From positions 1 to 46,432 of the forward strand of contig JAKSIU010000020.1 of assembly GCA_024398615.1 (NCBI GenBank): DNA of 46,432 nucleotides. Direction: 5' to 3'. Positions 1-46,432 of this stretch are shown here, in pieces. Position 1 is the stretch's first letter. Every line of letters starts with the position of its first letter. A program made the translations under genes and the position numbers. Under the pieces are notes generated by a model, which saw nothing but the letters and a program-made list of their open reading frames with translations, ran no database searches and had not been told where the DNA came from. Source of the DNA: Bacteroidaceae bacterium. GTDB taxonomy: Bacteria; Bacteroidota; Bacteroidia; Bacteroidales; Bacteroidaceae.

Positions 1-403
1 AAAGATTAAACGGCGTGAAGATGTAAAAATCGGCGAATTTTTGTTTTTAGGCGAGTTTTATTTGTTTTTATTTATTTGGGTCAAAATTTGTAGCGGGCCA
101 GTAGCGTCTCGTGTAACTTGCTGATATACAAGTTTTGTCAGCTCAGAGGAGGTCAAGTAAACTAAACTGGACTAAACTTATCCAATGCGGTGTGAATCAG
201 TGATTTGCACCGCGTTGTCTTTTGCTGTAGTCAGTGTGAGGCACCCCTTATGGATGGTGGTCACACCATGTGCAGACCATCTTGCCCTGACGGATAAGTC
301 CTTCCTGGAGGAAGCCACTTTTCTGTAACGGCACGGATTGATTGGCCGTAGGGATTTTTATGCTTACCTTTGTCTTTTCAAACAAGATAATAAAGAATTT
401 GGA
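1..403. other. Non-coding left end with several hairpins
   Basis: I see no gene in this stretch on either strand. The first 90 bases are T-rich. An ACTAAACT motif occurs twice, 10 bp apart, at 161-168 and 171-178. Three inverted repeats follow: GCGGTG/CACCGC at about 186-216, ATGGTG-gtca-CACCAT at 254-269, and AAGT-cc-TTCCT-gg-AGGAA-gcc-ACTT at 296-320. The first is followed by a short T-rich run and could end an upstream transcript. The others could form a structured leader for the lipoprotein gene at 404. I do not recognise a known RNA family. Confidence 0.5.
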
Positions 404-1081
404 ATGAGTTTCAGCTTTAAAAAATTACTGATACTGGCAGGCATCCTCTGTGTTTTCTTGATGCTTCCAGGCTGTACGAAGGAGGAAATACCTGTCTTTA
501 CAGAAAAGTATGAGGATCTCGGCCTTTCTGTCAAATGGGGAGAATCCAATCTGGGTGCAACATACAGAGAGGACTTGGGAATTTATTATTCCTGGGGAGA
601 GACCGGGCCCAAGGCAGAATACCAGGTTCTCAATTATAAATGGATGAAGGACGGTTTGCTGACTAAATACTGTATGAATCAGTATTTGGGTGACGTTGAC
701 GGCAAATCAACTCTCGATATGGAGGACGATGCCGCCCGTGCACAATTGGGAACAGGTTGGAGGATGCCTACAAAGGCAGAATTCCAGGAATTGTATGATA
801 AATGCACCTGGGTCTGGTCAGAACTCAACGGGGTGCGCGGTTTTATGATCATCAGCAATGTCCCCGGATATGAGGACCGCTATATCTTCCTTCCTGCTGC
901 GGGATACAATCCGCAGGACGGAGTTATGAGCGACAACTATTACTGCTATTACTGGATGTCTGAAATCGACAAGGAGGACAGTACTCCATCAGCGATAATC
1001 TGGAAATCATCCGCGATGAATGCCGGGATCGGATCAGCACCAAGATATTTCGGCCTTCCTATACGCCCTGTTCACGACTAA
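404..1081 (+). CDS. Lipoprotein of unknown function, major-paralogous-domain type
   Basis: This is a secreted lipoprotein of about 225 residues. I start it at the ATG at 404 rather than the upstream in-frame ATG at 338, because translation from 404 gives a basic, hydrophobic signal peptide ending in a lipobox (LPGC). The mature part has the pattern of Bacteroidetes surface lipoproteins related to the Fibrobacter major-paralogous/DUF1566 group: a DLGLSVKW opening, a YYSWGET segment, a WRMPTKAEFQELYDKC segment and a late YWMSE segment. The molecular role is unknown. A second lipoprotein gene begins 17 bases downstream, so the two are probably co-transcribed. Confidence 0.75.
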   Translation: MSFSFKKLLILAGILCVFLMLPGCTKEEIPVFTEKYEDLGLSVKWGESNLGATYREDLGIYYSWGETGPKAEYQVLNYKWMKDGLLTKYCMNQYLGDVDGKSTLDMEDDAARAQLGTGWRMPTKAEFQELYDKCTWVWSELNGVRGFMIISNVPGYEDRYIFLPAAGYNPQDGVMSDNYYCYYWMSEIDKEDSTPSAIIWKSSAMNAGIGSAPRYFGLPIRPVHD

Positions 1082-1098
1082 ACTAAATGACTGTCAAA

Positions 1099-2517
1099 AT
1101 GAAACGTATAAATATATACTTGTTCTCAGCCTTGTTGCTGTGTTCCTGCACAGATGTTCTGATACCAACTCCAACCCCCTTGATCTCGGAGATCCAGGAG
1201 TATTCATGCGAGTTCCCTATTAACGAACTGCTGTACAAGACTGACCCTGTGACAAAGAACATCTATGTTGAGAGCTGGGCTACGGTCAATGACAGCTATT
1301 ATGTCCCGTATATGCAGTGTATATCACCTGAAGGAAAGTTGAAATGGGACAACTGGAAAATAATGACAAGTTATGGAGGGAGACCATTCATTAATCTGAA
1401 CATCTTTGACGTCACTTCAGACGGGCATGTCATAAACATTTTCAGCGCCAGAAAGGAAGGCTCGAAGGAGATGGTGCCTTACATCACGAAGATTTCCCCC
1501 GACGGCAAGGAGGAGTGGGGAAAGAACGGAATAATGTTCTATGAACTGAACCCGTACGCAACCGGTACCGAATTCAGCCCCACAGAAGGAATGGTCGCCG
1601 CTGACAACAAGGGAGGAGCCTGGGTTGCAGCCTGCAACAGTCTTGACCAGCTTGTGGTAAGAAGGGTCAGCTCCAATGGAGAAATGTCAGAGCCCATCAT
1701 CTTCACGAATGGTGAAAAACGTTTCATCCGCAGGCCGCAGCTTCTTGTGAACGACAAGAATGAACTGTTCATTATCGTCCAGCTTGCGAACCAGAAAGGT
1801 GGAGGCGGAACACAAACCATTCTCGAGGGGCACGTGGATGTGATCAAGATATCAGAGGACGGCCGTGTCCTTTCGCAGTACGTGCTTATGAGTGAAAGGA
1901 AATTTTATCCCGGCCTCAGGGCCGAGATAAATCAGGACAGTAAAGGCGGAGCATATGTAATGCTCAGATCAGGCATCAGCACAGCCCACCAGTATGTCTA
2001 TCATTTCAACTCCGAAGGTATTCCTGATACCCCAGAGGCCGATATCAGACCGGATGGATACAGAGGCGTGATCGGTTCACAGACTGTTGTATGTCCAGGC
2101 ACCGATCAGCTGTTTGTCCTGACCATTGAAAAGATCAACAACAAATGCTCACTTTCCGCCAATTCCGTGGACCTGGATGGACATGTCCTTTGGGGAGATC
2201 AGGGCGTGACATTGCTGGATTGTCCTGATGATGCCATGCTGTCGACCTCCATATTCAAAGCCATGGCCCTCAAGGATAAATCAATTTATCTTTCATTCCT
2301 GTACCAGCCGATAGGAAAATATGATCTCCTTTATGAGATGACCATGTATCCGGACGGGACAGCGTCAGAGCCGGAAGCAGTATTGGAAATAGACAGGATC
2401 ATATCTTCCAGCGGAACGTCTGATTGCGAATTTGCGCTGATTGACGGATGTCTTCGCCACATCTGGTACAACAGGGCGGACAAACGTTTCATGGGCTATC
2501 TTCAAAAAATCGAATAG
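1099..2517 (+). CDS. Lipoprotein with predicted beta-propeller repeats
   Basis: This protein is about 472 residues and its function is not recognised. Starting at the ATG at 1099 gives a short lipoprotein signal (17 residues to the CS-C lipobox); the ATG at 1087 adds four residues and is also possible. The body repeats short blocks of the type SP(E/D)GK..W, SNGE and DLDGHVLWGDQG, spaced as in secreted beta-propeller proteins of Bacteroidetes, so a propeller fold is likely but inferred. It follows another lipoprotein gene closely on the same strand. A weak CAACAC/GTGTTG stem at 2531-2551 follows the stop. Confidence 0.65.
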   Translation: MKRINIYLFSALLLCSCTDVLIPTPTPLISEIQEYSCEFPINELLYKTDPVTKNIYVESWATVNDSYYVPYMQCISPEGKLKWDNWKIMTSYGGRPFINLNIFDVTSDGHVINIFSARKEGSKEMVPYITKISPDGKEEWGKNGIMFYELNPYATGTEFSPTEGMVAADNKGGAWVAACNSLDQLVVRRVSSNGEMSEPIIFTNGEKRFIRRPQLLVNDKNELFIIVQLANQKGGGGTQTILEGHVDVIKISEDGRVLSQYVLMSERKFYPGLRAEINQDSKGGAYVMLRSGISTAHQYVYHFNSEGIPDTPEADIRPDGYRGVIGSQTVVCPGTDQLFVLTIEKINNKCSLSANSVDLDGHVLWGDQGVTLLDCPDDAMLSTSIFKAMALKDKSIYLSFLYQPIGKYDLLYEMTMYPDGTASEPEAVLEIDRIISSSGTSDCEFALIDGCLRHIWYNRADKRFMGYLQKIE

Positions 2518-2634
2518 TTCCTGCTATTTTCAACACATTCTTTAAGTGTTGCGTTTGCGTTTGGATATGTAGCGCGACTTAAATGTGGTATACCTAGTAC
2601 TGTCCGGAATTATGCCCGGAGACGGACGGTCCGA

Positions 2635-5082
2635 TCAGAAGATGATTTCGATCTGTGCGGTTTCGCCTGCTTTGAACGTGTACTGGACATGGTCGCCGTC
2701 CTTGGCCAGCTCCTTGCCATTCACAAGGATGCGGCAGCCTTCCCGGCGGTTGCGAAGCGTCAGGGTCTGGGCCTGATTGGAGGTGATGGAGGCACGGATG
2801 CCATTCTCGTCCCAGTCCATGTGATCAAGCTTGGCAAAGGTATACAGCCAGACGCCGTCAATGGCGCCGTGCATCAGGTTGGCAGGCATCACCGGCAGAA
2901 GTTCCACCGTGCCGGGCTCGCTGAAGACGCACATCTCCACCAGGAATGCCGGGACAGCGCCCGTCAGATCCGGGAACACGCCTCTATAGGGGAAGTGGCT
3001 GGTCTGTAGTGTGCGGCGGACGAAACCGTGGTTGAGCAGCTGGCTAAGGTTCTGCTCGGCTTCTTCCATATCCTTCAGGCGGATGGCTGTGAAGGCACGG
3101 TGGATGATGCCATGGGCAGAGTCGTCCTGCTGGGCGCGCTTGCGGTTGGAGATTTTGATGGCTTCAGCCAGTGCGGGATCCTTTTCGGGCGTGATAGCGC
3201 GGCCGGGCCATACGTCATAATGGTGGGACACGTGGCGGTGGTTGTAGTTCTCCTCGATAGTTGGCCAGGCCCATTCCTTCAGGCCACCGTCCAAATCCAG
3301 GAGATAGGTTGGAAGGGATGCCAGCTGAGCCTCCCAGTGAGGGATGCTATCCTCATTGATGCCCAGGGTCTTGCAGCCATCGATCAGGTTCGTCAGGATC
3401 TCGCGGCAGATGGCGATGTCCATGACAGAGTTGATCCTGGTAGGATTGATGTCTCTGCTGGTGACTGTCTCATAACCGGGATTCGGGGTCGGGTTCTCCG
3501 GAGAGAAGGACGGATAGAAGATGACCTTGCCGTCCGGGCCACGGTCGCACGCGTAATCCTCGTAGAACAGGGCCATTTCCTTGTAGGCCGGAATCAGACG
3601 GGTCCGCAGGAATTCCTTGTCTCCTGTGACGAGGTAGTAGCCCCACAACTCATTGTAGACCCAACCCAGGACGCCCGTAAAGCCGTAATGCGGATAGGTG
3701 TGGGAGAAATGATAGTACAGGCCGGAATTCGGGTCGCAGTGGACGCTGGCCAGTACGCCGCGGGCACCGTAGAGTAACTGCGCGTTGGTGCGGAAGTCAT
3801 CGAACTTCGTCTCGTAGTACTTGAAATACACGTCCATCTCATCGAAGAGGCCCGTGTTGTTTCCGGCGCAGACCTGCAGGTTGGTGTTGATGTTGTGCTG
3901 ACCCGTAAAAGGAGGGATATTCTTGCCCGTCTCGTAGATCTGGAAGAAGCGGCCCATATCATAGAGCTTCTCCAGCAGGGTGGGGTCCAGTTCGTTCCTG
4001 CTGTGGGCTCGACGGAGCAGTTCCTCACCGGAAAGCAGCAGGTCTTCATCGGAACTCAGATGGATACGGGAACGGTCCATACGTTCGCCGATGTACTTTT
4101 CGTTACCCTTGAGCAGCTTGTCGAAATTGACCTTCATGGCCATCAGTCCGTCACGGACGGGCTTGACGCATTCAAAGGTGAAGTCGTTTTCGAACCTCTC
4201 TATCTTTGCGACTACCATCAGGCTGTCCGCGCCGGAAATGTGCATGCCTTTTCCGGTCTTATTCATGGTGCCGCCTTTTGGCAGGAAGCGGATAACCACA
4301 GCATAGCCCTTCTGGCCGAAGTCCGGATTGTACGCGGTGGCCAGAGTGATCACACCGTCCTCGATATTCAGTTCGTGGGTGCTGCCGGTCAATCTTGGCA
4401 GTTGTATCTCCACGTTCAGGTCCAGCTGTCCCTTCGGCGCAGTGAAGCGGTTCACGGTGATGTCACCGTCATAGGCGCAGAAGCATTCGTTACGGAAAGA
4501 ACCGCGCGCATCAGTCCACATGGAGGTGATCATGCCGTTCTGCATGTCCAGAAAACGCAGATAGTCCCGGGTGTCGGGCTGCTCCGGACGGCGGAAGCTG
4601 AGCGTGAATGCTGTGTGCCTGGACGGTCCGCCGACGGGATACAGAATCTTGTTGTCGAAATTCATGTACTTCTCGAAGCCGGCCTTTTTCTGGGCCTCGT
4701 CAACCAGGGCGTTCGCCTCATCCGGCTTGCCCTCCAGCAGCAGCTGGCGGATGCGGGGCAGGTAGGGGCGCAGGTCCGGGGGCAGGGGAGTCTCCGCCCA
4801 TTTCGGCTCATAGAGATCTTCCTGGGTATAGGTCATCACATCGTTATAGGGCTGACCTGATGACTGCATGAGCAGGGTACCGTTGCCGGTGATGAAATTG
4901 TCCGATGATTCTCCCGCGGGTGCGATGGAGCAGATATTGTGCTTCGGCAGGATGGAGGAGCGCTTCTCAACCGGAATATATGGGATGGAGTACTCGAGCT
5001 TTTGGGTATCTATTAAGCCCTTGGCGCTGATGGTCCCCACCGTAAGGCACAGAAATGTGAAAAATGCAATTGACTTTTTCAT
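2635..5082 (-). CDS. GH95-family glycoside hydrolase (alpha-L-fucosidase or galactosidase type)
   Basis: This is a secreted enzyme of 815 residues with a cleavable signal peptide when started at 5082; a longer in-frame ATG at 5133 would bury that signal. The N-terminal part resembles the GH95 beta-sandwich domain. The helical-barrel part shows three family landmarks: HNINTN (residues 396-401, the paired Asn region that contributes to catalysis in GH95), PSFSPEN (ending at N530), and NHRHVSHHYDVWPG (from N614). The usual GWSxAWK segment is divergent here (HGIIHRAFTAIRLKD), so this may be a distant branch with a different substrate. GH95 enzymes release alpha-linked fucose or galactose from xyloglucan, pectin or host glycans. 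It is monocistronic and convergent with the lipoprotein pair. The exact substrate is unknown. Confidence 0.75.
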   Translation of the reverse strand: MKKSIAFFTFLCLTVGTISAKGLIDTQKLEYSIPYIPVEKRSSILPKHNICSIAPAGESSDNFITGNGTLLMQSSGQPYNDVMTYTQEDLYEPKWAETPLPPDLRPYLPRIRQLLLEGKPDEANALVDEAQKKAGFEKYMNFDNKILYPVGGPSRHTAFTLSFRRPEQPDTRDYLRFLDMQNGMITSMWTDARGSFRNECFCAYDGDITVNRFTAPKGQLDLNVEIQLPRLTGSTHELNIEDGVITLATAYNPDFGQKGYAVVIRFLPKGGTMNKTGKGMHISGADSLMVVAKIERFENDFTFECVKPVRDGLMAMKVNFDKLLKGNEKYIGERMDRSRIHLSSDEDLLLSGEELLRRAHSRNELDPTLLEKLYDMGRFFQIYETGKNIPPFTGQHNINTNLQVCAGNNTGLFDEMDVYFKYYETKFDDFRTNAQLLYGARGVLASVHCDPNSGLYYHFSHTYPHYGFTGVLGWVYNELWGYYLVTGDKEFLRTRLIPAYKEMALFYEDYACDRGPDGKVIFYPSFSPENPTPNPGYETVTSRDINPTRINSVMDIAICREILTNLIDGCKTLGINEDSIPHWEAQLASLPTYLLDLDGGLKEWAWPTIEENYNHRHVSHHYDVWPGRAITPEKDPALAEAIKISNRKRAQQDDSAHGIIHRAFTAIRLKDMEEAEQNLSQLLNHGFVRRTLQTSHFPYRGVFPDLTGAVPAFLVEMCVFSEPGTVELLPVMPANLMHGAIDGVWLYTFAKLDHMDWDENGIRASITSNQAQTLTLRNRREGCRILVNGKELAKDGDHVQYTFKAGETAQIEIIF

Positions 5083-5232
5083 AGCTGGGTATATATTAGT
5101 CGCGTAAAAATATGAATTTTCCTTCATTTCCATGAAGTGTTCTTGATTTGCTTATCGCAGGAGAATCAAAATATAACATACATTAAGGTACGTTCTATCT
5201 TCAACATTATCATTGTTTTGAAAGGAAAGGCT

Positions 5233-5240
5233 TATATTTG
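5233..5240 (+). promoter_or_regulatory. Bacteroidetes -7 promoter box (TATATTTG) for the export operon
   Basis: TATATTTGC matches the Bacteroidetes consensus TAnnTTTGY and lies 34 bases before the ATG at 5275. A TTG at 5213-5215 lies upstream at roughly the -33 position, though the spacing is slightly short. This is the only convincing promoter seen in front of the seven-gene operon. Confidence 0.55.
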
Positions 5241-5274
5241 CAGACGAGACTGTGACGTATAGGGAAGAATAGTC

Positions 5275-6159
5275 ATGTCAATATCAATTAAAGGCTTAAG
5301 CCATTATTATCCGAACGGGAAGAAAGCCCTGGACGACATCAATCTGGAGATTCCTTCAGGCATGTTCGGACTCCTGGGCCCTAACGGCGCCGGCAAGTCC
5401 ACGTTGATGCGTATTCTTGTAACCCTGCTGGAACCCAGCGAGGGGCAGATTGATGTGTGCGGTTATGACATCCGCACGCAGCGCAGTGAGGTCCGCCGCA
5501 TTCTGGGATATCTGCCGCAGGACTTCCGCTTCTTTGCCAAGTACAAGGTGCGTGAGTTTCTGGATTATGCGGCAGCACTTACCGGAATGACCAATTCCCA
5601 GGCACGCGGCAAGGCTGTCGATGCCATGCTGGAACAGGTGGGCCTGTACGAGGTACGTGACCGCTATGCACAGAATCTGTCTGGCGGTATGAAAAGACGT
5701 CTCGGCATTGCCCAGGCACTGATACACAAGCCCATGATCCTGGTGGTGGATGAGCCTACCACCGGACTCGATCCCGAGGAGCGCATCCGCTTCAGGAATC
5801 TGCTTTCCGAGGCCAGCACAAAGGATACCACAATCATACTGTCAACCCATATAGTAGGTGATATTTCCAGTTCGTGTACTGAAATGGCCATGCTCAACCA
5901 GGGCCATGTCATGTTCAGAGGGTCACCCGCAGGCATGCTCAAGGAAACCGAGGGCAAGGTCTGGCGTCTGAGGGTCACCAACGAACAGTATGCCGAGATA
6001 AATCAGAAGTATGCGGTCATCTCGACCATTCCGCACGGACTTGGCTGGGACATACAGGTGGTGGCAGACAGCCTTCCCGGATACGATGCCGTGAGCTATC
6101 CGCCCAATCTGGAGCATGCATACGTGTATTTCACTGAAATCAGGGATAAAGACAGATGA
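5275..6159 (+). CDS. ABC transporter ATP-binding protein
   Basis: This 294-residue protein is a complete cytoplasmic ABC ATPase. Visible motifs are the A-loop Tyr12, Walker A (G35-T43), the signature LSGGM (135-139), Walker B with D159 and E160, and the switch His192. The C-terminal 80 residues form a small accessory domain with a PNLEHAYVYF segment. Its gene overlaps the next one, a permease, by four bases, so it probably energises that permease. The sequence is close in style to the ATPase domain at the end of the RND fusion at 15206-19900 (both share SGMFGLLGPNGAGKST and ERIRFRNLL), suggesting a duplicated pair that could form a heterodimer. It is the first gene of the export operon. Confidence 0.95.
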   Translation: MSISIKGLSHYYPNGKKALDDINLEIPSGMFGLLGPNGAGKSTLMRILVTLLEPSEGQIDVCGYDIRTQRSEVRRILGYLPQDFRFFAKYKVREFLDYAAALTGMTNSQARGKAVDAMLEQVGLYEVRDRYAQNLSGGMKRRLGIAQALIHKPMILVVDEPTTGLDPEERIRFRNLLSEASTKDTTIILSTHIVGDISSSCTEMAMLNQGHVMFRGSPAGMLKETEGKVWRLRVTNEQYAEINQKYAVISTIPHGLGWDIQVVADSLPGYDAVSYPPNLEHAYVYFTEIRDKDR

Positions 6160-9100
6160 GACTTGGCATAAATGACATACTGACCGTCTCGAAATATGAG
6201 ACGAAACTCCTTGTCAGAGGCTGGTTCTTCAAGGTTTTTGCATTCCTGGCGCTCATAGCATCTGTCATACTCGGAGCCAGTTACATAATCCAACCCTTCC
6301 AGGACCCCCTTATGGTCAACCGCTCGGTCATCCCCTATATGTATATGCTGGTTATGAACGTGGGGCAGGCCGTGGTGTCGGTGTTCCTGGCATCGGAGTA
6401 TCTGAAGCGCGACAAACAGCTGGACACGTCAGAGGTGTTCTACACCAGGCCGCTCAGCAATGCCGAGTATCTGTTAGGCAAGATGTGGGCCACGCTGAAG
6501 GTGTTCTTCGTGCTGGATGCGGTGGTCATGGCGATAGGGCTGATAATGGGCATGATCAAGTACGGAACCAATCTGGACTACCTGAGCTGTATCTGGTATT
6601 TCCTTCTGCTGGACGTGCCTACGCTGGTGTTCATAGTGGGCCTGTCGACCACACTGATGCTCATCCTGAATAACCAGGCCATAACCATGGTCATACTGTT
6701 GGCGTACATCGGCGCCACGCTTTTCTATATTGACGATCTGTACTATTATCTGTTTGATTACATCGGCTTCAACCTGCCCATGCTCAAGTCGACAGTCACC
6801 GGTTTCAGCGGACTGGGAAGACTCATAAACCACCGCTTGTGTTATCTGCTGCTGGGCATCGGTCTGATTCTGACCGATGTGTCGCTCTTCCATCGGCTTC
6901 CCAACTCCAGGTACAGCCTGCTGCCGTGGCGCATTGCTTCGGTGCTGTTCCTGGCAGGCGGACTGTACGCCGGCTACAGGCACGTGCATTTATATAAGGT
7001 GGACGAGAAGTTCAGGACCGATATGATTCAGCTGGACAACAGTTACGTCCACACAGTAGGTGCCGTGGCTGAAACATGCAGGCTCGACGTGACCCAGAAC
7101 GGCGATTCGCTTAACGTGAAGGCCACACTGATTGTAAGGCCCGAGGCCGAAACCACTCAGTTGGTGTTCACACTCAATCCCGGATTCGCCCTGCACAGCG
7201 TCAGTTCTCCGGGTCATTCCATGCAGTACCAGCGTCTCAAGCATCTCATCGTAATGGATTTCGATGCTGCACTCGCTGAGTCAGAACCGGTGGACATTGT
7301 CATGGAGTATGGCGGAGTGGCAGATGAGCGCATCTGCTATCTGGACATATCGTCTGACAAGATGCTGGAGAATACAAAGGTGCTGAACATGCTCAATACA
7401 GGCAGGCAGTATCTGTTTCAGGACCGTGATTACACGCTTCTCACCCCCGAGAGTTACTGGTATCCGCGTCCTGGCGTTGCTTACTGCGATGCCAGCCCCG
7501 AGTGGCAGAAATCATATTTCACTGATTTCACCATCAGCGTGACGCCCAATCCGGGACTGACACCCATATCGCAGGGGGCCTGCACTGCCAGCTCCGATTC
7601 CACGGAGTACACCTTCCAGCCCGAATCCCGCCTGCCATCGGTATCGCTTGCCATAGGTGACTACATCTCCAAGTCCATTACCGTCGATTCCACTACATAC
7701 ACCGTGTGGGAACTGGGCCATTGGGACGATGGCTTCCAGGTCCTGGACTCGATAAAAGACACCATTCCACAGATGATCCGCGATGTGCGCGGGGACATGG
7801 AGTGGAACATGGACATGGCTTATCCGTTCCAACGTTTCTCGCTGGTCGAGGTACCCGCGCATTTCAAGACATTCAAAAGGGTCTGGACATCGGCTTACGA
7901 GCAGCTGCAGCCCGAAATCGCGCTGATTCATGAGAGAGCATATGACATCGAATCGTTTCAGTTTAAAGAGAGGAAGAACGCGTTCATGCGTTGGAACAGA
8001 GACAGAAGCGAAAAGGATGTCCTGATAGACATTCTGCGGGAAGCGCTCAATTTCATGGCAGGAGAGCAGAACTACAATGGCAGTGGCGGAAGGGGGCGTT
8101 TCTCGATGACTGCTGTGGATAATCCATACTACATGCGGCCTCTGTTCACAAACTTCAGGTATAATGTCTATTCGTCCGACTGGCCCATGGCCAACAGGAT
8201 GGTCGAGGCAGTGACAGGCGGAAATACGTCCGCGAACGACTGGATGAGAAGCATGAACGGCATGAGCGAAGACGAGAAGGCCCTGTTCCTGTTGGGAAAG
8301 TATGGTTTTGACCGCGTGATGTCCGATCCCGACTGGGAGGATCTGGCCGACAACGCACTGTCACTCAAGACAAGGGATTTCTTCGCTCCGGCATCGGCAG
8401 CTGTGGGCTACGAGGCACTTATTGACTCCATTAACGCCCACACCAGGGAACGCGCGTTTGCAAACATATCGTTCGATTCCATTCTGAGTTGGGTTGAGGA
8501 CTATTCGGGAATTGATCTGCAGGCCAGAAAGGAAGAGTGGAACGGACGGGCGCTGCTGGCCTGCTATAAGATAGGCTCTCCCACCATAACCAAGGTAATC
8601 ACCGATACGACCGATGTGTATCAGGCTGAAATCGCAGTAGAGAACATATCGGGCAACCCGGGATATGTGACCGTTCAGTACGAGTTTTGGAACATGGAGA
8701 ATGCCGGTGATGAGGACAAACCCAAGACTTTCATGGTGGGCATAGAGGCGCATGAGACCCGGAAACTTGTGACTCACTGGCTGAATACGCCCAATCGCAT
8801 ACGGATCAACACCATGATGTCGTCCAACCTGCCGCACGATATGGTACTGGACGGCTCCGACTGGAATACATATGACGGAGAAGTCCTAACCCCAGAGGGA
8901 GTCTATGCCGTTCGCACAGGGGTGCTCAATACCGAGCCTGGCGAGATAGTCGTGGACAATGAGGATGCCGCCTTGTTCTCCCTGTCGAGGCCCATCAGGA
9001 CGGGATATCTGTCCAAATGGCTGGACAAGGCCAGGGAAAAGGAAAACGAGTTTGTCTATCAGGGCTTCCAGGACTGGAACACCTATCCCCAGTGGATTCC

Positions 9101-9506
9101 GGTTACCGATCAGGAACTGTACGGCGATTACGTCCGCTCGGCTTACGTGATATCGCAGGGCGATGGCTCGCAGTTTGCACGCTGGAGCATTCCCCTGACG
9201 GATGCCGGCACGTACGATGTATACTACTATGCCACTCCCAGGATGTACAACAACAACCGTAATCGCAGGTGGAACAACAATAACAACAATAATAATAATG
9301 GTCGACGCCAGACCAATGACTACAACTTCGAGATAGCCCAGTATGAAACGGTGGACCGCGTATCAATGAACATGAACCGTGCCGATGAGGGCTGGAACCT
9401 GCTGGGAACCTTCCGCTTCGAGGCCGACACCGTCAGGGTCACCTTGAACAACAAGTCCGGCATCAGTGTGATAGTGGCCGATGCCGTGAAAATGGTTAAA
9501 AGATAA
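6156..9506 (+). CDS. ABC-2 permease fused to large extracytoplasmic and golvesin-like domains
   Basis: This 1116-residue protein starts with an ABC-2 type permease (about residues 1-285, roughly six to eight membrane helices). A soluble region of about 540 residues follows. Its layout recalls the Bacteroidetes proteins annotated as ABC permease/M1 family aminopeptidase, but I find no HEXXH zinc motif, so peptidase activity is unlikely. Residues from about 965 to 1116 resemble the golvesin/xanthan-lyase C-terminal carbohydrate-binding domain (GWNLLGTFRF and a final VIVADAVKMV). A poly-Asn run interrupts this domain. The gene overlaps the ATPase gene by four bases. Inference: it is the membrane partner of the ATPase and reaches into the periplasm towards the RND/TolC parts of the same operon. 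Confidence 0.8.
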   Translation: MRLGINDILTVSKYETKLLVRGWFFKVFAFLALIASVILGASYIIQPFQDPLMVNRSVIPYMYMLVMNVGQAVVSVFLASEYLKRDKQLDTSEVFYTRPLSNAEYLLGKMWATLKVFFVLDAVVMAIGLIMGMIKYGTNLDYLSCIWYFLLLDVPTLVFIVGLSTTLMLILNNQAITMVILLAYIGATLFYIDDLYYYLFDYIGFNLPMLKSTVTGFSGLGRLINHRLCYLLLGIGLILTDVSLFHRLPNSRYSLLPWRIASVLFLAGGLYAGYRHVHLYKVDEKFRTDMIQLDNSYVHTVGAVAETCRLDVTQNGDSLNVKATLIVRPEAETTQLVFTLNPGFALHSVSSPGHSMQYQRLKHLIVMDFDAALAESEPVDIVMEYGGVADERICYLDISSDKMLENTKVLNMLNTGRQYLFQDRDYTLLTPESYWYPRPGVAYCDASPEWQKSYFTDFTISVTPNPGLTPISQGACTASSDSTEYTFQPESRLPSVSLAIGDYISKSITVDSTTYTVWELGHWDDGFQVLDSIKDTIPQMIRDVRGDMEWNMDMAYPFQRFSLVEVPAHFKTFKRVWTSAYEQLQPEIALIHERAYDIESFQFKERKNAFMRWNRDRSEKDVLIDILREALNFMAGEQNYNGSGGRGRFSMTAVDNPYYMRPLFTNFRYNVYSSDWPMANRMVEAVTGGNTSANDWMRSMNGMSEDEKALFLLGKYGFDRVMSDPDWEDLADNALSLKTRDFFAPASAAVGYEALIDSINAHTRERAFANISFDSILSWVEDYSGIDLQARKEEWNGRALLACYKIGSPTITKVITDTTDVYQAEIAVENISGNPGYVTVQYEFWNMENAGDEDKPKTFMVGIEAHETRKLVTHWLNTPNRIRINTMMSSNLPHDMVLDGSDWNTYDGEVLTPEGVYAVRTGVLNTEPGEIVVDNEDAALFSLSRPIRTGYLSKWLDKAREKENEFVYQGFQDWNTYPQWIPVTDQELYGDYVRSAYVISQGDGSQFARWSIPLTDAGTYDVYYYATPRMYNNNRNRRWNNNNNNNNNGRRQTNDYNFEIAQYETVDRVSMNMNRADEGWNLLGTFRFEADTVRVTLNNKSGISVIVADAVKMVKR
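9247..9300 (+). repeat. AAC/AAT trinucleotide tract encoding poly-Asn
   Basis: The sequence contains runs of AAC and AAT codons giving an Asn/Arg-rich loop, including nine consecutive Asn residues. Gain or loss of units would keep the reading frame, so it would change linker length rather than switch the gene off. It lies inside the golvesin-like domain of the permease fusion. Confidence 0.8.
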
Positions 9507-9528
9507 AGATAAATACAATCAATAAGAT

Positions 9529-11031
9529 ATGACAAAGAAACCTCTGCTTATCACTGCACTGATTGCACTGGCACCGCTCTTCGGGAACGGGGCGCGGGCG
9601 CAGATCATCATGACCATGGAACAGGCTCTCCAGTACAGTGCCGAGCATAACCCCGACCTGATAAACTCCCGCATGAGCATGGAGCGTTACGAGCAGAACC
9701 TGATAGCGCAGCGTGCATCGCTCAAGTCCCGCTTCTCACTGAACCTGGAGCCCGTCTCTTTCTCGCAGTCGCGTCAGTTCGACAGCCGTTACTCGGACTG
9801 GTACACCAACCGCTCGCTCTCTTCGTCGGGAACGTTCACCATCACCCAGCCAATCATCTGGACCGATGCCACTCTCTCGCTCAACAACAGCCTGTCATGG
9901 CAGGACAACGAGTCTACGATAGGCGGTTCCACCAATAAGAACCGGGCATTCAGCAACCGGTTGAACCTGAGTCTGAACCAGCCCATCTTCACCTACAACA
10001 AGACCAAGATGAACATGCGGCAGATTGAGATGAACTACGAGAATGCCCGCATCAGCTATGCTCTGCAGATGTTGAACGTGGAGCGCAACATCACCAACCA
10101 GTTCTACAGCCTTTTCATGTCGCAGCAGAACCTGGAGATAAGCGAGTCCGAGCTTGAGAATGCCGAGAAGAACTTCCGAATAATAAAGGACAAGGTCGAT
10201 GCTGACATGGCCACAAAGGACGAGTACTATCAGGCTGAACTGAACCTGGCCCAGTCGCGCTCAAGCCTTGAAAACCAGCGCGTGAGTCTGGAGAATGCCA
10301 AGGACAATTTCAAGCAGTCGCTGGGCATTCCCCTGGACGAAGACATCAGGGTGGTATGCGAGATTGCGGCCGAGCCGGTACTGGTCGATTTCGACAAGGC
10401 CCTGCAGAGCGCCATGTCCAGCCGTCTGGAACTCCGCCAGCGCGAGATTTCCCGCGAACAGCAGGAAATGTCCATGATCCAGGTCAAGGACAACGACAGT
10501 TTCAACGGCAACATATCGCTATCGCTGGGTATCATGGGTGACGATCCGGAATTCCCGCATGTCTACGACAGTCCCACCAACAACCCGCGTGTGGCCATCT
10601 CGTTCAGCGTGCCTATCTTTGACTGGGGTACCCGAAAGGCCCGTATCAGGGCTGCCGAGATTGAACGCGAAATGTTCGAATTGAGTGCCGAGGAGGAACT
10701 GAAGAGCATCGAGATGGATCTGCGCAGCACTTGCCGCAGCCTGGATAACCTGCTGAACCAGATATCCATAGCCGAGCAGAGCCGCCAGAACGCCCAGCTG
10801 ACCTACGACCTCAACGAGGAGCGTTACCGCAACGGCGAGCTGACCGGTCTGCAGATGAATCAGATCCAGAGCCAGCTGTCCAGCAGCAAGGCATCGTACA
10901 CCCAGGCCTTGATCAACTACAAGATCCAGCTTCTCAACATCAAGATCCTGACACTCTATGATTTCGAGAAGGACGAACCTGTGGTCCCCATGACCTACGA
11001 GCAGAAAACAGATAAGAAACAAAAGAAATGA
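9529..11031 (+). CDS. TolC-family outer membrane efflux channel
   Basis: This 500-residue protein has a signal peptide ending near GARAQ and then two TolC-like repeats rich in long coiled-coil helices. Typical features are MTMEQALQYSAEHNPDL near the start, the SLxNQRVSLENAKDNFKQSLG helix in the middle and the second-half NLLNQ..IAEQSRQNAQLTYD helix. TolC proteins trimerise to form a channel across the outer membrane and periplasm for RND or ABC exporters. It starts 22 bases after the permease gene, and its stop overlaps the upstream end of the adaptor reading frame. Its place inside the operon suggests one outer membrane exit duct shared by the RND and ABC parts. Confidence 0.92.
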   Translation: MTKKPLLITALIALAPLFGNGARAQIIMTMEQALQYSAEHNPDLINSRMSMERYEQNLIAQRASLKSRFSLNLEPVSFSQSRQFDSRYSDWYTNRSLSSSGTFTITQPIIWTDATLSLNNSLSWQDNESTIGGSTNKNRAFSNRLNLSLNQPIFTYNKTKMNMRQIEMNYENARISYALQMLNVERNITNQFYSLFMSQQNLEISESELENAEKNFRIIKDKVDADMATKDEYYQAELNLAQSRSSLENQRVSLENAKDNFKQSLGIPLDEDIRVVCEIAAEPVLVDFDKALQSAMSSRLELRQREISREQQEMSMIQVKDNDSFNGNISLSLGIMGDDPEFPHVYDSPTNNPRVAISFSVPIFDWGTRKARIRAAEIEREMFELSAEEELKSIEMDLRSTCRSLDNLLNQISIAEQSRQNAQLTYDLNEERYRNGELTGLQMNQIQSQLSSSKASYTQALINYKIQLLNIKILTLYDFEKDEPVVPMTYEQKTDKKQKK

Positions 11032-11039
11032 TACAGCAT

Positions 11040-12098
11040 ATGAAATCAGGAATCAGCGCACTTTCACTGACTGTGCTTACGCTCATCATTGCAGGGTGCA
11101 AGCAGGAGAATACAATGAGCCGTAACGAGATACCTACACCGGTATCGGTCTCCGACATCACCTACGGCACTGTCAGCAGGATCTTCACCACCAACAGCAC
11201 CGCCGTATCCAGTTCGGAGGCCCAGCTGACGACCGAAATGGCCGGCAAGTACATCCTTCAGAAGAACCCCTCGACGGGTCAGCCCTACAAGCTGGGTGAC
11301 AGGGTACGCAAGGGCGCATTGATAGTGCGCATCGAAGACAAGTCGTATGAGAACGGCATATCCATCGAGACCAAGCGTCTGAACCTGGAGCTGGCCGAAC
11401 AGGAGCAGGTCAAGACCAAGTCGCTCTACGAAAAGGGCGGAGCCACCCTTACCGAGGTCAAGAACTCCGATATCAAGATCATGAACTCGCGTCTGGAGTA
11501 CGAGAATGCCGAGATGAACCTTGAGAAGATGAACATCAGGGCTCCGTTCGACGGCGTTATAGTGGACCTGCCGCATTATTCCAGAGAGGCCAAGGTCAGC
11601 AGCGGTGCGGCCATAGCCACCATCATGGACTACAGCTCCATGCTGCTCGAGATCAACCTGCCGGAGAGCGCCATCAACGAGGTTGTCGTGGGCCAGAATG
11701 CTTACATCACCCACTATACGCTTCCTAAGGACACCATCATGGGGCAGGTTACCGAACTTTCGCCTGCCATAAGTACCGAGACACGTACGTTCAAAGGTAA
11801 GGTGCTGGTCGACAACAGCAAGCTGCTCATCCGTCCGGGTATGTTCGTGAAGGCTGACATCATCACGGAAAGTCACGATCAGACCATCGTCATCCCCAAG
11901 AACATTGTCCGCAACGAGAACCGTCGCCGCCTGGTCTTCGTGGTTGATCAGGGCATAGCACGTGCCCGTTACATCCAGCTGGGCCTCGAAGAGAAGAACA
12001 ATGTGGAGGTGCTGAGCGGTCTGGAGGAAGACGATCAGCTGATTGTCCGCGGTTTCGAGACACTGAGAGACGGCTCGAAAGTCAAAGTTCAAAGATAA
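11040..12098 (+). CDS. RND efflux periplasmic adaptor (membrane-fusion lipoprotein)
   Basis: This 352-residue protein is an HlyD/AcrA-type adaptor. I prefer the ATG at 11040, which gives a lipoprotein signal with a cysteine at residue 20 (IIAGC); the ATG at 11028 would overlap the tolC stop as ATGA. Domains in order are a lipoyl-like half (GDRVRKGALIVRIEDKSY), an alpha-helical hairpin with the SLYEKGGATLTEVKN turn, the second lipoyl half (NIRAPFDGVIVDL), a beta-barrel and a membrane-proximal domain. Adaptors of this type join inner-membrane pumps to the TolC channel. It lies between tolC and the first RND pump gene. Confidence 0.92.
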   Translation: MKSGISALSLTVLTLIIAGCKQENTMSRNEIPTPVSVSDITYGTVSRIFTTNSTAVSSSEAQLTTEMAGKYILQKNPSTGQPYKLGDRVRKGALIVRIEDKSYENGISIETKRLNLELAEQEQVKTKSLYEKGGATLTEVKNSDIKIMNSRLEYENAEMNLEKMNIRAPFDGVIVDLPHYSREAKVSSGAAIATIMDYSSMLLEINLPESAINEVVVGQNAYITHYTLPKDTIMGQVTELSPAISTETRTFKGKVLVDNSKLLIRPGMFVKADIITESHDQTIVIPKNIVRNENRRRLVFVVDQGIARARYIQLGLEEKNNVEVLSGLEEDDQLIVRGFETLRDGSKVKVQR

Positions 12099-12116
12099 AC
12101 TGTACGCTAGGAAGCA

Positions 12117-15100
12117 ATGAAGAAACTGGTCAGTTGGGCAGTCGGGCATCCGGTTACCGTCACCATGGCGGTGCTGGCCATACTGCTGCTCGGAAAGATA
12201 TCGTATGACAGGCTGAGTGTGGAGCTGCTCCCCAGCATGAACAGTCCCCGCCTGTTTGTCGAAATAGACGCCGGCGAACGTCCGCCCGAGGAAATCGAGA
12301 AACAGTTCGTCAGCAACATGGAGTCGCAGATTGCCCGTCAGAGCGACGTGACTTCGGTGTCGTCAGTCGTCAAGGTCGGTACGGCCCGCATCACGGTCGA
12401 GTATGCATGGCGCAAGGATATGGACGAGGCGTACCTGGACCTGGAGAAAGCCATGAGCAGCTTTGCCCAGGACGACCGCGTAACTGACCTGCGCATTTCC
12501 CAGAAGGATCCCACCACGGCTCCCATCATGATCCTGGGCTTCTCCAACCCGGACATCACTGACATGGCCGAGCTGCGCAAGGTGGCCGATTCGTACGTGT
12601 GCAACGAACTGATGAGGGTCGATGGCATAGCCGATGTGTCACTTGCCGGTGACGAGTTCACGAACCTGGTCATCGAGGCCGATCCTTACAAGCTTGAGGC
12701 CTTCAACATTACCATAGACAACATCTCGTCACGCATCCAGGAGAGCAACCAGAGGGTGACCGGCGGCAGGATCACAGAGCAGGGCGCACAGTATCTTGTA
12801 ACCGGCTCCAATACCCTGACCGATGAGACCGCCTTCGGCAACATCATTGTCGGATACCGCAACACCGAGGCCGAGGCCGGTCAGGTCAGCGAGTTCCAGT
12901 CTGCCAGCATGGCTCCCATCTACCTGCGTGATGTCGCTGCAATCCATTTCGAGAACCGTGAGCCGGAAAACATCGTCAGAGTGAACGGCAAGCGCAGCAT
13001 CGGCATTTCGGTGTTCAAGGAAATGGACTACAATACAGTGAAGGCGGTGGAAGGCATCCGGAACAGCATAGACAAGATATGCAAGTCGTTGCCCGGATAT
13101 GAAATCAGGGTAATCAGCGACCAGGCCACCTTTATCAATAACTCGATAGGCGAGGTCAAGAACAGTGCCCTTCTGGGTATCCTGCTGGCTGTGGTCGTAT
13201 TGTTCGTGTTCCTGCGCAGGGTAGGGACTACGCTCATTGTGGCTGTGTCCATCCCCGTGTCCATAATCGCCACGTTCAGCCTGATGTACTTCGGCGGACT
13301 GACCGTCAACATACTGACCTTGGGAGGACTTGCCCTGGGTGCGGGCATGCTGGTGGACAATTCGATCGTAGTCATAGAGAGCATATTCCGCAATCAGGAA
13401 CGGGGACTTTCCGTCCGCGATGCGGCGGTTACCGGCACGTCCGAGGTGGCCGGTGCCGTTACGGCATCGACCCTGACTACCATAGTGGTGTTCCTGCCCA
13501 TAGTCTATCTGCACGGCGCCACGGGCGAGCTGTTCAAGGACGAGGCCTGGACTGTCACGTTCTCGCTTATCTCGTCGCTCTTCGTGGCCATACTGGTCAT
13601 TCCAACGCTTTACGAACGCTTGTTCGGACGTAAGAAGGCTGTTCCCATGACGAATGTCAACTCGTTGAATATCAAGGGTTACGGCTTATTCCTGAAGAAA
13701 CTTGTCCAGAAACGCTGGCTGGTCATTGCCTGCTCGCTCGTGCTTGTGGTGGGCACGTTGTTCCTGCTGCCGTTCATCGGTACCGAGTTCATGCCCAAGG
13801 CTGATGACAACACCGTCAACGTGAAGGTTCGCCTGGCCGAAGGTACCAGCCTGGAGCGTACATCGTCCACGTTGGAGAGCCTTGAGAACCTGGTCTTCGA
13901 CATGACCGAGGATACAGCCTGCGTCATCTACACGCACATCGGTCCCGGTGCATCGTCACAGAACATGGATTTCCAGGGTGAGAACACTGCCACGATGAAG
14001 ATCCAGCTGTCCAAGGCATCGCTCCTGACACCGGATCTCCTTACCGAAGTACTGGCCGATTACACCAATGGAGTGGAGGGTATGGAACTGTCATTCACTC
14101 AGGATGACAATTCGCTGAATTCGATGATGGGCACCCAGGATGCTCCTCTTGTGGTCGAGATCAAGGGCGAGGACCTGGATATGCTGTCAGTGCTTACCGG
14201 GAATGTCCTCTCTGCAGTCGATTCCATTGACTGCCTGTACAATATAGAAAGTTCGCTGGCAGGTGGCGCTCCGGAGATCATCATCACCGTGGACCGTGCC
14301 CTGGCCGGAATGAACAATATCAATGTATCGACCGTCATAACGCAGATACAGCAGCATCTGGCAGGACGTGAAGCCGGACAGATGGAGTACAAGGGTGACA
14401 TGAGGGACATCAGTATCAAGGTGCCCGGCGTGTCGCTTGCCGAACTGAGCAATCTGGTCATCACATCGGGCCAGAAGGATTTCCGGCTGATCGAGCTGGC
14501 TCAGATAACGGAGAGTACGGCCCCCAAGGAGGTTCATCGCATCAACCAGAACCGCGTGACGCGCGTTACAGCCGACATTGACGGTTCCGTGTCGCTGGAC
14601 AAGGCTGCCCAGCTTACGCGTGAGGCTGTGTCGGGCATCGAACTGCCTCAGAACTACTCCATAAACGTGACCGGCGAGGAGGAACGCAGGGCAGAATCGA
14701 TGAACAGCCTGCTGCTGGCACTCGTGTTGTCCATCATACTGGTCTATATGGTCATGGCATCGCAGTTTGAATCGCTCCTGCATCCTTTCACAATCCTGCT
14801 TACCATTCCGCTGGCATTGGTCGGATCCGTACTGCTGTTCCTCATAACGGGAACCACGGTGAACATTATGGGTGTCATAGGTATGGTGATGCTGACAGGT
14901 ATCGCAGTCAACAGCTCCATCATCCTGGTGGACCGCATAGGACAGCTCCGTGAATCGGGCCTGAGCATGATTGACGCCATTGCCGAGGCGGGTCAGCAGC
15001 GTATCCGACCCATCCTGATGACCAGTCTCACCACCATCCTGGCCCTTGTGCCGATGGCTCTGGGAATAGGAGAGGGGGCATCGCTCAGTTCACCCATGGC

Positions 15101-15209
15101 TGTGGCCGTGATAGGTGGTCTGACTACATCGACACTGCTCAGTCTTATAGTCATACCCTGTGTCTATTATGTGTTTGAGAGCGCCAAAATAAGAATAACA
15201 GGGAAATGA
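12117..15209 (+). CDS. RND efflux permease, HAE1/AcrB family
   Basis: This 1030-residue protein is a full-length RND pump with the expected twelve membrane helices and two large periplasmic loops. TM4 carries GMLVDNSIVV, with D414 in the position of the proton-relay aspartates; the neighbouring position is N415 where AcrB has a second Asp, a change seen in many HAE-type pumps. The last helices (GIAVNSSIILVDRI, RPILMTSLTTILALVPMAL) are also typical. The gene starts 18 bases after the adaptor gene and overlaps the next RND gene by four bases (ATGA). Two different RND genes in tandem suggest a heteromeric pump, as in MdtBC; that comparison is inference. Confidence 0.93.
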   Translation: MKKLVSWAVGHPVTVTMAVLAILLLGKISYDRLSVELLPSMNSPRLFVEIDAGERPPEEIEKQFVSNMESQIARQSDVTSVSSVVKVGTARITVEYAWRKDMDEAYLDLEKAMSSFAQDDRVTDLRISQKDPTTAPIMILGFSNPDITDMAELRKVADSYVCNELMRVDGIADVSLAGDEFTNLVIEADPYKLEAFNITIDNISSRIQESNQRVTGGRITEQGAQYLVTGSNTLTDETAFGNIIVGYRNTEAEAGQVSEFQSASMAPIYLRDVAAIHFENREPENIVRVNGKRSIGISVFKEMDYNTVKAVEGIRNSIDKICKSLPGYEIRVISDQATFINNSIGEVKNSALLGILLAVVVLFVFLRRVGTTLIVAVSIPVSIIATFSLMYFGGLTVNILTLGGLALGAGMLVDNSIVVIESIFRNQERGLSVRDAAVTGTSEVAGAVTASTLTTIVVFLPIVYLHGATGELFKDEAWTVTFSLISSLFVAILVIPTLYERLFGRKKAVPMTNVNSLNIKGYGLFLKKLVQKRWLVIACSLVLVVGTLFLLPFIGTEFMPKADDNTVNVKVRLAEGTSLERTSSTLESLENLVFDMTEDTACVIYTHIGPGASSQNMDFQGENTATMKIQLSKASLLTPDLLTEVLADYTNGVEGMELSFTQDDNSLNSMMGTQDAPLVVEIKGEDLDMLSVLTGNVLSAVDSIDCLYNIESSLAGGAPEIIITVDRALAGMNNINVSTVITQIQQHLAGREAGQMEYKGDMRDISIKVPGVSLAELSNLVITSGQKDFRLIELAQITESTAPKEVHRINQNRVTRVTADIDGSVSLDKAAQLTREAVSGIELPQNYSINVTGEEERRAESMNSLLLALVLSIILVYMVMASQFESLLHPFTILLTIPLALVGSVLLFLITGTTVNIMGVIGMVMLTGIAVNSSIILVDRIGQLRESGLSMIDAIAEAGQQRIRPILMTSLTTILALVPMALGIGEGASLSSPMAVAVIGGLTTSTLLSLIVIPCVYYVFESAKIRITGK

Positions 15210-18200
15210 AGTCATTTGTCGACCGCAGGGTAACTATCTGCATGCTTCTGGTGGCCACGTCGCTCATGGGCTACTTCTCGTACAAGCAGCTGTCTGTTGA
15301 ACTGCTGCCCAATACGGAACTGCCCCAGCTCTACATCAGCTGTTCGGCCCAGAGTGACCTGACTCCTTCATACATGGAGCAGCAGGTGATCATTCCCCTG
15401 GAGGGTGCCGTCAGCGCTGTGGGCGGCGTGGAGAACATGGAAACGACCGTGTCGGGCCGTCAGGGCACCATTACGGTCGATTTCAAGCGTGGAACCAACC
15501 TGAAACTCACCACGGTAAAACTGCAGCAGAAGATCAGTTCCATCCGTTCGGACTTCCCGACAGGAGTCAACGTGAATGTCCAGCAGGCCAACATCGGTGG
15601 CATGGGCAACCAGTTCATCTCGCTTCAGGTGCGCGGAACTGGCGGCGTGGACCGCCTCAGGGCCATCGTGGACAAGGATGTGGTGCCCCGTCTCCTGAGC
15701 ATTGACGGAATAGCTGACGTGACGGTCTACGGCGGTCGTGTCAAGTCCATCGAGATCCGTTCCAATCCGGAGGCCATGCAGGCCCTGAACATATCGAATT
15801 CGCAGATCAGTCAGGCACTGAACCAGTACAACCAGGAGCGTACGTTCCTGGGTTTCATCAGCGAGTCGGACCGTAAGTACTACGTGCAGCTCGATGCCAA
15901 CTACGATGATGTGTCGCAGGTGGAGAATCTTGTCGTTGCGCCCGGTCCCATCTATCTTAAGAATGTTGCGACGGTGTTCTTCGACTACAAGGACGAGACC
16001 ACCATAAGCAGGGTTAACGGCATGGACGCCATTTCGGTATCGATGGTAAATGTGCAAGGCGAGAACATACTGGAACTGTCCAAGAGATGCCTGAAACGCA
16101 TAGACGAGGTGAACCGCGAAGTGGCCCCGCAGGACCTGCAGCTGGTTGTGCAGTCCAATTCGGCCGACCAGATCAGCAATAACATGTCGCAGATAGTACG
16201 TCTGGCGCTGCTGGGCGGCATGCTGGCCATCTTCGTGCTCTGGTTCTTCCTGCGCAACATCAGGCTGGTGTGCCTCATTGCACTGTCCATCCCCGTGTCG
16301 GTCCTGTCGGCATTCAACGTCTTCTATGCTGCAGACATATCCATCAATACGCTTACGCTCTTAGGTATAGCGTTGGCAATAGGCATGCTGCTGGACAGCA
16401 GTATAGTCGTGCTGGAGAACATCTACCGCCTGGCCTCCATGGGAATGCCCCCGCGGCTTGCGGCTCTTCAGGGTGTCAGGGAGGTGCGCAAGGCCCTCAT
16501 TGCATCGACGCTCACCACGATAACGGTGTTCCTGCCGTTCGTGTTCTCCAATGAGCCTATGATCAAGCTGCTTGGCCAGAATATCGGCTTCTCCATCATA
16601 TCTACGCTGCTTTTCTCGCTTCTTGTAGCCGTCACGTTCATCCCGATGGCAACAGCCGCCATGATGGAACGCAGCAGTGGACGTGGCAATACTCCGTTCA
16701 GCAAGATGGCCATACACGACCGGCCGCTGCAGATTTACTCTACGCTGCTCAAGACCTGCCTCAGGAAGCCCGGTCCGACCATCGGCACCGCAATCGCCGT
16801 ACTGGTCATTGCATTCATAGTGGCTCTCTCGCGCAATACCGGTCAGAACCGTCAGGTTGACAGCGACCGGGTCAATGTCAGCATAACCATGCCCACCGGC
16901 AGCACCATCGATAATACAGATGAGGCTACGGCTACGTTGGAGGCGCGTCTGGACAGTTTCCCGCAAAAGAAGGATGTAATAAGCCGCATTCAGGAAGATC
17001 AGGCTTCCATCACCGTCACCCTTCAGGATGACTACAGCAAGAAGGGAGGTCCGACCATAAGCCAGATTGTGGAGCAGCTGGGCGATCAGCTCAAGCTGGA
17101 CGAAGACATCGATGTGCGCGTCACCCCGGGCTATGGCGGAGGACAGCAGAATGCAAGCGGACTGAACAGGCTGACGCGCTTCATGAGCGTGCTTGGTGTG
17201 GGTGACAATTCTGAGCGTATTGTGGTCAAGGGTTCCGATACCGAGACCATGCGTATCGTGGCCAACGAACTGAGATACAATCTGGAACAGATGGAGTTCG
17301 TGCGTGATGTCCGCGTGGACAACCCCGGTGGCCGCCGCGAGGTCCAGCTGACCTTCGATCCCGTGTCACTGGCATCGTACGGCATCACGCCACAGAACAT
17401 TTCCTCGGCCCTTAACGCCCTGAACCGCTCTACCAGTACAGGTGCCAGCTTCAAGGTCGGTACCGATGAGTATGACATTGTCATCATGGACGATCTGACC
17501 GAAGAGGAGGAAGAGGCCGGCCGCTGGGAGAAAACGATGGATGACCTGCGCCGCGTCACCATAACCGACCAGAACGGCGGAGTGCATGAACTGCAGCAGC
17601 TGGCCAGCATACGTCTGAGCCGTGGACCTTCCGAGGTCCGCCGCGTGAACCGTGACCGCCGCATCAACGTCACCTACGGCATATCGCAGAGCGAGGAACT
17701 GCCCAAGGATGTGCTGGACGGATATCATGACCAGATCGATGACCTGATAGCCAATTACAACCTGCCTTCGGGACTGGCCCTGGAAGCACAGCGGGGCGAT
17801 GACTCGACTGGCGAGTTCAAGTTCCTGATCCTGGCATCGATATTGTTGATATTCATGATATTGGCGGCATCGTTCGAGTCGCTGACCACACCTGTTGTGC
17901 TGCTGTTTTCCATACCTCTGGCAGCCATAGGATCGCTGCTGGCACTGCTCCTGTCGGGCAACAGCCTGTTGACGGCCAATACCCTGACCGGATTCCTGAT
18001 CCTGCTGGGCGTGGTGGTCAACAACGGCATCATCCTGATAGACTACTCGACCACTCTGCGCAAGCGTGGCTACGGCCGCATGAGAGCCATCATGACCAGC
18101 GGCCACTCGCGTCTCAGACCTATCTGCATAACGACAATAACAACTATTGTCACGCTTATCCCGATGGCGATGGGCGACAGCGAATATGCCGGTGCCATAG

Positions 18201-19900
18201 GTGCTCCCTTTGCGCTGACCGTCATAGGCGGCCTTACGTTCTCGGCCATCCTGACGCTGCTGCTCATACCTACGCTCTACATCTCGTTCGAGAACATGCG
18301 CGCATGGTACAAGGGTCTGGGCCGCTACACGCATATCCTGCATGCCGTTATCTTAGGTGTGGGCCTGCTGGTGATCCTGACAAGCATGAGCGGAATCTTC
18401 CGTATCCTGCTCTCAATCATCGTGCTGCTGGTTGCCATTCCGGGAGTGACATATTTCATCAAGAGCTCCGTGAGGATTGCACGCGAGGACATCGTTGCTC
18501 CGGACCAGCCTATCGAGATTGAGGTACGCAACCTTGTCAAGGTATATGACTGGCCAGGACTGTTCCTGCGTCAGTGGAGGAGCGGCCTCAACATACGCCG
18601 CAGGCTTGGACTGGCACGCACTTACCATCATGCAAAGGACTTCGTGGGTCTTCTGTGGCAGGTCGTGGTATTCGGATTCACGGGTTATCTGGCCGGCTGG
18701 TATTTCGAGAAGAACTTCTGGATACTGCTCATGGCAATCATCACGCTGGCTGGTGTCAAAAACATACTTAAAGCCGTTACCGAGTACATTGGCTACAAGT
18801 GCGGCAATCCCGCTACTGCGCAGAAGATCAGACGGATACTCTTCTGGGTCCTGCCTGCTCTGACCATGTTCTTCCTGAGCAGACGCCTTGAAAGCAAGGG
18901 ATTCATGGTGTTCATAGCAGTGGTCTGGGTGCTGGGACTCTTCATCCGCCGCACATCGGATTATCTCTATGAGAACGATATCAACGTGGAGCGTCTGAAG
19001 GGACAGAAGGCCGGTCTGAAGCGGACCTGGTTCGTGTTCGTCAAGAGCATTCCAGTCATTGGCAAGCAGAAGAAGCCGTTCAGGGCCCTGCGTGGCGTAT
19101 CGTTCCAGATTCATAGCGGCATGTTCGGCCTGCTGGGCCCCAACGGAGCCGGCAAGTCCACGTTCATGCGCATTGTCACAGGCATCCTGCGCCAGAGTTA
19201 TGGCACGGTGTTCATCAACGGAATGGACACGCTCAAATACCGCGAGGAGCTGCAGAGCCTTATAGGGTTCCTGCCTCAGGAATTCGGTATGTACGAGGCT
19301 ATGACAGCGTGGGATTTCCTCGATTATCAGGCCATCCTTAAGGGAGTGACCGATGAGAAGGTCCGTCGCGAAAGGCTTGAGTATGTGCTTTCTGCTGTTC
19401 ATATGTACGAGCAGAGGAACTCCGCCATCGGATCCTTCTCGGGCGGTATGAAGCAGCGTATCGGAATCGCCATGATCCTGCTCAACCTGCCGCGCATACT
19501 TGTCGTCGATGAGCCTACTGCCGGTCTGGATCCCCGTGAGCGCATACGCTTCCGCAACCTGCTGGTCGAACTGAGCCGTGAGCGCATCGTCATATTCTCG
19601 ACCCACATCATTGAGGATATCGCCAGCTCGTGCAACCAGGTCGTGGTCATCGAGAAGGGTACACTCAAGTACTTCGGTGAACCCGGCGACATGGTTCATC
19701 TGGCCAAGGACAAGGTATGGCTGTTTGACATCGAGGCATCGCGTCTGGGCGAACTGGACGAGAAGCTTATAGCCAACCATATTCAGGATGGCGACATGAT
19801 CAGGGTGCGCTACATATCGCCCACATGTCCCGTTCCCGGAGCCGAGCCGGCCGAGCCCAACCTGGAGGATGCTTACCTCTGCCTGTTGAAGAATCTTTAA
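15206..19900 (+). CDS. RND efflux permease fused to a C-terminal ABC ATPase domain
   Basis: This 1564-residue single reading frame combines two transporter classes. Residues 1 to about 1035 form a complete RND pump (TM4 GMLLDSSIVV, D397; last RND helix near TLLLIPTLYISF). Two extra membrane helices follow (about 1041-1087). From I1103 an ABC ATPase begins (IEIEVRNLVKVY, A-loop Y1114). It is interrupted at once by about 175 residues with four predicted membrane helices, and resumes at about A1294 (ALRGVSFQ). The rest is intact: Walker A G1311-T1319, signature FSGGM 1411-1415, Walker B D1435/E1436 and switch H1467. The even number of added helices keeps the ATPase in the cytoplasm. It overlaps the preceding RND gene by four bases and precedes a small ABC permease. 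I do not know a characterised protein of this design. Confidence 0.92.
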   Translation: MKSFVDRRVTICMLLVATSLMGYFSYKQLSVELLPNTELPQLYISCSAQSDLTPSYMEQQVIIPLEGAVSAVGGVENMETTVSGRQGTITVDFKRGTNLKLTTVKLQQKISSIRSDFPTGVNVNVQQANIGGMGNQFISLQVRGTGGVDRLRAIVDKDVVPRLLSIDGIADVTVYGGRVKSIEIRSNPEAMQALNISNSQISQALNQYNQERTFLGFISESDRKYYVQLDANYDDVSQVENLVVAPGPIYLKNVATVFFDYKDETTISRVNGMDAISVSMVNVQGENILELSKRCLKRIDEVNREVAPQDLQLVVQSNSADQISNNMSQIVRLALLGGMLAIFVLWFFLRNIRLVCLIALSIPVSVLSAFNVFYAADISINTLTLLGIALAIGMLLDSSIVVLENIYRLASMGMPPRLAALQGVREVRKALIASTLTTITVFLPFVFSNEPMIKLLGQNIGFSIISTLLFSLLVAVTFIPMATAAMMERSSGRGNTPFSKMAIHDRPLQIYSTLLKTCLRKPGPTIGTAIAVLVIAFIVALSRNTGQNRQVDSDRVNVSITMPTGSTIDNTDEATATLEARLDSFPQKKDVISRIQEDQASITVTLQDDYSKKGGPTISQIVEQLGDQLKLDEDIDVRVTPGYGGGQQNASGLNRLTRFMSVLGVGDNSERIVVKGSDTETMRIVANELRYNLEQMEFVRDVRVDNPGGRREVQLTFDPVSLASYGITPQNISSALNALNRSTSTGASFKVGTDEYDIVIMDDLTEEEEEAGRWEKTMDDLRRVTITDQNGGVHELQQLASIRLSRGPSEVRRVNRDRRINVTYGISQSEELPKDVLDGYHDQIDDLIANYNLPSGLALEAQRGDDSTGEFKFLILASILLIFMILAASFESLTTPVVLLFSIPLAAIGSLLALLLSGNSLLTANTLTGFLILLGVVVNNGIILIDYSTTLRKRGYGRMRAIMTSGHSRLRPICITTITTIVTLIPMAMGDSEYAGAIGAPFALTVIGGLTFSAILTLLLIPTLYISFENMRAWYKGLGRYTHILHAVILGVGLLVILTSMSGIFRILLSIIVLLVAIPGVTYFIKSSVRIAREDIVAPDQPIEIEVRNLVKVYDWPGLFLRQWRSGLNIRRRLGLARTYHHAKDFVGLLWQVVVFGFTGYLAGWYFEKNFWILLMAIITLAGVKNILKAVTEYIGYKCGNPATAQKIRRILFWVLPALTMFFLSRRLESKGFMVFIAVVWVLGLFIRRTSDYLYENDINVERLKGQKAGLKRTWFVFVKSIPVIGKQKKPFRALRGVSFQIHSGMFGLLGPNGAGKSTFMRIVTGILRQSYGTVFINGMDTLKYREELQSLIGFLPQEFGMYEAMTAWDFLDYQAILKGVTDEKVRRERLEYVLSAVHMYEQRNSAIGSFSGGMKQRIGIAMILLNLPRILVVDEPTAGLDPRERIRFRNLLVELSRERIVIFSTHIIEDIASSCNQVVVIEKGTLKYFGEPGDMVHLAKDKVWLFDIEASRLGELDEKLIANHIQDGDMIRVRYISPTCPVPGAEPAEPNLEDAYLCLLKNL

Positions 19901-19913
19901 ATGAAGTAGAGCA

Positions 19914-20627
19914 ATGTCAGTCATACAGAATTTGAAAGCCTATGCCAAGGTATGCGGCTACAATATGAGGATAATATTTGCAGGCAAGTTCATCTGGTTC
20001 CTGCTGCTGGGCCTGGCCCTGTTCTTCTTCCTCATGTTCACGGCGGCATCCAAGGGCACGGCGCTCAGCCACAGCATGGTATATGACCAGCTTATCATAC
20101 CGGGACTGCTGCTTGTGTTCTATCCTGCCTGTTTCGGCATTCAGAACGATGCGGACAACCGCATATTGGAACTGCTTTTCAGCATACCCAACTATATCTA
20201 TAAAGTATGGCTGTTCAGGCTGTTCATGATCTATGTGGAGGTCTTCCTGATTCTGGTGGTATATGCCTTTCTGGCCAGAATACTCTTGTACCCGGTGTCA
20301 CCGTTCCTGATGGCGGCTCAGCTCATGATTCCCGTAATGCTGTTCGGCAACCTGGCCTTCATGTACTCCACGCTCATCCGTAACGGTAATGCCGCCGCGG
20401 TGCTGTCAGTGCTAACGGTCATACTGGCGCTCATCCTGTCCAACATGCCATTCGTCCAGAACAAGGTCTGGGACGTGACCATCAACCCATACGAGGAGCC
20501 GGAGAACATCAATGCGGCCATCTGGAGCGTCATTCTGCTCAAAAACCGCATAGCCATGATTGTGGCCGCTATCGTATTCCTTATGTCGGGCCTCCTTGGC
20601 CTGCAGAACCGCGGCAAGTTCCTCTGA
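19914..20627 (+). CDS. ABC-2 type permease subunit
   Basis: This 237-residue membrane protein has about six hydrophobic helices and the layout of a small ABC-2 permease, including the amphipathic start, a long second cytoplasmic loop with FGIQNDADNRILELLFSIP, and a final LLGLQNRGKFL. It has no ATPase of its own. It starts 13 bases after the RND-ABC fusion gene, so its likely ATPase partners are the fused domain or the ATPase at 5275. It closes the seven-gene operon. No clear terminator is seen in the 51 bases between its stop and the convergent nitroreductase gene. Confidence 0.8.
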   Translation: MSVIQNLKAYAKVCGYNMRIIFAGKFIWFLLLGLALFFFLMFTAASKGTALSHSMVYDQLIIPGLLLVFYPACFGIQNDADNRILELLFSIPNYIYKVWLFRLFMIYVEVFLILVVYAFLARILLYPVSPFLMAAQLMIPVMLFGNLAFMYSTLIRNGNAAAVLSVLTVILALILSNMPFVQNKVWDVTINPYEEPENINAAIWSVILLKNRIAMIVAAIVFLMSGLLGLQNRGKFL

Positions 20628-20678
20628 CCCCTGAACAACGGGCTTCGTACACTTGTCCCACGCGACCATATTAACTTG

Positions 20679-21377
20679 TCATTCGGCCCATTCGAAGTTG
20701 TCCGTCCCGGCTCCAATCTCGAAATGCAGTTTGGCTATGCCCAGGTCCATGCGGGTGTAGCCAATCAGGGATGAGCCTTTCTTTGCCAGAACTTTCTCCT
20801 TGTCGCTTTTTTTGTCAAATCCCAGATACTCGAAACGGAACTTCTGCTGGTTGACGGCAGTGGGGGCGAGCAGGGCGGCCTTTACGCCTTCGTTGAACCA
20901 TTGTGGAGTGATTTCGCTGGCGTTGCTTACATCGGCCGGCGACTTGATTTTATGGGACACTCCTTGTGTCTCTCCAAATCCGATGGATATGTAGCAGGCA
21001 ATCTTTTCGTCCTCTTCCAGGACGTATGTTCCGGGAATCTTACTGTAGCTTACACCTACCCAGCAGGTGTTGAGCCCCAAAGTCTGTGCCAGGAGCACAA
21101 TCTGTTCCCCATAGTATCCGACCCTCTCGTCCAGGTCATCGGCCTTCTTTCCTGCCATGACAAGATAGTTCCTCACACCTCTGAACCTGCCGTACTTTGC
21201 CATAGGACAAAGGAAGGACTTGGGCTCGTCAAGTATGAACTGTACATGGAGATTTCCGTCCCTGTTGACTTCCTCAATCTTCCGTTCCAATGCCTCCAGC
21301 GTGCTGCCGGTGATAGGTTGGTCTGTATATGCCCTGACAGAATGACGGGCTGTTATTGCTTCCTGTAATGTCATCAT
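20679..21377 (-). CDS. Nitroreductase family protein
   Basis: This 232-residue protein belongs to the FMN-dependent nitroreductase fold, seen in the start ITARHSVRAYTDQPI, the middle YYGEQIVLLAQTLGLNTCWVG and the end segment LAPTAVNQQKF. These enzymes use NAD(P)H to reduce nitro compounds, quinones or flavins in the cytoplasm; the natural substrate is not evident. It fits the two-subdomain TM-nitroreductase type common in anaerobes. On the minus strand a CAAATATA box (21417-21424, reading TATATTTG) could be its promoter. It is divergent from the GH2 gene and convergent with the export operon. Confidence 0.85.
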   Translation of the reverse strand: MMTLQEAITARHSVRAYTDQPITGSTLEALERKIEEVNRDGNLHVQFILDEPKSFLCPMAKYGRFRGVRNYLVMAGKKADDLDERVGYYGEQIVLLAQTLGLNTCWVGVSYSKIPGTYVLEEDEKIACYISIGFGETQGVSHKIKSPADVSNASEITPQWFNEGVKAALLAPTAVNQQKFRFEYLGFDKKSDKEKVLAKKGSSLIGYTRMDLGIAKLHFEIGAGTDNFEWAE

Positions 21378-21416
21378 ATTTGATTGGAATCTTCTGAGTG
21401 TCGTTGCATGATATTA

Positions 21417-21424
21417 CAAATATA
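21417..21424 (-). promoter_or_regulatory. Bacteroidetes -7 box (TATATTTG) for the nitroreductase gene
   Basis: On the minus strand the sequence reads TATATTTGT, matching TAnnTTTGY, about 40 bases before the nitroreductase ATG. No clear -33 element was identified. Confidence 0.45.
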
Positions 21425-21468
21425 TTGTTTACTTTGTAAGGTCTTTCGTATTTTAGCTTCATTCGCAA

Positions 21469-24117
21469 ATGAATTGGTACATGAACGTGGAAAAGAATAA
21501 TATTGGCGTAAAAACGGGTCGGCATGTGAGAAAAGCCTTGCTGGCAGGTCTTTATATGCTTGTCTGCACATCGGGTATGATTGCACAGACGCAGGAACAG
21601 CTTCTGCTGAGCGGCTGGCGCTTCCAGCGCGGCAGCGTGCAGGGTGCGGAATCAGCACAGTTCGATGACTCCGGCTGGCAGCAGGTTTCCATTCCGCACG
21701 ACTGGGCCATAGCAGGTCCGTTTGACAGTAACATCAAGAAGTCTGGAAGTACCGGCGCCCTGCCATGGACTGGCGAGGGGTGGTACCGTACGCAGATAAA
21801 CATCCCCGAGGGGTACACTTCGGCCGAGCTGATTTTTGACGGGGCCATGGCCGAGCCGCATGTTTACATTGACGGCAATGAGGTCGGTTACTGGGCCTAC
21901 GGATACAACACTTTCAGTCTTGATATTTCCCGGTTCCTTCCACAAGACAATGGCGATCTGGTTCCCGGAACGCATACTCTGGCTGTTCATCTGTACAACA
22001 TCGAGGAATCAGCACGCTGGTATCCGGGAGCGGGGCTGTATAGGCCTGTACGTCTTGTACTTCATCCGGATTCTTATCTGAAGACTTGGGGAACATTTGC
22101 CCGCACTACTATGGTGACAGGTGTTTCGGCCGATGCTTCCAGCGCCAGTGAAGCCCGCATATATGTGTCATCGGAAGTCAAGTCCGGCAGAATACCTTTC
22201 GGAAACAATAAATTCCAGGTACGACAGTCACTGTTGGACAATACTGGAAGTATAGTGGCTCAAAGTATTGAGAATGTGAATCTTGTCGGTATGGGACTCA
22301 CAGGTGAGACCAAACATGTCCTCTCTGTACAGGATGCTCATTTGTGGAGCCCTGAAAAACCTTATCTCTACACTCTTGTCACTGAATTTGTGATGAATGA
22401 TGAACTGTTTGACCGCAAGGAGACCAAGGTGGGCATACGGTCCATTGAATACACGGCCGATGGTTTCAGACTGAACGGGCAGGTCCGCAAGTTCAAGGGC
22501 GTATGCCTGCACCACGACCTGGGGCCCCTTGGAACGGCTTTCAACAAGGATGCTTTCCGCCGGCAGGTCCGGCTGCTCAAGGAGATTGGTTGCGATGCCA
22601 TACGCACCGCCCACAACATGCCTGCCCCGTGGCAGATGGACATCTGTGACGAGATGGGCATGCTGGTCATGGCCGAATCATTCGACATGTGGATAAGCCC
22701 GAAGGTCAAGAACGGTTATTGCCGTTTCTTTGACCAAAGGGAGACGCCCGACAGCGATCCGTGGTGGAAACGCGACCTGACCAACCTTGTGCTTGTGAAC
22801 CGCAATCACCCGTCCATTGTGATGTGGAGCATAGGCAACGAAGTTCCGGAACAGGGTTCAGTACAGGGACGCGAGTACACCCGCCTTATGCAGGACCTTG
22901 TTCATGATTTGGACGGCACACGTCCCTGTACGCAGGGCATGGACCAGGGAACAGCATCAATGAGAATCGGCAATTGGCAGGAATGTGACATTCCGGGATT
23001 CAACTATCGGCTTCATGTATATCACGAAGGGTACAGGAACTCACCGAAGGGAATTGTGCTTGGCACAGAGACCGCATCGACCATATCAAGCCGCGGAGAG
23101 TACAAGTTCCCGGTACAGGAGGAGCATGGCACGGCCTACTCTGACGGACAGGTTTCCGGCTATGACCTGGAATCGTGCATCTGGAGCAACCTGCCCGATG
23201 ATGACTGGATGTATCAGGACAAGCTGCCATGGGTGATTGGTGAATTCGTCTGGACAGGCTTTGACTACCTGGGAGAACCCACGCCGTATGATGGAAGCGG
23301 TCAGTCACGCAGCAGCTATTTCGGGATTTATGACCTTGCCGGTCTGCCCAAGGACCGTATGTGGCTGTACAGGACCCACTGGGCTCCTGAAAAGGAGACA
23401 TTGCATCTGTTGCCGCACTGGACGTGGCCCGGTCGCGAAGGAGAGACGACTCCCGTCTTCTGCTACACCAGCTATCCTGAGGCCGAACTCTTTGTGAACG
23501 GCAAGAGTCAGGGACGCCTGAGTCATTCTGACATGACCCTTGAGGAATATGAAGACCATAGGATCCAGGCGCCCATGCCATGGGGAGGAACGTCAACCTA
23601 TGCCGATCCTGCTGCCGGTAAAAACCGTCTGGACCGATACCGTATGCGCTGGATGAATGTTAAATACGAACCAGGGGAACTGAAAGTCGTTGCATACGAC
23701 GCCGATGGCAACAAGGTGGCAGAAGAGGTGGTCCGCACTGCAGGCAGACCCGATCACATTGAACTGGTGGCTGATCGCTCCGAAATGCCCGTACTCCCGA
23801 CCGATGCCGAAGGTAATGCCTTGGACTGCCCCAGTCTGACCTTTGTGACCGCCCGCATTGTCGATAAGGCGGGCAACCTGTGCCCTGATTCCGATTTACA
23901 GCTGTCATTCAGCGTAAAGGGCAAATCGGCAGTTTTCAACAGCTGCTGCAACGGTGATGCCACCTCAACGGAGATATTTACGGAACCGACAATGAAGGCC
24001 TTCCACGGCCAACTGGTAATTGTTCTGCAAAGCACAGACCAACCAGGCCTTTCCACACTTACCGTAACCGGCAAGGGGCTGAAAAGCGCAAAAATCAGTG
24101 TATCCGCCAAAATTTGA
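21469..24117 (+). CDS. GH2 family glycoside hydrolase (beta-galactosidase or glucuronidase type)
   Basis: This secreted enzyme has 882 residues. The ATG at 21469 is used; 21481 is an alternative, and both lead into a signal peptide ending near MIAQ. Domain order is a sugar-binding jelly roll (SGWRFQRG, IPHDWAIAGPFD), an immunoglobulin-like domain, a TIM barrel, then a DUF4982-like domain (YTSYPEAELFVNGKSQG) and a C-terminal Ig-like domain. The acid/base is E458 in SIGNEVPEQ and the probable nucleophile is E534 in GTETAS. GH2 enzymes remove terminal beta-linked galactose, glucuronic acid or mannose; the context points to plant hemicellulose or pectin side chains. A GH43 gene starts eight bases downstream. 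Confidence 0.92.
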   Translation: MNWYMNVEKNNIGVKTGRHVRKALLAGLYMLVCTSGMIAQTQEQLLLSGWRFQRGSVQGAESAQFDDSGWQQVSIPHDWAIAGPFDSNIKKSGSTGALPWTGEGWYRTQINIPEGYTSAELIFDGAMAEPHVYIDGNEVGYWAYGYNTFSLDISRFLPQDNGDLVPGTHTLAVHLYNIEESARWYPGAGLYRPVRLVLHPDSYLKTWGTFARTTMVTGVSADASSASEARIYVSSEVKSGRIPFGNNKFQVRQSLLDNTGSIVAQSIENVNLVGMGLTGETKHVLSVQDAHLWSPEKPYLYTLVTEFVMNDELFDRKETKVGIRSIEYTADGFRLNGQVRKFKGVCLHHDLGPLGTAFNKDAFRRQVRLLKEIGCDAIRTAHNMPAPWQMDICDEMGMLVMAESFDMWISPKVKNGYCRFFDQRETPDSDPWWKRDLTNLVLVNRNHPSIVMWSIGNEVPEQGSVQGREYTRLMQDLVHDLDGTRPCTQGMDQGTASMRIGNWQECDIPGFNYRLHVYHEGYRNSPKGIVLGTETASTISSRGEYKFPVQEEHGTAYSDGQVSGYDLESCIWSNLPDDDWMYQDKLPWVIGEFVWTGFDYLGEPTPYDGSGQSRSSYFGIYDLAGLPKDRMWLYRTHWAPEKETLHLLPHWTWPGREGETTPVFCYTSYPEAELFVNGKSQGRLSHSDMTLEEYEDHRIQAPMPWGGTSTYADPAAGKNRLDRYRMRWMNVKYEPGELKVVAYDADGNKVAEEVVRTAGRPDHIELVADRSEMPVLPTDAEGNALDCPSLTFVTARIVDKAGNLCPDSDLQLSFSVKGKSAVFNSCCNGDATSTEIFTEPTMKAFHGQLVIVLQSTDQPGLSTLTVTGKGLKSAKISVSAKI

Positions 24118-24124
24118 TCCATAT

Positions 24125-25081
24125 ATGAAACTGAAATTACTGACTGCCATTACAGTATCGGCTTTGGTTGCAGGGAACTGCGCCATGGCTCAGACCGAGG
24201 AGTTTGACAATCCTGTGATAAGAAGCTGTTACACGGCCGATCCGTCGGCCCATGTGTTCGGAGACACTCTCTATATCTATCCCAGTCACGATGAGGACAA
24301 TGCATTCACGTTCAGCATGAAGGACTACCATGTATTCACGACAACCGATATGGAGACTTTTCAGGACCGTGGAGTCATTTTCAAACCTTTCGAGCAGACC
24401 ACATGGGCCAGACAGGGCGCATGGGCGCCTGACTGCGTTTACAGAAACGGCAAGTACTATCTGTATTATCCCACGGACCAGAAACATATAGGTGTGGCGG
24501 TGAGCGATTCGCCAACCGGACCGTTCACAGACCCGCTGGGATATCCGCTTCTCAGCATTGATTCGCCCGGAGTTGTCTGCGACCGTGATTTCATTGACCC
24601 CTGCGTGTTCATTGACGATGACGGTCAGGCCTACATGTTTGTGGGGCAGAACACTCTGTGCTGCATCAGGTTGAACGAGGATATGATTTCATATGACGGA
24701 CAGGTGCATATCATTCAGGGACTTGTGGAATTCTTCGAGGCTGCATGGTGCCATAAGTACAACGGCAAGTATTATCTGTCATATTCCAACAGCTCGCTGA
24801 CCGGACATCAGCCTGAGATTGTCTATGCCATGGCCGATAATCCTCTGGGACCTTACGAATACAAGGGCGTAATTCTTGATCCGGTGAACAGCGGTACCAA
24901 TCATCACAGCATAGTCCGGTTCAAGGACAAATGGTACATGTTCTATCACAACGCCGACCTGAGCATATCGCGCAGGCAGCCGTTTACCGGTGTGCGCCGT
25001 TCAGTCTGTGTTGACCGTCTGTACTACAATCCTGACGGTACAATCAGAAAGGTGATACAGACGCATAAGAAGAACGATTGA
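24125..25081 (+). CDS. GH43 family glycosidase (arabinofuranosidase/xylosidase type)
   Basis: This 318-residue protein starts at the ATG at 24125, which gives a signal peptide ending in CAMAQ; an upstream in-frame ATG at 24098 overlaps the GH2 stop and lacks a signal. It is a single five-bladed propeller with the GH43 catalytic triad in order: base D39 (TADPSAH), pKa modulator D158 (DPCVFIDDDGQAYMFVG) and acid E205 (FFEAAW). GH43 enzymes release alpha-L-arabinose or beta-D-xylose from arabinoxylan, arabinan or xylo-oligosaccharides. It forms a two-gene unit with GH2. No lipobox is present, so it is probably periplasmic. Confidence 0.92.
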   Translation: MKLKLLTAITVSALVAGNCAMAQTEEFDNPVIRSCYTADPSAHVFGDTLYIYPSHDEDNAFTFSMKDYHVFTTTDMETFQDRGVIFKPFEQTTWARQGAWAPDCVYRNGKYYLYYPTDQKHIGVAVSDSPTGPFTDPLGYPLLSIDSPGVVCDRDFIDPCVFIDDDGQAYMFVGQNTLCCIRLNEDMISYDGQVHIIQGLVEFFEAAWCHKYNGKYYLSYSNSSLTGHQPEIVYAMADNPLGPYEYKGVILDPVNSGTNHHSIVRFKDKWYMFYHNADLSISRRQPFTGVRRSVCVDRLYYNPDGTIRKVIQTHKKND

Positions 25082-25100
25082 TATAGCGGAGATTTTTTTT

Positions 25101-25108
25101 TATCTTTG
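25101..25108 (+). promoter_or_regulatory. Bacteroidetes -7 box (TATCTTTG) for the CE15 gene
   Basis: TATCTTTGAC follows a T-rich stretch and lies 28 bases before the ATG at 25137. It is a strong match to the TAnnTTTG consensus and implies separate transcription of the esterase gene from the GH2-GH43 pair. Confidence 0.6.
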
Positions 25109-25136
25109 ACGAAAAAAGAAACTTACATAACGAATT

Positions 25137-27662
25137 ATGGAATATCTGTTCAGGAAAATCAGCATTCTGTTTGCAGGTCTCTGGCTTACGGCCGGCATTC
25201 AGGCTCAGGACAATTTCGACAACTTCATCACAGACCGGGAATCAAGTACATTCGATGGCGGCAGCAAGGGCAAGTGGGCTTTTGTCAACGGCAACGACAA
25301 TAATGGCAATGCCACACTGTCAACCCAGTATCCCGGCTATGACGATAAAGGATACTGCCTGCTTCTCAAGAACAGTTCGGCTGCATCGGACAACTGGAAG
25401 GCACAGGTCCGTTATGAATTTTCGCCCGCCCTTTCCGCAGGAAAATACAGGCTTGAGTTCTATGCCAAGGCATCGGCCAATGTGAGGCTGGAATTCGGAT
25501 ATCAGAAGAATGCATATCAGGACGGTGAAAAGACCGGAATATATTTTGACATAACCACAGAGTGGACCAGACAGACGCTCGATTTCGACATGGCATTCGG
25601 TGACGTTGCACGCATGTTCTTCAATTTCGGCAAGTTCAAAGGTTCAATATACCTGGATAACATAAAACTGCTTGACATAAATCCGCCGGCCGAAGAGCCC
25701 AACGTAGCGGGCAACCTGATTACAGACAACGCTTCATACAATTTCAACGATACCACCACAGGACTCTGGCGCATACCTGATGGTTTTGACAATTCGGGCA
25801 ATGCTGCTGCTGTCGCTGCGACTCCGGGATACGGGAAGAGTGCCGCATGTCTGAAGCTCTCCAACAGCCGCATAAGAGTACACAACAGCGATGCCCGAAT
25901 TGAGTTCAAGCTGCCAGTACTGCTTGCAAAGGGCAACTACAAGCTGGAATTTTACGCCAAGGCATCGAAAGAATGCAACACCTTTGAATTCGGCTACCGC
26001 AATAGTGATCCCGCAAAAATTGACAAGGCCAAAATGAGAATCAAGCTCACTACAGAATGGTCCAAGAAGTCGGTCAAGTTCGAAACCATATCCGATGATG
26101 CCGAATACCTGTACTTCAATTTTGCAAACGTGATGGCTGACATCTACATTGACAGAATTGTACTCAAGCCTGATGTGGCACCCACACCCGGTTCGGTCGA
26201 TGCCATACCATACTTCTATCCGGTCGAGGAGGAGTACACCGGTCCGGCACCGTCATTGCCTGCTGTGAGCAATCTGGCATCGTACAGGATGCTGCCCGAT
26301 CCTTTTGTCTATTCCGATGGCAAGGACACCGTGAAGTTTTTCTCGGGCTGGGCAAAACGACGTTATGAGATTTCGCAGGAGATTCAGAAATATGAGATAG
26401 GAACCAAGCCCAAAGTGGACCCGGATCAGATTTCGGCCAGCATGTCGGGCAACACGCTCAAGGTCGTGGTGATTGTTGGCAGTAATTCAGTAACGCTCAC
26501 ATCGACCATATCGGTACCCAAGAGCGCTTCGACCCCATGTCCACTTATGATAGGCACCAGCATGAATTCGCTTCCTGCCAGTTTCTTCAGTGAAAACGGC
26601 ATTGCCACCATGACGTTCTCCGAAGCCCAGGTTAACAACTACAGCCAGATGGGCGGCAGTCCGGCCGGACGCGGCAACTACAATTTCGACAAGCTCTATC
26701 CTGAACTGAAGTCAAACGGTGCATACGCCGAGTGGTCATGGGGTGTGAGCCGTCTCATAGACGGACTGTATTTGCTTGGCGAAGACGAGACAGGCATAGA
26801 CCTGTCACATATAGGAGTGACAGGCTGCTCATACGCCGGCAAGATGGCCCTGTTTGCCGGAGCCATGGATGAGCGCATCTGTCTGACAATAGCTCAGGAA
26901 CCAGGTGGAGGAGGTGCAGCCGCATGGCGTGTTTCGGAAGGGATGAATGACGTTGAAAAGCTGGGAGCTACTGACGGCAACTGGTTCAAACAGGATTTCC
27001 AGAGCAATTTCTCGGGCAACAACTGCTACAAACTTCCGTATGACCACCACGAACTCATTGCAATGTGCTGCCCGCGTGCCGTGCTCATACTGGGTAACCC
27101 GGACTACACCTGGCTGGCCGATGAATCGGGCTACGTATCCAGCGTGGCCGCCCGTGAAATATGGTCCCGTTTCGGCATTGAGGACCGCATGGGATACTCG
27201 TTCATGGGGGGACACGACCACTGCTCGCTTCCAAGCACCCAATACACCGAAGTCCGCAATTTCATCAAAAGATTCATGCTTGATGATACCGATGCCGATA
27301 CCGATGTCCAGATAGCACCCAAGTTCAAGAACACCGATGCGGAGAAATGGTTCGATTCATGGAGCGATGTAACCACCGCATTTGACCCATCGACCGGCAT
27401 CAAGGCCATGCCGGCCATTAATGCCGTCCTGACAGTAACCTGCAGCGGAACCACTGCCACAGCCCAATTCACTATAGACAGTGACTGCAATGTGGAATTC
27501 ATCATCCATGATCTTTCAGGCGTGGTAATAGGACGCACTATCCGCCACTACGCTGCAGGCAGTCACAGTACCAGGATTTGCCAACTGCCGGGCAAAGGCA
27601 CCTTCCTGTGCACCATGAATGCCGGCTCTCAAACCCATACTACGAAGTTTACCGTGTATTGA
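25137..27662 (+). CDS. CE15 glucuronoyl esterase with two carbohydrate-binding-like modules and T9SS-like tail
   Basis: This 841-residue secreted protein has a signal peptide ending in GIQAQ. Residues 25-180 and 190-350 are two related jelly-roll modules (each has GKYRLEFYAKAS or GNYKLEFYAKAS), probably CBM4/9-like. The CE15 domain follows from about 365. It shows the nucleophile S565 in GCSYAGK, the acid E588 in QEPGGGGAAAWR and H693 in GGHDHC. CE15 enzymes cleave the ester between 4-O-methyl-glucuronic acid on xylan and lignin alcohols. The last 75 residues (DLSGVVIGRTIR, a final HTTKFTVY) resemble a type IX secretion sorting domain, so the enzyme is likely displayed at the cell surface or released. 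Confidence 0.88.
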   Translation: MEYLFRKISILFAGLWLTAGIQAQDNFDNFITDRESSTFDGGSKGKWAFVNGNDNNGNATLSTQYPGYDDKGYCLLLKNSSAASDNWKAQVRYEFSPALSAGKYRLEFYAKASANVRLEFGYQKNAYQDGEKTGIYFDITTEWTRQTLDFDMAFGDVARMFFNFGKFKGSIYLDNIKLLDINPPAEEPNVAGNLITDNASYNFNDTTTGLWRIPDGFDNSGNAAAVAATPGYGKSAACLKLSNSRIRVHNSDARIEFKLPVLLAKGNYKLEFYAKASKECNTFEFGYRNSDPAKIDKAKMRIKLTTEWSKKSVKFETISDDAEYLYFNFANVMADIYIDRIVLKPDVAPTPGSVDAIPYFYPVEEEYTGPAPSLPAVSNLASYRMLPDPFVYSDGKDTVKFFSGWAKRRYEISQEIQKYEIGTKPKVDPDQISASMSGNTLKVVVIVGSNSVTLTSTISVPKSASTPCPLMIGTSMNSLPASFFSENGIATMTFSEAQVNNYSQMGGSPAGRGNYNFDKLYPELKSNGAYAEWSWGVSRLIDGLYLLGEDETGIDLSHIGVTGCSYAGKMALFAGAMDERICLTIAQEPGGGGAAAWRVSEGMNDVEKLGATDGNWFKQDFQSNFSGNNCYKLPYDHHELIAMCCPRAVLILGNPDYTWLADESGYVSSVAAREIWSRFGIEDRMGYSFMGGHDHCSLPSTQYTEVRNFIKRFMLDDTDADTDVQIAPKFKNTDAEKWFDSWSDVTTAFDPSTGIKAMPAINAVLTVTCSGTTATAQFTIDSDCNVEFIIHDLSGVVIGRTIRHYAAGSHSTRICQLPGKGTFLCTMNAGSQTHTTKFTVY

Positions 27663-27694
27663 ACCGATAACGGAAATATTCCTCATTGATTACT

Positions 27695-28192
27695 ATGCGC
27701 CCGCTGACTGTACTATTGGCATTGACCCTTCTGTCCGTTCCGGATACTGTCTTTTCCGGAACGGACGTTGACTGGATTTCTGATTCCGATGGAACTGATG
27801 CGCGCACTGATTTCAATAACGCGATCTGCAACCTTGGACTGTTCAGTTCATCGGACTCCATCAAGACTGCAAGATTAGTATTGCACAACATTGGAAACTC
27901 CACGTTGGAGATAGGCGGAATCGAGACCACATGTTCATGCACGTCTGTTACATTTTCAGACAGTTCCATTGCGGCAGGAGACTCGGCATTCGTTTATGTG
28001 GAATACAACGCCACCGACAAATGGCCCGGTACAGTCAATCAGGCTGCCCGTATCAGCAGCAATGCCGCGAACTCTCCAATAAGCATTCGTATTACAGGTT
28101 TCATGTTCGAAACATCGACTGTACCTGACAGCACTACAATGGCCGACTGGCCGGTCACCGACACTCCTCTGATCAGGTTGTTTCAGGAATAA
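27695..28192 (+). CDS. DUF1573 domain protein
   Basis: This 165-residue protein has a signal peptide and one DUF1573 (Ig/ASH-like) domain, recognised by the GGIETTCSCTSVTF pattern and the following IAAGDSAFVYVEYNAT. The ATG at 27695 is preferred over an upstream TTG. DUF1573 proteins are abundant in the Bacteroidetes cell envelope, but their role is not established. It lies 32 bases after the esterase gene on the same strand and may be co-transcribed. There is no lipobox, so it is probably periplasmic. Confidence 0.8.
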   Translation: MRPLTVLLALTLLSVPDTVFSGTDVDWISDSDGTDARTDFNNAICNLGLFSSSDSIKTARLVLHNIGNSTLEIGGIETTCSCTSVTFSDSSIAAGDSAFVYVEYNATDKWPGTVNQAARISSNAANSPISIRITGFMFETSTVPDSTTMADWPVTDTPLIRLFQE

Positions 28193-28275
28193 CCGGAACA
28201 TCTCTTCATCCCGACAGATACTTTTTTCCGTTTGAGATTGGTGAACGGAACCTGTCCCCTGTTCGGCAGAATTAT

Positions 28276-28283
28276 TATCTTTG
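28276..28283 (+). promoter_or_regulatory. Bacteroidetes -7 box (TATCTTTG) for the surface protein
   Basis: TATCTTTGC lies 23 bases before the ATG at 28307, giving a short predicted leader. It is an exact match to the most common form of the Bacteroidetes promoter box. Confidence 0.6.
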
Positions 28284-28306
28284 CCGCTGATAATGAAAGA
28301 TGTGTC

Positions 28307-31300
28307 ATGAAAAAATGTATCACACTTCTGCTGGTGCTGCTTGCCTTTGCAGGAGCCAGGGCCAACGAGGTCCTGGTGGGGTCAGCCTCAGCATTAAGGG
28401 ATTCAATAACAAAGAATCCTGCGGCCAATATCAGGCTTACTGCAGACATTGATTTGTCAACAATCGGTACTATAGACGTCACGTTCCGTGGAACTATAGA
28501 CGGCCAGGGCGAAAAAGATGGGAATCCCATTTTCTATTCGCTCGGTACAAGTACGGATCGTGTCATGCATCCCATCTTCAAGGCAATGGAGAATGCAACG
28601 CTGGAGAATCTCGTAATCCAGAATTTCCGTGTGGAATGGGATGATGATAATATAGGCGCTGTGGCCTGTACGGCAAAGAACTGCCATTTCAACCAGATCG
28701 TTGTCTCGGAGGTTTCCATATTCAATGACGATGACTATGCCGGTGCCATAGTGGGCAGGGCCGAGAACTGCGAATTCCTCAATGTCAAGTGTATGGGTAA
28801 TGATGTGACCGTTGACGGAAACAGGGCAGGCGGTTTTGTAGGAATCAGTAACAACTCATTTTACCGTAACTGCAGCAATAGTGCCTATTCAACTGTTTAT
28901 GCCGATGGTAGCTGGGGCTATGCGTATGCAGGCGGTTTTGTGGGCGAGAGCGAGAGCGATCAGTTTGTGTTCTGTGTGAACTTTGCATCGATCGGCGCGC
29001 TCGACGACAGTGTGGGAGGCCTTGTCGGTTATAGCACGATGTCTACGTTCACAAACTGTACCAACAGCGGCCTTGTCATGCATTGCAAGGAGAAGGCTTT
29101 CATTGGTTCCACAAACAAAATGAAAGCGAATATCAAGGATTACATTACTTCCATAGAGGATGATTTGAAAGAGATGTACGGGAAGCAGGATTTTGACCTT
29201 ACTGCAGGATTCGTTTCTTTCATTGGCACGTTGGGACTGTCTACAGCAGCATTCGGTGTGGAACTCGGCCTGTTGTCCGTGACCACCGCGGGCGTCGGCG
29301 CTTTTGCTGCAACGGTTATCATTGCCGCGACGGGTATCACCGTTTCGCTCATCAATCTCATTGATGCTGAGTTATTCGCTCATGACGAGATGGGTGGTAT
29401 TTGCGGCTCATGCCAAAGTTCCAAATTCAACACCTGTTCCAACTATGGTAAGCTGATGTGCATTGACAGCTATGTTGGCGGCATTGTCGGTTACATCAAA
29501 GACATGATGACAAACACCCAAATCATCAACTGCCTCAATGCTGGCGATCTCAAAGGGTACGAGCTGGTTGGTGGCATAGTCGGTCAGTGCAACAACCGTG
29601 ATGAAGTAAACCACTGCCTCAATGTGGGAAAGGTCGTTGTGGTAGGAGATGGTTCGCAATCAGACCCGATTGCCAATGTGAGCCGTTCCGGAGACAACGG
29701 TTTATCGAAAAACTACTATAGTTCCAGCAGATACGATGTCAATGCAACGGGCAGAATTCCCGTAACCGCCGATATGCTTGTCGATGGAACGGTGGCCGAA
29801 TTCCTCAATGACGATGCAGGCGACACTGGGCCTTGGCGACAGAACACAGACGACAAGTATCCGGTACCGGACCCTTCACACAGCGAGGTCAATCTGAGGG
29901 AACTGGGTGATGTGTATCTGATCTCGACTCTTGAAGATCTGGACAAACTGCGTAATGATGTCAATAACGGTGTCAAGAACAGGTACATAGTCTATTTCGA
30001 AAAGGATATAGACTGCAGCGGAACCTTCTGGGTGCCTATAGGCACAAAAGAGAAACCATTCATCGGCTACTGCAATGGTGATGGTCACACCATCAGCAAT
30101 CTTACTACTGACCCTGACAACCTGAAGAGCGGTGTCGGCTTCTTTGGAGTGGTAGGCTTGAATACAAAGGTTTGCCACCTGTTCATCGGCTCTGGGTCAA
30201 TCACGGGTGGAATCGGAGTCGGCGCAATCATTGGCTATGCCGAGCATAAGACTGACACGGAAGGTTACGTCAAGATTATCGGCTGCGGCAACTCGGCAGA
30301 CATCACCGGCAACTACGACTGCGGAGGTCTGATAGGTGGGGTCTATTCCGACCCAAGCATGAAGCTCACCATCGAGAACTGCTATAACACGGGCAATGTC
30401 ACTGCCAACAAACAGTCGGCTGCCATCTGCGGATTTGGCAAGCGTGGTGCGGAAATCAGGGGCAGCTGGAATTCAGGAATTGTTATTGGCACAGAGTCTG
30501 GAATGGGATTTGCCCGCGGTGATAACGACATAACCGTCCAGAACTGCCACAATTACGGAAGCAATCTGGGACAGACAGGCGTTAGTGCTTTTTCCGATGA
30601 CGATGCAAAGAACGGCACGCTCTGCTTTAATCTGAACGGTGGCAGCAACGATGCCAGTGTAGGTCTGCCATGGGAACAGGATATTACCACAGACGAATAT
30701 CCGAGATATGTAGGCTACAGCAATGACAGAAATGCAGTCTATGCCACCCGTGAGATAAAGAGCAACTACGGAACCATTGTGCTGCCATACAGCGTGAAGT
30801 CCGATGACTACATCAGGTACTATACTCTTTCCGGCACAAACGCTGACGGATCGCAACTCAACTTCACTGCTGTCGATGTGCTGGAGGCTGGAACACCTGC
30901 CATCTTCCGGGTTGTAAAGCCGGACACCGTATACAGTTTCATCAGCATTGATTACAACTTTGATTATAAATATGACAGTGAAGGAGAACTTTACGAACCT
31001 GTATCTGTTGATGGTTGGGAAATGAATGGCAATCTTGACATCACGGATAAGGTGTTTGCCAATCAGACTGAACTCAAGTCATTGTATTACATAAGTGGCG
31101 GAGAAATAAAGAGTGCAACAACCAAGCTTACCGTTGCACCGTTCCGCGCATACCTGACATGGCTGGAACGTCCGGAAAATTCTCCATTACGTGTCATTGG
31201 GGTGTCATTTGACGACGGCAGCGATACTACCGGTCTCCAGTTTATCCCGGCCGGGACCCATGATGACGGCAGTGTCGAGTTGGGACTCTACAATCTGGCC

Positions 31301-31369
31301 GGTCAGCGTCTGGATGCGCCAGGGCAGGGTATTGTCATCATTAACGGCAAGAAGGTGCTGAACATGTAA
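28307..31369 (+). CDS. GLUG-repeat surface protein with internal hydrophobic hairpin and T9SS-like end
   Basis: This 1020-residue protein starts at the ATG at 28307, which gives a clean signal peptide ending in ARAN. Most of it consists of irregular beta-helix repeats of the GLUG kind (AGGFVGES, VGGLVGYS, VGGIVGYI, CGGLIGGV), typical of Bacteroidetes adhesins. Residues about 298-356 break the pattern with a long Gly/Ala-rich hydrophobic stretch that looks like two membrane-type helices. The C-terminus ends LYNLAGQRLDAPGQG...NGKKVLNM, the short sorting-like tail common on Bacteroides and Prevotella surface proteins. The ligand is unknown. Lying among carbohydrate-active enzymes, it may bind plant polymer, but this is inference. 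Confidence 0.78.
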   Translation: MKKCITLLLVLLAFAGARANEVLVGSASALRDSITKNPAANIRLTADIDLSTIGTIDVTFRGTIDGQGEKDGNPIFYSLGTSTDRVMHPIFKAMENATLENLVIQNFRVEWDDDNIGAVACTAKNCHFNQIVVSEVSIFNDDDYAGAIVGRAENCEFLNVKCMGNDVTVDGNRAGGFVGISNNSFYRNCSNSAYSTVYADGSWGYAYAGGFVGESESDQFVFCVNFASIGALDDSVGGLVGYSTMSTFTNCTNSGLVMHCKEKAFIGSTNKMKANIKDYITSIEDDLKEMYGKQDFDLTAGFVSFIGTLGLSTAAFGVELGLLSVTTAGVGAFAATVIIAATGITVSLINLIDAELFAHDEMGGICGSCQSSKFNTCSNYGKLMCIDSYVGGIVGYIKDMMTNTQIINCLNAGDLKGYELVGGIVGQCNNRDEVNHCLNVGKVVVVGDGSQSDPIANVSRSGDNGLSKNYYSSSRYDVNATGRIPVTADMLVDGTVAEFLNDDAGDTGPWRQNTDDKYPVPDPSHSEVNLRELGDVYLISTLEDLDKLRNDVNNGVKNRYIVYFEKDIDCSGTFWVPIGTKEKPFIGYCNGDGHTISNLTTDPDNLKSGVGFFGVVGLNTKVCHLFIGSGSITGGIGVGAIIGYAEHKTDTEGYVKIIGCGNSADITGNYDCGGLIGGVYSDPSMKLTIENCYNTGNVTANKQSAAICGFGKRGAEIRGSWNSGIVIGTESGMGFARGDNDITVQNCHNYGSNLGQTGVSAFSDDDAKNGTLCFNLNGGSNDASVGLPWEQDITTDEYPRYVGYSNDRNAVYATREIKSNYGTIVLPYSVKSDDYIRYYTLSGTNADGSQLNFTAVDVLEAGTPAIFRVVKPDTVYSFISIDYNFDYKYDSEGELYEPVSVDGWEMNGNLDITDKVFANQTELKSLYYISGGEIKSATTKLTVAPFRAYLTWLERPENSPLRVIGVSFDDGSDTTGLQFIPAGTHDDGSVELGLYNLAGQRLDAPGQGIVIINGKKVLNM

Positions 31370-31380
31370 AGTGAATCCAT

Positions 31381-31518
31381 ATGAAGAAAATATATATTAC
31401 CCCTAAGGCCAAAGCGGTTGTGCTTCACTCAACCAGTGCAGTGCTGGCTGGTTCCAATCCGGATAGTGTGGAACTCAATTTTTCATCTGATGTCGAGAAT
31501 GAAGGTTACGCTGATTGA
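31381..31518 (+). CDS. Small protein of 45 residues, MKK-YI-P type
   Basis: This short gene starts 11 bases after the surface-protein stop and ends 21 bases before the PL9 gene. It begins MKKIYITPKAKAVVLHSTSA and ends in an acidic tail (SDVENEGYAD). It fits a pattern I know from Bacteroides and Prevotella genomes: small proteins starting MKK.YI.P, then an alternating hydrophobic stretch and a Ser/Gly-rich LAGS segment. Their function is not known to me. It has no signal peptide and no obvious membrane helix. Spacing suggests co-transcription with both neighbours. Confidence 0.6.
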   Translation: MKKIYITPKAKAVVLHSTSAVLAGSNPDSVELNFSSDVENEGYAD

Positions 31519-31539
31519 CGATGTGGCGCATTTGATACA

Positions 31540-33813
31540 ATGAGAAAGATTCTTGGCGTTCTGCTTGCCATGGGGGCTTGCGTATGTGCATCGGCAAAGA
31601 CATACTGGTGCAGTCCGGATGGCGTTTCTGACGGGAGTTCTTACGGCAGGGCCGGCAGTTTTGAAGTCCTGGTTTCAGGACTTGCTGCAGGCGATACGCT
31701 GTATCTGCGCGGTGGACAGTACGATTCAGACCATCAGATCAATGTCAGCTGCTGCGGCACGTCCGACAGGCGTATCGTGCTCATTGGCTGCCCGGGCGAG
31801 AAGCCGGTGCTGGATTTCCGCCGGCAGCCGTACGGCAGGCGCGGGCTGGTGATAGTGCAGGGAGCCGACTGGCTGCATCTGTGCGGACTTACGGTGCGTT
31901 ATGCCGGCAAGAACGGCGTTCACAACAGCGGAAGCCATAACATCTTTGAGCGGCTCGATGTGTATGGTAACGGCGATTCCGGAATCCAGATGAAGGCCGG
32001 TGGCGACAATCTGATTCTGAATTGCGATTCGCATGACAACTTCGACTACCGTCTGCAGGGCGATTTCGGCGGTAATGCCGATGGATTTGCCGACAAGCAA
32101 TATACCGGTGGCGGAAACACGTACATCGGCTGCCGCTCATGGAACAACAGCGATGACGGCTGGGACTTCTACCAGCGCGTGAATCTGCCCGGAACAGAGA
32201 CTGTTCTCATTGACTGCATCTGCTATCAGAACGGTCCGTACGAATACGACATGCGCGGCCATGCCCGATACGGAACTGACAGGGAGTGGTTTGACTCATT
32301 CCGTAACGGCCAGACGGTCATGTTCCGCAATGGTGCGGCCCGCAATGTGACGCTGGAGCACTATTACAACAACGGAAACCGCAATGGCTTCAAGCTGGGC
32401 GGTGACAGGACGGACTGTAACGTACATCTGATTGGCTGCATTGCCGTGGGCAACTATGGCAAGGGTTTTGACCAGAACAGCAATGCCGGAAACATGACGT
32501 TGGAAAAGTGCAGAGCGCTGGCCAATGCATCGGACTTCAATTTCTACAGGAAGGAGTGCGGCAGACTCGCAATAACCGACTGCGTGACAATTGGCGGCGA
32601 GCACCGGATGGAATGCCTTGAAGTGCATGAGAGCGGCAACAGCTGGAACAATCCTGGCCGGAAGTATGAGACCGATGATTTCGTGTCGCTTGACACAACG
32701 CTGATACTGTTGCCGCGCCAGGCAGACGGTTCGCTGCAGCAGACAGGATTCCTTACCTTGAGAGACCGTGGGAATTACGTGATTCCTGACTCCGTTACCT
32801 ACGGATATCTGTTCTGTCACATGTCCGACCGCGGGCAGTGGACAGCTTACGCCCTGTCGCAGGACGGACTTCATTTCCATGACCTGCTTTGCGGTGACTC
32901 GATATTCTCGGCACATCAGATGGCCGGGATTGAGGGCGGCACGCGCGATGCCTACATCTGCCGCCGCCATGACGGCAAAGGCTATCTGATGGTCACGACT
33001 GACATGAACAACAGCATGACGCGCCGTCTGAACAAGGGCGGAGAGTGGGAGAACTACGGCATTGACCTGTTGGTCAGTGATGACCTTGTCAGCTGGAAAT
33101 CAACGACATTCGATTTCCGCAAGGGAACGGCCATCTTCTCCGATGCCATGCTCTCATCGGTCCGTCCCGTCTATGATGATTTCTCCAGGATATGCCGCGT
33201 GTGGGCTCCGCAGGTAATCTGGGATGAGAGCTATGTCTGGCCCGATGGCACGAAAGGCGGTTACATGGTTTATTTCTCGATGCTGAACCGTGCCGAGGAA
33301 AGTTACGACCGCATGTACTACTGCCATGCCGATGAGTCGTTCACGCGTCTGACACAGCCGCAGCTGCTTTTCGACTGGGGGTATGCCACCATTGACGCTG
33401 ACATAAACTGGCTTGAGTCCGATGGCATGTTCCATCTGATGATAAAGAAGGAGGGCGGTCAGGCGGGGCTGTTCACATCGGCCTCCAGGGAACTGACAGG
33501 ACCGTGGCCACAGCCCGACAGCCGGGATTTCGTGAGCTTTGAGGGGAATAAGAAGTGCGAGGGCGTATCGGCCTTCAAGGTGGCCGGTGAGGACGGCTGG
33601 CGCATAGGATACATCGAGTATTCAAGCCGGCCGCACAACTACAGGATCTGCCGTGCCGACAGGTATATGCGCAATTTCTCGAATCCTGAGAACATCAAGG
33701 GCGTTGAAGCTCCCCAGCACGGCTCGTTCCTCAGATTGACCAAAGACGAGTATGAGCGGCTGCAGGCATGGAGCGATAATTATACTTCCCGGATTGACCG
33801 TGAGGTCTGGTAA
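31540..33813 (+). CDS. PL9 pectate lyase fused to a GH43-like domain
   Basis: This 757-residue secreted protein has a signal peptide ending in CASA. Residues 21 to about 400 are a PL9 right-handed beta-helix. The PL9 active site is complete by comparison with Erwinia Pel9A: calcium ligands D181 (NADGFADKQ), D205, D206 and D209 (NNSDDGWD), and the catalytic lysine K285 (NGFKLGG). Residues from about 410 form a GH43-like five-bladed propeller with candidate acidic residues in GTRDAYICRR, IDADINWLES and KCEGVSAF. PL9 cleaves polygalacturonate by beta-elimination. The GH43 half may trim arabinan or galactan side chains or may mainly bind them. The two-domain design suggests coupled attack on branched pectin. 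Confidence 0.85.
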   Translation: MRKILGVLLAMGACVCASAKTYWCSPDGVSDGSSYGRAGSFEVLVSGLAAGDTLYLRGGQYDSDHQINVSCCGTSDRRIVLIGCPGEKPVLDFRRQPYGRRGLVIVQGADWLHLCGLTVRYAGKNGVHNSGSHNIFERLDVYGNGDSGIQMKAGGDNLILNCDSHDNFDYRLQGDFGGNADGFADKQYTGGGNTYIGCRSWNNSDDGWDFYQRVNLPGTETVLIDCICYQNGPYEYDMRGHARYGTDREWFDSFRNGQTVMFRNGAARNVTLEHYYNNGNRNGFKLGGDRTDCNVHLIGCIAVGNYGKGFDQNSNAGNMTLEKCRALANASDFNFYRKECGRLAITDCVTIGGEHRMECLEVHESGNSWNNPGRKYETDDFVSLDTTLILLPRQADGSLQQTGFLTLRDRGNYVIPDSVTYGYLFCHMSDRGQWTAYALSQDGLHFHDLLCGDSIFSAHQMAGIEGGTRDAYICRRHDGKGYLMVTTDMNNSMTRRLNKGGEWENYGIDLLVSDDLVSWKSTTFDFRKGTAIFSDAMLSSVRPVYDDFSRICRVWAPQVIWDESYVWPDGTKGGYMVYFSMLNRAEESYDRMYYCHADESFTRLTQPQLLFDWGYATIDADINWLESDGMFHLMIKKEGGQAGLFTSASRELTGPWPQPDSRDFVSFEGNKKCEGVSAFKVAGEDGWRIGYIEYSSRPHNYRICRADRYMRNFSNPENIKGVEAPQHGSFLRLTKDEYERLQAWSDNYTSRIDREVW

Positions 33814-33841
33814 GGCAGCAGTGCGAATAATGCCTTTGCTT

Positions 33842-35188
33842 TCATTTTACAACGTATTTGTCAAAGAAGTCAAGAAAATAGGGCCAGTTGGCTCCTGCCT
33901 CGTGCCCGCCTGGGTGCTGCCGGAATGATATGTCTCCGTCCAGCAGTTTGTTGACTCCGGGGAAGAGGTCGGTACCTATGCCTTTGAGCCCCAGAAATTC
34001 ATATATTTCCGATGCCTTTGCAGCACTGATGAATGAACCGTTTATGTCAACCCACTGTTCGGGTTCCGATACCGCTCCCACAGAAATGAATACGGGTCTT
34101 GGGGCACAGATGCCTATCAGTTCGTGCTGGTCGACACGCAGGTCGTCCCAGCTGCTTTCAATGCTGGAATATTTTATCAGATTGCCGCCTACCCAGTGGT
34201 AGGAGTCCCATGCTGCGGTATTGTCCAGCGTCTCTCCGCAGTCACGTCTCCATGCCGGCGCTCCTGCACGGCCTGATGAGCAGACCATGGCCGTGGCAAT
34301 CCTCTCATCAAACGCCATGGTCACCAGTGCGGCCTTTCCATAGCGTGACACACCTTCGATGGCCACCTTTGTGGCATCGAACTGACTGTCTGTCTCAAAG
34401 TAGTCCAGCAGTCTGGAAACTCCCCAGCCCCATGCACGCAGCACGCCCCAGTCCTCAGGCTTGCGGTACTGTCCCTTGTTGGCAAGGCCGATGATTCCGC
34501 TCCTCAGACCGTGGCCCGAATCGGGCTGTACGGTGTTGGGCAGAATCTGTGCTGCCGCCCATCCGTGTTCAATGACCATCTGCTGCCATGAAACTTGTCC
34601 GCCCCATGAGTACGGCATTCCCAGCATATAGGAGAAATCTGCAATGACCGGAATGTTCTGCGGCGCATCTTTCTTCCACATGACCTGTGCCTGGATGTTC
34701 ACTTCAATGTCCGGGTATGCCGAATTGTCCGCATGGCCGTTCAGCTCACGTATGACAATGTCCGTGCCGCCCAGTTTGCCTTCATACTCGCGTGTCACGG
34801 TCCATGTGACAGACGGGCAGTCTGCCGGTATGCGTCCGTAGATTTCGCGCTCAAACTCCTCACGAATCTCCGGTTTGCGTATCTTGTACCACATTCGGGC
34901 GTTCCTGACTCTGCGTCCGTCAAACGTGGTGAACGGATCAGGGTAGAACGGGTAGGGGTTAGCCTTCAGTTCGTCGTAGTTCGGCCTGAGTGCAGGGTCA
35001 ATGGCCTGACCGTCACGCCGCGGACGGGTCTCAGTCACCCCAATCTGTGCCTTCATGTTTTCATAGTCAGCCAGAGTGGCGCGGTTCAGACTGTCCTGAT
35101 TGACAATTGGCCCCGTACCGAAGAACTGTGCGTGGGTCGTGAGCGGCATCAATGCCAGCAGAAAGATTGGTGGTATTATATTTCGCAT
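33842..35188 (-). CDS. CE15 glucuronoyl esterase, second copy
   Basis: This 448-residue protein has a signal peptide ending in THAQ and a single CE15 domain. The nucleophile is S281 in GVSRYGKAAL and the base is H429 in GGHEAG. The canonical acid position (ESGGGG in many members) here reads CSSGRAGAPAWRR, so the acid may come from elsewhere, perhaps the SEPEQW segment near residue 375. Like the esterase at 25137, it is predicted to hydrolyse glucuronoyl esters linking xylan to lignin, but it has no binding modules or sorting tail. It is the last gene of a minus-strand operon and lies 19 bases after the DUF3089 gene. Confidence 0.88.
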   Translation of the reverse strand: MRNIIPPIFLLALMPLTTHAQFFGTGPIVNQDSLNRATLADYENMKAQIGVTETRPRRDGQAIDPALRPNYDELKANPYPFYPDPFTTFDGRRVRNARMWYKIRKPEIREEFEREIYGRIPADCPSVTWTVTREYEGKLGGTDIVIRELNGHADNSAYPDIEVNIQAQVMWKKDAPQNIPVIADFSYMLGMPYSWGGQVSWQQMVIEHGWAAAQILPNTVQPDSGHGLRSGIIGLANKGQYRKPEDWGVLRAWGWGVSRLLDYFETDSQFDATKVAIEGVSRYGKAALVTMAFDERIATAMVCSSGRAGAPAWRRDCGETLDNTAAWDSYHWVGGNLIKYSSIESSWDDLRVDQHELIGICAPRPVFISVGAVSEPEQWVDINGSFISAAKASEIYEFLGLKGIGTDLFPGVNKLLDGDISFRQHPGGHEAGANWPYFLDFFDKYVVK

Positions 35189-35207
35189 ATTGGACTTTTA
35201 TTTGATT

Positions 35208-36134
35208 TTATTGATAAGCGCTGATGCGGGCCTTGACGTTGGCTTTGAGCCGGTCGCTGTACAGAGGGAGTTCCAGCAGGTGCAGGTTGCCTATGGGAAT
35301 GATTCCTGACAGCTTGGGCCTGTAGGCCGACATGGGGTCCACTCCGCTGGCCACCAGCAGCATCTTCGTGCTGTCTATGCGTACGCTTACGCTGTCGTTG
35401 AGGCGGTGTGATCCGGTATCGGTTGTCCACGATGCCGGGTTGATTATTACAGCGTTGTTGCCGTTTATGAGGTCTGTTGCCGCATTCGTGTCGGTCACCG
35501 TGCTGTAGGCAATGCATACGCCTGTGTCAGTTGCTCCACTGGCCGGTCTGATAAGGCTGCAGTTGTCCAGGTCCTGCTGCGATATGGGGTAGCCTATGAT
35601 GTATGCGGCTATCATGCGCTCTGCCACTTCGGGAGCCATTTCGCGCAGCAGCTGTAGGGCGCATCGGGCTCCCTGGCTGAACCCGGCAAGAACGAATGGA
35701 CGTCCTCCGTTCAGGTTGTCAAGGTAGTAGCTGAAGGCCGAGCGTACATCGTCCAGCGCCAATTCAAGATAACGGTCCCGTTCCTGCGCTTCCATGCTCC
35801 AGGCGTTCAGGGTTATCTGCCTGTAATATGGTGAGAAGAAATTTGCGCTGTCAGCGAAAATCTCATTGCCGGTGTCGAACGACCATGACATTCTGACGCG
35901 CTGGACCGAATCCTCAACGCACGCGTTGTGTTGTACGGTTCCGGTTGAATCGTTCCAGTCGTATATGCACGAGGGTATTACGTAGAATACATCGGCCTTG
36001 TCAGGGTCAATGGTCCTGCCGTTGTCGTACCAGAGGGTGCTGTCCGAGTATCGTGTCTGGAGGCCTGTGAAGTCGCAGCTGCATAGAGTAAGGCATGTCA
36101 GCAGTAGAATGCCTGTCCAATCGGTCGTTTTCAT
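35208..36134 (-). CDS. DUF3089 alpha/beta-hydrolase lipoprotein
   Basis: This 308-residue protein has a lipoprotein signal (LTLCSC) and the DUF3089 layout: FYVIPSCIYDWN near the start, SPYYRQITLNAW, ALDDVRSAFSYYLDNLNGGRPFVLAGFSQGA in the middle and a late alpha/beta-hydrolase-like half. The serine of GFSQG is the likely nucleophile. Family members are lipase- or esterase-like hydrolases with poorly defined substrates. Its start overlaps the stop of the AlkZ-like gene by four bases, and the CE15 esterase gene follows directly. A role in de-esterifying the same polymers is possible, but this is inference. Confidence 0.82.
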   Translation of the reverse strand: MKTTDWTGILLLTCLTLCSCDFTGLQTRYSDSTLWYDNGRTIDPDKADVFYVIPSCIYDWNDSTGTVQHNACVEDSVQRVRMSWSFDTGNEIFADSANFFSPYYRQITLNAWSMEAQERDRYLELALDDVRSAFSYYLDNLNGGRPFVLAGFSQGARCALQLLREMAPEVAERMIAAYIIGYPISQQDLDNCSLIRPASGATDTGVCIAYSTVTDTNAATDLINGNNAVIINPASWTTDTGSHRLNDSVSVRIDSTKMLLVASGVDPMSAYRPKLSGIIPIGNLHLLELPLYSDRLKANVKARISAYQ

Positions 36135-36895
36135 ATCAGTTTCAAAAGTGTTTCGCGTTCGGAATCGGGGAACATGTCCTGGATGTGACGTATGATTTTC
36201 TCGCGTGACTGTCCGGGTGTGCAGCCTGTTTCTGTGGGCCTGACAATTGCCGGCTCTTCACAGAACAGGTCTTCGGGTGTGGTGTTGATGGCGTGCTGCC
36301 AGCCGCTATAGATTTTGTCGGGACCGCGATAGACCCGTTCAATGGCACCGACCAGTGACCATGTGCCCATCTGCAGGAACTGCATCACGCTGTCGCAGAT
36401 GCTCTTTCTTGCATTTGGAACCAGTAGATGCTCGTATTTTTCGCCAAGGGCTTCCAGCAGGGCGGGGGTGACGGCCTGTGTACAGGCCATACGCAATTGG
36501 CTTGCCTCCATGGCACCGCCTTGGGCTATTGCCTTATATACGGCCGGAGCCAGGACCTGCATGAGTTTGTCGGAATTGCTGTCGGCTTTCCAGTTCTCAC
36601 CGACTGCCATGCGATAGCGGGGAAGGCTGCGGCGCCAGTTCATGAGGTGGGCGTACCACTCCACGGTCGCGAATGCCGCCTTGCCGCCTATAAATTTGCC
36701 GTATGCAATGTCACCCTGCTGCACAACATCGATTTTCCAGTCCCAAGGGCCAAGACCTGCGTCATCGTCATCGAACCAGAATCCGGGTCTGGTCATGTCC
36801 TGTACAGACCAACCCTCTACGGAACTTTTGAAGAACGGCAGTATGCCATAGTGCCTGATGGCAGCCGTCATGCCTGATGGCGAACTTATATCCAT
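36131..36895 (-). CDS. AlkZ-related (YcaQ-like) winged-helix protein
   Basis: This 254-residue protein is best started at the ATG at 36895, giving MDISSPSGMTAAIRHYGILPFF; a longer in-frame extension to 37093 lies within the MFS gene and is a shadow. The order SPSGM-YGILPFFKSSVEGWSV, then PWDWKIDVVQQGDIAYGKF and KAAFATVEWYAHLMNWRRS matches proteins annotated as AlkZ-related, which are distant relatives of DNA glycosylases that remove crosslinks or alkylated bases. The function of this branch is not proven. It overlaps the MFS gene by ten bases and DUF3089 by four, so translation is probably coupled. Confidence 0.55.
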   Translation of the reverse strand: MDISSPSGMTAAIRHYGILPFFKSSVEGWSVQDMTRPGFWFDDDDAGLGPWDWKIDVVQQGDIAYGKFIGGKAAFATVEWYAHLMNWRRSLPRYRMAVGENWKADSNSDKLMQVLAPAVYKAIAQGGAMEASQLRMACTQAVTPALLEALGEKYEHLLVPNARKSICDSVMQFLQMGTWSLVGAIERVYRGPDKIYSGWQHAINTTPEDLFCEEPAIVRPTETGCTPGQSREKIIRHIQDMFPDSERETLLKLI

Positions 36896-38049
36896 GATCG
36901 TTGCATTTGAACAAATAGAATCAGCGTTGAGATCAGCAGTACAATGAAAGCCAGCAATATGAACCATGGGAAGATCCACATTCCCAGAACCTGCCCCAGC
37001 AGGCTGCAGACAACTGGCATGGCCATGTAGGCTATGTTGGAGACAGCGAACTGGGTACCCATTATGGAGGCCGATTTCTCCTTGCCGAAGCACATCGGGG
37101 TCAGGTATGTAAAGTTGGGGAACATTGGGCTGTTACCCAGAGCTATCAGGAACAGAGACGCAACAGCCATGTTCGTCGATGGTATAAGCAGCAACATGAC
37201 GATGCCGCATCCCAGTACAACCATACCGCATTTTATTATTGTATGGCATGACAGTTTCATGGCCAGCAGACCGGATAGGAACCGTCCAATTGCAATGCCA
37301 AGGAAATAGAACAGAATAAGACGCGCACCGTTTTCCGCGCTTATGCCCTTGCTTTCGACCAGATATGTGCATGCCCATCCGCCGCAGCTCATCTCTATGG
37401 TGACCGATGCAAAGAACATTATCCACATGAGCCTGACACCAGGGGTTGATGCAATCTCGCGCAGTGACATTACCTGCGTGCTTTCATCGGTTTCTTCATT
37501 GGATTCCTTCTTCCAAAGCGATAGGGAAACAAGCAGAATCAGCACTATGGCAATCTGTATCCAGAATGCCATGGCATAGCCTCCACGCCAGCCGCTGTCA
37601 CCATTCATGGCTCTGGCTATGAGCATTGGGCTTACCGTGATTCCAATTCCGTAGAAGCAGTGCAGGAAACTCATCTGTGCGGCACTGTAATGCAGTGACA
37701 CGTAGTTGTTCAGCCCGGTGTCAATGGCACCGGCTCCAAGCCCTAATGGCAGGGCACACAGACACATGAACCAGAACGAACCTGTTCGGGACATACCCAG
37801 TATGGCTATTGCCGTGAGCAGTGTGCTGACAAGCGTGACCCGGCCGGTGCCGAAGCGTCTGAGCAGCCGTGCGCTGAGCATGCTGGACGTGACCGTTCCG
37901 GCCGACATGATGACCGTGACGAAACTGCCTGAAGCAAGTGGCAGCCCGAACTCCTCATAAACGGCGGGCCATGCCGTTCCGAACAGAGAGTCGGGCACTC
38001 CCAGTCCTATAAACGCAATGTATATGACAATAAGCAGAACGGTAATCAT
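36886..38049 (-). CDS. MFS transporter, probable sugar or drug permease
   Basis: This 387-residue protein has twelve predicted membrane helices and a typical MFS layout, with the loop 2-3 region RLLRRFGTGRV, a central cytoplasmic loop rich in charge (KKESNEETDESTQ) and FLGIAIGRFLSG in the second half. The pattern GLGAGAIDTGLNNYVSLHY resembles the FucP/BsgA-type branch of sugar and nucleoside permeases. The substrate cannot be told from sequence. It overlaps DUF4491 upstream by four bases and the AlkZ-like gene downstream by ten. Its position behind a TetR regulator suggests substrate-controlled expression. Confidence 0.85.
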   Translation of the reverse strand: MITVLLIVIYIAFIGLGVPDSLFGTAWPAVYEEFGLPLASGSFVTVIMSAGTVTSSMLSARLLRRFGTGRVTLVSTLLTAIAILGMSRTGSFWFMCLCALPLGLGAGAIDTGLNNYVSLHYSAAQMSFLHCFYGIGITVSPMLIARAMNGDSGWRGGYAMAFWIQIAIVLILLVSLSLWKKESNEETDESTQVMSLREIASTPGVRLMWIMFFASVTIEMSCGGWACTYLVESKGISAENGARLILFYFLGIAIGRFLSGLLAMKLSCHTIIKCGMVVLGCGIVMLLLIPSTNMAVASLFLIALGNSPMFPNFTYLTPMCFGKEKSASIMGTQFAVSNIAYMAMPVVCSLLGQVLGMWIFPWFILLAFIVLLISTLILFVQMQRSWI

Positions 38050-38333
38050 TTCTTTCTATTGGGATTGGCTGGGAACCAGCCCTTTTTAACACGTTTCTCC
38101 TGTTCGAACAATTCCAGTATGGACCAGAAACAGCTGAAACCGACCACTCCGACTATTGATGAAATGACCGTGTTGCCTATGAACAGTGCTGTAATGCAGA
38201 AGCCTATGCCGGCCAGTGCGAACATCCACCAGCATCTTTTGCCCAGATGATATTCCGCTTTGATGACTATCGGGTGGAAGAGTCCTATTATGAGAAAGGC
38301 CGATACGCCCAGAATTATTCCTGAAAAGTTCAT
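38046..38333 (-). CDS. DUF4491 small membrane protein
   Basis: This 95-residue protein (ATG at 38333) has three predicted membrane helices, starting MNFSGIILGVSAFLIIGLFHP and ending in a basic tail after WSILELFEQEKRVKKGWFP. That is the DUF4491 family pattern; the function is unknown. The longer reading to 38366 adds a basic segment that overlaps the tetR stop and is less likely. It sits four bases after tetR and overlaps the MFS gene by four, so it is part of the same transcript. Confidence 0.8.
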   Translation of the reverse strand: MNFSGIILGVSAFLIIGLFHPIVIKAEYHLGKRCWWMFALAGIGFCITALFIGNTVISSIVGVVGFSCFWSILELFEQEKRVKKGWFPANPNRKK

Positions 38334-38337
38334 GTCT

Positions 38338-38919
38338 TTATCTCTTTTTGGGCTGTATGTCCTCAATTTCCTTGCCGGACCTTATTATGGACATTATGCC
38401 GGAGAAGTGGTAGGAAAGGGTGCTGCTTACAGTTTCTTCCGGGAAATCTTCCGGATGTTTTACGCATAGGGCCGCAATTCCGCAGGCCACAGGCCACATT
38501 TGTCTGAAGAGCATTTCTGCCTGTTCTTTTGTCAGATTGTACCCCTGCTTTACCTGTGACAGGCATTTCTTTGCTATGTCTTCCGCAATTTCCGGTCGCG
38601 ACTCTTTTCCCAGAAAGAGCATCTGAAAGAGATTCGATTCCTCTTTTGCAAAGGCTACAAGCCGGAGTCCGAATTCCTTGAATGCAGGATAATAGTCAGT
38701 TACACCGTCCATGCGGGCCATGAAGGTCTTCTCGGCAGCAGAACGGATTGCTTCCATGACCTCGTTCATGTCCTGGAACATTGTAAACATGGGACTTGAT
38801 GATGTTCCCAGCTCCTTTCCCAAAGCTCTGGCGCTGACCGCATCGAATCCGCTGGTCCTTACTATTCTCAGACCGGCTTCAACTATATCTTCCTTAGAAA
38901 ATCTTGGCTGTCTCGGCAT
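38338..38919 (-). CDS. TetR/AcrR family transcriptional regulator
   Basis: This 193-residue protein has a standard TetR helix-turn-helix at the start (RFSKEDIVEAGLRIVRTSGFDAVSARALGKELG) and a helical ligand-binding and dimerisation domain. A WHG-type C-terminus is likely. TetR proteins usually repress their own operon and the divergent gene until a small ligand binds. It leads a tight minus-strand operon ending in the second CE15 gene. A 14-bp palindrome lies 12 bases upstream of its start codon, which fits self-repression. The ligand is unknown. Confidence 0.9.
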   Translation of the reverse strand: MPRQPRFSKEDIVEAGLRIVRTSGFDAVSARALGKELGTSSSPMFTMFQDMNEVMEAIRSAAEKTFMARMDGVTDYYPAFKEFGLRLVAFAKEESNLFQMLFLGKESRPEIAEDIAKKCLSQVKQGYNLTKEQAEMLFRQMWPVACGIAALCVKHPEDFPEETVSSTLSYHFSGIMSIIRSGKEIEDIQPKKR

Positions 38920-38930
38920 AATTCAAACAG

Positions 38931-38944
38931 ATGTTATATAACAT
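38931..38944. promoter_or_regulatory. Perfect palindrome, probable TetR operator
   Basis: ATGTTATATAACAT reads the same on both strands and lies in the gap between tetR and the divergent gene at 39090. Size, symmetry and position fit a TetR-type operator. A further pair, ACAGATGT (38927-38934) and ACATCTGT (38984-38991), forms an inverted repeat that partly includes the palindrome and may be a second binding half-site pair. Confidence 0.6.
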
Positions 38945-39026
38945 GGTGCAAATATACATTATAATTCTTCACAACAAAAAAATACATCTGTAATACAACG
39001 GGTGTTAGAATATTATTTTTTTTGTC

Positions 39027-39034
39027 TATCTTTG
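39027..39034 (+). promoter_or_regulatory. Bacteroidetes -7 box (TATCTTTG) for the transglutaminase operon
   Basis: TATCTTTGC follows a T-rich run and lies 55 bases before the ATG at 39090. It is about 80 bases from the TetR-type palindrome, so direct repression of this promoter is possible but not certain. Confidence 0.6.
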
Positions 39035-39089
39035 CATTGTCCTATTATGGCTTCCTGCTGAAAATACTATACAAACTATTTATATTCAA

Positions 39090-40010
39090 ATGGTTGATAA
39101 GGAAATGATGAAAACTGTTCCAAACAGCAATACAGGGAGAATCCTTGCCGTTGTGGCCCTTTCACTTGCGTTGGTCACTGTCGTTGTCTCATGCCGCTGC
39201 AGAAATGATATTGGCGGCAATGCTGATTCGCATCAGGACAGTCACATCGGCATACTGAAACTTTCCGGACCATATGGCCGGGATAAAGGCAAGTTCAACA
39301 TTCATCCAGTCATTGATGCAGCAAGAGCGGCAGAGATAAGAGATTATTTCCAGCTTGATACTCTCTATGATGATGCAGCTTCCACATGGGATAAGACACT
39401 GGCTATTGCCAGGTTCGTGGCCACAAACATTCCTCACGCCAATCAGACGGTCCAGCCTGAGAAACGGAATGCCATATATCTGTGGGAATATACAAAGAAT
39501 ACAGAGCCGGCATTCAATTGCAGACTGCACAGCATAATGATGTTCGAACTGTTGTCGGCTGCCGGAATTGAGGCTACATATATTACGTGTATGCCAAAGG
39601 ACAGCAAGGACAGAGACTGTCATGTGGTCAATCAGGTATGGCTTCCGGAACTTGGGAAATGGGTCATGATTGACTCTGATTCCGGAGGATTCTATGCGAC
39701 TGACGGGGAAGGCAATTTGCTTTCATTGCAGGAGATGAGAGAGTCCTACATTCAGGGCAGACCAATTCTGTATTATCCGGAATTCGGAGAGGCAGCCGGT
39801 GAAGATTGCTGGTACTATGACTATATGGCCAAGAACACCTATTGGTTCTCGTGTTGGGAAACGATACATTTCGACCAGGAACCGTCGGGCGGCAGGAATG
39901 CCGGTCGCTACATCCACCTTGTCCCTGAAAAATTCAAACCGTTCGGTGCGAATTTCAGAGACCTGGTGACAAATGATGCAGAGCAGTTCTGGGCTGCGCC
40001 TAACATATAA
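39090..40010 (+). CDS. Transglutaminase-like lipoprotein
   Basis: This 306-residue protein has an N-terminal hydrophobic segment ending in VVVSC (C35), so it is a likely lipoprotein. The start at 39090 is used; MMK five codons in is an alternative. The transglutaminase-like cysteine-protease core shows C144 (FNCRLHSIMMFELLSAAGIEA), H178 (DCHVVNQVWLP) and D195 (KWVMIDSD), in the right order and spacing for a catalytic triad. Such domains act as peptidases, amidases or crosslinking enzymes; the substrate here is unknown. The acyltransferase gene starts five bases downstream, so the two are co-transcribed. Confidence 0.85.
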   Translation: MVDKEMMKTVPNSNTGRILAVVALSLALVTVVVSCRCRNDIGGNADSHQDSHIGILKLSGPYGRDKGKFNIHPVIDAARAAEIRDYFQLDTLYDDAASTWDKTLAIARFVATNIPHANQTVQPEKRNAIYLWEYTKNTEPAFNCRLHSIMMFELLSAAGIEATYITCMPKDSKDRDCHVVNQVWLPELGKWVMIDSDSGGFYATDGEGNLLSLQEMRESYIQGRPILYYPEFGEAAGEDCWYYDYMAKNTYWFSCWETIHFDQEPSGGRNAGRYIHLVPEKFKPFGANFRDLVTNDAEQFWAAPNI

Positions 40011-40014
40011 GTTT

Positions 40015-41184
40015 ATGAATACATGGAAACTGACATCGTTTGACCTGTTCAGCCTTGGAATGGTCATCAAGGGTGCATGGATATATAGGGAATTGCCTGA
40101 GGCTTCATTGCTGCAGGCGTCGCTTGATGCTGTCCTTCAGCCATATCCCCAGCTGTTGGGACAATATGATGCCAAACGGAAATCCATGGTCTGGAGCGGT
40201 CAGGAAACTCCGATAGAGTTGGTGGAACTTGATTGCAGGGCACATTCTGCAAAGGAAGACATGTACACTCTTGTGCCGGAATTCAATACGGAAAGATTCA
40301 AAAGCGGCAGGTCAAGGGTATTGGAAGCATACAGGATAACACTGGCTGACGGTGTTGCTGTTGTCCTTCAGGGTGCTCATGCCCTGATGGACGGATACAC
40401 TTTCTACAGAATTGTCAGTGACTGGGGAAAAATGACCTCAGGAGTGCCTGTGAAAGCGATGATAGTGGATCAGAATCTCATTCCTGATGCCGATGCGCTT
40501 ACCCGGGAGCAGACACTGGCTCAGGTTCAGGAACTGGGGTGGAGCAGGATTGCATTCATGTCATTGTTCAGGATGATGTTCAATGTCGTGACCATGAAGC
40601 TTATCAAGGGCACTTACACGATAGAGCTCAGTCAGGATGAAATTGCCCGTATGTGCGCGGAATCAGGTGTCGGAGTGAATGCGACCCTGTGCCGTTATGC
40701 CGTCGGCAAGCTTCTGGACAAGTTCCCTGCAAAGGAGAAATTCACTCTGATCGAGACCGCCGACCTTCGTGGCAGGGCCTGTGAAATGCCTGCCGGTTTC
40801 TTCGGCAACTTCTCACAGGCTGTTGTGATTGGTGAGTTCGGCAGGGATGCATCTGCCGCTGATATCCAGAAGGCGGCTTCGGCCATCCTGAACGACAGCG
40901 TGGCGCTCAGCCGTAACGTGCAGCTTTCCGTATGTTCATCGGGTTATGGCCTTCCGTATTTCATGTTTGATGCTAGCGACATGAACAGCAGGAATCCCGA
41001 ACTGTTCTATGTCAACAACCAGCTCAAATTGAAGGCGTGTGAGGTCAGTTTCGGCACAGGATTGCCCGTGAGAGCACAGCAGGCCATGCTTCCGGACATG
41101 ATCAAGTTCTGGCAATCGGAGCCGGGCGGCCCGGTACAGATAATCTATGGAGGTTATGCAGCGAAAATAATGAGAAGGAAATGA
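40015..41184 (+). CDS. HxxxD-type (BAHD/condensation-like) acyltransferase
   Basis: This 389-residue protein carries the HxxxDG active-site motif of CoA- or carrier-dependent acyltransferases, H122-A-L-M-D126-G127. It also has a two-half layout with a later FGNFSQAV segment in the place of the structural DFGWG-like motif. The size fits a stand-alone BAHD-like enzyme rather than an NRPS module; no carrier protein is nearby. The acceptor and acyl donor are unknown. I start it at 40015, five bases after the transglutaminase stop; the longer frame from 39973 overlaps that gene. Its stop overlaps the yfiH start as ATGA. Confidence 0.75.
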   Translation: MNTWKLTSFDLFSLGMVIKGAWIYRELPEASLLQASLDAVLQPYPQLLGQYDAKRKSMVWSGQETPIELVELDCRAHSAKEDMYTLVPEFNTERFKSGRSRVLEAYRITLADGVAVVLQGAHALMDGYTFYRIVSDWGKMTSGVPVKAMIVDQNLIPDADALTREQTLAQVQELGWSRIAFMSLFRMMFNVVTMKLIKGTYTIELSQDEIARMCAESGVGVNATLCRYAVGKLLDKFPAKEKFTLIETADLRGRACEMPAGFFGNFSQAVVIGEFGRDASAADIQKAASAILNDSVALSRNVQLSVCSSGYGLPYFMFDASDMNSRNPELFYVNNQLKLKACEVSFGTGLPVRAQQAMLPDMIKFWQSEPGGPVQIIYGGYAAKIMRRK

Positions 41185-41870
41185 AGATAATTGAAACGGA
41201 CAATCTGCTGAAATATACGCTGGGCGATGGGGTGGAGGCATTCTCCACAATGCGCGATGCCCAGCTGCCGTATAATGTCATCTGCGGACATCAGGTGCAT
41301 GATGTCAGAGTGGCGGTCATAGACAGACCGGATCTGACCCGTGAGGATTTGGAGGGGTATGATGCCTTTATCACCAACTTGAAAAGCTGTGCGATAGGTG
41401 TGAGGACAGCTGACTGCATTCCTGTTCTTCTATACGATCCGCAGCATGAGGCGGTGGCTGCCGTACATTCCGGATGGAAAGGAACCGTGCGCAGTATTTC
41501 CCGACATGCTATCCAGGCAATGCATGACACTTTCGGGACTGATGCCTCAGACCTGATTGCGATGATTGGTCCGGGTATTGGCAGACGCAGTTTCCAGGTA
41601 GGAGAGGAGGTCGTTGACATGTTTCGTGAAAGCGGCTTCCCGATGGATGAAATCTGGCAATATGACGGTGAACCTGTTACGGGAACCATGTGTGGCGGGC
41701 ATCACATCGACCTGATCCGGGCAAACAGCTGGCTGCTGGAAAGTGCAGGTGTCAGACCTGGGAATATCGGCTTCTGCGGTATCTGCACTTTTGAGGACGG
41801 AAGGTTCTATTCGGCGAGGCGCGAAGGGGCTAAATGCGGCCGCATCATCAATGCAATACGTATCATATAA
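41181..41870 (+). CDS. pgeF: YfiH/PgeF family protein (Cu-oxidase_4, peptidoglycan editing factor)
   Basis: This 229-residue protein has all the landmarks of the YfiH family: GHQVHD (H37, H40), RTADCIPVLLYD (C79), AAVHSGWKGT (H96), AMIGPGIGRRSFQVGEE and GGHHIDLIRANSWLL (H174, H175). In E. coli the family member removes wrongly placed serine from peptidoglycan precursors. Human LACC1 and related enzymes act on purine nucleosides, so the reaction here is not fixed by sequence. It overlaps the acyltransferase gene by four bases. Confidence 0.92.
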   Translation: MKIIETDNLLKYTLGDGVEAFSTMRDAQLPYNVICGHQVHDVRVAVIDRPDLTREDLEGYDAFITNLKSCAIGVRTADCIPVLLYDPQHEAVAAVHSGWKGTVRSISRHAIQAMHDTFGTDASDLIAMIGPGIGRRSFQVGEEVVDMFRESGFPMDEIWQYDGEPVTGTMCGGHHIDLIRANSWLLESAGVRPGNIGFCGICTFEDGRFYSARREGAKCGRIINAIRII

Positions 41871-41874
41871 CTGG

Positions 41875-42291
41875 ATGAGACTGATTGATAAATACTTGCC
41901 TTCTGATTACAATGACAGCGTATCCAAAAGGATAGAATCAGAGGAACCTCTCACGCCTGACCATTTCTTCGAGCAGATGTTCTGCAATTTCCCCAAGCCT
42001 GTAGCATGGCTTTTCAAACTGAGAAATGCCATAGTAAAGCCCTTCGGACTTAAGGGAGGTGGCGGCTTCCGGAATCTGATATCCGAGCGCAACGATGAGG
42101 AAATCATTGTCTGCAAGAGTGACAGGCATCTTGACTTCTGGGTCAGCATCTATTGCTCAAAACCGGAAGACGGATGGCAGGAAGCCGCTGTCACAACCGT
42201 TGTCAAGTTCAATAATTTCTTTGGCAGAATCTACTTTTGCGGAATCTGGGTGTTCCATACTATCTTGGTCAGAAGCCTTTTCCGCAGATAA
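41875..42291 (+). CDS. DUF2867 family protein
   Basis: This protein of about 138 residues begins MRLIDKYLPSDYNDS and continues EPLTPDHFFEQMF, LRNAIVKPFGLKGGG, KSDRHLDFWVSIYC and VTTVVKFNNFFGRIYF, the DUF2867 pattern. The fold is SRPBCC-like by family knowledge; the function is unknown. The start at 41875 follows the pgeF stop by four bases; an ATG at 41851 inside pgeF adds eight residues and cannot be excluded. It closes the four-gene transglutaminase operon. Confidence 0.8.
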   Translation: MRLIDKYLPSDYNDSVSKRIESEEPLTPDHFFEQMFCNFPKPVAWLFKLRNAIVKPFGLKGGGGFRNLISERNDEEIIVCKSDRHLDFWVSIYCSKPEDGWQEAAVTTVVKFNNFFGRIYFCGIWVFHTILVRSLFRR

Positions 42292-42342
42292 TATTCATAA
42301 ATGAGTGATGAGGTTGGACAAATAGATATCGAAGAAAAGCAT

Positions 42343-42350
42343 TAAATTTG
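42343..42350 (+). promoter_or_regulatory. Bacteroidetes -7 box (TAAATTTG) before the TPP riboswitch
   Basis: TAAATTTGC matches TAnnTTTGY and ends eight bases before the first conserved riboswitch bases. This is the expected spacing for a transcript that starts directly at the aptamer. Confidence 0.6.
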
Positions 42351-42356
42351 CGACTG

Positions 42357-42427
42357 AATCGGGGTACAGGAAACTCCTGTTGAGAGAGACCCGTAGAACT
42401 TGATGCGGTTAATACCGCCGTAAGGAA
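42357..42427 (+). promoter_or_regulatory. TPP (THI-box) riboswitch
   Basis: The stretch carries the conserved thiamine pyrophosphate aptamer blocks in order: the ATCGGGG opening, a variable hairpin (ACAGGA/TCCTGT), TTGAGAGAGACCCGTAGAAC, TTGATGCGGTTAATACCGCC and the closing GTAAGGAA. The aptamer ends about eight bases before the tenA ATG. No separate terminator is visible, so control probably works on translation initiation. Binding of TPP is expected to lower expression of tenA. Confidence 0.92.
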
Positions 42428-42434
42428 TTTATTT

Positions 42435-43076
42435 ATGGAAAAATGGACAGAAGAAGCCTGGACTGAGGCTTCCGGCATCTATGCCGACATTATCAGTCAT
42501 CCCTTCATCCTTGAACTTGCCGATGGCTCCCTTTCAATTGAAAGGTTCAAACGGTATATTGCCCAGGACGAGTTGTATCTTGGCAATTATGGCCGTCAGA
42601 TGTTCGCTTTTGCCGAAATGATCGATGATGCATCGCAGAAGGAAATGTTCGTGGAGTTCGCCAAAGACGGACTTGAGGGCGAGAAGGCAATGCATCAGCT
42701 GATGATTGCCAGATTCGGAACGGATGCATCGGCCTCACCGTCCAAGGTTACCGCGGAATACAATGCGCATACCGAGGCGGCAATCCGTACCGGTTGCAAG
42801 GAGATTGCATTTGCCTCACTGCTCCCGTGTATCTGGATATACAATGAGGTTGGCAAACACCTCAGGAAAATATCCGTAACCGAAGGCAATCCCTACAGCG
42901 AATGGATAGACGAATACGGCAGTGAAGATTTTTCAGCAGCCGTAGAAAAAGTCCTGTCGCTGATTGACGGGTATGCCGACGGTACGGATGAATTAACCAG
43001 GACAGAAATGACAAAACAGTTCTGTGAAGGCACCAGGTATGAGTATGAATTCTGGGATTATGCCTATAAGGCGTAA
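42435..43076 (+). CDS. tenA: TenA family thiaminase II / aminopyrimidine aminohydrolase
   Basis: This 213-residue all-helical protein is a full-length TenA. Key residues are D45 (QDELYL), the nucleophile C132 (LLPCIWIYNEVGK) and E205 (YEYEFWDYAYKA). TenA hydrolyses formylaminopyrimidine breakdown products of thiamine to the HMP precursor, allowing salvage of degraded vitamin, and can also cleave thiamine. The TPP riboswitch directly upstream supports this role. It appears to be a single-gene transcript, since no other thiamine gene is nearby in this window. Confidence 0.95.
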   Translation: MEKWTEEAWTEASGIYADIISHPFILELADGSLSIERFKRYIAQDELYLGNYGRQMFAFAEMIDDASQKEMFVEFAKDGLEGEKAMHQLMIARFGTDASASPSKVTAEYNAHTEAAIRTGCKEIAFASLLPCIWIYNEVGKHLRKISVTEGNPYSEWIDEYGSEDFSAAVEKVLSLIDGYADGTDELTRTEMTKQFCEGTRYEYEFWDYAYKA

Positions 43077-43097
43077 TTCCGATACTTCATCCCATCA

Positions 43098-43727
43098 TTA
43101 CAGCTGGCCGGGCAGCACAAGCTTTTCCTTTGGAGGGAAACCTGATTCGAACTTGTCGAATCCATCGGGGTCATCTATGGCAACATAGTAACCGCGAGGG
43201 GTGTGGTATGTCCCTTCGATTCCGCTCAGGTATCCTTCCTTGAGCTCCTGCCCAAGGAAATACGGGACTTCGCTTTCGCGAGGTTCTGCGTGATAGTGGA
43301 TATTGAGGCTCGAGGCAAGCACAAATCCCGCATGTCTGTAGAAGTCTATATTTCCCTCCATAAACACAGCGCCAAAGCCCATTTCCTTTGCTTTTCCAAG
43401 CGCATGTCGGAGCAGGGTCACACCATATCCATGGCGCTTGAACTCAGGGGCTATGCTGATGGGGCCGAATGTCAGGATGGGGATGTGCCTGCCGTCGTCA
43501 GCAACGATTTCGGCCTTGGAGAACATCACATGACCTATGATGGTATTTTCCAATTCAAGCACAAAATCCAATTCGCTTATGAAATCAGGGTTCGACCGGT
43601 AGCGGTGAAGTACATAATGTTCGGTGCAACCCGGTTGATATACGTTCCAGAATGCCTCTCTGGTAAGGTTTTCTACTGTATGATAATCTGTTTCGCGCTC
43701 CTGGCGGATAATGAAATTATTGTTCAT
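43098..43727 (-). CDS. GNAT family N-acetyltransferase
   Basis: This 209-residue protein starts best at the ATG at 43727 (MNNNFIIRQERETDYHTVENL), where similarity to YhbS-type GNAT enzymes begins; a longer in-frame ATG at 43835 adds 36 residues without family character. The acetyl-CoA binding segment is visible as ISIAPEFKRHGYGVTLLRHAL, followed by EGNIDFYRHAGF. The acceptor is unknown. The C-terminal 60 residues (YHAEPRESEVPYFLGQELKEG to the end) are typical of the Bacteroidales branch. A TATCTTTG box at 43875-43882 on this strand would give a leader of about 140 bases. Confidence 0.9.
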   Translation of the reverse strand: MNNNFIIRQERETDYHTVENLTREAFWNVYQPGCTEHYVLHRYRSNPDFISELDFVLELENTIIGHVMFSKAEIVADDGRHIPILTFGPISIAPEFKRHGYGVTLLRHALGKAKEMGFGAVFMEGNIDFYRHAGFVLASSLNIHYHAEPRESEVPYFLGQELKEGYLSGIEGTYHTPRGYYVAIDDPDGFDKFESGFPPKEKLVLPGQL

Positions 43728-43874
43728 GATTGTTCGATAATGATAAATGAAACATGTGCACCCTGCTGGAGCAAGGTGGTCCTTGATTCTTGAGACATCT
43801 CTACCTTTGTGAAAGCAGAAGATGTCAGCGAACAATATCCGAATTCAGATTACGCATCCAATAGTTTTACACGG

Positions 43875-43882
43875 CAAAGATA
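43875..43882 (-). promoter_or_regulatory. Bacteroidetes -7 box (TATCTTTG) for the GNAT gene
   Basis: On the minus strand the sequence reads TATCTTTGC. It lies in the gap between crcB and the acetyltransferase gene, pointing towards the latter. Confidence 0.5.
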
Positions 43883-43897
43883 GTTCTTTTTGTGTTA

Positions 43898-44263
43898 TCA
43901 TAATCCCAGTCTTCTGGCTGAAATGCAGCCAAGGGCGGCAAATCCCACGCACAGCAGCATTGTGCCCATGATGTAGAGGGCTGCTGCACCGTACCGGCCC
44001 TGCTGGAGCATAGTGACGGACTGCATTGAGAATGTGCTGAATGTGGTGAATCCGCCGCACAGTCCCACGGTGGCGAACAGCAGCATGGGACTCTGTTCGA
44101 ATGTGCTTACCAATATACCCATTACAAACGACCCTATCACATTTGTCAGCAGCGTACCGATATTGGTTGACCAGTGCATGAATGTGAACAGCAACGTGAT
44201 TCCGTACCTGAGCATCGCACCGGCAGCACCGCCCAGTCCTACAAGAAGAATGTTTCTTACCAT
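43898..44263 (-). CDS. crcB: CrcB/Fluc fluoride channel
   Basis: This 121-residue, four-helix membrane protein has the Fluc signatures: GLGGAAGAMLRY in helix 1, TNVIGSF (N41) in helix 2, and GLCGGFTTFSTFSM in helix 3 (F72, F75, T77). Fluc channels are dual-topology homodimers that let toxic fluoride leave the cytoplasm. The gene is alone; no second crcB copy is present. No fluoride riboswitch is seen in the upstream bases. A TATCTTTG box lies only five bases before the ATG. Confidence 0.95.
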   Translation of the reverse strand: MVRNILLVGLGGAAGAMLRYGITLLFTFMHWSTNIGTLLTNVIGSFVMGILVSTFEQSPMLLFATVGLCGGFTTFSTFSMQSVTMLQQGRYGAAALYIMGTMLLCVGFAALGCISARRLGL

Positions 44264-44267
44264 ACCG

Positions 44268-44275
44268 CAAAGATA
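44268..44275 (-). promoter_or_regulatory. Bacteroidetes -7 box (TATCTTTG) directly before crcB
   Basis: On the minus strand TATCTTTGC lies so close to the crcB ATG at 44263 that the transcript would begin at or next to the start codon, giving a leaderless or nearly leaderless mRNA. The box is an exact match, but its use is inferred. Confidence 0.45.
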
Positions 44276-44354
44276 ATAGGAACTGTCAAAAATGGGAATA
44301 TCCGCCTGCTATTCTCCTGCAATAACCCTTTCCGCTGTCATCTATTGACATCTT

Positions 44355-44740
44355 ATGAAAACTTTTGTTGGTTACAGACCTGAAGTCCGCACCGTTGCCG
44401 ACGGTCAGGAAGGGATGCAGATCAAGTTACAGACAAGGAATGTTCTGCCCGAGGTCGTTGTTATGGACAAGAGATTGTGGGAAAAGGACCTGAAGTATTT
44501 CAAACGGATGTTTCTGGGCGAAGACAGATGGGGAAGAAATGCCTTAATCATGAATGAGGAAGTTCTCTCGTTTGACAATGAAGAGAATAACGGTAAAATG
44601 TGTTTCAGAGCATCGGCCAGCGAGCCCCTGATTATTGACCTGCCGTTGCTGGGATATGAGTTGCATGTCGATCTGGTGAATTTCACCGCCATCAATGACA
44701 ACGAAACCCAATGCAATATACTCGGATACTTCCATTATAG
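44355..44740 (+). pseudogene. Remnant of a carboxypeptidase-regulatory-domain protein
   Basis: The frame opens at an ATG that follows a TGA stop (44346-44348) and begins in mid-domain: FVGYRPEVRTVADG...LPEVVV is the end of the carboxypeptidase-regulatory-like (CarboxypepD_reg) domain common in Bacteroidetes outer membrane proteins. It continues with W.KDLKYFKRMFLGEDRWGRNALIMNEEVLSFD and LPLLGYELHVDLVNF, typical of the following region in such proteins. There is no signal peptide, and the family-like sequence stops near 44740. The gene is truncated at both ends. Confidence 0.65.
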
Positions 44741-45110
44741 CAGACAGCCAGGAATGACATGTACGTCAACTATGGCCATATCAGGCTGTTCTGCTATGCA
44801 GGCATGGTTCTGTTCATTTGTGCTATGGTGAATTTCTTACTGTTCTCTCTGGAACGTCTTGACTATAGAAAAAGGGAGATGGCTCTGCGTCTGGTCAATG
44901 GTTCAAAGGGCGGTAGCCTGTATTGCATGCTGCTTGTCGAATATGGAACAGTACTGCTGGCTGCAGCAGTTTGAGCAGCGGACCACAATAAGCTGGTGGA
45001 TTTACGTGCTGATATTCGCGGGAATGGTTCTTGTCATCAGTCTGACCGTGTTGCACCGCGTCAGCAGGGCCGCCAGTGAGAATCCGTCAGCGGTCATCAA
45101 TAACGAATAG
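44741..45110 (+). pseudogene. Degenerate FtsX/MacB-type ABC permease remnant
   Basis: Two fragments in different frames together resemble the C-terminal part of a Bacteroidetes FtsX-like permease. Bases 44759-44974 encode a membrane helix and the YRKREMALRLVNGSKGGSLYCMLLVEY segment, ending at a stop. Bases about 44975-45110 encode SWWIYVLIFAGMVLVISLTVLHRV and the end segment ENPSAVINNE in another frame. The central helices between them are missing, so a deletion with a frameshift is likely. It directly abuts the preceding remnant. Confidence 0.65.
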
Positions 45111-45121
45111 ATTGTTATAAA

Positions 45122-45159
45122 AAATCCGGTTGGAGTTTAAATTGTTTCCAACCGGATTT
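45122..45159. terminator. Bidirectional hairpin terminator
   Basis: A perfect 13-bp inverted repeat (AAATCCGGTTGGA at 45122-45134 and its complement at 45147-45159) with a 12-base loop lies between two convergent units: the pseudogene remnants and the Rpn nuclease gene. The A/T ends of the stem supply short T tracts on each strand, as in a two-way terminator. Confidence 0.75.
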
Positions 45160-45182
45160 GACATTAATCCTTATCGGCAGGG

Positions 45183-46169
45183 TTAGAGATTCTCAAGAAT
45201 ATCCATCGGCACGCCGGTGCATTGCGAAATGATATCCAATGAGACACCTGCAGCCTTGAATTTGGTTGCATCCTCAATGGCTTTTTCTTCGCGGCCCTCT
45301 TCGCGGCCCTCTTCGCGGCCTTCTTCGCGGCCTTCCTTGAGACCTTCCTTGCGACCCTCTTCGCGGCCAACGGTAAACCCAAGTTTATTCCCCTTGTCGA
45401 TAGCGGCCTCAAGTTCTGCCGCGCGGTCAAGCTCGGCATGGAACTTGGCCAGATAATCCATCTGTTCTTCGTATGTCATGGCGGTAAAGTTAGAGATCTC
45501 AAACAGCTTTTCCAAACCTTTGCCGGAGAATTCTTCGGGAACGGATTTCAGAGACCCCATATATCGCAGCAGCCATATCATCCTGTCGGCCAGACTGTTC
45601 AAATCAGACACTCCCTTCTTGAACTTGGGCAGCTCAACTGTCACATAGTGCACGTTGTCTGTCAGGGTCTTGCTGATGTCGCTGTCATTGCGTATGCAGA
45701 AGCTGTTTATGACACTGTCTGTCGTCCTGGCACCGTCAAGGCTGAAATCCATGATGGCGATGATGTACAGCGGTGTAAGCCTGTATTTCCTGTCACCGCT
45801 ACGTACCTGTTCACGAATAGGGTAGGTGGAGTAATACACAAGTCTGTCATTGAAATCCTTTTTCTCGGCCAGCTGCATCTCGATGACTACGGTCTCTCCG
45901 TCTTCGGTCGTGGCTCTGATGTCGAATACGGTCTTCTTGTCGTCTGGGCTGTCGCCCATGTTCTCCTGATTGCCGAGAGTCAGCGTACTGACGTGCAGAT
46001 CCGGCAGAATGCTGTCAATGAGCATCTTGAGCAGTTCCTCATTGCCAGGCGTCCCGAAAACGCGCTTGAACGCAACATCTACCCGGAGGTCAATGAACCT
46101 GATGTCTTCATCATTTGGATTGATCACTGCCGCAACTGGTGCGGAAACTTCTTTTCCAAACTTTTTCAT
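45183..46169 (-). CDS. Rpn family recombination-promoting nuclease / PD-(D/E)XK transposase-like protein
   Basis: This 328-residue protein (ATG at 46169) starts with DEDIRFIDLRVDVAFKRVFG and shows the PD-(D/E)XK nuclease core: FDIRATTEDGETVVIEMQ, with D and the E-x-Q in family positions, followed by DRLVYYSTYPIREQV. It matches the Rpn/TIGR01784 group, very common in Bacteroidales. Family members are DNA endonucleases that promote RecA-independent recombination, and some have been linked to phage defence. The C-terminal region contains GREEGREEGREE repeats and a final helix. It stands alone, convergent with the remnants. Confidence 0.88.
   Translation of the reverse strand: MKKFGKEVSAPVAAVINPNDEDIRFIDLRVDVAFKRVFGTPGNEELLKMLIDSILPDLHVSTLTLGNQENMGDSPDDKKTVFDIRATTEDGETVVIEMQLAEKKDFNDRLVYYSTYPIREQVRSGDRKYRLTPLYIIAIMDFSLDGARTTDSVINSFCIRNDSDISKTLTDNVHYVTVELPKFKKGVSDLNSLADRMIWLLRYMGSLKSVPEEFSGKGLEKLFEISNFTAMTYEEQMDYLAKFHAELDRAAELEAAIDKGNKLGFTVGREEGRKEGLKEGREEGREEGREEGREEKAIEDATKFKAAGVSLDIISQCTGVPMDILENL
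45288..45368 (-). repeat. 12-bp tandem repeats encoding EGRE units
   Basis: Imperfect tandem copies of a 12-base unit (GCGGCCCTCTTC on the plus strand and close variants) encode the charged REEG repeats near the C-terminus of the Rpn protein. As the unit is a multiple of three, copy-number change would vary the length of the charged linker without a frameshift. Confidence 0.85.
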
Positions 46170-46347
46170 AATCAATTAGATTTAAGGTGTTAATAAAATA
46201 GTATTCATGGCATACCAATTCATCAAACGCTGTGATTTCATGGATTACCGATGGCGAAGATAACAGAAAGTGTCAAATAATTGGACACTTTTCGGGCTGA
46301 AAGTACGATTTCTGACTTTTTGTTTGCAGCTGCGGATTTAGACTTGG

Positions 46348-46355
46348 TATTTTTG
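46348..46355 (+). promoter_or_regulatory. Bacteroidetes -7 box (TATTTTTG) for the partial permease gene
   Basis: TATTTTTGT matches TAnnTTTGY. A TTTG at 46323-46326 lies 21 bases upstream, the usual spacing for a -33 element. The box is 26 bases before the ATG at 46382. Confidence 0.6.
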
Positions 46356-46381
46356 TGTGAGAACAAACTAGGAATAAAGTC

Positions 46382-46432
46382 ATGTTCAGACATTACTTGA
46401 AAATAGCCTTTCGTAACATACGCAAGTATGCG
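46382..46432 (+). CDS. FtsX/MacB-type ABC permease, N-terminus only
   Basis: Only the first 17 codons lie inside the window. They read MFRHYLKIAFRNIRKYA, which is the characteristic start of Bacteroidetes MacB-like permeases of the FtsX type (MFKHYLKIAFRNL-type starts), just before the first membrane helix. The gene has a good promoter in front of it and may be the intact relative of the degenerate permease at 44741-45110. Confidence 0.65.
   Translation, partial: MFRHYLKIAFRNIRKYA

Follow-up and report, generated by a model that had tools for sequence, protein, structure and literature searches.

Textbooks separate RND pumps, which run on ion gradients, from ABC pumps, which run on ATP. In MacAB-TolC an ABC transporter acts together with an adaptor and TolC, MdtBC is not known to carry an ATPase, and ArsB/ArsAB offers an earlier example of an ion-driven carrier that an ATPase partner can power as well. 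MdtBC is known to be a heterotrimer and the NBD of MacB is fused to its own permease, according to PMC8277102. MdtABC-TolC/HAE-type RND pumps share with the operon described here an adaptor, tandem RND permeases and TolC. Unlike in MdtABC, one of the RND permeases in the window (the whole stretch of DNA analysed, 46,432 nucleotides) bears an ABC ATPase, and the operon also encodes two ABC permeases and another ATPase.

The fused protein and its operon

The sequence-only reading had proposed that a full RND permease and then an ATPase are encoded in a single uninterrupted frame of 1564 codons. Such an open frame is present at 15206-19900 on the forward strand (1564 codons and a stop), and both Pfam domains were found in it: ACR_tran at residues 2-1028 (554 bits, cut-off 28; profile positions 3-1020 of 1021) and ABC_tran at residues 1295-1439 (92.5 bits; profile positions 1-137 of 137). 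Each catalytic residue named in that reading lies where it had been placed (GPNGAGKST at 1311-1319, FSGGM at 1411-1415, D1435/E1436 and H1467), the Q-loop is at 1356-1361 and the Walker B Glu and D-loop are within 1435-1442. Two alignments, of 37 and 13 rows, show the set from Walker A to the switch His to be conserved. The join between RND and ABC is confirmed as real and beyond chance. The parts of the fused gene are:

15206..19900, + strand: RND2-ABC fusion, 1564 aa, its start overlapping the RND1 stop by 4 bases
15206..18289, + strand: RND domain of the fusion, residues 1-1028 (ACR_tran at 2-1028; best solved relative MdtB)
18290..18511, + strand: linker with two predicted membrane helices, residues 1029-1102 (hydropathy and structure model)
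18512..18550, + strand: predicted first strand of the ATPase with an A-loop-like Tyr (EIEVRNLVKVYD), residues 1103-1115 (strand motif model; structure alignments begin there)
18551..19075, + strand: predicted membrane insert within the ATPase domain, residues 1116-1290 (four predicted membrane helices)
19076..19705, + strand: remainder of the ATPase, residues 1291-1500 (ABC_tran; Walker A, Q-loop, signature, Walker B and switch His)
19706..19897, + strand: C-terminal tail, residues 1501-1564 (alignments; conserved LEDAYL at the end)

While the order of RND and ATPase in one chain held, the ATPase does not appear to be simply appended: its first strand is placed at 1103-1115, and the domain is predicted to be split, with a four-helix membrane insert keeping this strand apart from the rest (from 1291). 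A continuous ABC ATPase domain of about 220 residues was not found in the fusion. The strand motif model (47 training entries, some of them blank) located the first-strand motif in all 17 fused proteins examined, 182-220 residues ahead of the Walker A block, and in 16 of them its score was above all 340 shuffled controls. In the structure model of the C-terminal part, which is of middling quality (pLDDT 77.7, pTM 0.58), the insert helices are at 116-138, 143-172, 175-200 and 204-229 in model numbering, and of the 50 structure alignments listed, 49 begin at model residue 73-78 and bypass the insert. The same model gives linker helices at 13-33 and 37-62 (residues 1040-1060 and 1064-1089), and hydropathy gives hydrophobic stretches at 1047-1065 and 1067-1085. 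To our knowledge there is no precedent for a nested ATPase domain with membrane helices between the first strand and the rest, and a phrase search of the literature for this topology returned nothing relevant.

The fusion gene is part of a seven-gene operon together with a second ABC pair, TolC, an adaptor, a second RND permease and PERM2:

5275..6159, + strand: NBD1, stand-alone ABC ATPase, 294 aa (ABC_tran 112 bits)
6156..9506, + strand: PERM1, 1116 aa (membrane part with six hydrophobic segments at 27-246, followed by a large domain and, at the end, Golvesin_C)
9529..11031, + strand: TolC-type outer membrane factor, 500 aa (OEP 168.6 bits)
11028..12098, + strand: periplasmic adaptor (membrane fusion protein), 356 aa (176 bits with RND_mfp TIGR01730, above its cut-off)
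12117..15209, + strand: RND1, permease without ATPase, 1030 aa (ACR_tran 694.6 bits)
19914..20627, + strand: PERM2, permease of 237 aa (six hydrophobic segments; predicted ABC-exporter (type V) fold)

Active-site sets are present in both ATPases. NBD1 is 42% identical to the fused ATPase over fusion residues 1293-1559, and its nearest NCBIfam models are drrA and GldA, with scores below cut-off; the GldA model TIGR03522 gave 195.9 bits for NBD1 and 171 bits for the fusion, both under the curated cut-off of 402.6. RND1 forms the sister clade of RND2 in the tree. That the fused ATPase (NBD2) is a recent copy of NBD1 was not supported, the fused NBDs forming their own clade, which joins two unrelated rows weakly and with a long-branch warning. 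We infer the pairing of NBD1 with NBD2; the tree does not show them as each other's nearest relatives.

The Golvesin_C match in PERM1 is over cut-off (34.7 bits), and its membrane part scored 41.9 against GldF in hhalign, the best of 40 block-shuffled decoys reaching 22.1. A pepN match (aminopeptidase N, degenerate stretch) at 1.4e-8, below cut-off, was seen in PERM1 of the Latescibacterota relative L170 only. For PERM2, profile comparison with GldF (18.9) and PERM1 (22.0) was not significant, as the decoy maxima were 22.8 and 28.7, and its ABC identity therefore rests on the predicted fold, for which the matches among those listed are NosY, ABCG, ABCA, ABCH, Pdr5, PmtCD and a mycobacterial efflux pump. 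PERM2 adjoins the fusion in 27 of 28 loci and was not detected in L245. A permease with the predicted fold of a type V (ABC-2) exporter thus lies next to the fused ATPase, which gives the ATPase a likely channel partner of its own and suggests that its simplest role would be driving PERM2.

No conserved regulator or biosynthetic neighbour hinting at the substrate was seen by eye in 13 downstream and 9 upstream flanks. A published description of the seven-gene export operon was not found in the literature search, and the iron-stimulon MMPL/ABC operons described in PMC10434189 have another make-up. The view that no protein of this design has been characterised agrees with a full-text literature search, which gave none among listings judged by title and the start of the abstract.

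Occurrence and conservation

Within the same genus, 19 of 24 other genomes match the fusion at E <= 1e-100 and five do not; the match is end to end in one frame in 18 of them and broken by a contig start in one. An RND permease alone, considered for G038, was rejected because the frame stops at the contig end. In the order, the C-terminal 529 residues including the junction are matched in 52 of 393 genomes (the window's own included), so that the expectation of many Bacteroidales homologues with the same junction was borne out, further phyla included. Classed from match coordinates, 44 of the 52 carry one frame of 1515-1640 codons, the RND identity of the remaining part having been checked directly on a subset of loci, and in the other eight the frame is truncated by a contig end. 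That two separate genes are the norm in the order could be rejected, since all 44 frames uncut by a contig end are fused. As the fusion is missing from five of the 24 genomes of the genus and from about 87% of those sampled in the order, it is not a core function.

The fusion was also found in 2 of 16 genomes of a Latescibacterota group and in 40 of 82 genomes from the phylum of a KSB1 genome, where 31 of the 40 frames have at least 1500 codons. Among the nine shorter frames, in an accounting that leaves out G1148, three stop at contig ends (G1112, G1114, G1073), two do likewise by coordinates (G1113, G1131), one contains runs of N (G1128), and in G1133 and G1152 the RND and the ATPase are two adjacent genes in unchanged order. 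Neither a stop within the join nor homologues always in two genes, which would have spoken against the sequence-only reading, were found, though these two KSB1-group genomes show that the covalent link is not universal and suggest that the tether is not strictly needed. The class and phylum samples gave 3 of 295 and 6 of 395 genomes, two of the genomes in each count being the window's own and one already seen. A contig scan with two Walker-A-region patterns yielded at least 12 fusion loci among the 80 matches listed, and a single-frame fusion is present in 11 named-record loci (L072-L082). A plasmid search with the C-terminal part returned four records, all single ABC ATPases and none covering 80% of the query.

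Against six same-genus relatives, dN/dS (Nei-Gojobori, with synonymous sites near saturation) was 0.03-0.06 for the ATPase, 0.07-0.09 for the RND domain and 0.11-0.24 for the linker and insert. The join is thus supported as genuine, conserved in its order of domains and under purifying selection.

Energy source and possible mechanism

The proton relay of AcrB consists of D407, D408 and K940, as given in PMC8277102. The D407-equivalent, the first transmembrane Asp, is kept in 18 of 18 RND2 and 16 of 16 RND1 loci (row L168 being left out of the RND1 comparison), the D408-equivalent is replaced in 18 of 18 and 15 of 16, and the K940-equivalent is Asn throughout save for Ser in one RND1. The TM11 Arg is kept as well. 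RND1 and RND2 are thus without the AcrB-type relay of Asp-Asp (TM4) and Lys (TM10), and use of the proton gradient cannot be assumed for an RND half without the second Asp and the Lys. All three further full-length RNDs of the same genome that were compared have the relay Lys, as do 22 of the 30 best-scoring RNDs from 30 genomes of the order; the relay marks AcrB-like proton coupling and not family membership, as the metal-type RNDs in this comparison are also without the Lys. Two further RNDs share the substitution seen in RND1 and RND2: L200, a stand-alone RND whose 9.3-kb contig gave no ABC gene match, and L209 of the KSB1 group, which branches beside RND1 and RND2 and whose neighbours were read to 1.5 kb. 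The change therefore seems older than the fusion.

We consider it somewhat more likely than not that the operon encodes a conserved seven-gene exporter joining an ABC transporter to a tripartite RND pump, with the fusion gene as its hub. NBD1 with PERM1 and the fused NBD2 with PERM2 would form one heteromeric ABC exporter of two ATPases and two permeases, which would use ATP to move or flip the substrate from the cytoplasm or the inner leaflet. RND1 would combine with the fusion's RND half in a mixed trimer on the adaptor and TolC, which would pick up the substrate at the outer leaflet or in the periplasm and expel it through the outer membrane. The covalent joint and the six additional membrane helices predicted in and around the ATPase domain may hold the ATPase beside the RND trimer, in which case each engine could deliver to the other. 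We propose that in a trimer of RND1 and RND2 at a ratio of 2:1 exactly one NBD2 would be tethered, which would fit one ABC heterodimer. A bolder version, possible but doubtful, has NBD1 and NBD2 on PERM1 and PERM2 mechanically coupled to the relay-altered RND trimer, the ATPase transmitting its stroke via the inserted helices; the ABC step would load, and perhaps drive, the RND step, all within one covalently linked complex. If true, it would be a new energy-coupling class in envelope transport, found in genomes of at least three phyla.

The fused ATPase could instead power the RND cycle in place of the proton gradient and leave PERM1 and PERM2 as scaffolds or vestiges, a reading that fits the replaced Lys and mostly replaced second Asp in the compared RND1 and RND2 loci next to the Lys kept in the same-genome and most order RNDs. 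Relay loss was, however, rejected as proof of this, since L200 and L209 show the same change; with the first Asp and the TM11 Arg retained and the ATPase's own permease gene, by its predicted fold, adjoining, we find an ATP-driven RND cycle quite unlikely. FtsEX and GldA-type ATPases act on partners and not on cargo, and the ATPase might similarly control the opening or assembly of the RND-adaptor-TolC channel while powering no transport. PERM1 and PERM2 resemble exporter permeases and not FtsX (for PERM2 in the listed fold matches), and this role appears unlikely, although NosY, being part of an enzyme-maturation system, tempers the argument from likeness to exporters.

Independent ABC and RND systems for related substrates, with a fusion that merely equalises their expression, would suit the two KSB1-group genomes with separate genes in the same order. 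Such independence is very unlikely given the single fusion clade retained in genomes of at least two further phyla, the absence of split genes among the uncut frames of the order and the purifying selection on the junction helices and insert. The genome that holds the window is a draft in 72 contigs, which leaves room for an assembly artefact or chance read-through between two genes, but this has a practically negligible probability as the same single frame recurs in L072-L082, in the 44 order genomes (the window's own counted), in 31 KSB1-group genomes and, end to end, in the 18 other same-genus genomes.

A conserved protein of RND and ABC parts makes it testable whether an ion gradient and ATP can both feed one transport path, and how cargo passes from an ABC exporter of the inner membrane to an RND-TolC channel; it could show two kinds of pump working as one machine. 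The two natural split genes are ready-made controls for the purpose of the covalent joint, and with coordinates given for all four permeases, two ATPases, adaptor and TolC, the complex is open to purification and deletion.

Relation to known systems

Among solved structures, MdtB comes closest to the RND half of the fusion, and MdtBC has, by alignment, the relay Asp-Asp and Lys, unlike RND1 and RND2. Among ABC systems, there is likeness to ABC-2 (type V) exporters of the NosFY/GldAFG type: the predicted fold of PERM2 resembles NosY, the membrane part of PERM1 is related to GldF, and the ATPases of the operon score with the GldA and DrrA models, below the GldA cut-off. Unlike in NosFY/GldAFG, the ATPase is here fused to an RND pump and, as predicted, interrupted by membrane helices, and PERM1 carries a large extra domain. 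MacB works without an RND subunit, whereas here one adaptor and TolC operon is common to both transporter classes. The RND-TolC (OEP) fusions of Bacteroidales (L176, L190, L193) likewise place an RND permease and a C-terminal partner domain in one chain, but the added partner is an outer membrane factor and not an ATPase. In ArsB/ArsAB, in contrast to the fusion described here, the genes are separate, and the families are unrelated ones.

The fused protein and its operon

One uninterrupted frame of 1564 codons (15206-19900, plus strand) codes for both an entire RND permease and an entire ABC ATPase, as the sequence-only reading had claimed, and the catalytic ATPase residues that it named were all found in their places. 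In Pfam, the ACR_tran match covers residues 2-1028 of this fusion (RND2-ABC) and the ABC_tran match residues 1295-1439. The draft assembly behind the window has 72 contigs and a completeness of 81.7%; its closest relatives with named records belong to Bacteroidales, which is probably its own order. The operon consists of seven same-strand genes, NBD1 (a stand-alone ABC ATPase), PERM1 (the upstream permease), TolC, the adaptor, RND1 (a permease without ATPase), RND2-ABC and PERM2 (the permease 3' of the fusion), with intergenic distances of -4, 22, -4, 18, -4 and 13 bases. The complete order was also found in L037, L040, L167, L169, L246 and L248, and in 27 of the 28 loci fetched the gene after the fusion is PERM2 (the exception is L245). 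PERM1 (6156-9506) has a large non-membrane domain, for which no Pfam match was found, and a Golvesin_C end; in the Latescibacterota relative, a stretch of degenerate aminopeptidase N is seen.

The genes flanking the operon vary between loci, and the following neighbours in the window were, as far as read, not conserved beside it in other loci.

Neighbours of the operon in the window
2635-5133, minus strand, GH95-type glycoside hydrolase (Pfam)
20679-21377, minus strand, TM1586-type nitroreductase (Pfam)
21469-24117, plus strand, putative GH2-like enzyme (by eye only)
24098-25081, plus strand, putative GH43-type-like enzyme (by eye only)

Distribution and natural splits

Within the genus, the whole protein (E <= 1e-100) was matched in 19 of 24 other genomes, 18 of them end to end in a single frame, and by the same query no match was found in the remaining five. 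Of the 393 genomes sampled in the order, 77 were matched by a query with the 529 C-terminal residues (threshold 1e-60), 25 of them as separate ABC ATPases only and 52, the window's own counted, including the junction region. Frame length is 1515-1640 codons in 44 of these 52, and in the other eight the frame reaches a contig end (five per coordinates, three per fetched-locus length). NBD1 lies 13.0-14.2 kb upstream on the same strand in 37 of the 52; in the others it is on a different contig or gave no match at 1e-60. In G010 (L032 and contig C144) the fusion gene is cut by a contig start, and there is a second copy whose matches to residues 93-819 and to residues 869-1258 lie in separate frames, perhaps through decay of a duplicate, perhaps through an error of assembly.

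Outside the order but within the same phylum the fusion is rare, with 3 of 295 genomes in the class sample and 6 of 395 in the phylum sample (the window's own counted in both), four of the latter new. A scan of named genomes gave at least 12 fusion loci (L072-L083). Frames in L072-L082 have 1568-1600 codons, and the hosts are Bacteroidaceae, Parabacteroides massiliensis, Proteiniphilum, Rikenellaceae, Prolixibacter bellariivorans, Draconibacterium mangrovi, Prolixibacteraceae, Carboxylicivirga and other Bacteroidales. L083 is from a Latescibacterota genome, its frame cut by contig ends on both sides; 2 of 16 genomes of that phylum carry the fusion, and in one Latescibacterota genome (G806) a single contig holds NBD1, PERM1, TolC and the adaptor gene side by side. 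Of 82 genomes in the phylum to which a KSB1 genome belongs, 40 matched at 1e-75, 31 with frames of at least 1500 codons, the RND homology of which was checked on one fetched subset of loci only. Five further genomes, chosen since their stand-alone ATPase fell with NBD1 in the tree, also have the fusion; RND and ATPase share a frame in four of them, and in G1069 it lies in pieces over two contigs.

Two genomes of the KSB1 group carry the fusion as two adjacent genes, with the gene order with PERM2 retained in both. In G1133 (L240 5490-5740) the upstream frame stops at about residue 1097 in the window's numbering and the downstream frame begins at about 1100, just ahead of where the ATPase domain has its first strand. 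About 210 bases separate the two frames, and they contain a repeat that occurs 26 times across G1133, this copy counted; the gap of G1152 does not match it. In G1152 (L241 7060-7230) the break falls within the membrane insert, between about residues 1126 and 1201.

The RND pair and the proton relay

In a quick tree of 11 RND1, 12 RND2 (the permease half of the fusion) and 33 other rows, RND1 and RND2 each form one clade and the two are sisters (100, 100, 95). In AcrB, D407, D408 and K940 form the proton relay (PMC8277102). The first Asp is present and the Lys absent in all 18 RND2 and all 16 RND1 loci, the Lys position being Asn (Ser in one RND1), and the second Asp is substituted in 18/18 and 15/16, respectively. 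The Lys is present in 22 of 30 further RNDs from the order; two have Arg, five are of the metal type and one has Asn (L200). The non-fusion RNDs L200 (G038 contig 165) and L209 (G1073 contig 95), the latter also an Asn form and from the KSB1 group, have Asp-Asn in TM4 where AcrB has Asp-Asp, and in TM10 an Asn for its Lys, and the relay change is therefore a trait of a wider RND lineage.

Three RND permeases of the order, one of the AcrB type and two of the metal type, have a C-terminal TolC-type outer membrane factor in a single frame.

RND-OEP fusions (ACR_tran and OEP)
L176 1441-6018, plus strand
L190 268-4611, minus strand
L193 1396-5820, plus strand

A proposed tethered two-step export route

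By sequence or prediction, the fused pump with full ATPase motifs, the adjoining ABC permease gene, the second ABC pair, the second RND, the adaptor and TolC are shown to be kept together. We lean towards a reading in which an ABC step takes the substrate from the cytoplasm or the inner leaflet and an RND-TolC step then carries it out of the cell, with the fusion tethering both. NBD1 and NBD2 (the ATPase domain of the fusion) would use ATP with PERM1 and PERM2 to shift the substrate, which an RND1/RND2 trimer with the adaptor and TolC would then export, and the fusion would set the ratio of the ABC and RND parts that it holds side by side.

That both engines, ABC and RND, are coupled in one stroke seems rather unlikely. 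Among the rival explanations, ATP could directly drive the RND cycle; as proof that ATP replaced the proton gradient, the relay change is ruled out by L200 and L209, which share it. The fused ATPase could also gate or assemble the channel, or the ABC and RND systems could be loose neighbours; G1133 and G1152 show that loss of the covalent RND-ABC joint is possible at the gene level.

No counterpart of the combination, the joint or the interrupted ATPase domain was found in full-text literature, with few subscription papers and no preprints covered, which does not show absence from all published work. We know of no counterpart for these three features; each component is a member of a known family.
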